DNA of 64,000 bases, taken from Sphaerolaimus hirsutus. Lineage: Eukaryota > Nematoda > Chromadorea > Monhysterida > Sphaerolaimidae. Shown here piece after piece: positions 1-64,000 of this stretch. The stretch's first letter is position 1; every line of letters starts with the position of its first letter. The stretch is from positions 7,008,701-7,072,700 of the forward strand of contig OZ038450.1 in assembly GCA_964036195.1 (NCBI GenBank), read 5' to 3'. The notes below the pieces were generated by a model. The model saw only the letters and a list, made by a program, of their open reading frames with translations, had not been told where the DNA came from and made no database searches. The translations under genes were made by a program, and so were the position numbers.

Positions 1-23
1 CGGAAAGGATCAAATGAGTCAAA

Positions 24-3000
24 ATGAAGTTTGGAGAACAATTGTCCACGCATTTGACGCCGGAATGGAGAAAGCAGTACATTCGATATGACCAGCTCAA
101 AAAGTTGCTCTACGATGGGCTTGCATCGGCACCTAGTCGGTTTTTTTTCTTTTCACAATTTTTAATGGAGATTTTAGCGTGGTTGTCGGCAACCATACAT
201 GCAAACAGCAACAGAGCAGACAAAACGACTTCTTTGGGCAAAATAACCGCAATTCAATTTTGCGGCTAGTAGCTGGCCATATTAGAGATGGCGGTACATT
301 AGGTACCACATACAATATATTTACCTTGCATTATACCATCTCCTAGGTGATTGTTGCAAAATACAAACATGTCGTTTAAGTGGGGTCATTGCAAAAGCCG
401 TTTCCGAAAAAAATTCCCGAACAAAATGTTGGTGTAAAAAATTATTATGAATGACTAAAAGGCCCCACCCCTCCTGGATCTCCCACACCACCCCCCTGAA
501 AAGCCATCAAATTCAAATAATCCCCCCCCAATCAGACGAGGAAGAGGACGCGGAGGGTCGGGCGGCGCACGTGGCCAAAATCGAGGAGAGATTCCTGGCC
601 GACTGCGCCATGCAGCTGAACGATATCGACCTGTTCTTCAAGATGAAGCTCGCCGACGCGGAGAGGAAACACAATGAATTGAGACACGAGCTGGAGGCGT
701 TCAAACGCATGACCAAGATGAAACCTGTGAAGGCGGTGAGTGGATTGATTGGGTGGGATTGGGGTGTCGGAAAAATGTTTGGAGAAGGGAAATGGAAAAT
801 TTTGCAATTTGATAAGGCCTAAAGCGGAAAAGAAAACTTGTTTTGACTTTTTAAACTTTTTAAATTTTTTTTTTTGAATGTTATCAAAATACTTAAGAAA
901 CACAAACAAAGGCAACCTGGAAAACAGAAAACGAGGCAGAAATTGGAAAATGAGCCAGAAAATGGTGAAAAATTGAGTGGCCGGAAAACAGAAACAAAAA
1001 CTTGACACTGTAGGTAGGGTGCAAATATAAACGCTATAAAAATATAAACATCTATCGCAGCGCTGCTCAGCTATCTATCTATCCGGATACAAACTACGGC
1101 CCCCCCACCAGGGGTATCTTTAATTTTGACCCTCCGGGGGTTGGATAGGTAGCTGAGCGGCCTCCGAGATACATAGATACGTAGCTGGAAAAATTCGATA
1201 TATAGGGGTTCGATATATAGGCTTTTTGCAAGGTGTATAAGGAAGAAAAGGGAGAAAAATCGCTGAAAGTAGGTGAAAAATGGCTAAAAATGGGTATATA
1301 TGCGCATATAGTACTAAAATAGCTAAAAATCGGCAGTTAGACGCATGAACTAGTGATTTTGGAGGTGAAAATCTTTAAAACGGTATGAAAAATAGCGATT
1401 TTGATCGAAAATTGGGGTATAGTTTCTCAAAAATCGCTCCAGATATTTTCAAAGCTGGCCGATTTGGGGGGGGGGATAATAGCCCAAAATTTTGCCTCCG
1501 GGAAAGATAGATAGCTGAGCGGCCTCTGGGATTGATAGATAGCTGGGCGGTTTAGGGGGGGGGGTGACCCCCCCACCCCCTACCTAGAAGACCCCTGCCT
1601 TCAACTTTCCTACATTTACACAACCAGGTTGGCGCCGAACCAGCAGCGACCACGTCCGCAGCGGCGACTGCAGCCGGCAGCTCGGACCGCGTCAAATTGC
1701 TGCAGCGCGTCGTGGGCGGGCGGCAGGAAGCGCGCGAAGAATTCAAAACGCTGCAGCAGTTGAAGTTCGCATTTTCAGAGTTCTACCTCAGTTTGGTGCT
1801 GCTGCAGAATTTCCAACAGGTTCAGTTTTTTGGGGGTTTTGAGGAAATTTTCAATTTTCCATTGAATTCAGATATGCTATTGTTTACGCCAAGGGGGCAG
1901 TTCCGCACCCTGTAAAATGTAAAGTGTCTGATAAATGGTCGAAAAAATTTGCGTGAAGCTTGACGTTTTGTGTGATTACTACGGTGTGTGATGTATTTTA
2001 ATTATCTGTGTGATGTATTTTAATTGCCATCAGAATCTCTCACTCGAGTCTTACTGGGTTAAAATTTGTCGCAGTTGAATTTGTACCATCCCGGTCTGGG
2101 ATCCTTTTGGAATACCGTATTTCCTTGAAATTCCCCCGGTCTGAGTTAGCTTTTGAAAAACCCTCGAATTACCCCCCTCCCTCGATTCACCCCCTCAAAC
2201 TGCAATCTGAAACAATAAACCCCCTGGGAGGGGTATTTCGAGGAAATACGGTTCAAACTTCTACCGTGTTTTCAGTTAAACGCCACGGGCTTCCGAAAAA
2301 TTCTGAAGAAGCACGACAAATTATTTGGTAATTCGCGCGGCTTGGAATGGAGACAAATGAACGTGGAGCGGGCGCAATTTTACACGAACAATTCACTGGA
2401 GGCGCTGATATCGCAGGTAAAAATGAAATAAAAAATTATAAAAAATTAAAATAAAATTATAAAAAATAAGAAATTTCGGGTTAAATTTTTGTCCACTTTC
2501 AGACTGAAGCCGCCGTGATTAATGAATTAGAGAAGGGAAATCGACGGGAAGCGATGAAACGGCTCCGAGTACCGCCGTTGAGTGAAAAACAAAGCAGTTG
2601 GACTACATTCAGGTGTGTTTTTATTTTTACCTGCCATAGCTGCCTGTGCAGATATACAGAAGTCTCAAATCGGCCGAAATTTGTCTTCAAACTGAATTCA
2701 AACATGTATTTATGTTAAATAATCAATCACTCGTTTTGATGAGGGAGACATCAAATTTAAACTAAGTTTCAAAAATTTGAAGATTTGCACATTTGCAACA
2801 ATGTAGCAATTTTGCAATTTTTTAAATTTTGAAGACACATTTGCAAAAATGTAGCAATTAAAGAAAATGTTGAAAAAGTTGTGGCTGTAATCATTCTTGA
2901 TGGAGAAGGTTTTTTTGGAAAACCGCCAACATTTTTGCCCATCACACCATCACAGGCTTGGCTTCTTCCTCGGGTGTTTCGTCATTCTAACTTTTCTAAT

Positions 3001-6000
3001 TCTCATTCACTTTTCGTCGTTTCAACACTTGAAACCGGAAAGATTGCGCCGTGAACCGAAATGGGTCGGCGTGCGGTTATTTCGCGGCTTTTTGCTACTT
3101 TTTGCCAATATTTGGCTTATGGGATTGAACGTTTATGGATGGCAGGTTCGCTTTTTAGCTGGGTTTGAGATTTTGAATTCTTTTCGACATCTGTCAAATA
3201 CGAGAGTTAAATCCGAAATTTCATCTGTTTGGTCTATTGCGAAAAAATTTGGTTTCTGCAAATCAGGGGTCTCCAAAATTTCGGCCCTCCGGGGGTTGGA
3301 TAGATATCAAATCGCTCCTCCGGAGGGATAGATAGCTGAAAAATTTTCTGGAGAATCACGGGGGTTCAATATATAGGCTTTTTCTGGGTGTAGAAGAGAG
3401 AAAAGGGAGAAAAAGCGCTAAAAGTAGATTAAGTAAGTTTAGGGGATAGTAGCCAAAAATTTTGCCTCCGGGATAGATAGATAGTAGATAGATAGATAGC
3501 TGAGCGGCCTCCGAGATAGATAGATATCTGGGCGGTTTGGGGGGGGGGGGTGGTTAACACCCCCAACCCCCCTAGGAGACCCCTGCAGCAAATGCCCAAT
3601 GTGACTTATGGTCACCAGGTGAATGATGGGTGGTTCATAATGTGTCGCTCTTGCCGGACCATTTTGTTTCGACCTACTTAAAATCACGGCGTATTTCAAG
3701 TTCACATTTTCAGTTTCACAAATTTGCGCTGTCTTATTATGTACTAAATTAGAACCACCTCAAAACCGCGTTTTCAAAAAAACCCCACATTTTCAACCCC
3801 TTCCCCACCCCCCACAGGAAGCGGGCGTGAACCACGTGCTAATATTCGAGATCGACCCCCGTCACCACCTGACCTACCAGTCCCTCATGGAGGTGGCGAG
3901 CTTCTTCTGCATGCTGTGGGCCGCCTGCGTGCTCGGCTACATGTACGTGATCGTCAACGACGTGGCCGCGTCGCCGCTCGTGTTTCCGCTTTTGTTGATG
4001 GCTCTGTGCCTTTTGTGGCTGTTGAACCCTTTGAAGAGACCTGAGGCGTGGTTTCGCAGGTCTAGCAGGTGGGTGGGGGGGTTGTTTGGGTGATTGGGGT
4101 TTTGTGGCTTTGGGCTCACGTGAATAAGTTGACGTCAAAATTCGGGTCAACTAAATTGTAGTTAATTATGTGATTTTATCGTTTTTATGTGGTAGAGCAT
4201 AGTTCATTTTATAATGTGACACTTTATTTTGATTGTTTCTGTTAAATTTGATGCTTTGGAAAGGTTTGTGTTATTTAGTCGACATTATGTTGACACAAAT
4301 TTGCGATTTCGACTAGTGTGTGTGGGTCCTTTGAATAGGCCTTTGAATCTTTGCTTTTAAAAAGTTCAAAGGAAAATTCTTTCTACAACAGAATAATTCT
4401 GTTTTACCATCGGCATTCTGAAAAAGGGTAAAAATAAAACTACATGAAGTATGGAAGAATCTTGTGTTTGTTTACAAGGAATATTCGCTAATATTTCTCT
4501 GGCATAAAAAACCACAAACTAATTCAAACTGGCAGACAACTCAGAAAAAAAACAAAAGTTTTTTCTCCGAAATTTCAGGTACTGGTTCTTGAAACACGTT
4601 TTCTGCTGTTTCACGGCGCCTCTGCACGCGGTGACATTTGCCGGATTCTGGCTGGGCGATCAAATGAACTCACTTGTAACTTTCTTCCTGGATGTCGAGT
4701 ACTTTCTGTGCTTCTATTTGACCGAAGTGGAATATCTGCCGTGGCCAATTTTGATGAGGCCTAGAGAAGTGGTCAGTTTTTTTAGCACGTTTTGAGGTGT
4801 TCTTGTGGAGAAATCAAGTCGTGAAAAGGAAATGTCGGTTCTGTTTTCTGTTTTTGGTGATAAAAAATCTGATCTGCGAGCGCCGGGGAAATTCTTTTCT
4901 GTTCCAGTTCGAACTGCTACGTAATGGGCTATACTTTGTTTTCTGTCAAAAAGTGTCTTAACGTGTGGGCCACTCAAAACTGTGAAAGAACTTCCAGCAC
5001 CGAAGAAATAGAACCGAACATTCAACACATCCCTTTTGTCGTTTTTCACTCTTTCCATATCGAAACAATCACAGATGTCGACGCCGCTGAATGCGACCAT
5101 GACAAACGCGACCGGCGGCGACGCGTTGTGGGGCGTCGACTACAGCACCGGCCACGACCAGTGCTTTTCGAATGTATACGGTGCGTTACGGTGAAGTTTT
5201 GCGTAAATGTCTGTCTGAAGTGACTGCCTGTTTGGGGAAACAAACTACCCAGTGATTCTAGATTGTGAATATTTTTTGTGAATTTTAGGCGGATTTTTGG
5301 AGTTGTCAGGATTCTATTGAAAACCTACGATGTGTTTTACTAACGCGTGCGATTTTTTTCATACAATTTTATAGACACAAAACGGTACGGTCACGGTTCT
5401 GCATGTAACCTCCAGTGGATGAAAATAAAAGAATAAAATAAATATGTAACAAAAAAAACAGCCAAATTATGACACAAAAAAACTTACATTCCCAGGTATC
5501 CGTCCACTGATCTCGCTAATCCCGGCCACCGTGCGTTTCCTCCAATGTCTGCGTCGATTTCACGACTCTCGCAAATGGCACCCCCACCTGGTCAACGCGG
5601 GAAAATACGCCACCAGTTATTTTGTGGTAGCCTTGGGCGTTTTAAATGGATGGTACAAAAAATCGGCCCAAAATTCGCCGGTGGACAACACTCAAAGTCC
5701 GGTGTTCTATTTTTGGGTGCTGGCTTATGTTGTCAGCTTCATGTACACATTTTCCTGGGATGTTTTTATGGATTGGTCGCTGATGGATAGGAAGCAGGGC
5801 TTTTTGCGAGAGGAGCTTATTTATAGGTGAGTGGGTGGTTTGCATTGTTTTAGAAAATGCTATTCAAACTGCAGCCATAGTCAACTGATGTAATACCTTA
5901 CAATGAAATCTACCATATCCCATCTGAATAAACGAACAGACATAAAAATTTCATCATCAGATCACATTGCTCGACTTGGGTGAATATGGTGCAAAAATTT

Positions 6001-9000
6001 TCATGTAACCTTATTCATCAAAATATGGTAGCATTCATTGTATAGCGTTCTGTCCATCCAGTATACATGTACCAAACGCAGTGGTTTTCGAGTTAAAATG
6101 GACAAAAATGCATATATATATATATATTAAAAAAATCGTATTTTTTGGAATGGCTCATAATTTACATAAAACAGTAGTCTGTAGTTGAATACAAAATATT
6201 TATATCAGAACGGGAAAACCGGTTACAGTTTATTATAAATACCTAAGTTTATTATCCAACAAAGCCGATTCTCATCCAATCTGCCAACGTTTATGATGCG
6301 AATAGATGAATATTACCACCATTTGTAGGTTCAAACGGGATCCCGATCCCGAATCCCGTAAAATTCCGGAATTTTGTGGTCCTGGTTCCGATCCCGAAAC
6401 CTCAATCCCCATCCCGATCCCGAAAAGTCAATCCCGTTTGAACCCTAACCATTTGTCACCCAGCCGCCCGTGGTACTACTACTTCGCGATCGGGCAGGAC
6501 TTCGTGCTGCGGCTGTCCTGGGTGCTGAACGTGTCCCTGGGCGACATGTGGATCTGGAACGAGCTGGCCGACATCATCCTGTGCGTGACCGGCCTCCTGG
6601 AGTGCTTTAGAAGATTCATTTGGAATTATCTCCGCTTGGAGAACGAGCACGTGAATAATTGCGGCCAGTTTAGGGCTGTGCGCGATATATCGCTCAAGCC
6701 GATTAGGAAGGCGGAGCTCGAGCAGTTGTTGCAAAGGTTTGTGCGGGAGGATTTTTTTGGCACACCGATTTTGGCGGATACTCGTATGATGTTGAATGTT
6801 TCGTTTTTATTTTTCTCGATGCGTTGTTATTTCAACTCCGTTATTATTTATTGGGGTAACTCGGGGAAAACTAGAATTCATACATGGATTCGTTTATTCT
6901 CAACCCATTTCGATTTATTCAGATGTTAGTGTTTCATTTTGAATTCGCCCACTAGGTTGGGCGACGATACGGACTTAAACGGTACAGTACGATAAAGTTT
7001 GTAAAAAGCGGTACACGGTACGGTACGGTAAATCGTCCAGAAATGCGGTATGGTACGGTACGGCCACCCTAGCCCACTCTGAGGGCACGTTACTCGACAC
7101 ACATGAAAACAAATTAAAACCCACCATACTCTCCATTTCTCACAGGATCGATGCTGAAGACGGAGTGACGCACCGGGCGCAAGAACTGCGCGACAACATC
7201 GAGCGCATGCGTCGCAAAGGACAAACCGGCAAGAAGGCTCGCAATCGACTGCAGCTGCGCAAGTTTTCGCGCGGCAGGACCGCCGCCGCGCCCAATCCAG
7301 TTCCGCCGGGTGGGCGGAGTCACGGCGGGTCGGCCCCGCCCCCGCAGGTGCGTAACGCTGTTTGGGGTGGGTCTGGTTTTAGGTTGAGGCATGCGAAATT
7401 GTTTAGAGGATAATTTTTTGTAGATTTGACATTACGAGACGTAAATACCGTAATTACTCGCATAATCCCCCCGGGCAGTTATTTTTTTCGTCAGACTTTT
7501 TTGAAGGGGGCTTTTCGAAAGGGAGGATTTCAAGGGTCTTTTTTGAATTTTGGGGCCTGTCTTACGCTGGAACCAGGCCCTGGACGGAAAAAAAATACAA
7601 TTTACACCTTGCAAATCTCATAACATTAACAGGATCTTTGAGCCCGTGAGTTTGATGCCTGAAATTAATTAGTGAATTTATCGTCTGCGCATGATCAATC
7701 CGCAGGTGGTCGAGTGACAAATAAAAGCGATAAGAAAAGTTAGTGAGCAAAAATACCTGTTACCAAGGGCCCGCACACGCTAGTTGACATCGACACCAAA
7801 TGTCAACTGGTGCCGATCCCGATTCAAAGCTTGCTGACGAGCCGACGATCAACGCTCAAACGCAAGCTTTGAATTGGGAACGGAACCAGTTGACATTTGG
7901 TGTCGATGTCAACTAGCGTGTGTGGGGCTTAAGTGTCACTCTTGACGTACTTAAACGTGTCTGGTCACTTGACCGATTGCGGGTTGGTCCTGGTTGCGCT
8001 TGCACATTCGCTGCACGTATTGCGTTCAATGTCTGCACACAGTTTCTCGGTTGTCTATCCTTTGCGTTTTTCAGATCAGACTTAGACTATTCAAACTATC
8101 ATCCAGAATACTTCTTTTCTCTTTTCAGTTGCATATTTTGTTGACCACTCGTTGATTTTTTCACGGGATGCCTGCATACCCCACTTAAAGGCTCAACGAA
8201 ACAGCATTTCAATTTACGCCACGCCACGCTTATAGGAATGAAACTCTATAAAGCAAGCATCGTCACTGGGCCACCGTTGAACAGAATAAAACAAATTCCG
8301 TGAACCTTTCGTTGCCAGAGTTCAAATTAGACTGGCTTTTCGTGATCGGGACTGATCTTTTAATTTTCTGAAGTAGTGACGGAATAGATCCGGGTCAAGT
8401 GTCACCAAACACCAAAAGCGCCATTCGATAAAATGAGCGGTGTGTCCAGTTATGAAAACTGGCCATCTTGGATTTTTGGCGGGGTCAATGTAGGGTTCAA
8501 ACGGGATCCCGATCCCGATCCCGGATCCCGTGAAAGTCCGGGATTTTGCAGTCTCGATCCTGATCCCGGAAATTTTCAAATCCCGATCCCGATTAGGGTT
8601 GAAAAAAAAACGTTTTTTTAACTCGATGTTTTAAAAAAACAACAACGTTTTTTTTTAAAACAACGTTTTTAAAAAAACAACGTTTTTTTAAAATAAAAAC
8701 GTTTTTTTTAAAGCTCCCAGATATGACCTAGTGTCAACATATATAGGTATATCAGACAGTGGCAATACTCTGTGATGTTAAATACAGGGGTGGGCATCTT
8801 CAGTTACCGCTGGGAAAATGCGATAGATTGAGCTACGGTTGAGCTATCAGAATGAAATTTTAACACAATGGAGTAGACTCCATAGGACACCTATTCTAAA
8901 GTTTGCAACCCAAACGGCCACATTTTGGGTGAGTTGTGGAACACACGGTTTTTAGTGTAATTTTGTGACTTGGCGTCACCCATAGGATAAATCGAGGGTG

Positions 9001-12000
9001 GCATTTGAGGGGGGGGCATCGGTCGTTGGTGTCGTCCCATTCTGTCGTACATCGGCCGATTTTGATGCCCTTTGAGTATGTTGTGGTCGCGCCTACTACC
9101 AAATTCTTTTTTTACTCGAATAGTCCCCCAGTCCCGAGATAAGGGGGGTGAAGTCACAAAATTACACTAAAAACTGTGTGTTCCACAACTCCTCCAAACT
9201 GTGGCCGTTTGGGTTGCAAACTTCAGCATAGGTGTCCTATGGAGTCTACTCTATTGTGTTAAAATTTCATTGTGATAGCTCAACTGTAGCTCAAGCTATC
9301 GCGTTTTTCCAGCGGTAACTGAAGATGCCCACCCCTGTATGACCATATAATGGCTGTGGAGCCATGGGATAGCATTATAAGTGGTGATTTGTGTCAAAAA
9401 TAACCATTTTTTGTCGACATGTTTGTATGTCGCCTTATAGTCGAATGTTCGGTGACTTCAGGTCAAGTTGGGAATGGAATAGTGATCAAACAAGGTTATA
9501 AAAGGAGGTTGTTACTTTGGGAGTGAAGTTACACACTGTGGAGGTACATGGAAGCATATTACCTCAATATTATATAATACAGCAACATATGACGGCTTAT
9601 TCACCCATGGTAGCACATAGAAATGGATGCTTTGATACTAAAAATGCAACAAAACCAATGAAAACCACCACCAATGTCAATTTGTGTGTGAAATTGCGCG
9701 CTTGCGCGCAAAAATTTTGCAAAATACCTAGTGCTTAGTACTAAAAATTTCCGTCGATGTTTTTTTTAAAAACAAACATTTCGGACGTCATGTTTTTTTA
9801 ATTAAAACCATTTTATACCACTTTTCGGGCATCCAACAGTGTTTTGAGACCTTTATGAACAACTGTGAATGCCAGAACATTGGCCAAAATCTCTTTCCCA
9901 AGACCACAATCCCGATCCCGAAAAAATGACAATCCCGATCCCGATCCCGTGACCCCAATCCCGGCCAATCCCGATCCCGATCCCGAAATATCAAAAAACC
10001 AATCCCGATCCATTTTATACCACTTTTCGGGCATCCAACAGTGTTTTGAGACCTTTATGAACAACTGTGAATGCCAGAACATTGGCCAAAATCTCTTTCC
10101 CAAGACCCCTATCCCGATCCCGAAAAAATGACAATCCCGATCCCGATCCCGTGACCCCAATCCCGGCCAATCCCGATCCCGATCCCGAAATATCAAAAAA
10201 CCAATCCCGATCCCGAAAAGTCAATCCCGTTTGGACCCTAGGTCAATGGCGTGTGCGGAAAAATACGTCCGCCGCCTGAATTACCGTATTTCTTTAATCA
10301 AAGCACCCCTGGTGCTTTACAAAATTGGAGCACTTTTCAAAATACTTTTGAGGTGCCGTTTATAGCACCCTGATGCAATGCAAATCACGGGGTGCTATAC
10401 TATGTATTGTTCAATACCGATGTGTTGCAAAACTGTGATTGCTAAGATTGAAATGCTTTTGCAATTATCCCAGGACCCACAAATCTTTGAACACAAGCGC
10501 CATTTCAAGTTGTTCTGGTGAATTACGCCAGAAGCGTTTGATTTAGCCGCAGCACGCAAAAGAACGCCGCGCACCATGCAAAATATGCAATTAGGTAAAT
10601 AGCATTTTGTACAGCACATCACCCCGGGAGCTTTGAACGGTGGGGGGTGCTTTGATAGGAGAAATACGGTATCTAATTCGCTTGCAGACTTATTTAAAAG
10701 TAATAGTATATCTGATAAAAAATGGCTAAAGCCAACTAAAAGTGGACACTGCACCTAACCATGTGTATGCTTTTGAATGCACAAAAGTAATATATCATAT
10801 ACCATGCCATTTTCTGATTGAGCTATCAAAAGATGTATATCAAGGGAAATGTACACAAATGCTAATAATATAGGCTATCAACACAGCAAACTGCATCACA
10901 AGAAACAATTTCATCAAACTTTTGCATGGCAGCGTGAGCTGTGTCAAAGTGCTGCAAACATTAAAGATACAAAAAGCTCACGCTGCCATGCAAAAGTTTG
11001 GTGAAATTGTTTCTTGTGATGCAGTTTGCTGTGTTGATAGCCTATATTATTAGCATTTGTGTACATTTCCCTTGATATACATCTTTTGATAGCTCAATCA
11101 GAAAATGGCATGGTATATGATATATTACTTTTGTGCATTCAAAAGCATACACATGGTTAGGTGCAGTGTCCACTTTTAGTTGGCTTTAGCCATTTTTTAT
11201 CAGATATACTTCTTTTTGAGGGCCACAGGCCCAAAAGTTTATAAGTTATTGCAAATCAAGCAAATGCCAAATGTGGCAGTGAGCAATACAATCTATAGTC
11301 AAGAAGAAGCCAAATACTAAGATTCAAAAGATTTTCAACCTGACATTTAGAACCTGAAAGTTATCACTTGACATTTATGACTTGAAATTACCCACTTGAC
11401 AATAACTTGACATAAACCACTTGACATTTATGACTGAATGGCATCACTTGATATTTATGACTTGACATGAACTGCTTGCCATTTTTTCACCTGATAGTTT
11501 TCACTTGACATAAACAACTTGACAGGTATCACCTGAGAATTGTTACTTGACATATTACTTGACATTTGACATGACATTTATCACTTGACATTAAACTTGA
11601 CATTTCACCTGAAATTTATCACTTGACGTTAAACTTGACATTTGACATGACATTTATCACTTGACATTAAGCTTGACATTTAACTTGACATTTGACTTGA
11701 CATTTGACTTGACATTTCACTTGACATTTCACTTGAAATTTATTACTTGACATTTCACTTGAAATTTATCACTTGGCATTTGACTTGACATTTCAATTGA
11801 AAGTTATCACTGTATATTCACCTTGACATTTATCACTTGACATTTGACGTGACTTGACTTTAGACTTGACATTTATAAGTTGACATTTGACTTGATATTT
11901 GATCACTTGACATTAAACTTTAACTTTGACTTGACATTTCTCACTTGAAATTTGACTTGACATTTATCACTTGAAATTTGACTTGACATATGACTTGATA

Positions 12001-13480
12001 TTTGACTTGACATTTATGAGTTGACATTAAACTTGACATTTCACTTGAAATTTGTCACTTGACATTTGACTTGAAATGTGTCACTTGACATTTGACATGA
12101 CATTTGACATTACATTTCACTTGAAATTTATCACTTTACATTTGACTTGACATTTGACATGACATTTATCACTTGACATTAAACTTGACATTTCAATTGA
12201 AATTTATCGGTTGACATTTGACTTGAAAGTTATCACTTGAAGTTTCACTTGATACTTTATCACTTGATATTTTATAACTATCTATCACTTGACATTTATC
12301 AATTGACATTTCACTTGAAATTTATCACTTGACAATTATCACTTGACATTTCACTTGAAATCTACCACTTGACATTTATCACTTGATATTTGACTTGATA
12401 TTTTATCACTTAATATTTTATCACTAGACATCTATCACTTGACATTTATCACTTGACATTTGACTTGACATTTATAACTTGACATTTGACTTGACATCAA
12501 CCACCAGACATTTATGACCTGATAGTAATCAGCATGCAAGGTCACATGCTCAGTATCACATAAAGCAGTAGTTCAGGCATGTTTGCGTATTTTACACAAA
12601 ATAAGCAAACTTGAATAACTTTTGTAAATCTGTACCAAAATTGCCAAAAATTGGCTCATTTGAAAGCTCTAGTCATGGCACACATCAGCAAATTTTTTTT
12701 AATGCCCCATTTGTATTCAAATTTAAAATTTATTGAGGTTTGAAAATTTCAAACAGATACCGTACCAAAGTGGGCGGAGCCTGTGAAAAAAATCCCGAAA
12801 ATAAGAAATGGCATCATATTCTCTTTCAAATGAGCCATCAACCATGAAAATCGGTCGTGTTTCAAGGAAGTTATTGCAGTTTGAAGATTTTCGGGAGAAC
12901 AAGAACAACAACAACAACAACAAGAACACTACTTGAAAAAGAAAATGCGTAATAACTTCCTCCGAACTCAACCGTTGGATCTGAAAATTTGCATGGTGGT
13001 ACTTTTCGACACGGGCTTTTTAATGGTGCAGTCGGTTCTGCACTAGCGCATTGCGTTCCGAAGTTATTGCGATTTTAAATTTGCGATTTCCGCATTTTGG
13101 TGTGTCTGACCATATTATGGGTGGGTCGCTTGCGCCCTCCCTCGGCAGCGAGGGATGGCGCTGGCGCGCCCACCCGATAGTCTATAAGCAAATAATAGTA
13201 AAAGAAAATACGAAAATTGTCTATAGAATATTTATTTTGGTAGGTATTTATTTTGAAAGAATGTGCTGGAATATTTTATGTGGTTAAATGTGAAAGCTGG
13301 AATTTTTATGTGGTTTTACACTTTTACCCAACCCACATTGCACAGGTAGAGCGGCACTCGCAGTCAACTCAGAAGCACAGCGATGTCAATGCATCATATT
13401 TGCCTCCGCCGTCCCCTGCAGTCAAATCGCCCACGACCCAAGATGACACTGACGACACGGTAAAGAGGCAGAAAAAATGA
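24..13480 (+). CDS. XPR1: XPR1-type phosphate exporter (SPX-EXS), 13 exons
   Basis: Predicted to export inorganic phosphate across the plasma membrane, gated by inositol pyrophosphate binding to the N-terminal SPX domain. Exons: 24-135, 536-735, 1628-1819, 2276-2416, 2503-2612, 2956-3145, 3818-4068, 4579-4771, 5075-5180, 5496-5826, 6464-6736, 7146-7347, 13346-13480. All junctions are GT-AG and phases agree, giving 811 residues (human about 696). SPX is residues 1 to about 215: the start [15 protein letters not shown], Tyr22 and Lys26 of the phosphate/inositol-phosphate site, and [11 protein letters not shown] in exon 4. Membrane helices follow from exon 6. The EXS domain spans about 463-700, with [17 protein letters not shown] and [19 protein letters not shown]. 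The tail is acidic then basic ([12 protein letters not shown]), as in animal orthologues. Start chosen because it opens the SPX motif. The promoter lies outside the window. Introns carry many transposons. Confidence 0.95.
1109..1597. mobile_element. CAGGGG-type hAT-like element in XPR1 intron 2
   Basis: Begins CAGGGGTATC and ends AGACCCCTG, with the internal GATAGATAG and CTGAGCGGCCTCC words shared by the better-preserved copies at 3264, 23157 and 62140. I could not find a matching target-site duplication, so the exact ends are uncertain. Confidence 0.6.
2113..2252. mobile_element. Short TA-CCGTATT element in XPR1 intron 3
   Basis: About 140 bp between TACCGTATTTCC and GGAAATACGGT, with runs of C in the left half and G in the right half. 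It belongs to the most abundant element family of the window. Nearly every copy is bounded by TA, which fits a TA target-site duplication and a CCGTATT terminal inverted repeat. Confidence 0.7.
3264..3585. mobile_element. hAT-like element, CAGGGGTCTCC ends, XPR1 intron 6
   Basis: Terminal inverted repeats CAGGGGTCTCC and GGAGACCCCTG enclose GATAGATAG-rich DNA. It is flanked by CTGCAAAT on the left and CAGCAAAT on the right, a 7/8 match to an 8-bp target-site duplication. Length and CAGG-type ends fit non-autonomous hAT elements. Confidence 0.75.
6326..6447. mobile_element. hAT MITE touching the exon 11 acceptor of XPR1
   Basis: A 122-bp element with ends TAGGTTCAAACGGGATCCC and CCCGTTTGAACCCTA, filled with CGATCCC-type short repeats. 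It is flanked by perfect 8-bp duplications ACCATTTG (6318-6325 and 6448-6455). The right duplication lies 8 bases upstream of exon 11, inside the 3' splice-site region. Confidence 0.88.
7771..7927. mobile_element. Fold-back MITE, GTTGACATCGACACC ends
   Basis: An almost perfect 157-bp palindrome in XPR1 intron 12. The arms begin GCACACGCTAGTTGACATCG and end with its reverse complement. Related copies lie at 39077, 59542 and 59698. No coding capacity. Confidence 0.8.
8785..9337. mobile_element. Fold-back element with TA target duplication
   Basis: A 553-bp inverted-repeat element with ends CAGGGGTGGGCATCTTCAG and CTGAAGATGCCCACCCCTG, flanked by TA on both sides. A related host element at 56810-57472 carries the uninterrupted site (GATGTTAAATATGACC), which confirms the boundaries and a TA duplication, as for Tc1/mariner-type elements. 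Confidence 0.88.
9809..10210. repeat. Two-copy 202-bp tandem repeat
   Basis: The unit starting CATTTTATACCACTTTTCGG occurs at 9809 and again at 10011. It includes a CGATCCC-type block. The copies are nearly identical, so the duplication looks recent. Confidence 0.85.
10282..10671. mobile_element. TA-CCGTATT element, GGTGCT-rich
   Basis: Ends TACCGTATTTCTTT and GAGAAATACGGTA, about 390 bp. The terminal 30 bases on each side are rich in GGGTGCT words, as in the copies at 24268 and 42631. It lies in XPR1 intron 12 and has no coding signal. Confidence 0.75.
10706..11211. mobile_element. Long fold-back element
   Basis: The arms (about 10706-10953 and 10978-11211) are nearly exact reverse complements around a short centre. 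They begin at AGTATATCTGAT and end at ATCAGATATACT. It lies in XPR1 intron 12, immediately before the minisatellite. Confidence 0.85.
11340..12530. repeat. CTTGACATTT minisatellite
   Basis: About 1.2 kb of degenerate 10-20-bp units built on ACTTGACATTT, varied as ATCACTTGACATTTGACTTG. Copies drift in spacing and sequence, so this is an old array. It lies within the 6-kb last intron of XPR1. No open frame of interest. Confidence 0.9.
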
Positions 13481-13673
13481 CGACAAAGTGTTTTCCGCGG
13501 CTTTTTCGATTACGAAACAGCGGTTATGCATTTTTTCATGGTGTGGTTGTTGTTTGTTGGATGAGTGTATACGCAAGCTCGTGCATTTGCGTGCGTAAAA
13601 CTGTTTATGCAAATTGCTGCTGTTGCTAGTCAGGAACCCGGCTCAATCAAAACATTGTTTTTTTTTCAGTACA

Positions 13674-14374
13674 TACCGTATATCCTCAAATAAGACCCCA
13701 GGGAAGTTTTTTTCGTCAGTTTTTGAGGGAGGGGTTATCTTTTCCTCATAATTACATTATGTTTCTGTTGGGGCCTGTGCCGCTTGGCATGTAACCCGTT
13801 CGGCATGTAGACAGCGGATCAGGGGTTTCCCAGGTTTTGACCCTCGCAGCAGTATCATAGATAGCAAATCTCTCCCTCGGAGGGATAAATAGCTGAAAAA
13901 TATGCTGGGGGCTCGCTGGGGCAAAATATATATGATATGTTGCAAATTTGACAAAATGAAGCAAAATTTAGTGATTTTGGGTGAAGGTTGGGGAAAAATC
14001 GCTCAAAGTTTGCTCCACTTGGATAGTAGATTAATTTGGGGGCGGGGCTCAGGGGATAGTAGCCTCGGGGTAGCTCGCTAGCTGAGCAGCCCCCCAGTCT
14101 ACATGCCAAGCGGGTTTACATGCCAAGCGAACCTACGCCATCTGTTGTCGCAGCTGTAGGCTAATATTCTTTAGTATTTTTTGTTTAACACTGCACTGCA
14201 TTTGCAGCCCAGGCGTAGCTTTATTTGGTTTCTCTGACTTCATTGATTGTTTTTAAATTGACCCAACATTTTTTCTATCTATCACAGAGGGGGTATTTTT
14301 ATTCACTCGGCCTCACTGTGAGTCATTTGTGTGGGGGGAGTTTTTCAGGGGTTCTTATTCCAGGATATACGGTA
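13674..14374. mobile_element. TA-CCGTATA element with internal GATAGATAG block
   Basis: Ends TACCGTATATCCTCAAATAAG and CCAGGATATACGGTA. The middle (about 13780-14130) contains a CAGGGG-type fragment bordered by inverted GGCATGTA words. It begins about 190 bases after the XPR1 stop codon. Confidence 0.55.
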
Positions 14375-17300
14375 CGCATCTTTATAAATATCGGCCAGAA
14401 ATGTGCGAGCTTGCCTACACATTACAATGTGCATCTCACGTGTATCTACTGTGTATCATTTTCTACTTGTTTTTTTTCCCTACTGTTGCATTTGTGAAAC
14501 GTACTGATGCCATGTTAGTTTGAATTTAGCAGTCTTTCATTGGGACTTTGTGCAATTGGGTCAAATTGTGCCACTGCGTGTATTGTGGATGGGTATTTTA
14601 TAAGAAATTAACCTGTACGCAGTCAGAACTCTGCGCAGCTGTGGGCGTCAATTACCCGTGGACATCTGCGCCCCCTGGGCATTTGGGCATGTTCAGTGGA
14701 CATCTACACCCCCTGGACATCCTAGAAACGCATGCTCCGCCACCACACAGTGTCAACCAAGCCAGATATTTTTGTGCTGATAATTCGGTATCAGTGCCAG
14801 AAATTTTGCTCGGGTTTCAGTAAATGTTACAAAAAATTTTCACCGTTTCATATTCAGTTAGTGCTTGGAATAAGAATGTTTTGACATTTATTGACATACC
14901 AGTAGAATTTAAGGCACTGATACATGTACAGTTGGTGTGGTGGTTGTCCTGCAGGCTGGGGCAAGTGCTTGGTGGACATGTGTCGTGCCTTCGGCATGCA
15001 CGATGTAGCTGTGCTAGCATGTGTTTGAATCATGTCCAGTGGGTTAGAACTCAACACTCAAAATGTCCAGAGGGCATAGTTGGTGAGAGGTGTTTGATGT
15101 TCAGGGTTTTTCACAACTCTAATCTCTTCCATCTTTACTACCAATGGCTGTTTGCTTTAGTAGGTTCTTATGAATGCCTGTGAAACAGCTTGTGCACTTA
15201 AAGATTTTGTCGGGATTTTTTGTATTCAACTTAGTCTTGTTAAGCCCAGTTTCTAATCATACTGAAAGTGCAGGCTAGTGGTGGAATATGAGTGCACATT
15301 AGTACACCACTGAAATTTAGGAAACTCACAGATCTGTCTTAAACACATTTAATTTTACCACAATGAATTATTTTCGATCGCCGTCAACAGTAGTTGACAT
15401 ACTCTTCAGTGTGGTAAACTCAAATCTTTTCAAAAATATATTTTTGAGTTTCCCCGATTTTGGTGGTGTACTAGTTGGCGGAGCACCAATGACGCCCGCG
15501 ATGAAAAATGGGCTCCATGGATGGGATAACTATTTCGGGTACTTCCTGGGGTAATGAAAGAAGTCACCCTGCGGTGTGCCCTACCTGCCTCCTCCACCAC
15601 TATTGGCTGTCCACACACTAGTTGACACAACTCAGATATCGGCTTCACGTGTCGCAGAGCGAACTTCAATGGGCTTGCCGTAATATACATTTTTCAACAT
15701 TGCCGCAAGTGCATCTGAAGATCGCTGTGCGACACGTATGAAGCTCAAATTTGAGTTGACAGAGCAGTTGACACAACTGTGCCAACTAGTTTGTGGGTCG
15801 CCATTAAATAGATATTGGGCCTGCACAAAATGAACCATCGATAGTCTGTTTAGCTTTGACGTTGCCTCATTTTTTTTCGGCAATCAGGTATCGCTTGCTC
15901 ATTGCCTCGATGCAATATTTAATTTTTTGCTTCTGTGACAATCTTTCTAGTAAAAAGTATCATTGCTTATTTAGTCATTGATGAGTGCGGCTTTATTTAT
16001 AGAGTGATTTTGGGGCTTTATTCGATGGATATGGTAGATTGTGGTTCAATATTTTCGTGGGTTTATAGCTCGGTGCATTTTCGATGTATTTATTTATTTA
16101 GTCAGAATTTATTTACTTGGCGTTGCATTTCGAGATTTTGTGTTACTAATTCCATAGCTTTGCCGTTTTTTCCTATGAGTATGGTGTACCCGAATTTCAG
16201 TTTTTATTTCTACTTTATACCCCTCTACCGTATTTACGATTTTTTTTTTCTGAAGTGTCAACCTGAGAGTAAATGGAATCCCTTACGGAAAAACTCCTGT
16301 AAAAGTTCGGTGGTAAAATTTTCTCCAGGTGCCTTGTAAACAAAATACGGTAGCTTTTTTAGTTAGTGACAATATTTTACCTGTTGACGTTTGTAAAATG
16401 TATTTTAAGTGCGTGATTTTTGTCTCTATCTTTATCCATTTGTCTCGTTCACCATTCACCCGTAGCATTCCGGCCAAATTTTGGTTCATTTTTCCATATT
16501 TTTGCGAATTCAGACAGTTTTTGATCGTGATATGGCAAAATAAAAATCCGAGAAAAATTGGAAAGTCATGTGAACAAATTGTTTGAAAGGCGTTTTAAAA
16601 ATTGATTGAATTTGTGCCATTTGACGATGGATTCGAATAATTATTCTGTGAACACTCCATTTGTATTAAATGATTCATTTTCCTAGATGTTCGTTAGCTT
16701 CGAACTTTCGTAGCGTAGACCAAAAGTTATTTATTCTATTCCTAGTGTGTTACATACATACCACACATGTAGATAAATAGTTAAGTGCACATGAACTTTT
16801 TTCCATTTGCGTTGTTTTTTCATGTGCAAATTACGTGAGCGTTATAAATATGAGATCCCACCTCTGAATGAATGTGTGAAATGCCATCCTCAACTAAAAT
16901 ACATTATGCTATTTTATGGTATTTTTGCGAAAATTATACTTGTCGAAAAATATAATTAGGTATGAGGTACCTGCGCTCTCTATTGACGACTACGCAAAGT
17001 GTAATAAGACAATTAGAAGAAATTGGATGGTAAAAACCTACAGTTTCAACCTACTCAACCTAATATAAATACCTAATACCTAATGCACTTGAATACCAGT
17101 AGAGTAATTACCTCTTGCGACCAGCTAGATGCCAACTGCAAAAAATTTTAGTCCATTCGTAAATATACTGAGATTGAAAAATATATTTAGTTACCCCGAA
17201 TCAATTACTGTATCCGGATTTTTTTGCAACTTTGCTAAAAAAAAATCCTCCTCACCTGGCTGAATTTCTGTTTTTAGATTCGTTTTTACATGTTTGTAAA

Positions 17301-17718
17301 GAATTTTACATGTCCAAAGCCGGTCTTATATTCCGAACCCTGCAGAGTGACGATCCTAATGTGAAGTTCAAGTGACAACATTGAACAAAGTACAACTCGG
17401 ATTGTTACGAGTCAGCAGTTTCTGATTTTACGCACTTTCCAGGGGCGTTTTAAATTTCAAATTCCTTCCTAGCTCTCGGGCGCCTGTCAAATGTCATAAG
17501 TTTCTATTTTTGGCAATAGTGGTACCAACTTGGACACATTCCGCAAGTTTTTTATTGTCAAGAAGGGTGGTATGTGGTAAAATGCAGAGTTCTACAAATA
17601 TAGGTATTTTTGGAAAACGTAAATGTAAATACCTTTCCCAAATCAAAAGTATAAATACTAAAACAAGGTATTTTTCAAATACCGGGGAAAACGTAAAATA
17701 AAACGTAAACGTAAAAAT
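14375..17718. other. Intergenic stretch with two small elements, no gene recognised
   Basis: Between XPR1 and the methyltransferase. I see a GTTGACA-type inverted repeat at 15611-15798 and a short TACCGTATT element at 16226-16352. Open frames of 60-134 codons lack splice-consistent context or any familiar motif. The missing 5' exons of the methyltransferase gene may lie here or further upstream, but I could not identify them. Confidence 0.5.
15611..15798. mobile_element. Fold-back MITE, CCACACACTAGTTGACA ends
   Basis: Left end CCACACACTAGTTGACACAAC, right end an imperfect reverse complement ending ACTAGTTTGTGGG. It belongs to the same loose superfamily as 40244-40415 and 59014-59537. Confidence 0.6.
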
Positions 17719-19672
17719 TATCGTATTACCTCGAATTATCCCCCCTTGAATTACCCCCCCCCCCCCCTCGAATTATCCCCCCTTGAATTAACCCCCCCCC
17801 CTCGAATTAACCCCCCCCTCAAAATGGGCTGGGGAAATAATAACCCCCCCCCCCTCGAAATACCCCCCCCCCCCTTCGGAATGATGTACGTCATGTACAT
17901 AATAAATACGTCTGTATGCAATGTACATTATGTATATTAGTGTTTATTTGCATTGCAGCTACACAGACTAGTTTGTGTAGCTATCTACGTTTTTATGTCC
18001 AAATATATCCTGTTTGGACACATTTAAACACCTTCCCGATCAAGTCCGGCCGCCTATTTTTTTTTTTCACTTCGCAGGCCATATCTCTGGTTGCGGGAGG
18101 GGTGGGAAACTAAAACTTGGGTGGTATATAGGCGCAACCCCCCACTACCCCGCATGAATAAATGGGGCAGCGGCGACTCACTATAGAGGGGGTCGCCATA
18201 TACGTGAAAAAAATTTGCAGCGTTTTCACTGTCCCGCACAGGTCCGGCCCCCGGTTGATTTCTTACACTGCGGGTCACGTATCTCCAGCTGTGGAGGGGT
18301 ATAGATCTAAAATTTTTGGGGATGTGTCGCCAACACCCCTCCCCTACTATACACTGGCCAGGTGGTTTTTGGCATCTAACCACAGTGTGGGGTGCAAAGT
18401 TTAAAACTTATTAAAATGTTACTGTCCCACACAAGTCCAGCATCCAATTGAATTTCAAAAAATGGACACTTTTGTGTTGTTTTAACACTAATGTGGTTGA
18501 CAATGTGAAATAAGCATGAAATATCCTCTAAAAAATATCTTATCCGACCTAAAACTGCCCACCACATGAACCCTTCCCCCCAAGTGGGTGACAAAAAAAA
18601 CACTTTTTACAACTTTTTCATCAGACACTTGAACTGCTGGTTTACAATGATTTATAAAGGAGGGTTAAAGGTTTCAAATTGTGTAAAAAACCTTACCTCA
18701 AAAATGCCTTCATAAGAAAATTTGCTGGGGCTGAATTTCAAATTGTAAAAATGACATCATTGCAGGAACAAAAATAGGCAAAATTCACAATTTTAAATTT
18801 ACCCCCAGCAAATTTTCTTATGAAGGCATTTTTGAGGTAAGGTTTTTTACACAATTTGAAACCTTTAACCCTCCTCTATAAATCATTGTAAACCAGCAGT
18901 TCAAGTGTCTGATGAAAAAGTTGTAAAAAGTGATTTTTTTGTCACCCACTTGGGGGAAGGGTTCATGTGGTGGGCAGTTTTAGGTCAGATAAGATATTTT
19001 TTAGAGGATATTTCATGCTTATTTCACATTGTCAACCACATTAGTGTTAAAACAACACAAAAGTGTCCATTTTTTTAAATTAAATTGGATGCTGTACTTG
19101 TGTGGGACAGTAACATTTTGATAAATTTTAAACTTTGCACCCCACAGTGTGGTGAGTTGCGAAAGACCGCCTGGCCAGTGTATAGTAGGGGAGGGGTGTT
19201 GGCGACACATCCCCAAAATTTTAGATTTATACCCCTCCCACAGGTGGAGGTACGGCACCCGCAGTGAAAGAAATCAGTGGGGGCCGGACCTGTGTGGGAC
19301 ACTAAAAAAGCTGCAAATTTTTTTTGCACTCGGCGACCCACCCTGTAGGGGGTCGCCGCGACCCCTTCAATTCATGCGAAGTAGAGGGGGTTTGCGCCAA
19401 TATCTACCCCAAGTTTCAGCTTCTGGCGCGTCCTAGAACAGGAGATAGGACGTCAGAAGTAAAATAAAAAATGGGGGGCCGGACTTGATCGGGAAGGTGT
19501 TTATTATCTGTGTTGGGTATGCAAATGCCTACTATTTACTACGATCCTTACGAAAATTTCTGACGAAATAATAAAACCCCCCCTCGAATAAACCCCCCTC
19601 GAATTAACCCCCCCTCAAATTTTGCTGGCGAAATAATAAACCCCCATGGGGGTATTTCGAGGTAATACGGTA
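17719..19672. mobile_element. TA-CCGTATT element interrupted by a fold-back
   Basis: The outer parts (17719-18026 and 19502-19672) form one element with TATCGTATTACCTCGAA and TTCGAGGTAATACGGTA ends and C-rich or G-rich subterminal tracts. It matches the uninterrupted copies at 29982, 31629 and 45455. The centre is replaced by the 18027-19501 insertion. Confidence 0.85.
18027..19501. mobile_element. 1475-bp near-perfect fold-back, TA target duplication
   Basis: The ends AACACCTTCCCGATCAAG and its reverse complement continue as long complementary arms, with a centre near 18730-18795. It is flanked by TA on both sides. Comparison with the intact host sequence at 30200 or 45720 shows it entered the word CATTTATTACC. 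Open frames inside are mirror images of each other and are not convincing genes. Confidence 0.87.
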
Positions 19673-19845
19673 TATTAAGTACTTCCGCTATCAGAGAATA
19701 CAAAAAAAAACAATGGGTTTTTACAACATTATGGATGTTCGTAATGATCTCCATTGACATTTAGAATGATGGGATCGGGATATTGAATTGGGATTGGAGT
19801 TCACATTTTGCGTCGCTGTCAACTAGTGGATGTCAACTATAAGGT

Positions 19846-20095
19846 GCCAATTCCGTAACAGGATAACTAAAAAAAATGTATGAGTGAGAAGTAATGGCAA
19901 GTAAAAATTGAAAGAAAAGTAAATTTGTAAGTGAAATACCAAGCAAGTTAAAAGACAAATGGCTAGTCATGAGAAAACACTAAAAATGTCTTTGACTTTT
20001 TATTTGCATTTCAGTTCTCCCTCACAAAAATACTTTCCTTCAACGTTTTACTTTTCACTTACAAATTGGTGTTTGAGTTCTCCAATTGCGGAATT
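19846..20095. mobile_element. Imperfect fold-back, GTGCCAATTCCG ends
   Basis: Begins GGTGCCAATTCCGTAACAGG and ends near TTGCGGAATTAGAAC. The arms are filled with AAGTGA-type words and their complements. It resembles the elements at 34289-34483 and 38152-39017. Confidence 0.5.
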
Positions 20096-20516
20096 AGAAC
20101 TCCTCAACATTAGAATGTTCAACCATCATAATGCACTACATTTGTCAAACAATACGGTTCCTTGTAGGATATTTTTACGTTTTCTCTGGTACCCGGGTAA
20201 TTCTGCCAGGAAAACGTAACGAAGCGTAACAGTCTTTTTGGAAAGCGTAAACGTAAACGTAAGTATAAATACCCGAATAACCGGGTATTTCGGGTAAACT
20301 AAAATACGTTTTCGCAACTCTGGTAAAATGGCAAGCAGAGTGAAAGTGGAGGTTACGGCGCATTCATTTTCTTGCACGCGATACGTGTAACGTTTCTTAC
20401 CATTTTTCGCTTGATCAATCTATCACTAGCCATTTGAAAAAGTGTTCAATTGGGAAATCGACCAATCCATAAAATATCACCATCACCCTCGAAAAGTCCC
20501 CCCTTCTCCATTTCAG

Positions 20517-22824
20517 GCAGTCTCGATTTCCCGCCGATGCGCGGTGCGCTGCGACGGCGTCGAACTGAACCCCGTTCTGGTGGCTTACGCGCGGTGCACG
20601 GCTTTGGCTGGGGTTCTCTGGGCGGATAGGCCCAGGTTTTACAGGAGGGATTTGTGGAAGGTTGGTGGTGAGGAGCCAATTTATTTATGTCTAATTGTAA
20701 TATTTTAGATTTAATTTGGTGTGTGCTGTCTATGCACCCTGATCTTCTCTTCAAGCACCTATTACGATCCTGAAATGATATTGTTTCTCTTGGTATATTT
20801 AAATTGTCACTCATCCACATTTTTCTTTTTTTTGCTGCCAAACTGTTTCCAATCATACTTCATCCCCTTCAGTTTAACTTTCATATCCCAGGTGAACCTC
20901 TCACCGTACGATGCAGTGGTGTTTTTCGGCACAGAAAATGAACACATGGTAGGTGGTTTGCCCACAATCTTTGCAAGTATATCCACGCATCGACTTTCAA
21001 CAATAGATGCAAGCATTGGCGACAAAACTGAGCGATGAAAAGTCTGTGATGCATGTGCTCGCATGCAGACATCCCATGCATTTTGAGAGTGCCCAGCTGG
21101 CGGACAGGTAGATACCGTATTACCTCGAAATACCCCCATGAGGGTTAATGATTCGCTAGAAAAATTTGAGGGGGGTTTATTAGTGGGGGTGGTATTATTT
21201 CGTCAGAAATTTTCGTAAGGATCGTACTAAATAGTAGGCATTTCAGTATCCAAAACAGGTAATAAGTGTGTCCAAAGAGGATATATTTGGACATAAAAAT
21301 GTAAATAGCTACACAAACTAGTCTGTGTAGCTGCAATGCAAATTAGTAGTAATAACTACACCATGTATGTACATTGCATACTGTTAAGGGCATTGCCGAC
21401 GCAGCATGTCAGCCCCTAATAGTGAAGAGCCCAGCCGCCTCTGTAGTCTAGTGGTTAGGGCACCCGTGTTCTATACAAGAGGTGCGGGTTCGATTCCCGC
21501 CTGAGGCAAGTGCAATTTTGCACTCTTTCTGGTGCCGCGACCGTGGATCATACGACGACGCCTGACCATCACACATGGCTGGCCGAGTGTGGTCCGAACA
21601 CCGGTCTTTAAACAGCACGGATATCCATCCGCTGCTTACCCCTACATAAGCACGATGTCACGGATGACATCTCCGCAACGCCGCGAGGTGTTAAGGGCAT
21701 TGCCGACGCAGCATGTCAGCCCCTAATAGTGAAGAGCCCAGCCGCCTCTGTAGTCTAGTGGTTAGGGCACTCGTGTTCTATACGAGAGGTGTGGGTTCGA
21801 TTCCCGCCTGAGGCAAGTGCAATTTTGCACTCTTTCTGGTGCCGCGACCATGGAACAAGAGACCTGACAATGGAACAACAGTCCAGCACAACACAGTGAA
21901 CAACACAACTGGACAACAACAATCAACCCTTCAACAACAACCCAAACACAACAAACACAACCAACTCCAAATACAACATCAGAAATCACAACCTGCTCAA
22001 CACAGTCAAGCACAACCTTCTGCTGACTACAACAGGCAGTCTCACAGAGCTGCACAAGCCTGCAATGGTGCCAGACTCAGAGAGATGGCATCCACACACC
22101 AACACAACTTGCACCATTCAGTGGGTCACACAGAGGGCCACCAGCACAACTGGTTCTGGAGTGTATTAGCCACACAGACACTGGCAGCAAAACAGAGCTG
22201 TTCATGGGCAGTCAATGGTGTCACTGGGAGGGCAGAACCCACCAGTTATCTACAGCTTTTAAACTGTAGTCAATGGATCCAGTATCCATCAACCAGGCAA
22301 ACAGTGCAACTACACAAAAACAACAGAGAGCAGTAACATGAACTTGATGTATGAACTCGATCTTGAGTATTTGGGTCAAATACTTCTTGTGCCCCTAGGA
22401 GTTGAGTGTGTGATTGTGAGTGATCACTTCCATTGAGTGATATCCCATTTGAGGGCTGTATAAGTAGCACACATAGGCCAGTACAAGAATAACGAGTGAA
22501 CAGTCCACAATGAATACTGAATAAACACAACAACACCAGCTGGCTGCAACATGGGGCTGAGGGACCCCGAAACAATTCCCTTAACTATACATGATGTACA
22601 TCATTCCGGAGGAGGGGGGGTATTTCGAGGGGGGTCATTATTTCCCAAGCCGATTTTGAGGGGGGGTCAATTCGAGGTAATAAGGTTGATCCCTTTGTAA
22701 ATTCTGTGGTTCTATTTTTTTATGATCTAAAACGTTTGAAAATGTCTTCAGGTGGCGATTGGTGGATGAGATTGGTGCTGGGGTCGACTGCATTTGGATG
22801 TATAGAAGAGTTGTTGCTGATTGA
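20517..22824 (+). CDS. ATPSCKMT: ATPSCKMT/FAM173-type lysine methyltransferase, 3' exons
   Basis: Exons: 20517-20660, 20892-20948, 21007-21107, 22752-22824 (stop TGA), phases 0,0,0,2. Family members trimethylate a lysine of the mitochondrial ATP synthase c subunit or related targets. The visible part begins just after the GSGDGR SAM-binding loop. It has GVELNPVLVAYARC, then RFYRRDLWKVNLSPYDAVVFFG, then KLSDEKSVMHVLACRHP, and the terminal GAGVDCIWMYRR, which matches the family GEGIDTVWAYD region. The N-terminal half (membrane anchor and SAM loop) is missing from my model. The last intron consists almost wholly of a transposon starting six bases after the donor. Identity is strong. Which FAM173 paralogue it is remains uncertain. 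Confidence 0.85.
21437..21508 (+). tRNA. tRNA-Arg(TCT)-like sequence, likely pseudogene or SINE head
   Basis: 72 bases with A box TAGTCTAGTGG and B box GGTTCGATTCC. The acceptor stem has one mismatch, the T stem is perfect (GCGGG/CCCGC), and the anticodon loop GTTCTAT gives TCT. The anticodon stem CCCGT/ACAAG has two mismatches, so it is unlikely to be functional. It sits in a repeat unit. Confidence 0.6.
21744..21815 (+). tRNA. tRNA-Arg(TCT)-like sequence with intact anticodon stem
   Basis: The second copy has a perfect anticodon stem CTCGT/ACGAG around GTTCTAT (anticodon TCT), and a T stem with one wobble (GTGGG/CCCGC). The acceptor stem GCCTCTG/CTGAGGC keeps the same single mismatch. No CCA is encoded. 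The fold is plausible, but its place inside a transposon makes a SINE promoter module as likely as a working tRNA gene. Confidence 0.65.
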
Positions 22825-23084
22825 ACATAAATACTGATCCCTATGATACTGTGGTAGTATTGTTGGATTGTTGCCTGTTTGTACCGATTTGTATGGGAAT
22901 GATGTGAATTGATTTCAAATTAAATTGAAGATTTTCCATCTTTTTGAATGAGGGAACAATCAACTTGGCTTGATCCCAACGTTTTGTAATGGGGCGGCGC
23001 CCTTTAAGATTCGAAAAAATAAAATTTATTGCAAAAATCCTCAGCCAGCTAACGGGGGAGTTTTTTTGAGGGTTTTTTTGAGTT

Positions 23085-23950
23085 TTAACGACTTGTGTGA
23101 AAACTGAAAAAGCCAAAAAAATGGCGATGTGTCGCCGTACAGTTTACACAATAATGCAGGGGTCTCCTAGGGGGGGGCTGGGGGGGGGGGCTGCCCCCCC
23201 CAAATCCGCCAGCTATCTATCTATCCCGGAGGCCGCGCAGCTATCTATCTATCCCGAGGCAAATTTTTTGCCTACTACCCCCAAAGACCCCCCCAAATCG
23301 CTCAGCTATCTATCTATCTGGAGTGGTTTTTGAGAAATTTTGCCCCAATTTTTGCTCAAAATCGCCAATTTTCGCACCTTTTTATTGTTTTTCACCTTCA
23401 AAATTGTGCTCTCCGGCTATATGCATGATTATATGCCTGTTTTTAGCCATTTTAAACCTACTTTTAACCACTTTTAACCGATTATTAGCGATTTTTCCCC
23501 TTTCGGCCTTCTATGCACTGAAAAAGCCTATATTTTGCCCCCGCGAGCCCCCCCCCCTCCAGCCCCCCCAGAAAATTTTTTCAGCTATCTATCCCTCCGG
23601 AGGAGCGATTTGCTATCTATCCAGCCCCCGCGAAAGCCAAAATCTTGGAGACCCCTGCAATAATGTATGCAACGGGTTTTTTTTGTTTCACAAATGGCAT
23701 GCATTTAGCAAGTTTTTGTCATGCATACATAATGTGCAAACGGAATTGCAAGATTTATTCATAATGTGGAAACTGAATGGCGACATGTCGCCATACTCCA
23801 TGACAACATGGCGACATGATGCCAGTTTTCAAATATGGGTATCAACTAGGGAAAACTGTCGCCATGGCGACACTAGTGCCAATACTGTTGCCACAATGTC
23901 GACAAGGCCATGTGCCCTGAGTTTTCACAGTTTCTTTGAAAAAGTAGCTT
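23085..23950. mobile_element. GGCGACATG-rich element, interrupted by a hAT element
   Basis: The flanks of the insertion at 23157-23657 read as one sequence (GAAAACTGAAAAAGCC through GTGCCCTGAGTTTTCACAG). A relative without this insertion lies at 48145-48755. It contains repeated GTCGCCAT words. The ends are not precise. Confidence 0.6.
23157..23657. mobile_element. hAT-like element, CAGGGGTCTCC ends
   Basis: Terminal repeats CAGGGGTCTCC and GGAGACCCCTG with perfect 8-bp duplications CAATAATG (23149-23156 and 23658-23665). The interior is in the opposite orientation to the 62140 copy, with CTATCTATC tracts and long C or G runs. The 209-codon frame across it is repeat-derived. Confidence 0.9.
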
Positions 23951-24267
23951 GAGTAGTGTCAACTGACCAAATTTTGTAACATTACAGTGACAAATGTGTG
24001 TGCAGTTGACAGAAATGTATGAATGTGTGTGTTATGCATGCAAAATTGTGCAAAATGTTATACTTTTCATGCTTTTTTTCTGAGTATCCCTATTTTCCAC
24101 CACTGGGTGTTATGCAGCTGTGTAACACCCCAGGTGTTGTGCAAAAAAATGATGCAGGATGTAATTTCTCAAGTTTTGTGTTTGATCCATGCAAAAAAAA
24201 ACATATGAAATTACATGAGCTATAGCATTATTTTCATTTGACACAAATAAAACGTAACATGAGCATT

Positions 24268-24622
24268 ACTGTATTCCTCCATGTAAACCACCTGGGTGCT
24301 ATGCTAGGTTTCAAAAAGATCACTTGATTTGAATTGCTTAAATATTGCATAAATATTGTGTGTGGCGCATGCCACTCATTGTAATTATGCGGCACACATT
24401 TTTCCTTTTAATTGCTGCATGTGGGGAACCAAAAAAGCCTAAATATGTAGGGATGTGTATTATAAATAGAAAACAAAAGCATACATTTGAAGTTTAGTTT
24501 AGTTCCTGTGTATAACACCCCCTGACCTAACACCTGGGTGTTATACAAGTTTTAACAAAAGGTTGCTGGAAAGGGTCTCGATTTTGTATAGCACCTGGGT
24601 GGTTTACACAGAGAAATATGGT
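24268..24622. mobile_element. Element with CACCTGGGTG termini in the loop of a fold-back
   Basis: Ends TACTGTATTCCTCCATG and ACAGAGAAATATGGTA with inverted CACCTGGGTG words. The sequence on either side (about 24110-24267 and 24623-24740) is complementary, so the element sits in the centre of a larger inverted repeat. It resembles 42631-43024. Confidence 0.65.
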
Positions 24623-25438
24623 AATGCTCATGTTACATTTTATTTGTGTCAAATGAGAATAATGCTATAACTCATGTAATTTCATATGGTCTTTTGCATG
24701 GATCAAACACAAAACTTGGGAATTTACATCCTGCATCATTTTACCTTTTTGTATTTGACACAAATGCTTTTGCAAATGTCTGTAATAACAATCAACACAA
24801 ATGGTGGCCTAAGCTGCGCCCACTACCCCAAAATTAACCAAATGTGTCAACTCCATGTTCAGTTGAGACACAAACAATCTTGTCGCTGTGTCAACTAGTG
24901 TGTGGGCCACCAATAGCATTCAAAAAATTTCGGAAGATAAATATTCTAAACATATAAAATAATAATAAAAATTTCTTTTGGTTTTTCGACTCTTTTCTTT
25001 AAGAGAGATTCATTTATTTTATGAAAATAAAAATTAAAAATCGCTCATATATTTATATTTTTCATATTTATTTGTTCATTTTCTTTACTTTTCAGAGAGA
25101 TTTGATTATATCTTATTTTTGAGACATTTTCTGAGATTATATTTAATTTAATTTTCTGAAAAACACCGAATTATTGGAACGCTAGGCTTAATGAATCGAC
25201 GAATGAAAAAACGCATTCGCAGACCACTTTACGTTCGCCTCACAGCAGGAAGCCAAAAAAGTAAAACGCCGTAAATACACCTGCTCTTGTATGTTTTACA
25301 ACGCTTCCCCCGTGCATTTATGTGCAAATCATTTATACATTGAACTAAGACGGCTCGCCCATCCGGCATTCGCAAATATCGATCTTTGACTCTGGGTTTG
25401 GCTCCGTCGGTCTGAAAAATTGTCCGTTAAGTGACCAA

Positions 25439-28400
25439 ATGTCTCGCATCAGGCTCTATTGCTATGCGACTGTAATTGAATTGGAAATTGACAAAAAGCA
25501 AGGTGTGGCCAAAACATGGGAGTTGTTTCCAAGGACTTACACATTCACTCAGAGTTCCTGCTACAAAGATGGTGAATCGAAACCGTTCAAGTTAGTTCAA
25601 TGTCTGCTAAATGCTTTTCGCATACTCATTTCTATTTTAGCACAGCATTTGCTAAACAAATAAAGGTTGCTTCATCTAGGTAAAAGAGTTTTCACCGTTT
25701 AGTATGAATCCAAAAAATGGTTTTTCGAGCTCAAACTTTGAATAATATCTGCGTCGCGTGTTTCTCACATCATGTCTAGTGATGTAGAAGCGCCATGGCG
25801 CTGGCCGCCTGGCGCAAGCGCCAAAGGAATTAGCGCCATGGTGCTTGGCGCCATTATGCTGTGGCGCTATTGGCGTTTGGCGCTAGGGGTCGTAAAAGCG
25901 CCATGGCGCTTTTGGCACTTGGCGCTTTTTTCGCAAAGCGCAACGAACAAAATTCCTGGCGCTAGCGCCAAAGCAAAAACCGTCATGGCGCAACTGGCGC
26001 TTGGTGCCATTTTGGCACCAAAGTCCTGGCGCTTTTCTCATCACCTGGCACCGAACTATTAATGTTCCTCGTGGAACAGCCTGTAAAACCATTTCACATT
26101 ACGACTGCTGTAATTTGTGTTGTAAATGTTTGTCAAATGTGACTTCACCGAGGGTGTAGCGGCCGTAATGAAAACCCGGCCGTAATGAAAGCCTGGCCGT
26201 AATGTATTCCCACCCGGCCGTAATGAAAGCCTGGCCGTAATGTAGGGGATGCTACATTCCGGCCGGGCTTTCATTACGGCCGGGTAGGAATACATTACGG
26301 CCAGGCTTTCATTACGGCCGGGTTCTCATTACGGCGAGGCCCCCGTCGACCTTCTATTTGCAATTAAATTATTATATTGTAAACGCACAGGGATCGGTTC
26401 CCGCTCAATGCCAAAATATTCATTGTTGTGGATACTGGCTCCAATAGTCCAGAAAGAGTACGGATGGTTGTTCCGCATTCTGCAATCAATGAAGTGCAGG
26501 GAAAAGTTTTGCATATTCAGGCAAGGGGCATCAGGGAATACGCCATAGTTGGCATCGGGTGGCAAAATGCTGAGCAGAGGAAGGTTAGAAGAATGTGGTT
26601 AGATTACAGATAAATAAATACATGAATATGTTGACTGAGGAAAATGTAAATAGAGTGCTCCGACTTCTACTATGTATTTAGTCGCACCGTTACCATGTTC
26701 AAACTTCTGAGCCCCCACCAAAAACAGCAGGCAAACATTTGCTGTTATGTGTACCACTCAGATTTAGAAAATACCGTATTTCCTCGAAATACCCCCCTCG
26801 AAATGCCCCCCACTCGAAAACCCCGCCCCTCAAAATAGGCACTATGAATTTATAAACCCAGCCCTCGAAATACCCCCCACCCAATTTACTGTATAGAGAA
26901 CGTAATGCGGTTTGTGGTCTGGGAAACGCAGAACACACGTTTAAAACAATGACTGTGTTCTGTGAGAAGAGGGTTTATAGCGTCTACGTACATATATAAG
27001 TCTATAGTATCTTATAAATGGCGGTTTTTGTTGCATTCTTCGACATCTGTGTACATTACAAGCAACAATTTCGTACTGGGATATCGAAAAATTTCTGGCC
27101 AAATAATAACCCCCCCTCGAAATACCCCCCTCTCGTTTAACCCCCACCCCCCTCAAAATTTCCACTCTGAAAAAATAAACCCCCGGGGGGGGGGTAATTC
27201 GAGGGAATACGGTAATTGTAATTAGTAAAGTAATTGTCATATTTTTAGTACAAAGTGTAAATATATAAGTAAATATGAATGGCAGGAATTTACACATGTA
27301 TGAGGATGAGCTGCATTTCAGGGGGCATTCCCAAACCCTGTAAAATGCCCTGTATAATGTCAAACGTCGTGCAAATTTTGAAAAGTCATGTAAAATGCCC
27401 TGCAAAGGGCAACTCGGTTGCCATTTTGCAGCGCATTTTACATGACTTTTGACACTTTGCATGACAATTGAAATTTTACAGAGTCGGGGAATATGAATTG
27501 CGCTAGCACTGTCAAAAGCGCTGTTACAAAAAGAACCCTTTTCACAATAGTCCATCTGAATAGCTGACAGCTTGTTAGAAAGTTCTTACGCAAGTGCTTA
27601 TACAAAAGTTCAAAAGTCATGCAATGTTTGGACGATTTCTTCTATTCACAAGTTGTGTATACAAGATACATTGTTAGGGGTTGCTTCTGTCAGCGCGGCA
27701 TCAACTACACAGGAAAAATTTCAACATGATAAATTATCGAGATTGTGCGGTTTACATCCTAGATATTTACTTTAAAAAATTATAAATTATTTTTACAAAT
27801 CCACATGCTAAAAATTGCAGGCAATTTTGACAAGAGGATCAATACTGAGAAATGAAAGAACCAGGAATGTGACATGCAGGACAGAAAGTGAGAATAGTGA
27901 AAGATATGCACCGATTCCAAATTGGTTGAATGTGGGGTGTATAGTTAAGCTCCTAGTTGGTTATTTTTGCATGTGTTCATCATTTTGTGAAACAGATACA
28001 CTCATATCAATCTACTGCTTTTTTTCAAATTCAGGCAATTCCAATTCCTCCAATATCAAGAGATAATGATGATGTGTACAGAAATCTTTGGAGTGACAAT
28101 TTGGATGGCACCAGCTTATTTGTATTTTCATATACTCAAGGGGGTGAAACAAGGGAATGGGTCACCGTTGCACCGGTTTGTTGTTTTATAGAATACTGAT
28201 ACCATATTTCTTCTAATAGAACGGCATACCTCCAATTGAATGGCACCTCCAATAGAACGGCAGGTTTTGGCACGTTTTTGCGTTCACGAAAACAATAGAA
28301 TGGCAGCCTCTAATTGAACGGCACCTCCAATAGAACGGCAGGTAGGACTTATGTTGGGAGTGTGCCAAAACACAAACAATACATTGATGCTCTGATATCA

Positions 28401-29881
28401 AAATATTGCTCAAGCTTCATTAAAAAATAATGGTGTGTTGATATGAGAAATCTGTGACAAAGTTGATGAAAAAAATAGAACTGCATGGTGTGTTGATATG
28501 AGAAATCTGTGACAAAGTTGATGAAAAAAATAGAACTGCAGCCTCCAATAGAATGGCACCTCCAATAGAACGGCAGGTAAAAAAGTTGACGAAAAAAATA
28601 GAACGGCGCTCTTCAAGAAATACGGTATTTAAACTGGGGGCACAAAAATCAATTTTTGGCTTATAGTGGGGGCACCACCGGGGGGTGCACTGATACGCAC
28701 ATCTGCCCGTTACGCACATTTGCCCGTTTTTTCCACTTGACACTTTTTTAAGTGATTTCCAGATATAAGTGAAGTGCAAAACGCTGCGCAATGACATTAG
28801 TGAACTTTTTTCACTTCACTCATATCTGAAAATCACTTGAAAATGTGTCAAGTGAAAAACAGTGAAAAATGGCTATTTTTCACTGTTTTTTTCTTCACTT
28901 GACACATTGTCAAGTGATTTTCAGATATGAGTGAAGTGAAAAAAGTTCACTAATGTCATTGCGCAACTTTTTTTCACTTTACTCATATCTGAAAATCACT
29001 TGTAAAAGTGTCAAGTGAAAAAAACGGGCAAATGTGCGTAACGGGCAGATGTGCGTATTAGGCCTGCCCCGCACCACCGTAGCAGACGGTATCTTTAATC
29101 ATTTGGTGAATTCCAATTTGAAAAAGCCACCACGTTAATACGCCAAGTTTGTCTTGCATACTTAATCTAAACTAGCATCAAAATGTATTTTGCAGGTATT
29201 TCCGCAGCCGGTACACAGGAATTCCAAAGTGGACAGCTGCACTAATGGAGATGTGCAAAGTGTCAAACATCAGGTTGGCCATTAAGTTCTTTATGTAGGT
29301 AGTTTTTATGCAGGATCAAGGAAGTATAGGCATCATTCTTCTTGAACCCCACTAACAACACAGTATGGTGTCGGTTGGAATTGTGCTTACCAATGTCTTG
29401 TGCACAAGTGATAATAAAACACAAATAGCTCAGCAATAATCTATCCATAAAATTAAATATGTATTAAAATGTATTAAATGTGTATTAAAATGTATTAAAA
29501 TTTTGCATAAATATGTATATAATAACCATTTATTTTACGATTATTTTAAGGGCATAGAATGTAGATGTGTAATTTTATGTAACCCCAGTATAAACAATAG
29601 AAGCGTATACTGTGTCATTAACAATACCTATTCTTATTACACGAAATGGTTTCCAGGATGCACAAACACAACCTACACACAAGCAATCGAGAGGCACACA
29701 GACTGCATCAATGCCAATGGAGCCGCGTGAAAACCAGACGATGCAGGAAAATGCCCACATGATAGAACTGAAAGTAGCTGCCACAAAAAACCTGCAGCTT
29801 TTCAGTCTTCTACGGCAGCATACAAGCAGAGAGTTTATGTTCAAATTGTTGAATACTGGTTTGCCAGATAGAAAAAGCTAG
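25439..29881 (+). CDS. Unrecognised protein, paralogue A, 6 exons
   Basis: Exons: 25439-25590, 26391-26583, 27821-27931 (donor tentative), 28035-28175, 29196-29273, 29657-29881, giving 299 residues in a consistent frame. I do not recognise the family. Each exon matches the gene at 36666-38082 in order and nearly always in phase. Shared features: FPRT in exon 1; (K/N)IFIVVD near residue 58; AILT opening exon 3; A(I/V)PIPPI then DNDDVY at 153-167, followed by LDG; and a C-terminal LF-x-LL-x3-TS-x2-FM near 273-286. No signal peptide or membrane segment is evident. Introns are full of transposons, yet the exons keep good splice sites, so it is probably expressed. Start: the first ATG in the conserved exon. 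An upstream exon, as in paralogue B, cannot be excluded. Confidence 0.72.
25772..26055. repeat. GGCGC-rich palindromic MITE
   Basis: Dense GGCGCCATGGCGC words bounded by TAGTGATGTAGAAGCG and CATCACCTGG. It lies in intron 1 of paralogue A. Similar blocks are at 41310-41445 and 55190-55300. The open frames are repeat artefacts. Confidence 0.65.
26150..26345. repeat. CGGCCGTAATGAAAGCC direct and inverted repeats
   Basis: About ten copies of GGCCGTAATG(A/T), first direct and then inverted around about 26250, making a strong cruciform or hairpin. It ends 45 bases before exon 2 of paralogue A. Confidence 0.85.
26772..27215. mobile_element. TA-CCGTATT element
   Basis: Ends TACCGTATTTCCTCGAA and TTCGAGGGAATACGGTA with C-rich blocks inside. 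It may be one element or two adjacent remnants. It lies in intron 2 of paralogue A. Confidence 0.6.
27320..27490. mobile_element. Fold-back MITE, ATTCCCAAACCCTGTAA ends
   Basis: Complementary arms built on GACTTTTGACACTTTGCATG words. It is the same family as 37739-37882, which forms an intron of paralogue B. It lies in intron 2 of paralogue A. Confidence 0.7.
28201..28627. mobile_element. TA-CCATATT element with AATAGAACGGCA repeats
   Basis: Ends TACCATATTTCTTCTAATAG and AAGAAATACGGTA. Subterminal words CCTCCAATAGAACGGCA are repeated, and a 68-base internal duplication is visible at 28430-28545. The copy at 42005-42437 is inverted. It lies in intron 4 of paralogue A. Confidence 0.7.
28686..29070. 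repeat. Multi-armed fold-back with CACTTGACAC words
   Basis: Outer arms ACGCACATCTGCCCGTTACG pair with the sequence near 29030-29060. Inside are further complementary copies of AGTGATTTTCAGATATGAGTG. It lies in intron 4 of paralogue A. Confidence 0.75.
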
Positions 29882-29981
29882 CGGTTCGGTGATGTATCCA
29901 TTGCTCTTATTATTTACTGTAAATATAATATTGATCATTACAATTTACAAAGGATCGATCAAGAATCCAATCTGGTCTGCC

Positions 29982-30376
29982 TACCATATTACCTCGAATT
30001 ATCCCCCCTTGAATTAACTCCCCTCAAAATAGGCTGGGGAAATAATACCCCCTCCCCCTCGAAATACCCCCCCTCCGGAATGATGTACATCATGTATGCA
30101 ATGTACATGATGTATTTATTACTGCTAATTTGCATTGCAGCTACACATAGACAAGGTACCTATTTTGTCTGGTTATCTAGATACGTTTTTATGTTTAAAT
30201 AGCTATACCCTGTTTGGACACATTTATTACCTGTTTTGGGTATGCAAATGCCTACTATTTACTACGATCCTTACGTAAATTTCTGACAAAAATACCCCCC
30301 TCGAATAACCTCCCCCCCTCAAATTTTGCTGGTGAAATAATAAACCCCTATGGTGGTATTTCGAGGTAATACGGTA
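29982..30376. mobile_element. TA-CCATATT element, complete copy
   Basis: Ends TACCATATTACCTCGAA and TTCGAGGTAATACGGTA. It has C-rich subterminal tracts and the internal GCATTGCAGCTACACA and ACTATTTACTACGATCC words common to this subfamily. It begins about 100 bases after the stop codon of paralogue A. Confidence 0.8.
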
Positions 30377-30536
30377 TTTGAATAGGTAGCTCCGACATGT
30401 TCAGATATGCCAAATTTAACTAAGAAAGCCCCCAGTAGTTTTATAATTCTAGGCATTACAATCCAGGGTTTGGATCTCTGGATATTTAGTTACATATACC
30501 CCCTGGATTACAACTATGGGTTATAGGGTTGTTCAC

Positions 30537-30957
30537 AGGAATTACAGCTCAGTGGCGTTTGACGTGAAATGATGACGTCGTAAAATTGATTACATCAAAA
30601 TAGACAAAGGTACAGCATTGAAATTTCAGAATTAGATAGTTCTAGTAATTGTGTGTAATGTCCCAAAATAATTTTTACCAAATAATCATTATTTAAGTAG
30701 TTTTTAATTTAACGTCAAAATTTTTTGGTGACGTAAAATGTGTGACGTGAAATGTTGATGTAGAATGTGTAAATTTTGACGTAAAATCAATAACTTATCA
30801 AAAAATAATTATTTTCTTAATTTTTTTAGGACATTACACACAATTACTAGAACTATCAAATTCTGAAATTTCAACGCTGTACCTATGTCTATTTTGATGT
30901 AATCAATTTTACGATGTCATTATTTCACGTCAAACGCCGCTGAGCTGTAATTCCGGC
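30537..30957. mobile_element. Fold-back element, GAATTACAGCTCAG ends
   Basis: The arms GGAATTACAGCTCAGTGGCG and its complement enclose GACGTAAAAT-type words. About 420 bp, no coding capacity. Confidence 0.75.
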
Positions 30958-31628
30958 TTTACGGTTGGAAGAACATGTCATCTCTTCATACGCAAAGCAT
31001 GATATCATTCCTTCCAGGACCATTTCTGTAAATTATAGTAGTGTAAAAATATTATACTCAAGTCACTATGAAATTGTGCCAAAACACTTTTCTGCATTTG
31101 CTTCACATCAGTAATATTTGAATCTAAATAATACTTACTCCAATGTACCAAAAAATGTTTGACATACACTCAGCGGAACGCAAAGTATGTGCAGAATCCT
31201 ACCATAATTCAATGAATAATATATTGTGATAAATTTTTCTGCCTGTCTGAGTATAAGTGTAAATTGTTTGGCACTCTGCTATCATATTTATTAAATCGAC
31301 ATCAATGTTCGTCATGTCTTCTTTGGTGGTCAATTCTACTTCAATAAGTTTTTACACGGGTTGAGCTAAAGAATAAACCAATAAAATATTTTGTATGAAT
31401 TTTTTACACGTCCCCCAAAAATAACTGCTCTGGGGATATAAATAATCATATTTTTATCTCGCCAGCAAAATTTGAGGGGTTATAATACTATTTTGTCAGA
31501 ATTTTCACGTTTTCTTTAATTGCCGATTTAGACCGAGACAGCTACACAAAACAGTTTTTTTTTTTAGCTGCAATGGAAATTGCCGGTAATATTTGCAGCA
31601 CGTAAAATACAGGGCAAAAATTATGATA

Positions 31629-31958
31629 TACCGTATTACCTCGAATTATCCCCCCCTCAAAATGGGTTGGGGAAATAATAAACCCCCTCGAATTAACCCC
31701 CCCCCCCCCCTCGGGAATGATGTACATCAGGTATGCAGTGTACATGATGTATTTATTACTGCTAATTTGCATTGCAGCTACACATATCCTATTTGGACAC
31801 ATTTATTACCTGTTTTGGGTACTATTTACTACGATATTTATGAAAATTTCTGACGAAATAATAACCCCCCTCAAATAGACCCTCCTCGAATTACCCCCCT
31901 CTCAAATTTTGCTGGCGAAATAATAAACCCCCAGGGGGTATTTCGAGGTAATACGGTA
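31629..31958. mobile_element. TA-CCGTATT element
   Basis: Ends TACCGTATTACCTCGAA and TTCGAGGTAATACGGTA, 330 bp, same subfamily as 29982-30376. Confidence 0.8.
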
Positions 31959-33390
31959 GTTACATATTTGCATAATTCCTAAAGGCGTATTTTGAGGAAG
32001 TTCACTCCCATTCACTTATTTTTTCACGGCTCACTCAGACCCGCGTTTTTGGAGGGAGGGTGGCTTTATTCCAAAGTTGTTAAAACGAATTTACGTTTAC
32101 TCGATAAACATGTATAGTCGAGTACTGCGTAAATGCGTTTACGTTTCCCCCCGAAAAAATATCGCTACTCACTTCTCGCGTACTTTTTGAAAGTACGCGA
32201 GTACAGAAAACGTAATTACGAGAAAAATTTGGGGTTCATAAGAAGCAAAACCACTCAGATGAATTTAAACGGCTGCAAAAATGACAGCGGAAATTATCGA
32301 AGTTGGTATGGTTAGGGAAAGCGCATCTCTCGCTTTCACTCTTACTAATTTTTACATATTCCAGGTACAAAAAATCGTTGCTTTTACGTTTTCCCTGAGT
32401 AAAAATACTGGTATTTTCGTTTACTCACCTTTTACGCAGTGTAAAAGTAGAAAAAATACTTTACGTTTTCTGTACCCAGGAGTGAGTAAAATGAAATACT
32501 TTACATTTACTTAGAACAAAGTTCACTACTTTTAAGAAGTCTGCTTAATTCAAGAATTCAATGAAGTTTGCCCGAGGATTTAAAGTGAGTGACAGTGAAA
32601 GGTTAAAAGAAAAATAAATTTAGAAGTGATAAGTGAAATGGAAGTGAACAAACGTTTTTTAGCGTTTTCTTGTCACTTGCCATTTCACTTCTTATTTTTA
32701 AACTCATTAATTGTCTTTCTTTTAACTTTTTGCTTAATACTTTTTTCTTCTCTCTTGTAAACTGTTTTTACTTCTCCACTTGCGATATTGGTAATAGCAC
32801 CGAATGAATGAATATCAGGCTGAAAATGATTGCGTGTATCCAAACACTGATTGGCTTGAATAAAAGAAATTCATGGCTGTGTGCGTTCCAGCTGCGTATT
32901 ATACCACTCTTGCAAAAAAAACATACCGTATTTAGGACGTGGCCTAACAAAGGCACTTCTAAAGCTAATTAAGTAAACAATACGAGTGGAAGTAACGTTA
33001 TTGTACACAGGTGTATGCTAAAAATTCCGTTCCTATGACCCCGTTTCTCTTTCTCCTTCGGTCCAATTAATTACAAATAAATAGATCAAATTTTGTTGAC
33101 ACGATGTTCAGTTGATTGCCGGAGTTCTTATATTCACATTGCCAGTGAAAACGTCTGTGCGTGAAACCGTCAAGTTGCTGGTGTATACTTGCCAAAAAAA
33201 TTTTCTCCTCTAGTCGTTATGCACCTTGGCGGTGCCAAAACTTGGTTCCCTTCATAACTTGGAAAATTGCCAAAATATTACAGATGTTTGTGTTTCGGCC
33301 TAACTATCACAGTTCACAGTCATAATTGCCTACTAAGAGAATGAATCTGATCTAGATGCCCTACAGTCGACTATTTAGAAATTGATCCAA
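31959..33390. other. Intergenic repeat remnants
   Basis: Contains TTTACG-rich sequence (32090-32520) also found at 34100-34280 and 44500-44940, where it occurs in both orientations, plus AAGTGA-type words near 32580-32780. No exon with a convincing splice context was seen before 33391. Confidence 0.5.
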
Positions 33391-36300
33391 ATGGCAAAAA
33401 AGTTGAAGTCATGGCTTGGTGATATTTTCAAGAAAAAGGAAAGGCCATGTGATAAAATTGAAGGACAATTCCCAACTGATCGCAGTGAGGAATCTCTATT
33501 TCGTGTTGGACGCAATCTGCACTATCATCGGTTATCTGAACGGCTGGTCGCTGCTCGAAACGATTTTTATCAGGTATTGCGTACAAAAAGTTTACCGTAT
33601 TTCCTCGAAATACCCCCCGGGGGTGATTGTTTCAAAGTGATAATTTTGAGGGGGGGGGGGGGGTTAAACGAGGGGGGGCTTATTATTTCGCCAGAAATTT
33701 TTTGAACTCTCAGTACTAATTTGTCGTTTGTAACGTATGCAGAGGTAGAAAAATGCAAGAATAAGCATCATTGACTAAAAGAGTGACGAGTGACGAGACG
33801 AGTGAAGAGTGACTAAAATTAATGTTCAGTTTGTTTATTTATTGAAACACAAAATGCCATCATCACTATCTCCCTCAGACAACATTCTATTCTGTCGTGT
33901 ACAGTATGTTTGCTATAGTCGGCGAACATCACACTTTCACACACGCACAGTATGGAAACCCACATGGGACAGAAAATGTCATTTTGCCAGACAGAAAGTG
34001 GCAAGCGTAAACATGACATTTTCCTTGGAAATACTTATCAGGAGAGAAAAACACATCTTTGATATATTTCAAAGTACAAATTGAAAAACACCTATTTTTA
34101 TGTTATTTTTTGTGAGAAAAATACTCACTTTTACGTTTTATGTGAGAAAAATATCAATTTTTACATTTTCCCTGGAAAAAATACTCATTGTGACGTTTTC
34201 TCTGGAAAAAAAAGTTTTTTATTCACCCCTTACGCAGTGTAAAAGTAAAAATAAAATACTGTACATTTGCCAATTCCTGTACTGTACAGTGCCAGTTCCA
34301 CAAAATGAGAAGTGAGAAGTGACTTGAATTGGCAAAGGCAAAAGGAATTGGCAGATGATATGGCAAAAGCGAAGAGAAATAACATTTAATTTTAGTTTTT
34401 TACTTCCCTTTTGCCAATTCACTTTCCGTTTCACTTCGCCTTTGCCATTTCACTTATCACTTTTCATTTTGTGGAACTGGCCCATGTTCTCATGTGTGAG
34501 TAAAATAAAAATTATTTATGTTTACATTTACTTCAAAAAAAGTTCAGTACTTCTAATGCATTCATGATGTCTGATAATTTGCTCCACTCTCACCGTTTCA
34601 CTCTTGTAGACTCAAAAGGAATTTCGAGATTCATGGACTGGAAACGATGTAGGGCTGGACTCATTACACTGGGAATCCACTAGATGCTACAAGGGTGATG
34701 CATCGATCAACCGGCTACCACCAATATCCAATGCGTCACATAACTGTGGACCGACTTCAAGTTCAACACGAGTGGCAAAGTCATCCATACCATGTTATAC
34801 AGAGGATTTATCAACACCGGGCTCAAGCGGTTTGTACAACTCTCCACTTAGCGGTTTGTACAACTCTCCAATTTTTTTAAGCAAGGCAAATTTTTTAGCA
34901 GTGATTCATATCGAAGGTGAATATTGAATAGTGAATTGAAGTTACGGAATGTTTAATAGTGATTTTGAAGGTGAATATTAGCAATTTTGAGTAAAAATTG
35001 GGGGAAAAATCACTCAAAATTTTCTCGACATAAATAAGTAACTGAGTGATTGGGGGGGGGGAGCCTGGGATAGTAGCAAAAAAATTGTTTTGGGATAGAT
35101 GGATAGCTAAGCAGCCTCTGGGTTAGATAGATAGCTCTCCGATTGGGAGGGGAAGATCCATCCATTGAAAACCCCCTGCAATGGATCTGTATATCAAGTG
35201 GGTTTACATGTCTGGGGAGCTTACGAGGTGTAGATCAAGAATCAATGTATATGTATTATATATTTTGATCAACTAAAATTCTTATAAGTTTTTGAGCTGA
35301 TAAAATGAAAGAGCGCTGCATCTCAGATCCGCTGGGTGCCTCAACACAGGATGCAGCAAAAAAATCAGCAACAACAACTGGCATAAAGCAAGGTACAGTG
35401 ACAACGTCGGCCCAAGTAAACAATGTTGATGTGAAAACCATGAGGCAAGTTGAAATAGCAAAACCAGCCAAACCAACTCAGCTAAAGCAGGGAACAGTGG
35501 CAAACTCAGCCATAATAGCTGCCTTGACAGCAGAAAGTGCAGCACCAAAATCAACACCAGGGAATCAACCAAACCATAGGACAGTGCCAAATTCTGCCAT
35601 AATAGCTGCTTTGACATTAGGGACAGCAGCAAAGTCAGCAACAGAAACTCAGACAAAGGATGAAACAGTGACAAAGTCAGCAACAGAAACTCAGACAAAG
35701 GATGAAACAGTGAAAATGTCAGCAACAGAAACTCAGACAAAGGATGAAACAGTGAAAAAGTCAGATGCGAGAGCTTCATCGGCACAAGTTGCAGCAACAG
35801 CAGCCCAGACAAATCATGAGATAGTAACAGACTCAGTGAAAATTGTGCCCTCGACCCAATGTACAACACTTAAACCAGAAACATCAACACAGACAAAGCC
35901 AGAGACAGTGACAAAGACAGTGGCTTCATCAAAAATGGCCTCATCAACACAAAGTGCAGTCATAGCAACAACATCAGCAAAGCAGGAAAAACGGGCAGTT
36001 ACCAGCTCAGTACAACTGGCTTCCTTGATGCAAGCTACGGCAAAAATGACAACAAAATCAACACAGCCAAAGCATGAAACAATGACAGACTCAAACCAAA
36101 AGGCCATCCAAAAACAAATTGCAACACCAAATGCAGGAATATCAACACAATCAAAGCAAGAAAAAGTGACAAGCTCAATTCAGAAGGCTTCCTCAACACA
36201 AAGTAAAGCACAAACATCAGCAACATTAGCACAGCCTGAGCAAGGGCCAGGGACAAATTCAGATCTAAAGGCAGCATTAACAAAAAGTTCAAATCCAAAA

Positions 36301-38082
36301 CCAGTCACATCTACTCAGTCCAAGCAGGGTGCTATGCCAAACTTAGCTGCAACAGATACTTTAGAACAAAGTAAAATTACTGCATCAAAATCAGGAACAT
36401 TAACTCAGCCAAAACAAGGTGCAGCCAGAAACTCAATACCAATGACTTCAACAACACAATGTATAATATCAAAATCGCCTCAGCCAAAGCAAACTGTTGG
36501 ACAAAAGACACTGGTTCACACAAAAGACAATGCACCAGGAACCTCTGACCCATCAAATCACTTCACCAAAAGCGGATCACAATTTGACACACTGCAAAAG
36601 GTAACTCATTGCGCAAATCGATCATCATTTACAATTTACTTCATATTTCCATTTGACTCTTTCAGAATGGCAAGCAGCATTTTCCAAAGGATACTTCAAA
36701 AAAAGTAAAATCAGGATTCACGCGGCTGTATTCTTTTGCTCGGATTCTCAGCATAAATGACAAGTATGGATATGCTGAAACTGGGGAAAAATTTCCCCGG
36801 ACGTTTTACATTGATACTTCATCAGACTGGTACACCTGCACAGATGAAACATTCAGGTAAAACTCTTGATAATGCAGCATTTCAAAGGGCATATAAAATT
36901 ATTTATTATATTTCAGTCAAAAATACCCAGTGGATTCAAACATCTTCATAGTAGTCGATCACCAGAGGCATGGGCAGGTCATTAATGTGGCCATTGTTGC
37001 AGCTACTGAACTCACTCAACTAGTCAGGGTGGGTAAAGTCACCCACACACATAAGGCTGAAAATCAGGGCCAGTCAAAAACCACAGCTATTGTGGCTTTC
37101 ACCACTGATTGCGGGGAGCATCACAGGGTAAGTAAACATTATCTAAACATGATCACAGTGCCCTTGTCCAAAACAATAAAATTTCAGGCCATCTTGACAT
37201 GTGCATCATTTCATAGGGAACACCATGAGTACCATTCCGAGCCATCGTGCCGCACAGAAAAAAGTTGTGATGCGTACATGTATGAAAATGATATGCAGCT
37301 GCACACTGGTGATCTTTTGAAGTTTCTGGTTGGTAATGTTTTAAGTTTCTGGGTTTAAAGATGAGGTGTATTTACACATTTCACCAAAGCACAAAATTAA
37401 ATTTCGGGCAGTCCCCATTCCACCAATCGGTAAAGACAATGATGATGTTTATGCGGACATCTGGACAAAAGAATTAGATGGCATAACTTTTTTCATCTAC
37501 TGGTACTATGAAATCGATGCATATCAGTTTGCACAGGTTGGATAAATTGTTTACTCTGGTATTTAAATATGTTCTGACATTAATTGCGGACATTTACGCA
37601 GTGCACACGGGCATACAGAGAATCTCAGTCGCGGCGGCACACACCAGTCAATAAGATTGAACGTGAAAAAACACCCACAGATCATTGGGCACAGATGAAA
37701 GCGATAACCAGCACTGCTAGCGCTTCAACCCAGGTGCCACTCCCAGACCCTGTAATGTATAAAATGTCATGCAAAGTGTCAAAAGTCACGTAAAATGCCC
37801 GGCAAAATGGCAAAATAGTTAGTCATTTTACATGACTTTTGACACTTTGCAAGACTTTTTACACTTTACAGGGTCTGGGAGTGCCCCCAGGCACCTACCA
37901 AGGTATCAACACACGCTCAAACAGCGGAACCTGACACGGAAAGTGGCATTCCAACCAGAAAAATGGCCAGTATAAATGGTGCAGCCGAGCTAAGGGAAAA
38001 AGCTCTTTCCAATAAGAGATTGTTTGAGCTACTTCACAAGAACACAAGTCCGGCATTCATGTACAGCTTGTTCAACCCATAG
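33391..38082 (+). CDS. Unrecognised protein, paralogue B, with S/T-rich region
   Basis: Exons: 33391-33573, 34610-34829, 35312-36600, 36666-36856, 36917-37127, 37188-37332, 37361-37536, 37602-37733, 37891-38082. All phases agree, giving about 912 residues. Function unknown. The first two exons are basic then mixed and are less certain; a start at ATG 35305 is the alternative. Exon 3 is a 430-residue Thr/Ser/Gln/Lys-rich, probably disordered region, with three copies of a 14-residue unit containing TETQTKDETV. From residue about 565 the protein matches paralogue A: FPRT, NIFIVVD, AILT, AVPIPPI with DNDDVY and LDG, and a C-terminal LFELL with TSPAFM. Oddities: the intron at 37333-37360 would be only 28 bases, and the last intron is a transposon. 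It lies in the same orientation as paralogue A, 3.5 kb downstream. Confidence 0.7.
33593..33740. mobile_element. Partial TA-CCGTATT element
   Basis: Starts TACCGTATTTCCTCGAAATAC in the first intron of paralogue B, about 20 bases after the donor. The right end is not clear, so it is probably truncated. Confidence 0.5.
34289..34483. mobile_element. Fold-back, GTGCCAGTTCCACAA ends
   Basis: The arms begin GTGCCAGTTCCACAAAATG and end CATTTTGTGGAACTGGCC, filled with AAGTGA words and their complements. Same end type as 38152-39017. Confidence 0.65.
35635..35761 (+). repeat. 42-bp in-frame tandem repeat, three copies
   Basis: Units at about 35638, 35680 and 35722 encode SATETQTKDETV plus two variable residues, inside the S/T-rich exon of paralogue B. 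The copies are almost identical, so copy number may vary between alleles. Confidence 0.85.
37739..37882. mobile_element. Fold-back MITE making up an intron of paralogue B
   Basis: Ends ACTCCCAGACCCTGTAA and TTACAGGGTCTGGGAGT, with inner arms built on GACTTTTGACACTTTGCA. It occupies 144 of the 157 bases of the intron 37734-37890. Removing that intron joins two in-frame coding parts. Confidence 0.85.
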
Positions 38083-38151
38083 CAATTATAATGCAAAAAG
38101 TGAATTTGTTTGTAAATAGTGATGTAAAAAGTGCCAAGACTTTGGCGTCCA

Positions 38152-39017
38152 GGTGCCGGTTCCGCAAGTGGACAAGTTAAGAGTTAAAAGTTAAGAGTTG
38201 AGTAAAAAGACAAATGGCGAGTTAAGAGTAAAGTTAAAGTTTAAGAGAAAAGTTAAAGTTTAAGAGAAAAGTTAAAGTTTAAGAGAAAAGTTAAAATTTC
38301 AGAGAAAAGTTAAAAGTTGAGTTAAATGTTAAGAGTTGAGTTAAAGGTTGAGTTAAAGGTTAAGAGTTGAGTTAAAGGTTAAAAGTTGAGTTAAGAGTTA
38401 AAAGTTGAGTTAAGAGTTAAAAGTTGAGTTAAGAGTTGAGTTAAGAGTTGAGAGTTAAGAGACAAGTGGAAAATGATGGTAAAAAAATATAAAAATATGA
38501 AATTGGTATCGATACGGCTGTTCGCTGGCATGGTGCCAAGTTGTATGCACGTCATTTGAAAATAACGTATCCAAAAAAATTATCGCTAAAAAAAGAAAAA
38601 ATCGCCGAACGTTGTTTTGAAATGGCCGTGCGGGGACAAAATATGATTGAAGATCAGCATATTGCGCTTCTGCAACGAATGACCCATTTGTCTTTTAAAT
38701 CAACTTTTAACTCATCTTTTAACCTTTAACTCAACTCTTAACATTTAACTCAACTTTTGACTCAACTTTTAACCTTTAACTAAACTCTTAACATTTAACT
38801 CAACTTTTGACTCAACTTTTAACCTTTAACTCAACTCTTAACATTTAACTCAACTTTTGACTCAACTTTTAACCTTTAACTCGACTCTTAACTTTTAACT
38901 CAACTTTTGACTCAACTTTTAACCTTTAACTTAACTCTTAACTTTTGACTCAACTTTTAACCTTTAACTCAACTCTTAACTTTTAACTCTTAACTTGTCT
39001 ACTTGCGGAACTGGCCC
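38152..39017. mobile_element. Fold-back with TTAAGAGTTGAG arms and an ORF-like centre
   Basis: The left arm (38152-38470) starts GGTGCCGGTTCCGCAAGTGG and is filled with TTAAGAGTTGAG-type words. The right arm (38695-39017) is its complement and ends ACTTGCGGAACTGGCC. The roughly 220-base centre is not repetitive and reads as a charged open frame. Confidence 0.8.
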
Positions 39018-39076
39018 CAGGTACATATTTAGTTTGATTTATTTCGCTCATTTCGATTGTTCTAGCGATGGAATGG

Positions 39077-39238
39077 GCCACACACACACTGGTTGACATC
39101 GACACCAAATGTCAACTGGTTCCGATCCCAATTGAAAGCTTGCTGACGAGCCAACGAACGATGTTCAAATGCAAGCGTGGAATTAGGAACGGAACCAGTT
39201 GACATTTGGTGTCGATGTGAACTAGCGTGAATGGGGCC
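39077..39238. mobile_element. Fold-back MITE, GTTGACATCGACACC family
   Basis: Same family as 7771-7927, arms GGTTGACATCGACACCAAAT and complement, about 160 bp. Confidence 0.78.
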
Positions 39239-40243
39239 ATTATCGCAAGAAAAAACTGCGGCAAGGGTGTCTTGGTCGGCATTGAAAGCATTACAAAAAC
39301 TGCACCAGCGCCATGGCGCCTTGTATACTCCGGTTACTTTACAGCTTGCACGTGTGGTTCCCGTTGGAAGTGTGCCAACGATGGTTAACACGTGCGAGTT
39401 TCATAAAATGATCACAAAATTGAGTGTCGTTATAATGTTATTCATTAACATATTCACATCGATACATTTTTACATCTTTTTATGGAAATCGCATGATTTA
39501 ACAATCATTGGCACGCTTCCAACACGATACATAAATCAGTGCGAGGGCAGAGCATCGTGTCTGCCGAGTATATAGCCCTATCGTCTGCGCACTCTGCACA
39601 CGAATCCCATCCGAATAATAACTAAAAATTATCTGTATGTTTTTACACAAGATTTGCTTTCATCGTGGAATTTTTAGCACAATTTTTTTTATATAATACT
39701 ATTTTTATCCTCTATTCATCAAGGAATGGTAGGTATTTATGATTATGTGCAGAGAATGTCGTATGTACGTATTTATGCATGCCTGTGTTGGCAAAAAACA
39801 CACGTTTTTTTCTGTTATCACTTCTAACCATCATGGAGCCGCAAGAAATATCTTGCCACTTAATAAATTTGCGCGTATTACACGTCACAATGACAAAAGG
39901 ATCAAATATGCACGGGTTATAAAAAATACACTTAGGTAGGTAAATATTGACAACCACTTATATCGTATTATAGTATGTAAATATTTACCGTAAATCTTCG
40001 AATAAGACCCCTCGAATTTTTTAGCTGGACCAAACATGCAATCTCAGGATAAGTTCAATAAGAATTTCAGCGAAGGCATTTATGGTACCCTATTGTTGAA
40101 AAAATTTGATGAAAGCTTCCTAAATTCTTGTTTGAATTTTAGTTGCTGATATATGATCCATGAATGAAGTGATGTTTGCAACTGGAAAAACGCTGAACCA
40201 CATTATCACATCGCTGAACGGTTTATTAACTTTACTTTATGAT
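39239..40243. other. Intergenic stretch, nothing recognised
   Basis: Contains a start of a TA-CCGTAAATCTTCG element at 39986 without a matched right end. The 60-114-codon open frames have no familiar motifs. Confidence 0.5.
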
Positions 40244-40415
40244 CCTACACACACTAGTTTTCACCGTGACCTGGATTCCATTGGACATAGCGGCATTCCA
40301 CCTACTCTTAATGTAAATATGCTATATGTTTTAGTTTTCAAATTTTCAAATTTAAACTTTCATTAATAAAAATTCAGTTTTCACCGAAGTCACGATGAAA
40401 ACTAGTGTGTGTAGG
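40244..40415. mobile_element. Fold-back MITE, CCTACACACACTAG ends
   Basis: Left end CCTACACACACTAGTTTTCAC and right end GAAAACTAGTGTGTGTAGG are exact complements over about 18 bases. About 170 bp. Confidence 0.8.
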
Positions 40416-40486
40416 CAAAATTTGTTAAAATTAATGAAGCAGCGTAGTCGATACCACGGGAAGAAAACAAATTTTGTGTGTTTTAA

Positions 40487-40813
40487 TACCGTATTTGCTT
40501 GAATAATCCCCCTGGGGGATTATTATTTTGTCACACATTTTTGAGGGGACTATTCGAGGGGGAATTATTTAAGAGGGCGAATTATCATTTCGTCAAGATT
40601 TTCAAGCCTGTTTCTATCAACTAATTTCATGAAATATGGTTTATAAACACAATAACGTGCCATTTTTGTTACAATTAGGTACAACATATTAATCAAATCT
40701 TTAGAGGGGGGGGGGTTATTCAAGGGGGGAATTATTATTTCCTCACTCGTCTCACACGGGGGATTATTCGAGGGGGAATTATTCAAGGGGGAACTATTGA
40801 AGCAAATACGGTA
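40487..40813. mobile_element. TA-CCGTATT element with GGGGGATTATT repeats
   Basis: Ends TACCGTATTTGCTTGAATA and TTGAAGCAAATACGGTA, with repeated GGGGGATTATTNGAGG words inside. Confidence 0.78.
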
Positions 40814-41309
40814 CGGAGTAAAGATCACCCGAGATGTGAGAATCACACAACCAAAATATTCTCCAATAAATCAATCAAAAATAGAATAAATAAATGAGTA
40901 TATTGAACTGCACACCTTGTACTTAAATCTACTGGTAAATTATTTATTTGTCGTCACATCTGAGTGATGAACCAAAACGCCGTTCAAAATGTTTAGATTT
41001 CCCTTTATCTGATAAATTAGCCTCATTTGCAAAATTTCTAGGCATGATGAAATTCTAGGCAAAGAATGGACACCGTCAGTAAAATGGAAAAAAATGTTTT
41101 GAAACATTTGTAATAATAAATAAATAGGGGTTCAGTGGTGTAATTTTAGCATGTGATTACGAAAACAGAAGTCCGGATAAATATTTAGACTGGTGAAATT
41201 CAATCGAAAAACGACATTTTGTCTAGTTCCGCTGTATTCTAATTTTGAACGATCCACGGACATGCTTTTTTTATTTTTACGTTTACGCAGCACTGACCTA
41301 GAAACCCAA

Positions 41310-41445
41310 CTGGCGCCATTTTGGCGCCCTTTTAGGGCAGGGTGCCACGGAAAAAGGGCGCCATGGCGACTTTCAGAAAGTGAGCGCCAGGCGCCAAGGG
41401 CGCCACAGAAAAAGGGCGCCAAGCGCCAATGGCGATCACTAGTTC
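41310..41445. repeat. GGCGCC-rich palindromic block
   Basis: Repeated GGCGCCATTTTGGCGCC and GCGCCAAGGGCGCC words, 80 bases before the PEX3 stop codon. Related to 25772-26055 and to the GCGCC core of the elements at 50518 and 62669. Confidence 0.65.
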
Positions 41446-41523
41446 ACTAGTTCTGATTCATAACTCTGTTGATTACCAATCATAAAATTCGACAACAATG
41501 TAACAAACTCCACGAAAATCGCA

Positions 41524-44500
41524 TCAGCCCTCGCCCAGACCCTCAAAAACCTTGACACAGTACTGATGCAACTCGGCACTTATAAGAATCTCCTGCACGG
41601 GCCTGTCGAACTGGTCGGACACGATGTGCTCGAACGCGTCCGCCACCAAGGGCAACATCTTCGCCAGCGGCACAGCTGCCTCGCTGCTTTTGTCGTTGTT
41701 GTTGTTGCTGCTGCTGGGGGCGGAGTCGTGCCGTTGCGGCAGTCGCCGCTGCACGAAATCGCACGCGCACCGCGTGAATGTGTGGACGCAGTGCGGCGTC
41801 AGTAATCTGCGCGCGGACACTTTGTTCGATCCTGCTCGTTGTGTATGCAAATGCACAAACCACGAGCTACCGTGCACGGACATCCTAGCTTTGGCTATGC
41901 TTTGCCATGTGCCGCACAGAAATTGCTATAAATTTTGTGTGGCTTTTCTGTCAATCAGGCGTTTTTTACCAAAAAATGACACATAAATAGTATTAAGCTT
42001 TATTTACCGGATTTTTTCTAATAAAAGAGCACCGTCCTATTTTTGTCGTCAACTTTTTTACTTGCCATTCTATTGGAGGTGACGTTCAATTGGAGGCTGC
42101 CGTTCTATTTTTTTCATCTTTTTTCCAACATTTTTCATTTTAACGAAAAATGAACAACATGTTCACTTCAGAGCATCTGAAGCATTTGAACAAAACCAAG
42201 TGAAAAAACCAGTAAATCATAGTTTTGAACACCTTGTTTGTACTTACCACCCACTGTTTCTAGTATTTTTGGGTTTTGGTACTATTCCAACGTAACTTCT
42301 AAATACCTGCCGTTCTATTGGGGTGCCGCTCTATTGGAGGCCGCCGTTCTATTCCTTTCGTGAGTGCCAAAACCTGCCGTTATATTGGAGGTGCCGTTCC
42401 ATTGGAGGTATGCCGTTCTATTATAATAAATACGATAGCTCAAATCCGAAAACTGACCCCCGTCTGCACAACTGACCTGGCATGGTGGCACTGCAGCGCG
42501 GCAGTTAATCGTTGCAGCAGCACGGAAAGTCGCTGCGTGTGCGCCGACGCGAAACCAGTCGTTTCCACGGCTGAAGGTGGTACTACCAACTCGCTGCGAG
42601 GATGTGTATGGATGAGGCGGTGGGGGTGATTACCGTATTTCTCCGTGTAAAGCACCCGGGTGCTATACAAAATTGAGACCCTTTTCAGCAACCTTTTTTA
42701 AAAAGTTGTATAACACCCGGGTGTTAGGTCAGGGGGTGTTATACACGGAAACACCTCCTAATTCATCGGATAGGACAGCGGATTTCTATTTATGATACAG
42801 GTCCCTACATATTTAGGCTTTTTTTGGTTCTCAGCGTGCAGCAATTCAATGGAAAAATGCGTGCCGCCGAATTACAATGAGTGGTGCGCGCCAGCACAAT
42901 ATTTAAGCAAATTCAAATAGGGTGATCTTTTTGAAACCAAGCATAGCACCCCGGGGTGCTATGCAGCTGTGTAACACCCCGGGTGTTGTGCACGGGGGGG
43001 TCCTTAACACGGAGAAATACGGTACAGGAAAGTTTAGCGACGACGATTTTTTAAAAAGTTTCATATGTATGTAGGAAAAATGTATGTTTTTGTAAAAAGG
43101 CGGTGAAGGCTGAAGCATAGGTAAATACATACTGCTTGAGTGTACAAACTGTAAAGTTAAAGATGATTTGTGCTTGTCGCTCAGAAGTTACGGTCTTTTA
43201 AATAATTGTAAAATACATATGTTGTCGCGGCCGCGACTGAGCTGCGACAACATAAATTTTGTCTTCACAAATTACGTATCTGAGATGGAATGATGAAGCA
43301 AATCGGATCACTACTCAATAAGGAATTGTAGATTATTAGTTGATCCAACAGTTGCACAGCAAAACCCACAACCTCCAAGACTGAAAGTTGGGCAAATGGT
43401 GACCAACCTGAAATTTCTGCAGTCACCATCCACGGTGGCTTGCGCCACTTGCTTGAGCATTTCCCCCAACTCAGCGACGCTAACTCTTGTCTTCAGCGAC
43501 CAATTCTCACTGCATTTCCGCGCCGCCGTACGCACACGATCAGCTAGTGACGCTATGCCGTGCGTCAAAAAGTACTGGATGCACTGGAGAAAAAGCTGTT
43601 GCGCTTGGGCGTCAACTGAAGATGAGTTGATTTCGAAATCCAAGCCTGAGGGGAGGAAAGTTTGGCTTTTGGATCGTGTGTATTCAAATACTTAAATGAC
43701 AGCCCTATCGGAGGCGTAAATACATGTACAGCTGGCAGGGCATGGGTAAATAGTGATAACTTTTCACTTTTTGACATTTATTTGACATTTTTGTTACTTT
43801 CAAAAGTGATTACTTATCACTTTTTGACATTAATTGCAGTCATAGTAATTACGATTCCAATAATGTCACATTCATTCATTGAAAAATTTTTAACTCTTCA
43901 AGTGTCACTTTTTAAGTGCCAAAAATGTCAAGTAGTCAAATAGATGTCAAAAAGTGTAAAGTAAATACGACCCCTGATACATGTCGCGCGGGTTCACATG
44001 TCTAAGTACGTCGTAATATTCAACGAATTGGGTGCGCATTTGAGGAGAACCGTAATTCAAAGGGGACTTAATTTTCAACAGAGATTTAATGAACATTATG
44101 GCTTCAATGTTTAGGAGTTCAATGCCAAGTGCACCACAGAAACTGATCATAAAAAACCATATCATCATAAAGTGATCAAAACCAACCAACCATTAGCAAC
44201 AGACGTCTCACCACTCTGTTCATAACCCACGAGACTCCACAGTTTATCAGTGAGGCCCTGCAATCTTTGTATGGGCTGAGCGCTGAGCGAATGCGCGTAG
44301 ATGTCAGCGGAAAGGATTGACACTTGCGCCTTGAGCACGGTGATGATGATGCTGTATGTGTAGCTGGTGCACACGATCCGCCCCATGGTGCACACCTACG
44401 CGATTTTACGTGGTGCAGTAGCGCGCAGATTATTGGCAGTATTGATTTTGGACAGCGAGGATGAGAAAATTTATCGTCATATTTATAGAGTTGTTAGAGG

Positions 44501-46732
44501 TACTGTACTCGTTTCAAGTACAGAATTTTACTTTTACCCACACCTGAGTACGGAAAACGTAATTTTTTACACTTTTACTAAACCACTGCTTAAATGGTGA
44601 GTAAACGTAAATACCCATATTTTTACTCACGGAAAAAGTAAAAGCGAGTATTTTTTCAATTTTGCACCCAGGAAAGCATGAAAGTAAGTGAGGAAAAGGT
44701 AAAGGGGGGGTAGTCACTTTCCTCAACTTCAGTCATTTTCGCTGCCATTTTCGCAGTCGTTTCAATTCACTTGAGTCGGTTTTGCTTCTTATGCACCCCA
44801 ATAATTTCTAGTTTTACGTTTTATGTACTCGCGTACTTTCAAGAAGTGCATCAATGTGAGTACAGGTATTTTTTCTGGAGGCTACGTAAACGTATTTAGT
44901 CAGTACTGAGTATACGTACTTCTCGAGTAAACTAAAATGTTTTTAACAGCTATGCATATTTAAAGCATTCGTCGAATCGAATAACACTGATCACCGAACT
45001 CAGCAATAGAACGCACCAAAATCTTCTCCCAACACTCTATCTTCTCCGTTTCACTCCAAACAGAGGTATGCTCCCTCAGTTCGTGTGTCAACGCGGCCAC
45101 ATCGAACTGCTTCAAGATGCGGCCGCGCGCGTCGGGCACCAGCTGCATGATGGAGTCGTCGGCGGCGCGCTGTTGCGAGTCGAAGATGAAGTGACGTCGG
45201 GCCTGCGGGTAGGTGCCGTATGGATTCACAGCGGTTTAGTAAGGACTAGGGACCGGTGGTCAAGTAAACCCGGGGCTCAAGTAGTAATACCTGGCGGCTG
45301 AGGCGTGAATTTGGACCCCTCCGGGGGTTCATATAGATAGTCAATACTCCCTCCAGAGGGATAGATACATATAAAAATATTTATGAGGCAGCGACGTATC
45401 CAGGATTTTTGAGATAAATCTCAGGGATTTGTGCCTACAGTTATTTAATTATGTTACCGTATTACCTCGAATTATCCCCCCCCCCCTTGAATTAACCCCC
45501 CCCCCCTCGAATTAACCCCCCCTCAAAATGGGCTGGGGAAATAATAACCCCCCCCCCCTCGAAATACCCCCCCCCCTTCGGAATGATGTACGTCATGTAC
45601 ATAATAAATACGTCATGTACGCAATGTACATGATGTATATTACTGTTAATTTGCATTGCAGCTACACATAAGAGTAGTTTGTGTAGCTATCTACGTTTTT
45701 ATGTCCAAATATATCCTGTTTGGACACATTTATTACCAATTTTGGGTACGCAAATGCCTACTATTTACTACGATCCTTACGAAAATTTCTGACGAAGTAA
45801 TAAACCCCCACCCTCGAATAAACCCCCCCCTCGAATTAACCCCCCCTCAAATTTTGCTGGCGAAATAATAAACCCCCATGGGGGTATTTCGAGGTAATAC
45901 GGTATATCAAAATTTTTGCACGAACATTGAGAAATGCAGTGGAAATCTTGCATTTGTGAAAAGTTTTAGGTCTTACCCCGGGAAGGGCTGCAGCCCCCCC
46001 TGGATACGGCCTTTTCAAGGTATGTATAAGGTATAGGGTTTTTCAAGCCTCAGAAGGAAAAAATTGGGAAAAATAGCTAGATAGCTGGAGCGTTTGAAGT
46101 ATAACCCACCATAATGAACCCCTGAAGTTGACATGTAGAACCAGTGCCAAGCGCGTGGACAGTACCGTATTACTTCGAATTAACCCCCCTCGAAATACCC
46201 CCCCTAAAATTTGGCTGACGAAAAATAACTCCCCCCTCTCGTAATACGCCCCCCCCTAAAATTGAGTGTAAAGACAACGTAATGTAATTAATGTACGTAT
46301 GTAATTGTTTGATTTTTCTACGTCTGAGTGTTGGGAATTTCCGGCGAAATAATAGACCCCCTCAAATTTTGCTGGCGAAATAATAAACCCCCTGGGGGTA
46401 TTTCGAGGTAATACGGTACACTTAAGGTACTTAAGCACCGGGATTTGCTACTTGAGCACCGGCACAAGGCTTTAGTAAGAGTTATCGATCTGTCACCCGG
46501 CTCAGTAGATCACCAACTTTGAAGGCTGAAGAAGTCTGAAAAAAACCTGTAAAGCAAAATCTGGTTCAGCCAAGTGTCTCTGCTCCCCAAAGGCGACCCC
46601 TCTGACGCCATCGATGCACCGCTGGACCAGCGGTCTGTGCTCGGTGTACACGTAGACGCCGGCGGCGAGCGCCGCGCCGCCCAGGGCCATCTTGCCCTTG
46701 TGCCGCTTGACGAACTGCCACACGGACGACAT
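41524..46732 (-). CDS. PEX3: Peroxisomal biogenesis factor 3, 5 exons
   Basis: PEX3 sits in the peroxisome or ER membrane and docks PEX19 to insert peroxisomal membrane proteins. Exons in transcript order: 46732-46547, 45202-45017, 44395-44212, 43645-43408, 41806-41524. Phases 0,0,1,2 give 358 residues (human 373). The N-terminus MSSVWQFVKRHKGK followed by a hydrophobic stretch is the membrane anchor with its basic signal. ARRHFIFDSQQR matches the conserved ARRQYHFES region. Exon 3 carries a hydrophobic segment, and exon 4 has LADRVRTAARKC leading to VAELGEMLKQV. The last exon has EAAVPLAKMLPLVADAF and ends in a helix VKVFEGLGEG. Introns hold several MITEs. The gene is complete and identification is firm. 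Confidence 0.95.
42005..42437. mobile_element. TA-CCGGATT element with TTCTATTGGAGG repeats
   Basis: Ends TACCGGATTTTTTCTAATA and TATAATAAATACGATA. CCGTTCTATTGGAGG words are repeated near both ends. It is an inverted relative of 28201-28627, in PEX3 intron 4. Confidence 0.7.
42631..43024. mobile_element. TA-CCGTATT element with CACCCGGGTG termini
   Basis: Ends TACCGTATTTCTCCGTGTAA and TTAACACGGAGAAATACGGTA, about 394 bp, with repeated CACCCGGGTGCTAT words. Close to 24268-24622 and 10282-10671. In PEX3 intron 4. Confidence 0.8.
45455..45904. mobile_element. TA-CCGTATT element, complete copy
   Basis: Ends TACCGTATTACCTCGAA and TTCGAGGTAATACGGTA, 450 bp, with long C tracts. Same subfamily as 29982, 31629 and the host at 17719. 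In PEX3 intron 1. Confidence 0.82.
46163..46418. mobile_element. TA-CCGTATT element
   Basis: Ends TACCGTATTACTTCGAA and TTCGAGGTAATACGGTA, 256 bp, in PEX3 intron 1, about 130 bases from exon 1. Confidence 0.78.
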
Positions 46733-47392
46733 GTCGGACTGACGTTGGATGATAGTTTAGAGTTTTTACGTAGATGGAGAACACTCATCCATTTATTCAC
46801 GTATTTTCACTTCATTTAGATATTGATTGTTTCCCACATGTTTGGCGTGTATGACCACTTCATTGGTGTCTAAAAGTAACCAAATTGGTGTGCGTCAACC
46901 CTGCTCAAAATACACACACAATATCCACATAATTTATTTGTGCTTACGTACCATACCACGAGAAAGTAAAAATTTAAAAGGTTTACAACGAAAAAGCGAT
47001 TACTTACACAATCAAAAAGGTATATGCAGATCGATGATAAAGCAAAAACAACACGGAATATATACGTCTGAAGGAATTAAATATTATGGGCCAGTCTCGA
47101 CTTTCAGACAACATTCGACATCTCTCCGGTAAAATTAAACTTGACGCTTGACAAAATTTATGACATTTAACATAACATGGGGTTGATTCCACTACAATTT
47201 TTCACTAAATTCTGACATAACAGACTAGGTAAACAAGTAGACAATACATGGATGCAGATAAATTGAGCAATTAGGTAGTTAGCGTTGCAGTCAGTAGTCA
47301 CCGAACGCGCTAGTGTGCAAATATTTAGATAATAAGCGTTCTATGAAAACACAACGGCGGTGTCCTAAATAGATAAAATGCACAAAACTCTA
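46733..47392. promoter_or_regulatory. Upstream region of PEX3, no clear motif
   Basis: About 660 bases between the PEX3 start codon and the transposon block at 47393. The PEX3 promoter must lie here or within the block. I see no convincing TATA box. Confidence 0.3.
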
Positions 47393-50075
47393 TTACCGTA
47401 AATCTTCAGTTAGTTACCCTTGAACAACTCTCCCTGTTAGGGTTAGGAACCCCCCCCCCTCTCCTAGAAAAACCCCTCGTTGTTTGATGGGAAAGATGTA
47501 ACGTGTTAAACAAACTGCATGCACGTCTCTAAAAACGCGCTCATTTGCAGCTGATACTCCTAGTATAAATTGACCTGAATCATGACATTTGTGTTGCGAC
47601 TAGGGATGGCCGAAAAATTTTTTTCAATGACAGGGTTGTATTTTAAAATAAAACCGTTTTTTTTTCAAAACCAGAGTTTTATTTTAAAATAAAACCGTTT
47701 TTTTTCAAAAGCTCCCAGATATGGTCATTAGTCAACATATACAGGTAAATCAGACAGGTGACAGTACTTTGTAATGTTATATATAGCCATAGAATGGCTG
47801 TAGTGTCATGGGAAATGCAATTAGCATTCGAAAAATAACCCGTGATTTATATTTTCGAAAATCACAATAAATATAAATAACCCGTGATTTATATATATTT
47901 ATATTTTTTTCAAATTCTGAGTGATATATTTATATATATTTTTCAAATTCAAAAAAAAATCACTGAGAAAATCACTCATACTAGATACATTGTGGTTCAA
48001 GTATTGTGCTTCATGACTAAAACATGTAATTTGTGCAAGAGAATTTAGAATTTTGCAAGAGAATTTTCTCCTGAAAATCTCTCATCTGCTCATGTAGAGC
48101 ATTATTGAGTTTAAATAGTGTTTGAAGCAGGTAAATATTGTGCCTACACACACTAGTTTTCACCATGACTTTTTCTGAAAACTGAAATGGCCAAAAGTGG
48201 TGACATGTCACCATCCAGTTTTCCACAATAGAATGCTGTAGATATTCAGTTTTCACATATTGCGTGAATTTCAGTGGGGTTGTTTTGGCAAGTCACTAGT
48301 TTGCCACTGTGTTTACCTAATGTGAAAACTCAAATGATGACAAATGGTGATATAACCATCACTTAGTCTTCATTGTGTGTGTGACAAAGATGTAAACTGT
48401 TTAGTAACTTTTTATGTCATCCTGCTATGAATTGTATAGTCAAGTTTGAGTGTATAAAGCATCTCTCTATCTTATAACATACTTTTCTGAAATAAAACAT
48501 AACATTGAATCAAAAATACCTGCTTGATGTAATCAAAAATGATCTACAGTAATCGAAAACTCACTTCACCACTTTTGAAAGCTGGCAACACTTGGTGACA
48601 TCCACCAATGTTGCCAGTTATCAAGTATGGGGGACAACTGTGGAAAACTGTCACCATGGTGTCACCAAAATGTCACCAAAATTTTGCTGAACATGTAGCC
48701 GTGTGCCCTGAGTTTTCACAGCTCACCACTGTTGAAAAAGTAGCTTTTTAAAACACTAGATGATTGCATGAACTACTGCATTTTGTCTAAATACCCCCCC
48801 CCCCCTCAAAATGGACACTATGAATTTATAACCCCCCTGGTTTAACCCCCCTTAAAATTCTCACTCTGAAAAAATAAACCCCCTGGGGGTATTTCGAAGA
48901 AATATGGTAGTGAATTTGCACTAAACTTCCTCAGTATACCTGGCACTGCTGCAAGTACTAAGCATCTATTTAGTCAAACATCACTGCCACAACAAGGCGC
49001 TATAGGTTCAGTGCAACATGTTTGCAGTGCAAAATGTTTTTGAAGTTGTCATTGAGGTTGTAGGTTGAATTTTTCTGTTGTGATATTTACGTGATATTTT
49101 CACTTGACAATCTTGTATGAAATGACTACTGCTTGTGAAACAATAATAAATAGATTGTAGGATGTTATAGTACATTTTTGTGCTTGCAAATGGTAAATTA
49201 AGCCCACAATAGCCCACAATTTTGCTTGTAATTGAAGAAAAAAACCCAAGTGATTTTTTGTGATTTTTTTTGAGCTTAGAGTTATTTTTTCAGTGATTTA
49301 ATTATATTTTCTGAAGGCCTTGAGTGATTTATATATATTTATATTTTTTCCAAGTTTGGGGTGATATATTTATATATATTTTCCAAACAATTGGTGATTT
49401 TTTTGAATGCTAAATGCAATTCAAGTGATGATTTCTGTCAAAAATATCTGTTTTATGTCGACTTATTACGGATATCGCCTTTTGTCGAACATTCATGACT
49501 TCAAATGAAGTTGGGTATGGAAAAGTGCGTCAATAAGGATATAAGAGCAGGCTAACACATTGGCAGTGGTGTTTCACACTGCACAAGTGTGTAGGGGCAC
49601 ATTGGCTGTACATTATATACTACACTAGCACATTGTGGCTTATTATGAGATATAGCACAAACAAATGGAAGCTTTTACACTAAAAATGCCTCAAAACCAA
49701 TGAAAGCCACCACAAATGGTAAAGTAAAGGTGAAATTGCGCGCTTGCGCGCCAAAAAATTGCGAAATACCTAGTGCTTAGTACTAAAAAATTTCGCCTAG
49801 GTTTTTTTTAAACGGTTTCGATGGTCGGGTTTTTTTTAAAAAATAAAACGTTTTTTATTTAAAAAACCTTTGAAAAAACCTTGGCCATCCCTAGTTGCGA
49901 CCTACGGCTTTATGGAAATTTAACCCCATTCATACAATAAATTGATCATGCAATTTCCTGAATATTGTAACGAAAAATACCCTCCCCTTGCAAACTCCCC
50001 TCAAATAATATCCCAGTCAAAAAAGTTTGACAAAAACACTCCCTTGGGGACTTATTCGAAGATATGTATATGGTA
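47393..50075. mobile_element. TA-CCGTAAAT element interrupted by a hAT element
   Basis: Left end TTACCGTAAATCTTCAGTTAG (47393) and right end TTCGAAGATATGTATATGGTA (50075). The 47601-49893 hAT element separates them. The outer element alone would be about 390 bp, similar to its relatives. Confidence 0.65.
47601..49893. mobile_element. 2.3-kb hAT element, TAGGGATGGCC ends
   Basis: Ends TAGGGATGGCCGAAAAA and TTGGCCATCCCTA, with perfect 8-bp duplications GTTGCGAC (47593-47600 and 49894-49901). Its sequence parallels the 663-bp element at 56810 (AAGCTCCCAGATATG near the left, TTGCGCGCTTGCGCG near the right), but it carries further insertions, including a GGTGACATG element (48145-48755) and a TA-flanked remnant (48788-48909). 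No transposase frame was seen. Confidence 0.88.
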
Positions 50076-50122
50076 ATCGAGTCTGGGGTGAACGCGAAAT
50101 GCACAAATGCCAAGAAAGCAGT

Positions 50123-53100
50123 TCATTCAGACTTGATATGATCACTATCAACCACATCGACATTTTCAGCATTTTCCTCTGGCTTACCATCACCCCTTAG
50201 CTGCTTGCGTTCATTCTTTGACAAGTTTTTCATGCATTCGTTGTAAAGATTGATCAGATCCAAATCGCGTGTCACGTTTTCCTGCGAAAATTTAGCTGTG
50301 TATATTGACATTTTTTTGTGACAGGCTTTAGAAATCAAACAAATCATAGTGGAGCTTAAAAGTGTAATTTTTATAAAAATAGATTGTCAATGAACCAATT
50401 GTGTAGTTACAAATTTCCAATTTAATTCGTCTCCCATACATTTTCTTATCAAATTGCACATCCTTTTACACACTATCTCCAGTCGACAAATTGTGTCAAT
50501 AAAAATACACCCCACACCAGGGACGTATCCAGGATTTTTGAGCGGGGGGGGCTGCTTGTTTACGGAGGCCGGCGAGGGGGGGGGGCTCAGCCCCCCCCCT
50601 AAAATTTTAGCTACATAGTGGCGGAATGGCGCCATGGCGCTGGCGCCATTAGTAGGCGCCACGCCATGGCGCCATTGGCGTTGGCGTCAGCGCCATGGAA
50701 TGCTGTATATGTATGTAAATATAGATACATAACAGCAAAAAAAACACGACATTGAGTGTATTTATAATGATTTGTGGCCACATGGAGCAAATCCGATGAT
50801 AATACCTTGTCTGGTGAAGAATGCGCGCTTGCGCAAAAAATTTTTTACGCTGACGTTGAAAAAGTCGCATTTTCCGGTCACTTTTTGGTCTCGCCCCGGG
50901 AGGGGGGGGGGCTGCAGCCCCCCCCGCCCCCCCCCTGGATACGGCCCTGCCCCACACACAACATTCCATCACCCAAAACCTACCTGGTTAAAGATGTATG
51001 AAAGCGCGCGGCCCCGCTGGACAACCGGCCTTCTCACAGCCTCCTGGCCAGTTCTAAATACAGCGATCGTCGGCAGTTGTCTACTGGTCGCGGCAGTGTT
51101 TATGCGGAAGTGGTCCGCGTCGGCTTGCCACCGACCCACGTCTAGCTTGCCGAATTTTAGGTTGGGCAAGGAAAACCTGAAGGGCAATTGCGATTGGATT
51201 TATATTTATTTGAATGGTAAATATTAAATACTATCTAATCAATATTGCATTTAAACTCCAGCGACATTACACCTTACAATGAAATCTACCATATACCATC
51301 TGAATCAAAGAACATATTTCAAACATTTTTTTTTCTCATCATGTTTATCACATTGCTTCTATACTCGGCGGACATGATACTCTGCCCTCGCACTGATTTA
51401 TGTCTCGTGTTGGAAGCGTGCCAATGATTATCAAATCATGCGATTTCCATAAAAAGGTGAAAAAATTCATCGATGTGAATAATGAATATGTTAATGAACA
51501 ACATTATAACAACAATCGATTTTGTCATCTTTTTATGAAACTCGCACGCGTGACCCATTGTTGGCACACTTCCAGCGGGAACCACGCGTGCAAGGTGTGA
51601 AGTAACCGGAGTATACCTTGGATGAATTTGGTGCAGTTTTTCACGTGACCTTATTCATCAAAATATGGTAGAATTCATTGTATAGCGATCTGTCTGTCCA
51701 GATTTACCTAGTCCATGAGTACCAAGGACGTATCCAGGGGGGGCGGGGGGGGCTGCAGCCCCCCCCCCTTCCCGGGTGAGACCGGAAAAATACGAGGAAA
51801 ATGCAGTTTTCGGTGGCAATTTCCAACGTGATATGTAAAAAAATTTGCGCGCGAGCGCGCATTTATCACCGTACACGGTATTTATCAAAAAATCGGTGCC
51901 TATAAGCTCAAATCGATGTAAAATACACCGAATTCGTGCATTTCTTTCTATATGTATGTATTTTTAGATACATATCAGCTATTTTTGGCGCCAGCGCCAA
52001 CGCCAATGGCGCCATCGCCATGGCACCATTTCGTCACTATTTAAGGAAAAATTTTAGGGGGGGGCTGAGCCCCCCCCCGTTCGCCAGCCTCCGTAAACAA
52101 GCAGCCCCCCCGCTAAAAAATCCTGGATACGTCCCTGATGAGTACCAAGATTTTTTCAGTGAAAAACAACTTCAAACAGCGGTGTGTTATCGTGACAAAG
52201 TGAAAAAGAGTAATGTAATAAAAATAGTTGAACAAACTGCTGGCTGAGCTTTGAAAAAAGCGGTGCGATGCGCTGACACTGCGGCGACCAGGACGCATAG
52301 AACTCTATCACCCACGTTGTCCGTTTCTTGTTAAGTTCTTCCTGTAGAATTATTTAATTATACGCGGCGGATATCACACTTAGTATGAAAACCTATCATA
52401 ACCCATCTGAATAATGAGCCAAAATTATACAATTTTTTCATCATTTCGTTTCGTTCATTTCGTTTTTACTATGGAATTAATTATTACGAAATTTATCACA
52501 AGATTTTATTCATTAAACTATGGTAGGAATTCATACTAGGTGTGCTGTCCGCTGAGTATACCTCTGAAATCATTAGCAATAAATCGAGCCTACCTTAAGT
52601 TCTGGACCCGTGAAATAAGTGACCCTTTCTGGGCCAGTGTACGCCGGCTCGGGAAAAAGCACAGCGACAACTGGATGTGGGGGAATGGAAATTAATTGAT
52701 TGGCTAATTAATTAAATGCAGAAAAATTTCACTCACCTAATTGAGCAAACACATAAATTACCCCGCAGACAGGATCGACTTGAAAAAATAGCACCACGTT
52801 GGCCATGCGAAAAAATGTGAACGCAGTTGACAAGTAGTGCAGCCAGCCGCCTGAAAAATTTATGATGTAAAATAAATTAAATGTCAAACCAATGTGAAGG
52901 CCAATTTAAATTAAAAGAAACTCACTGGCTTTTCTATTTTTCCAGTAGATCACAAACGCGACGAACGCAAGCACCTGGTGCTCATACTGCGAAAAATGAG
53001 AGAAATTTGCAAAAAAATATTCGGAAATAACATCACCTGCCACTTGGCTTCAATGTGCACGAACAAGTAAAAAATGCTCAAATGAAAAAATGCCGCTCAC

Positions 53101-53307
53101 CAATGAAACGCCGCACGTGACATTCCGCGGAAATATCAGCTCGCAGAGCGGATCGAACATTTTTATAACGTAAAAACTGATGCAAAGCAACGTGTTGAAA
53201 AAGTGGTGCCATGTGAAAGCGTGACGGGCCTCCGCTGTAATCTCCAGATATCCCACTTTGGTGCATTGTAGAAAATAATTCAGGCGCTCGCGCAAGGCTA
53301 GCGGCAT
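50123..53307 (-). CDS. TMX2: TMX2-type thioredoxin-related transmembrane protein, 8 exons
   Basis: An ER membrane, thioredoxin-fold protein. Exons in transcript order: 53307-53117, 53076-53037, 52986-52926, 52850-52737, 52670-52594, 52341-52238, 51176-50984, 50281-50123. Phases agree, giving 312 residues (human 296). The N-terminal membrane segments include FFNTLLCISFYVIKMFDPLC. The next exons give YEHQVLAFVAFVIYWKNRKA and the FFRMANVVLFFQVD stretch. The thioredoxin domain follows: KRTTWVIEFYASWSPQCQRIAP, then LKFGKLDVGRW, then AVRRPVVQRGRALS. The catalytic position is Ser-Pro-Gln-Cys, lacking the first Cys, as in human TMX2 (SNDC). The C-terminus lacks an obvious KKXX signal. The intron between exons 1 and 2 would be only 40 bases, so that boundary is tentative. 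Confidence 0.92.
50518..50949. mobile_element. hAT-like element, CAGGGACGTATCC ends, TMX2 intron 7
   Basis: Ends CAGGGACGTATCCAGG and CCTGGATACGGCCCTG, with perfect 8-bp duplications CCCCACAC (50510-50517 and 50950-50957). Interior GGCGCCATGGCGC palindromes and GCGCGCTTGCGC words. It lies only 34 bases from exon 7. Confidence 0.9.
51723..52137. mobile_element. hAT-like element, CAAGGACGTATCC ends, TMX2 intron 6
   Basis: Inverted relative of 50518-50949. Perfect 8-bp duplications ATGAGTAC at 51715-51722 and 52138-52145. Confidence 0.9.
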
Positions 53308-53780
53308 GGTGATAAAAGCGTGGGCGATAATTTGGCAGCGTTCCAAAATATTGCCAAATTTTTGTTTTTTTTTCGTCCATAAAGGGAAATGCCTCATCAG
53401 ACATCGATTTCCGTAAAACTCAGAGGCTTCGGTCGGTGGACACATTATAAGTGTAAGCGAACATACAGGTCGATGTATGTGCAAACGGTGTAGAAACATG
53501 CGTTTTCAAGAGAAGTTGGTCCGCAGAATTTTGCAACTGCTGTGGCTACAATAAGATGATGTCTAGCGCACAAACATTTATTTGGCACGGTTCCAAAACC
53601 TCTCGAGACATATCGATCCGCGTTGGGAACGGCGTTGTTTTCACTGGCTCGGCGCGATGGAAACAAATCAATTATCCTTGTTTGCCAAGCGACCCCCGTC
53701 CAACAACACCTCCTCCCTCTCACAGCCAAATCCCAACTCTAAATCAATCAACCAATCACAATCCACCAACCAACTCCAAC
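53308..53780. promoter_or_regulatory. Shared intergenic region of divergent TMX2 and zinc-finger genes
   Basis: 473 bases separate the two start codons. It is nearly free of recognisable transposons, unlike other intergenic DNA here, and would hold both promoters and 5' untranslated regions. I see no TATA box that decides either start. Confidence 0.45.
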
Positions 53781-55469
53781 ATGGGCATCTCGTGCGAGCA
53801 GGGCAGCTGCGTGGAGCAGTTCGTCACCGTGGAGCAGCTCGAGCTGCACGCCGCCCTCAAGCACGTGGCCACCGACGAGATCCAGGAAATGAAGGTGCAC
53901 TGCAAGCTCAAGTGCACCCAGTGCGAGAATGGACCCGTTTTTGACTCGGCCGTGGAGTTTTTGAAGCACAAGGGTTTGGTGCATAAGGTAGGTGTTTTTG
54001 TTGTATACTCGGCGGACCGCAAAGTATGTACAGAATCCTACCATAATTTGATGGAATAAAATTCTGTGATAAATTTCGTAATTAATTATTCCACAGTAAA
54101 AACTAAATATTATGATGAAAAATCTGGATAATGTTTGGTTCATTATTCAGATGGGTTATGGTAGGTTTTCGTAGTAAGTGTGATGTCCGCCGAGTATTCT
54201 GGCACTCGGTTGCGGTTGTTTGAGTGCGAAACATGCTCACGATAAAACTGCAGACCACATCCGATGCGACTGAACCGGCGCCATTGACAAACGGCGGCGA
54301 GCCCGGCGACGGCAAGGAAAATGATGTTCCCGCCAAGAAGGTGCTTAATTCTTATACATGTAGGGGTTGTAAAAAGCTCATTATATGACACATTCAACCC
54401 CATCGCAGACGAAGCGTTTCCAGTGCAACCGGTGCGCGTACGGGACGAACCACAGCGCGTGGCTGCTGCAGAAGCACGTCATCTACGAGCACCTGGTCGA
54501 CCAGCTCGGACACGCCCACGAACACGACCCCGGACTGAGTGTGCCGCGGGTGGACAAGCATGCAGGTGACAAAAAGCGCAAAGTGAAAACGGAAGCCACA
54601 GGCGCCTATGACGAGTCATTTGGGATCGGGGACTCAGTTTTGGGCGGCGGCAGCAATGCGGGAATGGAAGAAAGTTTGGAAAGTTGGATAATGGCCCAGG
54701 GAGACATTGATCCGGTTTGTGCGCTCACTTTTCTTTGAGATTTGAATTTTCAAGGCCGATGGTGGGGGTTTGCCACATTTTAATTTTTTATGTAGTTATT
54801 AGTTGGCCCATTTTGATGGCATTCGAGTGTCTGGTTTTGGGCTTTTGGCCAAACAAATAAGTTTCAAATATTTCCAACCCATAATCTGGGCTCATCCATA
54901 TATTCCAAATCTTCCACTGCAGTGACAAAGCGCCATATCTCTCCCACTCCTCTATCAATCAATCCAACTCTCAACCAATCTCCACCCCTTCCCAGGACGC
55001 CGATTACGACCCCTTCGCCGACCCACACCTACCTCCGAGCGGCACGGCGCAGATCCGCAAGCGGCGCGCAAAGTACCCCACGCAGCAGCCCAAGCGGAAA
55101 TACAAGGTGCGACAAATGTCTTGTATTGTGAAGTTTTTTGTAGCCAGTGTCAAGGATTGACGAAAGTTAGACATCACTGGTCTTGGGTAGTGATGCTAAA
55201 AGCGCCAGGACTCGCTAAAAGCACAGCGCTTTTCGGAACCCCAGCGCCAAGGCTTTTTTGGTTTGGTGCTGGCGCCAGCGACGCTGGCTTTTACATCACA
55301 AATATATTTACAAATACCTAGTAATATTTTTGTACTTCACTTATGACCTCAGCGGCATTTGCGTATAACTTTGTGTCCCTCGCAGGCGGCCGTGGCTTCT
55401 ACATCGGCTGCTTTTAGCGATCTCCCAATCTCTTCTAATAAAACGGCATCAGCGGTGTGTTTTGGGTAG
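53781..55469 (+). CDS. C2H2 zinc-finger protein, 5 exons
   Basis: Exons: 53781-53987, 54254-54340, 54409-54714, 54996-55106, 55386-55469, giving 264 residues with every junction in phase 0. Finger-like segments: residues about 5-24 (CEQGSC to the LHAALKH histidines), about 48-67 (CTQCENG to FLKHKGLVH), and exon 3 (CNRCAYG to LLQKHVIYEH). Exon 2 is a linker rich in Pro, Gly and Asp. Exon 3 also has KKRKVK and exon 4 IRKRRAKYPTQQPKRKYK, both plausible nuclear localisation signals. Probably a nuclear nucleic-acid-binding protein; I do not recognise the orthologue. Start chosen as the ATG directly before the first finger. It is divergent from TMX2. Confidence 0.8.
55190..55300. repeat. GCGCC-rich palindromic block
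   Basis: AGTGATGCTAAAAGCGCC at the left and GCTGGCTTTTACATCAC at the right are inverted, with GGCGCC words between. It lies in the last intron of the zinc-finger gene. Confidence 0.6.
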
Positions 55470-56767
55470 TTTTTTTGGTTTGTTTGGGCTTCGTGTAAAT
55501 TACCACTTTGTAGGATCTTATTAGATATTGGGGTTGAGGATCGACATGACGCTCATGTTTAGTTGTTTTTTTTAATTTGGGGCCTGACACCCAATTTTGT
55601 ATGGGGGGAGGGTTCGCCAATTTTTATTTGTAGCGATTCATTTTTTGGGCCCATCAATGAAATAGAACCTGAGGTTTCACCGCGTTGGAAGCACCCGGAA
55701 AAATTAGAAAGACTTTTTCATGTCACTTTGCAAATCTTGTCACGGTTGGCATATATTTCCATTTACCATTCTTTTTCGTTGCTACAATATGGCCGTATAA
55801 TAACGTCGCTGGCTGAAACTGTCGGTGAAATTGCCAAAAGACTGGTGTGATGGAGGGAACGCAGAAATGCACGAATAGGTAAATATAGGTTTCTGTCCCG
55901 CGTGTTTATTCCTATGATGTAAGTGATATAGTAGCGCCGAAGACCTAATTTTACCTTAACGCACATTGTTTCCCCCCATGTTCACACTATTCACAGTTGG
56001 TTGTTTCACTTACATTTTCAGTCATTGAGGTCATTTTACGGGCAAGGTGTAAATAGCTCCTTTTTATGGTGGCTGCGGTTTTTCAAAACGGTTTTTCACT
56101 TGCATAGCTGAGATGGTTTTGTATGGACATCGGGTGCCGGCCTGCGTTTCCGTGAGTTTGTAGTCCCATTTTTCTCCAATGCTGGTTATTGGATAATACT
56201 GATAGTCTGTTGTTGTTTTTGGGTACAATTGTGCCAGGAACGGTAATTTCTTGCTTTTTTACTGCTGCGAATTGCTTGCCGTACCCCATTTGTGTTTCCG
56301 ATTATCGAGAAAGTAAAAATTGTAGTTATCGTGTTGCAGGGTCGGCTACTGTTTTTGAATGCATCTTAAAACATTTTTAATTGCAGCCAAATATGTCTTA
56401 TTCCTTGTTCTTAAAAAGTTTCATTACTTGGAAACCCCTGCTGCTAGTGACCAAAATGTTACGTTAGCACTCTGTCATCATAAGTATCATGGCTTATTAT
56501 AACATGGTAGCATGCATTCATAAGTATGACCTGCGCCTAAATCTTATTTTTAATGTTTTTGAAAAGATGAAAGCGTCAAGACATTTTAAATTTAAATTTT
56601 TAATAAGTTAAAAGGCATCACTATAAAAGTGCACTCTGATGTTTTTGATTTTTCTGGTTAAACTGACCTATAATTAAACATAGGTTTCTGGGAGGGGGTG
56701 GAACTTTCACATGGGGGTGTTGATGTTGGGCCTATGCCTCTGTGCATGTTTACCCGCTGTGCATGTC
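55470..56767. other. Intergenic stretch with one exon-like frame
   Basis: A frame at about 55640-55850 has helical-looking sequence (for example LAETVGEIAKRLV before a stop) and starts after a TTTGTAG acceptor-like site, but I cannot connect it in phase to the zinc-finger gene. The remainder has no motif I recognise. Confidence 0.3.
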
Positions 56768-58003
56768 AGGGGTATTCTAGATTTTGACCCTTCAGGGGGT
56801 TGGCTAGACTAGGGTTGGAAAAAAAACGTTTTTTTTAACTCGATGTTTTTTTAATAAAAAAAAACGTTTTTTTTTTAAAGCTCCCACATGTGACCTAGTG
56901 TCAACATATATAGGTATATCAGACACTGGCAATACTCTGTGATGTTAAATATGACCATATAATGGCTGTGGAGCCATGGGATAGCATTATAAGTGGTGAT
57001 TTGTGTCAAAAATATCCATTTTTCGTCAACATATCGTTTGTATATCGCCTTATAGTCGAATGTTCGTGACTTCAGGTAAAGTTTGGCACGGAATGGTGAT
57101 CAAACAAGGTTATAAAAGGAGGTTGTTACTTTGGGAGTGAAGTTACACACTGTGGAGGTACATGGAAGCACATTACCTCAATATTATATATTACAGCAAC
57201 ATATGTCGGCTTATTCACCCATGGTAGCACATAGAAATGGATGTTTTGATACTAAAAATGCAACAAAACCAATGAAAACAACCACCAATGTCAATTTGTG
57301 TGTGAAATTGCGCGCTTGCGCGCAAAAATTTTGCAAAATACCTAGTGCTTAGTACTAAAAATTTCGGCCGATGTTTTTTAAAAAAAAAAAACATTTCGGA
57401 CGTCATGTTTTTAAAAAAAAAAACGTTTTTTTTTTAAAAAAAAACGTTTAAAAAAAACATCGGCCAACCCTAGGCTAGACAGCTAATCGCTTCTTTGGAG
57501 GGATAGGTAGCTGGACAAATTTTTTGGGGGGTTTGGGGGTTCGCATGGGTTCAATATATTGGCTTTTTCATGATGTAGAAAAAGGTAGAAAAATAGCTAT
57601 AAGTATGTGAAAAATACTAAAAATGTATACAAGCACATATACTACAAAAATAGCTGAAAATAGACAATAAAACACATGAACTAGTGATTTTGAAGGTGAA
57701 TATGTATAAAAAGGTGTGAAAATTGGCGATTTTGAGTGAAAATTAGGGTCTACGTGCACACCGGGTTTACATGCACAGAAGGTCTCCGTCGTTGATGTTC
57801 ATCCCACTCTAGAAATATGGCTTGTAAAGGCTGAAAAATACGTGTAAATAGGAACAAGAACATAAACAAGAAGGGGGTAGTAGCCCAAAAATTTACCTCC
57901 GGGATAGATAGATAGCTGAGCGGCCTTCGGGATAGATAGCTGGACGGGTTTTTTTTTGGGGGGGGGGTGACCCCTCCCCCCAACCCCCCATTGGAGACAC
58001 TCG
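56768..58003. mobile_element. CAGGGG-type element interrupted by a hAT element
   Basis: Starts CAGGGGTATTCTAG and ends near TTGGAGACACTCG, with the GATAGATAG interior of the family. The 56810-57472 element is inserted 42 bases from its left end. Confidence 0.65.
56810..57472. mobile_element. 663-bp hAT element, TAGGGTTGG ends
   Basis: Ends TAGGGTTGGAAAAAAAACG and CGGCCAACCCTA, with perfect 8-bp duplications GGCTAGAC (56802-56809 and 57473-57480). Subterminal AACGTTTTTT repeats. It is the uninterrupted relative of the sequence at 8594-9790 and of 47601-49893. Confidence 0.9.
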
Positions 58004-59013
58004 TTTTATTCATTTAATGGTTTTATTCATTAAATGGTTTTATTCATTAAATTATGGTAGGATTCTGCGCATACTTTGCGGTCCGCTGAATATATTTAGC
58101 TAGCGAGCACTGTTACGTTTTGACTGTTTCATTGCACATTTTTCCGCGTTATTTCATTGCAATGCAAGAGCAGGGACCGGCCCGCGTTCTGTGAAATGTC
58201 GGACAAATTCTGTCAAATGGCACGCAAAATATTAAATGCGCGGTAAACTGCCTTTATATTTCACCGGTCGATTGACATTTTACGTTGTACATGTTGTACG
58301 TTGTAAATGGTGCGAAATAGTGTGCCCTTTTAGCTGTGCATTTGCCCACGACGGGTATCCGATTTTGCATGTTGTACAGTTTATTGAATGTCATGCTGTG
58401 CGCGTCGGTAGTTTTCGCGTCGCTGCAAAAACCACTACAGTACTGCTTGGATATTGTTCAACCTAAAAAAGGGTTTATCGACCCGCAGTTACAACCCGAT
58501 GCGCAGCGGGCTTTGGGGTCGATGGAAATAAAAGTACTGTGCTGCCCTTCGCTGGAGCTGCTGCGACCTGGAATGGTGCTGGAATGCTAAATGAAAATGA
58601 GAAAAGTAAAATGGTCGCGGATACTTTGAGAATTCACACATGACAAATGGTAAATGTGAGCAATGAATGACACCTAACATGAACACGCAATGGTAATTCA
58701 CCGCGCAGTAATTAGTAGAAATTGCTGTTGGGGAGGGGGGGGGGGGGTCAAACATCTAGTTGCAGAAAATTCTGCTCGATTTCATTATCTGGGATTTTAG
58801 ACAGCTGTTGCGTTAATGGCACTCTTCACCCCCGCACTATGGATGGGCCTCAAGCCGCTTCCATACGCTGCGTTTTTGTGGTGCGTGACTGCACTCTAAT
58901 TTTCAGGATTATATGTTTGTTTTTTATTTCATTGATGGGCCCTCCTCGTCCAGTGGTGAGGTCATTCTGAGAGCCACATTTTGTGAATATGAAAGGTTTT
59001 ACATACAGTAATG
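58004..59013. other. Possible 3' exon-like sequences, unassigned
   Basis: A frame after a CACTACAG acceptor at about 58439, ending in TAA at 58590, encodes a segment with QPKKGFIDPQLQPDAQRALG. A second exon-like stretch at about 58801-58880 is followed by GTGCGT. Neither is recognised, nor can they be joined with confidence. Confidence 0.3.
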
Positions 59014-59537
59014 TGCCCACACACACTAGTTGACATCAAAATTCGTGTCAACAAAATTCAACTAAATTTTGGTTGATTATGTGATTCCAACTTTCCTGTG
59101 TGATATAATCAATTTTATTTCGTGACAACTAATTTTCATTGTTTCTGTTAACAGTGATGCTTTAATTTTTTTATGTTTTAATTAGTTGACATTAGGGTGT
59201 CAACAAATTTTTTTTATGGAAAACGGAAACGGAAATTTTTTTGCACTTGCCGGAAAACGGAAACGGAAAAATATTTGCACTTGCCGGAAAACGGAACGGA
59301 AACGGAAAAAATTTGCCTGCCGAAAGCAAAAAATGGAACACGGAAATAATTTTGCCTGCGGAAACGGAAAATTTTTTGCACTTGCCGGAAAACGGAAACA
59401 ACAAAATGTTTGCACTTGCCGGAAAACGGGACGGAAAACGGAAAAAAAAATTGCCTGCGGAAACGGAAAACGGAAGTTTGATACCCTAGTTGACATACAG
59501 TTGACACGAATTTGCGATATCAACTAGTGTGTGGGCC
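59014..59537. mobile_element. GTTGACA-type MITE interrupted by a hAT element
   Basis: Ends CCCACACACACTAGTTGACAT and ATCAACTAGTGTGTGGG. The interior is split by the 59193-59488 insertion. Confidence 0.75.
59193..59488. mobile_element. hAT MITE filled with GGAAACGGAAAA repeats
   Basis: Ends TAGGGTGTCAAC and TTTGATACCCTA, with perfect 8-bp duplications GTTGACAT (59185-59192 and 59489-59496). The interior is direct repeats of GGAAAACGGAAACGG and CACTTGCC. The long open frames on both strands are repeat artefacts. Confidence 0.9.
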
Positions 59538-59541
59538 CAAT

Positions 59542-59704
59542 GGCCCCACACACGCTGGTTGAAATCGACACCAAATGTCAACTGGTTCCGTTCCCCATTC
59601 AAGGCTTGCGTTTGAACGTCGTTCGTTGGCTCGTCAGCAGGCCTTCAATCGGGATCGGCACCAGTTGACATTTGATGTCGATGTCGACTATTGTGTATGG
59701 CCCC
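59542..59704. mobile_element. Fold-back MITE, GTTGACATCGACACC family
   Basis: About 160-bp near-palindrome, immediately followed by a second copy that shares the GGCCCC boundary. Confidence 0.8.
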
Positions 59705-59861
59705 ACACACGCTAGTTGACATCGACACCAAATGTCAACTGGTGTCGATCCCAATTCAAAAATTGCGTTTGAACGTCATTTGTCGGCTTGTCAGCAATCT
59801 TTGAATCGGGATCGCAACCAGTTGACATTTGGTGTCGATGTCAACTAGCGTGTGGGGGTCC
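59698..59861. mobile_element. Fold-back MITE, second adjacent copy
   Basis: Arms CCACACACGCTAGTTGACATC and complement. It ends about 50 bases before the FLYWCH-like exon at 59913. Confidence 0.8.
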
Positions 59862-59912
59862 TATGTGGGCCCAATCCGCGGTCATCCCGCCACCGCGATC
59901 GCATTCACACAG

Positions 59913-60112
59913 GATGGCGATTTCGGGCCGATAGCGCCGCACATATGCGCCGATTCGGCCGATAGAAAATACCCGGTTCTGCTATATCAGAGTCAAATCT
60001 ACCCCCATCTCGTGTATAAGCTGAGCTGCCATTGGAAGCGCGGCGACGTGCTGCATTACCGCTGTTGCAATTGCCGCAACCGCGAGCGGAGTCATGGACT
60101 AGTTGGGGGTCT
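59913..60112 (+). CDS. FLYWCH-like Cys/His domain exon (partial gene)
   Basis: An exon after a TTCACACAG acceptor, phase 0. It reads DGDFGPIAPHIC, then KYPVLLYQSQIYPHLVYKL, then HYRCCNCRNRERSHG. The aromatic-rich strands followed by C-x2-C and a late His resemble FLYWCH-type zinc fingers. A related exon is at 63791-63981. The 3' end of the exon is uncertain, and other exons of this gene were not found. It could be a gene, a transposon-derived domain or a pseudogene. Confidence 0.5.
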
Positions 60113-60840
60113 CCAAGTGGGGGGTTGGGGGTGGCTTTCACCCTTCGTGCGCCAGCTATTTGCATCGAATATCAGCATTCGAACCCATCTAGTGTTCTTC
60201 ACAGTTGGGCGAGATTTTTTAAAAAAACTCATGTTTTCATTAAAATTAGTTGAAAAAGTGAAGTGACACCTTGCAGTGAATTCATTTTCCCCAATTCAGC
60301 TACTTTGCTACGAATTTCAATCGTTGTTTTCTACTCGGCTGTGTTGCATTTCTGAGAAAGAACCCGACATTTACGCAAGCCCCCCCCCCGTTTTTTCCAT
60401 GTTTATCACCTGAAAGCGCGATTTACTATCTACATGCCACCCGACAACTTGAAACCCGCCGGACTTACTGTTACTGTGGTGTAAGTTTTACAAGCGCATA
60501 TGCATGTATTTTGACATGTAAATTGTGTAAATATAGCGGAACTGAATATATGGCGTCCCGTATAGTGTGTCGTTCTATTTATCTGTATTTGACACTTCAC
60601 TCTGATGCAAATGTTATGAAAATGTTGGCGCTTTCTAATATGTTGCGTGTCAAATGTATTTACCATGATAACGAGTCGTATCAGTGCCCTATCACCGTAT
60701 CATATGCAGCGTAATGCTCCATTTGACATGTAATACTGTACGCACACACGTGCTGATATTTACATGACATGTCAGTGCGCGCTAGATAGCGAGGCAGTGC
60801 ATACGTATATTTGATTGCAACTGCGTCTGTGGGGATGAGG

Positions 60841-61895
60841 GTGCATCACTTCACATCCTAGTCACTTTACATTCTTTGTATTTGCACAGTTTACATTCCA
60901 CAGTACTGTGTTCACCGCTCCAGTTTACATCCTACAATAAAATGTCACATCCTGTACTTTTTGCACACTTCTCATTCCACTGAAAAGCTTCACTTTACAT
61001 TCCATCAAAAAAGTGATCACAGCAGGCAACACTAATCCCCTATTGTGCACACATCCCACAAGATAGCAACAGCAAACAGCTGTGCATCAAATCATTTGAC
61101 ATATTATACAAACACCACTTTTGTGTTGGCATTTACAAAACAATTCAGGGGTCATGTAACAGAGGTAAATAATAGAGTGTCCATAGAGTACAGTAATGAG
61201 TTTTGAATTTTGAATATTGTTGTGTTCTATGGCCTTCCAAAATTTTACTCAGACTCACCAGCACATTTTTTTCTTCTGATACTCCATTTGAATTTGATGT
61301 TTTAAATTGTGTTTTGCATTTTATGGGCATTTTAAAGTGATTTGAAAAAAACACTTAAAATCAAAATACGTTTTCCAGAGGGTTTGCCAACACACCTGTG
61401 ACACACAATACAATGGGGGCATCCAATTAAGACAAAAGCGCTTTAAGAGAACAGTAGCTTTAATGCTACAAAAACGCTGTAGTGTTTGAAGAAAACTGTT
61501 GTCTTAAAGTGCTTTTCCATTACAAATATTTATGTAAATACAATCTGTAGCACAAATGAATAAATAAAGCACATTTCAAGTGTCACCTACATGTCATTCA
61601 CACTTACACATGGAAAGTTCACCCACTATGCACTAATTGCATAACAGATGTGGAGGTCACAGTACACCATGTAAAGCATAGCATATTAAGTTACAATATC
61701 TGCAGTCGACAGTGGGATGTGAAGTATAGCACTGTGATGGAATGTAAAGTGTGCAGAAAGTAGAGGATGTCAGATTTTTTCACAGAATGTAAACTAATGC
61801 ACTTTAGAATGTAAACTGCAGCAGTACGGGATGTAAAGTAAGGCTTTTGGACAGAATGTAAACTGGCTAGGATGTAAACTGGTCTGGCCTCGTGG
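60841..61895. mobile_element. About 1-kb fold-back with TTTACATTCC words
   Basis: The left part is rich in AGTTTACATCC and CACTTTACATTCC, the right part in the complements (GGATGTAAACTGG). The outer ends are CACATCCTAGTCACTTTAC and GGCTAGGATGTAAACTGG. The centre (about 61030-61700) is less symmetric. Confidence 0.65.
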
Positions 61896-62139
61896 GGATG
61901 GGGGCCGTCTCATTAATGCTAGGCCGTTTTTAATGCACCTGCCCGATTATTTTATTTATATCACCAAATAATGACTGGTTGATTTCATCGATGGGCCCTG
62001 CTTCCTTTCATATTTACAATTGTAAATAACTGGGTCTGTTCCTTTAGCATTATCATGGCAGTGCACTTTCTGGGATAACGGCTGGAGGTTGAACAATGTT
62101 CGATAACTGAATAGTTTTTCTCACTCCACTTGATCAGGG

Positions 62140-62635
62140 CAGGGGTCTCCAGGATTTTGGCCCTCGCGGGGGCTGGATAGATAGCAAATCGCTCCTCCGG
62201 AGGGATAGATAGCTGAAAACATTTTCTGGGGGGGGGGGGCTTGGGGGGGGCTGGCGGGGGCACAATATATAGGCTTCGAAAGGGGAAAAAATCGCTAAGA
62301 ATCAGTTAAAAGTAGCCAAAAGTAGGTATAAAATGGCTAAAAATAGGTATATAACCATGTATATAGCCGGAAAGCACGATTTTGAAGGTGAAAAACTATA
62401 AAAAGGTGCGAAAATTGGTTATTTTGAGCGAAAATTGGGACAAAATTTCTCAAAAACCACTCCAGATAGATAGATAGCTGAGCGATTTGGGGGGGGGGGG
62501 TCTTTGGGGGTAGTAGCCAAAAAATTTGCCTCGGGATAGATAGATAGCTGAGCGGCCTCCGGGATAGATAGATAGCTGGCTGATTTGGGGGGGGGGCAGC
62601 CCCCCCCCAGCCCCCCCCCCCCTAGGAGACCCCTG
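62140..62635. mobile_element. hAT-like element nested in the end of another copy
   Basis: Ends CAGGGGTCTCCAGG and CTAGGAGACCCCTG, with perfect 8-bp duplications GATCAGGG (62132-62139 and 62636-62643). The duplication spans host flank plus the first bases of the older element, so insertion order is clear. Confidence 0.92.
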
Positions 62636-62668
62636 GATCAGGGGTTTTGTAGATTTGGACCCCCGCAG

Positions 62669-63092
62669 CAGGGACGTATCCAGGATTTTTGAGCGGGGAT
62701 GCTGCTTGTTTACGGAGGCCGGCGAGGGGGGGGGGGCTCAGCCCCCCCCCCGAAAATTTTAGCTACATAGTGGCTGAATGGCGCCATGGCGCTGGCGCCA
62801 TTAGTAGGCGCCACGCCATGGCGCCATCGGCGTTGGCGCCAGCGCCATGGAACGCTGTATATGTATGTAAATATACATACAAAACAACGAAAAGTTCAAC
62901 ATTAAGTGTATTTCTAGCGATTTGCGGCCACATGGAGCAAATATGATAATAATACCTTATGTCTGGTGAAGAATGCGCGCTTGCGCGCAAAATTTTTGAC
63001 GCTGACGTTGAAAAAGTCGCATTTTCCGGTCACTTTCTGGTCTCGCCCCGGGAGGGGGGGGGGGCTGCAGCCCCCCCTCGGATACGGCCCTG
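62669..63092. mobile_element. hAT-like element, CAGGGACGTATCC ends, nested
   Basis: Perfect 8-bp duplications CCCCGCAG (62661-62668 and 63093-63100), with GGCGCC palindromes inside. Closest relative is 50518-50949. Confidence 0.9.
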
Positions 63093-63790
63093 CCCCGCAG
63101 GGGTTCATATAGATAGTAAATCGGTACTCCGGAGGGATAGATAGCTGAAAAAATGTTTGTTTGTTTTTTCTGGTGGGGGGGGGGGGGTCAATATATAGGC
63201 TTTTCCGATCCCGAGGTATAGAAGGAAGAAAATGGAAAAAAAATCGCTAAAAGTAGGAGAAAAACAGCTTAAAATAGGTATATAAGTACATATAGTACAA
63301 AAAATAGCCGAAAATAGGCAATGCGGAACATGAATTAGAATTTTGAAGGTGAAAAACTATAAAAAGGTACGAAGGGTAGCGATTTTGAGCGAAAATTGGG
63401 GCAAAATTTTATGGGGGGGTAGGGGATAGTAGCCCAAAATTTTGCCTCCGGGATAGATAGATAGCTGGGCCTCCGGGATAGATAGCTGGTGGATTTTGGG
63501 AGGGGGGGTAACCCTTTACCCAACCCCCCTACTAAACCCCTGCACTTGATACATATACATCATTTGAACTGGATATGTATTTTGCGTAAATAACCCAAGT
63601 TATCACAAATCCCGGATAAATTTTACACGTCGGACGCAAAGAAAGCGGCATTTCACTCGATGATTAGCAAGCGATAATGCAAACATGATAATTTTGGTTT
63701 TCTGTCCTTCCAATTATTAGCTCAGAAATGGCACCGCCCTAATAATTCCGCTTCAGACCGAGTATTTTCCAATTTATCGTCCATTTTCAG

Positions 63791-63981
63791 ACTCAAGATT
63801 TTGGGCGCACAGATTTGATCGAACCTGGTCTGACGAAATTTGGCAAACACCGAATACTGTTTTACAAGAGTCGCGCGTACACAAATTTCGTTTATAAGCT
63901 GAATTTTTATCGAGGCAATTTCTTTCGGTGCTTCAATTGCCGCAGTATCAATAGAAACCACTGCCCGGCTGTTTATGTGCA
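63791..63981 (+). CDS. FLYWCH-like Cys/His domain exon, gene continues off window
   Basis: A clean exon: acceptor CCATTTTCAG and donor GTGAGT, 63 codons plus two bases. It begins TQDFG, then HRILFYKSRAYTNFVYKLNFYRGNFFRC, here cut short as separate motifs: LFYKSRAYTNFVYKL and FFRCFNCR, followed by NRNHCPAVYV. Same layout as 59913-60112. The pattern of aromatic residues, C-x2-C and a later His suggests a FLYWCH-type zinc finger. The next exon lies beyond 64000. No upstream exon was identified. Confidence 0.6.
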
Positions 63982-64000
63982 GTGAGTGAATTGTTTTCAA

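Follow-up and report, generated by a model that had tools for sequence, protein, structure and literature searches.

A small gene family of Sphaerolaimus hirsutus with a probable OB-type barrel and candidate LC8-binding tail motifs

Unr/CSDE1 alternates canonical with non-canonical cold-shock domains (CSDs); the latter are missed by the Pfam model PF00313, lack the RNA-contact motifs and have been proposed to act in scaffolding (PMC7383231). Panoramix, a member of the Drosophila PICTS complex that acts in piRNA silencing, has a poorly conserved, disordered N-terminus and two conserved C-terminal TQT motifs, and is dimerised by LC8 (Cut-up) (PMC7861614). In ASCIZ/ATMIN, a zinc-finger transcription factor (PMC5963919), LC8 binds a series of TQT motifs within a disordered arm (PMC5963919, PMC10046861). 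The LC8 motif comprises eight residues with a TQT anchor, often with larger positive side chains at position -3, and VSRGTQTE was the most favourable sequence in phage display; many TQT peptides fail to bind LC8, and prediction by algorithm has an accuracy of about 78% (PMC6607443).

The two genes described here, A and B, lie in a window of 64,000 nucleotides from Sphaerolaimus hirsutus and recall each of these systems in part. Like the non-canonical CSDs of Unr they may hold barrels in series without RNA-contact motifs, their relatives carry paired tail motifs laid out as in Panoramix, and gene B has an N-terminus that may be disordered and in which serial TQT motifs could act as in ASCIZ. 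There are also differences. No canonical CSD is seen in the present family, which is likened to Unr without a sequence match, and the source passages on Unr mention no LC8 tail such as the motifs found here would suggest; the likeness to Panoramix is one of motif layout, and there is no evidence for piRNA silencing by the family; finally, no zinc finger was found in it.

Gene A (25439-29881, + strand) has six exons and encodes 307 residues; it begins with a start and ends with a stop codon, and its spliced exons form an open reading frame. Its parts are:

25439-25590, + strand: exon 1, with the ATG, the first half of predicted barrel 1 and the FPRT motif, followed by a GT..AG intron in phase 2
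26391-26583, + strand: exon 2, end of predicted barrel 1 (KIFIVVD) and start of the second region
27821-27955, + strand: exon 3, middle of the second region (AILT; NVGCIVKLL)
28035-28175, + strand: exon 4, AIPIPPI..DNDDVY..LDG
29196-29273, + strand: exon 5, variable linker and least conserved exon (mean pairwise identity 15%, nine of ten pairs)
29657-29881, + strand: exon 6, QT motifs, conserved C-terminal segment and stop, the most conserved exon (36% mean pairwise identity, nine of ten pairs)
29660-29668, + strand: degenerate first QT motif (DAQTQP)
29696-29704, + strand: TQT anchor of the LC8-like motif QSRGTQTA, which equals VSRGTQTE at six of eight positions (PMC6607443)
29759-29851, + strand: conserved C-terminal segment (MIELK..LFSLL..TS..FMFKLL)

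Gene B (33391-38082, + strand) has nine exons and encodes 904 residues, likewise with start and stop codons and open spliced exons; its exons 4 to 9 correspond to exons 1 to 6 of A:

33391-33573, + strand: exon 1, B-specific extension, single-sequence prediction
34610-34853, + strand: exon 2, B-specific extension, single-sequence prediction
35327-36600, + strand: exon 3, extension rich in T, A, S, K and Q and probably disordered, holding a 42-nt in-frame tandem repeat
35647-35739, + strand: three TETQTKD repeats, with TQT at 35647, 35689 and 35731
35887-35895, + strand: fourth TQT (TSTQTK) of the extension
36666-36856, + strand: exon 4, equivalent to A exon 1 (predicted barrel 1, FPRT)
36917-37127, + strand: exon 5, equivalent to A exon 2
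37188-37328, + strand: exon 6, equivalent to A exon 3
37390-37536, + strand: exon 7, equivalent to A exon 4 (AVPIPPI, DNDDVY, LDG), exact 5' end uncertain
37602-37733, + strand: exon 8, equivalent to A exon 5, with STQ at its end
37734-37890, + strand: intron 8, nearly all of it one inverted-repeat element
37891-38082, + strand: exon 9, equivalent to A exon 6, with HAQTA (AQT at 37915-37923), the C-terminal segment (37984-38076) and the stop codon

The original prediction described two genes in the same orientation with six shared exon blocks in the same order, and this was borne out: the shared exons are 30-33% identical, the proteins match by BLASTP at E of about 1e-30, and FPRT, (K/N)IFIVVD, AILT, A(I/V)PIPPI with DNDDVY, LDG and the C-terminal LFxLL..TS..FM occur in both. 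The intron phases, held to be mostly identical, agree at all five shared introns in the present models (2,0,0,0,0), although this is not fully independent evidence because the splice sites were picked by eye with homology in view, and a phase-1 alternative is also possible at the exon 6/7 junction of B. Intron 8 of B is self-complementary over 146 of its 157 nt, at 82% identity; a de novo intron derived from this element (37734-37890) was considered and is not favoured, because the corresponding position in A, C, D and E is also occupied by an intron.

The two members first proposed are not the whole family. A search of the 348-Mb genome with three protein queries gave at least six family loci, a lower bound, comprising at least five apparently full-length genes (A-E) and a partial copy (F); of the 13 matches of one of these queries, that on C16 (E 7.2) was set aside as chance. 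C and D form a tandem pair on another contig, E is a further gene, and F is a partial copy of E in which only exons 4-6 were found. The exon and phase plan of C, D and E is that of A and B, and a profile built from A and B finds these three at 1.2e-27, 4.9e-23 and 1.5e-19, against 0.59 for the best of 300 shuffled controls. That A-F constitute one gene family is secure.

This family of about six genes is small, fast-diverging and without a name in the searched libraries. The earlier statement that no named family has these motifs holds for Pfam, NCBIfam, PHROG and PDB sequences: searches of Pfam (with whole proteins and domain segments), NCBIfam and PHROGs gave no family matching more than one member, and PDB sequence searches gave nothing significant (0.19 at best with B as the single query; profile searches are given below). 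Weak isolated matches to Ubiquitin_At1g33420 (0.25), DUF4314 (0.035), TIGR00722 (0.092), phrog_18935 (0.26) and phrog_14628 (0.07), as well as to PA-IL (0.046) in the extension of B, were dismissed; Pfam AGA2 matched one of five members, not gene A, at 3.7e-4. No relative was found in viral contigs (by alignment and one pattern; 34 pattern stretches) or, for the core of B, in prokaryote genome contigs (14 pattern stretches), and lineage-restricted is used here in the sense of absence from these named libraries and contig sets.

We tentatively propose, with a probability of roughly 0.45, that these genes encode double OB-like proteins that are paired by LC8 and kept by selection. Exons 1-2 would form a five-strand OB-like barrel of cold-shock/S1 type and exons 2-4 a second, possibly related barrel that ends in PIPPI..DNDDVY..LDG, followed by a linker (exon 5) that evolves fast and is probably disordered, one or two QT motifs near the exon 5/6 junction that would bind the dimeric hub LC8 (DYNLL), and a conserved, probably helical C-terminal segment. 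By clamping two chains side by side, LC8 would bring four barrels together and help the C-terminal segments to pair. Since the aromatic RNA-contact motifs known from classical CSDs are missing from the barrels, these would probably serve as scaffolding or protein-binding pseudo-RNA-binding domains, or else would need to be paired to bind nucleic acid. B would in addition have acquired a long arm, which brings in four further TQT sites.

The claim that the proteins have no recognisable domain stands at the level of sequence; it needs qualification for the first domain, which is probably an OB-type barrel according to the models, and for the tail with its probable LC8 motifs. Structure prediction, which had been suggested as a check, gave in AlphaFold a five-strand barrel 1 (in a model of this domain, strands at residues 4-16, 20-25, 32-36, 78-86 and 93-100, with residues 11-30 at a pLDDT of about 80) in models of low overall confidence (mean pLDDT 61.5 and 53.6), whose modelled sequences both include translated in-frame introns and the first of which was based on an alignment with misplaced exon-3 rows. 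The five-strand barrel of the models led us to abandon an early idea of an EVH1 domain in exon 1. Foldseek returned no match in the PDB at E 0.001 or below; the best neighbours listed for barrel 1, not significant, were mostly what we take to be OB proteins (LysRS, S1 domains, eIF5A, RPA, IF1 and CST). PF00313 matched neither A, full-length B, the five aligned members nor the domain segments (to E 10, HMMER filters on), and six CSD matches in the genome lie elsewhere than the family genes. The aromatic motifs Y/FGF and FFHF, as given in the source passages (PMC7383231), are absent from the family, whose stretches at these positions, placed on the CSD by eye, read GVAKTWE/TYTFTQ, GYAETGE/TFYIDT, SVSVLTM/NFSFGA and VHVQTTE/VLSFED. 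As to the second region, an internal repeat with barrel 1 has marginal standing, with an hhalign local P of 0.0034 and a probability of 9.6% (0.9% global).

It appears to us possible, if rather unlikely, that the family is real and binds LC8 in the way proposed while its core is no OB barrel but a new fold or a divergent beta-rich module of another class, for instance KOW/SH3-like or EVH1/PH-like. This reading would accord with the absence of a significant fold match and with the poor modelling of the second region, into which two of the three low-confidence stretches fall. Profile searches of PDB sequences reached E 0.093 for the whole core, 0.66 for barrel 1 and 0.038 for the second region. 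The top PDB rows of the second region, hemagglutinin HA2 chains and eL14, were taken as chance; the local likeness of its GxV..GEKLVAVV stretch to eL14, which we take to be a KOW-type barrel, is not significant (E 0.093 and 0.075), yet such weak matches fit a small barrel without requiring OB. What speaks against a non-OB core is that both low-confidence models arrange the strands of barrel 1 in an order that fits an OB of cold-shock/S1 type, and that we take the listed neighbours to be mostly OB.

We further infer that the family tail probably grips the dimerising hub LC8, of which the genome encodes a near-canonical form. A, C, D and E carry strict (T/S)QT motifs that fit the published LC8/DYNLL motif (PMC6607443) in a variable tail, the disorder of which was judged by composition and poor conservation. 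The tails of C, D and E each contain two (T/S)QT motifs 11-16 residues apart, a pair that at a spacing of 8-20 residues arose in only 11 (C), 2 (D) and 8 (E) of 20000 shuffles, where the values for C and D are not independent because they are recent copies. Moreover, the second motif keeps its Q and T in all five aligned members, and the residues flanking TQT in A (SRGTQTA) and E (GKGTQTE and KQKSTQTD) fit published LC8 preferences (PMC6607443). These observations weigh against the reading, in our view doubtful, that the QT motifs arose by chance or have some other function, the conserved tail being only an oligomerising helix and the protein unconnected with LC8. In its favour, the core of B holds degenerate motifs only (STQA, HAQTA), the single strict motif of A is not unusual by shuffling of its tail (p 0.16), and TQT peptides often fail to bind, as noted above. 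The four strict motifs of the B extension are likewise not significant in number over its whole length (4 against 1.67 expected, p 0.08).

Turning to the history of the family, the proposed tandem duplication of A and B is supported because the genes are adjacent, share their orientation and are mutual closest relatives (109 bits, against 77 bits or less between A or B and C, D or E). An N-terminal extension of about 560 residues, said to have been kept or gained by one copy, exists with 567 residues in the present gene model, and its gain by B is the simpler reading because the ATG of A, C and D lies directly at the shared domain and a tblastn search returned no relative of the extension, exon 1 included, in the rest of the window or in 80 kb around C-F. 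Selection, which had been read from the divergence between A and B, is instead documented by the younger pair: C against D gives a dN/dS of 0.38 (bootstrap 0.26-0.54), indicating purifying selection, and their exons are alignable while intron sequence mostly is not; for A against B the ratio is unusable because synonymous sites are saturated. It is improbable that the family is under relaxed constraint with some copies decaying as pseudogenes. The partial state of F, the failure to find a start codon for E, and the low pairwise identity of older members (22-30%) could be so read, but the reading frames of A, B, C and D run uninterrupted from start to stop codon through every modelled exon and the C-D ratio lies well below 1.

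A very long shot within the preferred reading is that these proteins are a lineage-specific, fast-evolving Panoramix-like adaptor, in which pairing by LC8 would let four pseudo-RNA-binding barrels assemble on nascent transcripts or chromatin, e.g. in transposon control in a genome rich in mobile elements, and in which the short paralogue A and the long, multivalent B would be adjusted to different assembly sizes. An origin from a transposable element, for example by domestication of a transposon protein, in which case A-F would be what is left of a repeat family, has next to no probability: inverted-repeat and dispersed elements abound in the region, but the loci are only six by the above lower bound, the genes are multi-exon with conserved phases and purifying selection in C-D, and no transposase, reverse transcriptase, integrase or gag-like family was among the matches of the family's proteins.

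Orphan families are common in non-model animals, and few bring a mechanism that can be put to the test. In this one, a QT motif that stays invariant while the rest of the tail drifts directs attention to a single partner, LC8, and the probable OB-like core suggests a role in scaffolding or with nucleic acids. The case also illustrates how barrel domains without ligand motifs escape family libraries. One binding assay could take this family from unknown to placed.

Gene A and gene B, same-orientation neighbours in the window, read as open frames from ATG to stop once spliced at GT-AG sites, and encode 307 and 904 residues, respectively. The features are as follows.

25439-25590, 26391-26583, 27821-27955, 28035-28175, 29196-29273, 29657-29881: gene A, exons 1 to 6
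33391-33573, 34610-34853, 35327-36600, 36666-36856, 36917-37127: gene B, exons 1 to 5
37188-37328, 37390-37536, 37602-37733, 37891-38082: gene B, exons 6 to 9
2891 to 6929: EXS matches in four reading frames of a neighbour gene, three above the Pfam cut-off
451-822: weak SPX match beside the EXS matches; we take this gene to be XPR1-type
43311-43691: weak peroxin-3 match, below its cut-off

The six exons of A correspond to the last six of B. The shared order of exon blocks, as originally predicted, is borne out by the spliced models, in which A and B align at 33% identity, and the intron phases, described as mostly identical, all agree (2,0,0,0,0 in each), with splice sites chosen by eye and homology in view. 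The family is larger than the two members first proposed. When the eukaryotic assembly (348,482,957 bases, 762 contigs, the window being 64 kb of contig C1, 7008701-7072700) was searched with the core of B, 13 matches were obtained: eight fell in A and B, four lay on contigs C13 and C15, and the last, on C16 at E 7.2, was taken as chance. No further loci came up with C (18 matches) or E (15 matches) as the query. By region reading, C and D lie in tandem on one strand of C13, and E, for which no start codon was found in its region, on C15, where exons 4-6 only of a further copy, F, were found ~150 kb away. The six-exon plan and phases 2,0,0,0,0 are common to C, D and E. The loci thus form three pairs and comprise five or more genes that appear full-length, plus one partial copy, these counts being lower bounds. 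In gene E (region L026, 8059-9836), two successive introns appear to use GC donors (CTG/GCAAGT and AAG/GCAAGT).

With a profile of A and B, C is recovered at 1.2e-27, D at 4.9e-23 and E at 1.5e-19 (best of 300 shuffles 0.59); the converse profile gives 2.3e-25 for A and 1.8e-23 for B (best of 300 shuffles 0.54). Selection, which had been read from the divergence of A and B, is supported by C and D (312 codons: dN 0.126, dS 0.334, ratio 0.38, 0.26-0.54) but not by A and B themselves, whose synonymous sites are saturated. The C-D ratio is 0.38 without exon 1, 0.30 in exons 2-4 and 0.47 in exons 5-6. Introns of C and D align in short pieces only, the longest 84 nt and adjoining exon 1, with nothing alignable in introns 2 and 4. 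Exon 1 of the pair (regions L024 and L023) is 99.3% identical whereas the other exons are 74-89% identical, and the 84 nt that follow it are 97.6% identical; this near-identity suggests that exon 1 and the adjoining 84 nt are likely a gene-conversion tract. Altogether, A to F are a real, selected, six-locus family.

The family has no name in the libraries searched, as the original prediction held: across Pfam, NCBIfam and PHROGs no family was matched by more than one member, PDB sequences gave no significant match, and no relative turned up in one scan of viral and one of prokaryote sequences. An AGA2 match (3.7e-4) occurs in one of five members.

Several repeats lie around the genes. Two tRNA-like genes (21437-21508 and 21744-21815; one with anticodon CTA, labelled tRNA-Pyl by ARAGORN) sit in a dispersed repeat with at least 40 matches including self, at 96-100% over a 141-nt query (40 scored of 636 candidates); from this location, the pair reads as a SINE-like element derived from a tRNA, and not as a gene for a suppressor tRNA. 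Intron 2 of gene A carries a ~445-nt dispersed element rich in CCTCGAAATACCCC-type sequence (26770-27215), with at least 40 long matches elsewhere at 81-87% (40 scored of 10,212 candidates, 2-kb query), and also an element at 27348-27490 related to the inverted repeat that makes up almost all of gene B intron 8 (37734-37890; 146/157 nt self-complementary at 82%), an intron site common to A, C, D and E. Starting ~100 nt downstream of gene B, AGTTAAGAGTTGAG-type tandem repeat arrays are followed by reverse-complement arrays (38181-38989).

Structure models were built on contiguous DNA of B, so that the first two shared introns (60 nt each, in frame) were translated; the alignment rows were exon pieces from the relatives. 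In the 207-residue model (12 rows, those for exon 3 misplaced), pLDDT is 53.6, with residues 11-40 at 74-86. The 101-residue model of the first domain, barrel 1 (exons 1-2 of the core; 8 rows), has a pLDDT of 61.5 and strands at 4-16, 20-25, 32-36, 78-86 and 93-100, the translated intron falling mostly within the low-confidence loop 40-64. Foldseek against PDB returned 598 and 785 matches, respectively, at E up to 10, and none for either model at E <=0.001. Most of the 50 matches listed for barrel 1 are, by inspection, OB-fold or OB-containing proteins, among them LysRS, S1 domains, eIF5A, IF1/eIF1A, RPA, CST and Rim1; barrel 1 also fits the cold-shock pattern (strand, turn, strand, strand, loop, xxGxxVxxxV). 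A second cold-shock-like pattern may be present in exons 2-4; hhalign of barrel 1 against this region gave P 0.0034 (probability 9.6%) locally and P 0.028 (0.9%) globally. The genome's own six cold-shock matches all lie outside the family loci.

In the tail (exons 5-6), exon 5 is the least and exon 6 the most conserved part (15% and 36% mean pairwise identity, C-D pair excluded), and QT motifs, candidate sites for the dimeric hub protein LC8, surround the junction.

QT motifs around the exon 5/6 junction
A: DAQTQP, QSRGTQTA
B: STQAP, HAQTA
C: VKTQTS, VSVASQTD
D: MKTQTS, VSVATQTD
E: GKGTQTE, KQKSTQTD

In all five members, the second motif keeps its Q and T unchanged. Two strict motifs 8-20 residues apart arise in 11, 2 and 8 of 20000 shuffled tails of C, D and E; six-frame segments of the whole window, gene B included, hold 23 (T/S)QT and three such pairs in a total of 53,330 residues. 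In shuffles, A's one strict motif is unremarkable (p 0.16), and the four of the B extension, three of which belong to a single repeat, do not reach significance (p 0.08). The genome encodes LC8, with nine exon matches to PF01221, all above cut-off, one of which resembles animal LC8 and reads as near-canonical.

Passages of one source describe the LC8 motif as eight residues with a TQT anchor, in which position -3 frequently carries a larger, positively charged side chain, give VSRGTQTE as the most favourable phage-display sequence, and note that many TQT peptides are not bound (PMC6607443). Passages of another describe LC8 dimers as binding two chains in parallel and enhancing self-association, often with coiled coils (PMC5963919). 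Most likely, two chains of A (or B) would be paired by LC8, a pairing that would assemble their barrels into a four-barrel unit and enable their C-terminal segments to associate; B, via extra TQT sites, could form larger assemblies. Two systems are analogues only, with no kinship by any test here. The non-canonical cold-shock domains of Unr are reported as barrels without RNA contacts that can act as scaffolds and are missed by Pfam (PMC7383231), showing that barrels of the proposed kind may lack such contacts. Panoramix is reported to have a poorly conserved N-terminus and an LC8-driven dimerisation that depends on two C-terminal TQT motifs (PMC7861614). A probable architecture can thereby be proposed for the family, and the function of its proteins is what we infer. 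For the specialist, the family is a well-founded orphan with one sharp testable prediction, not a surprise of principle.
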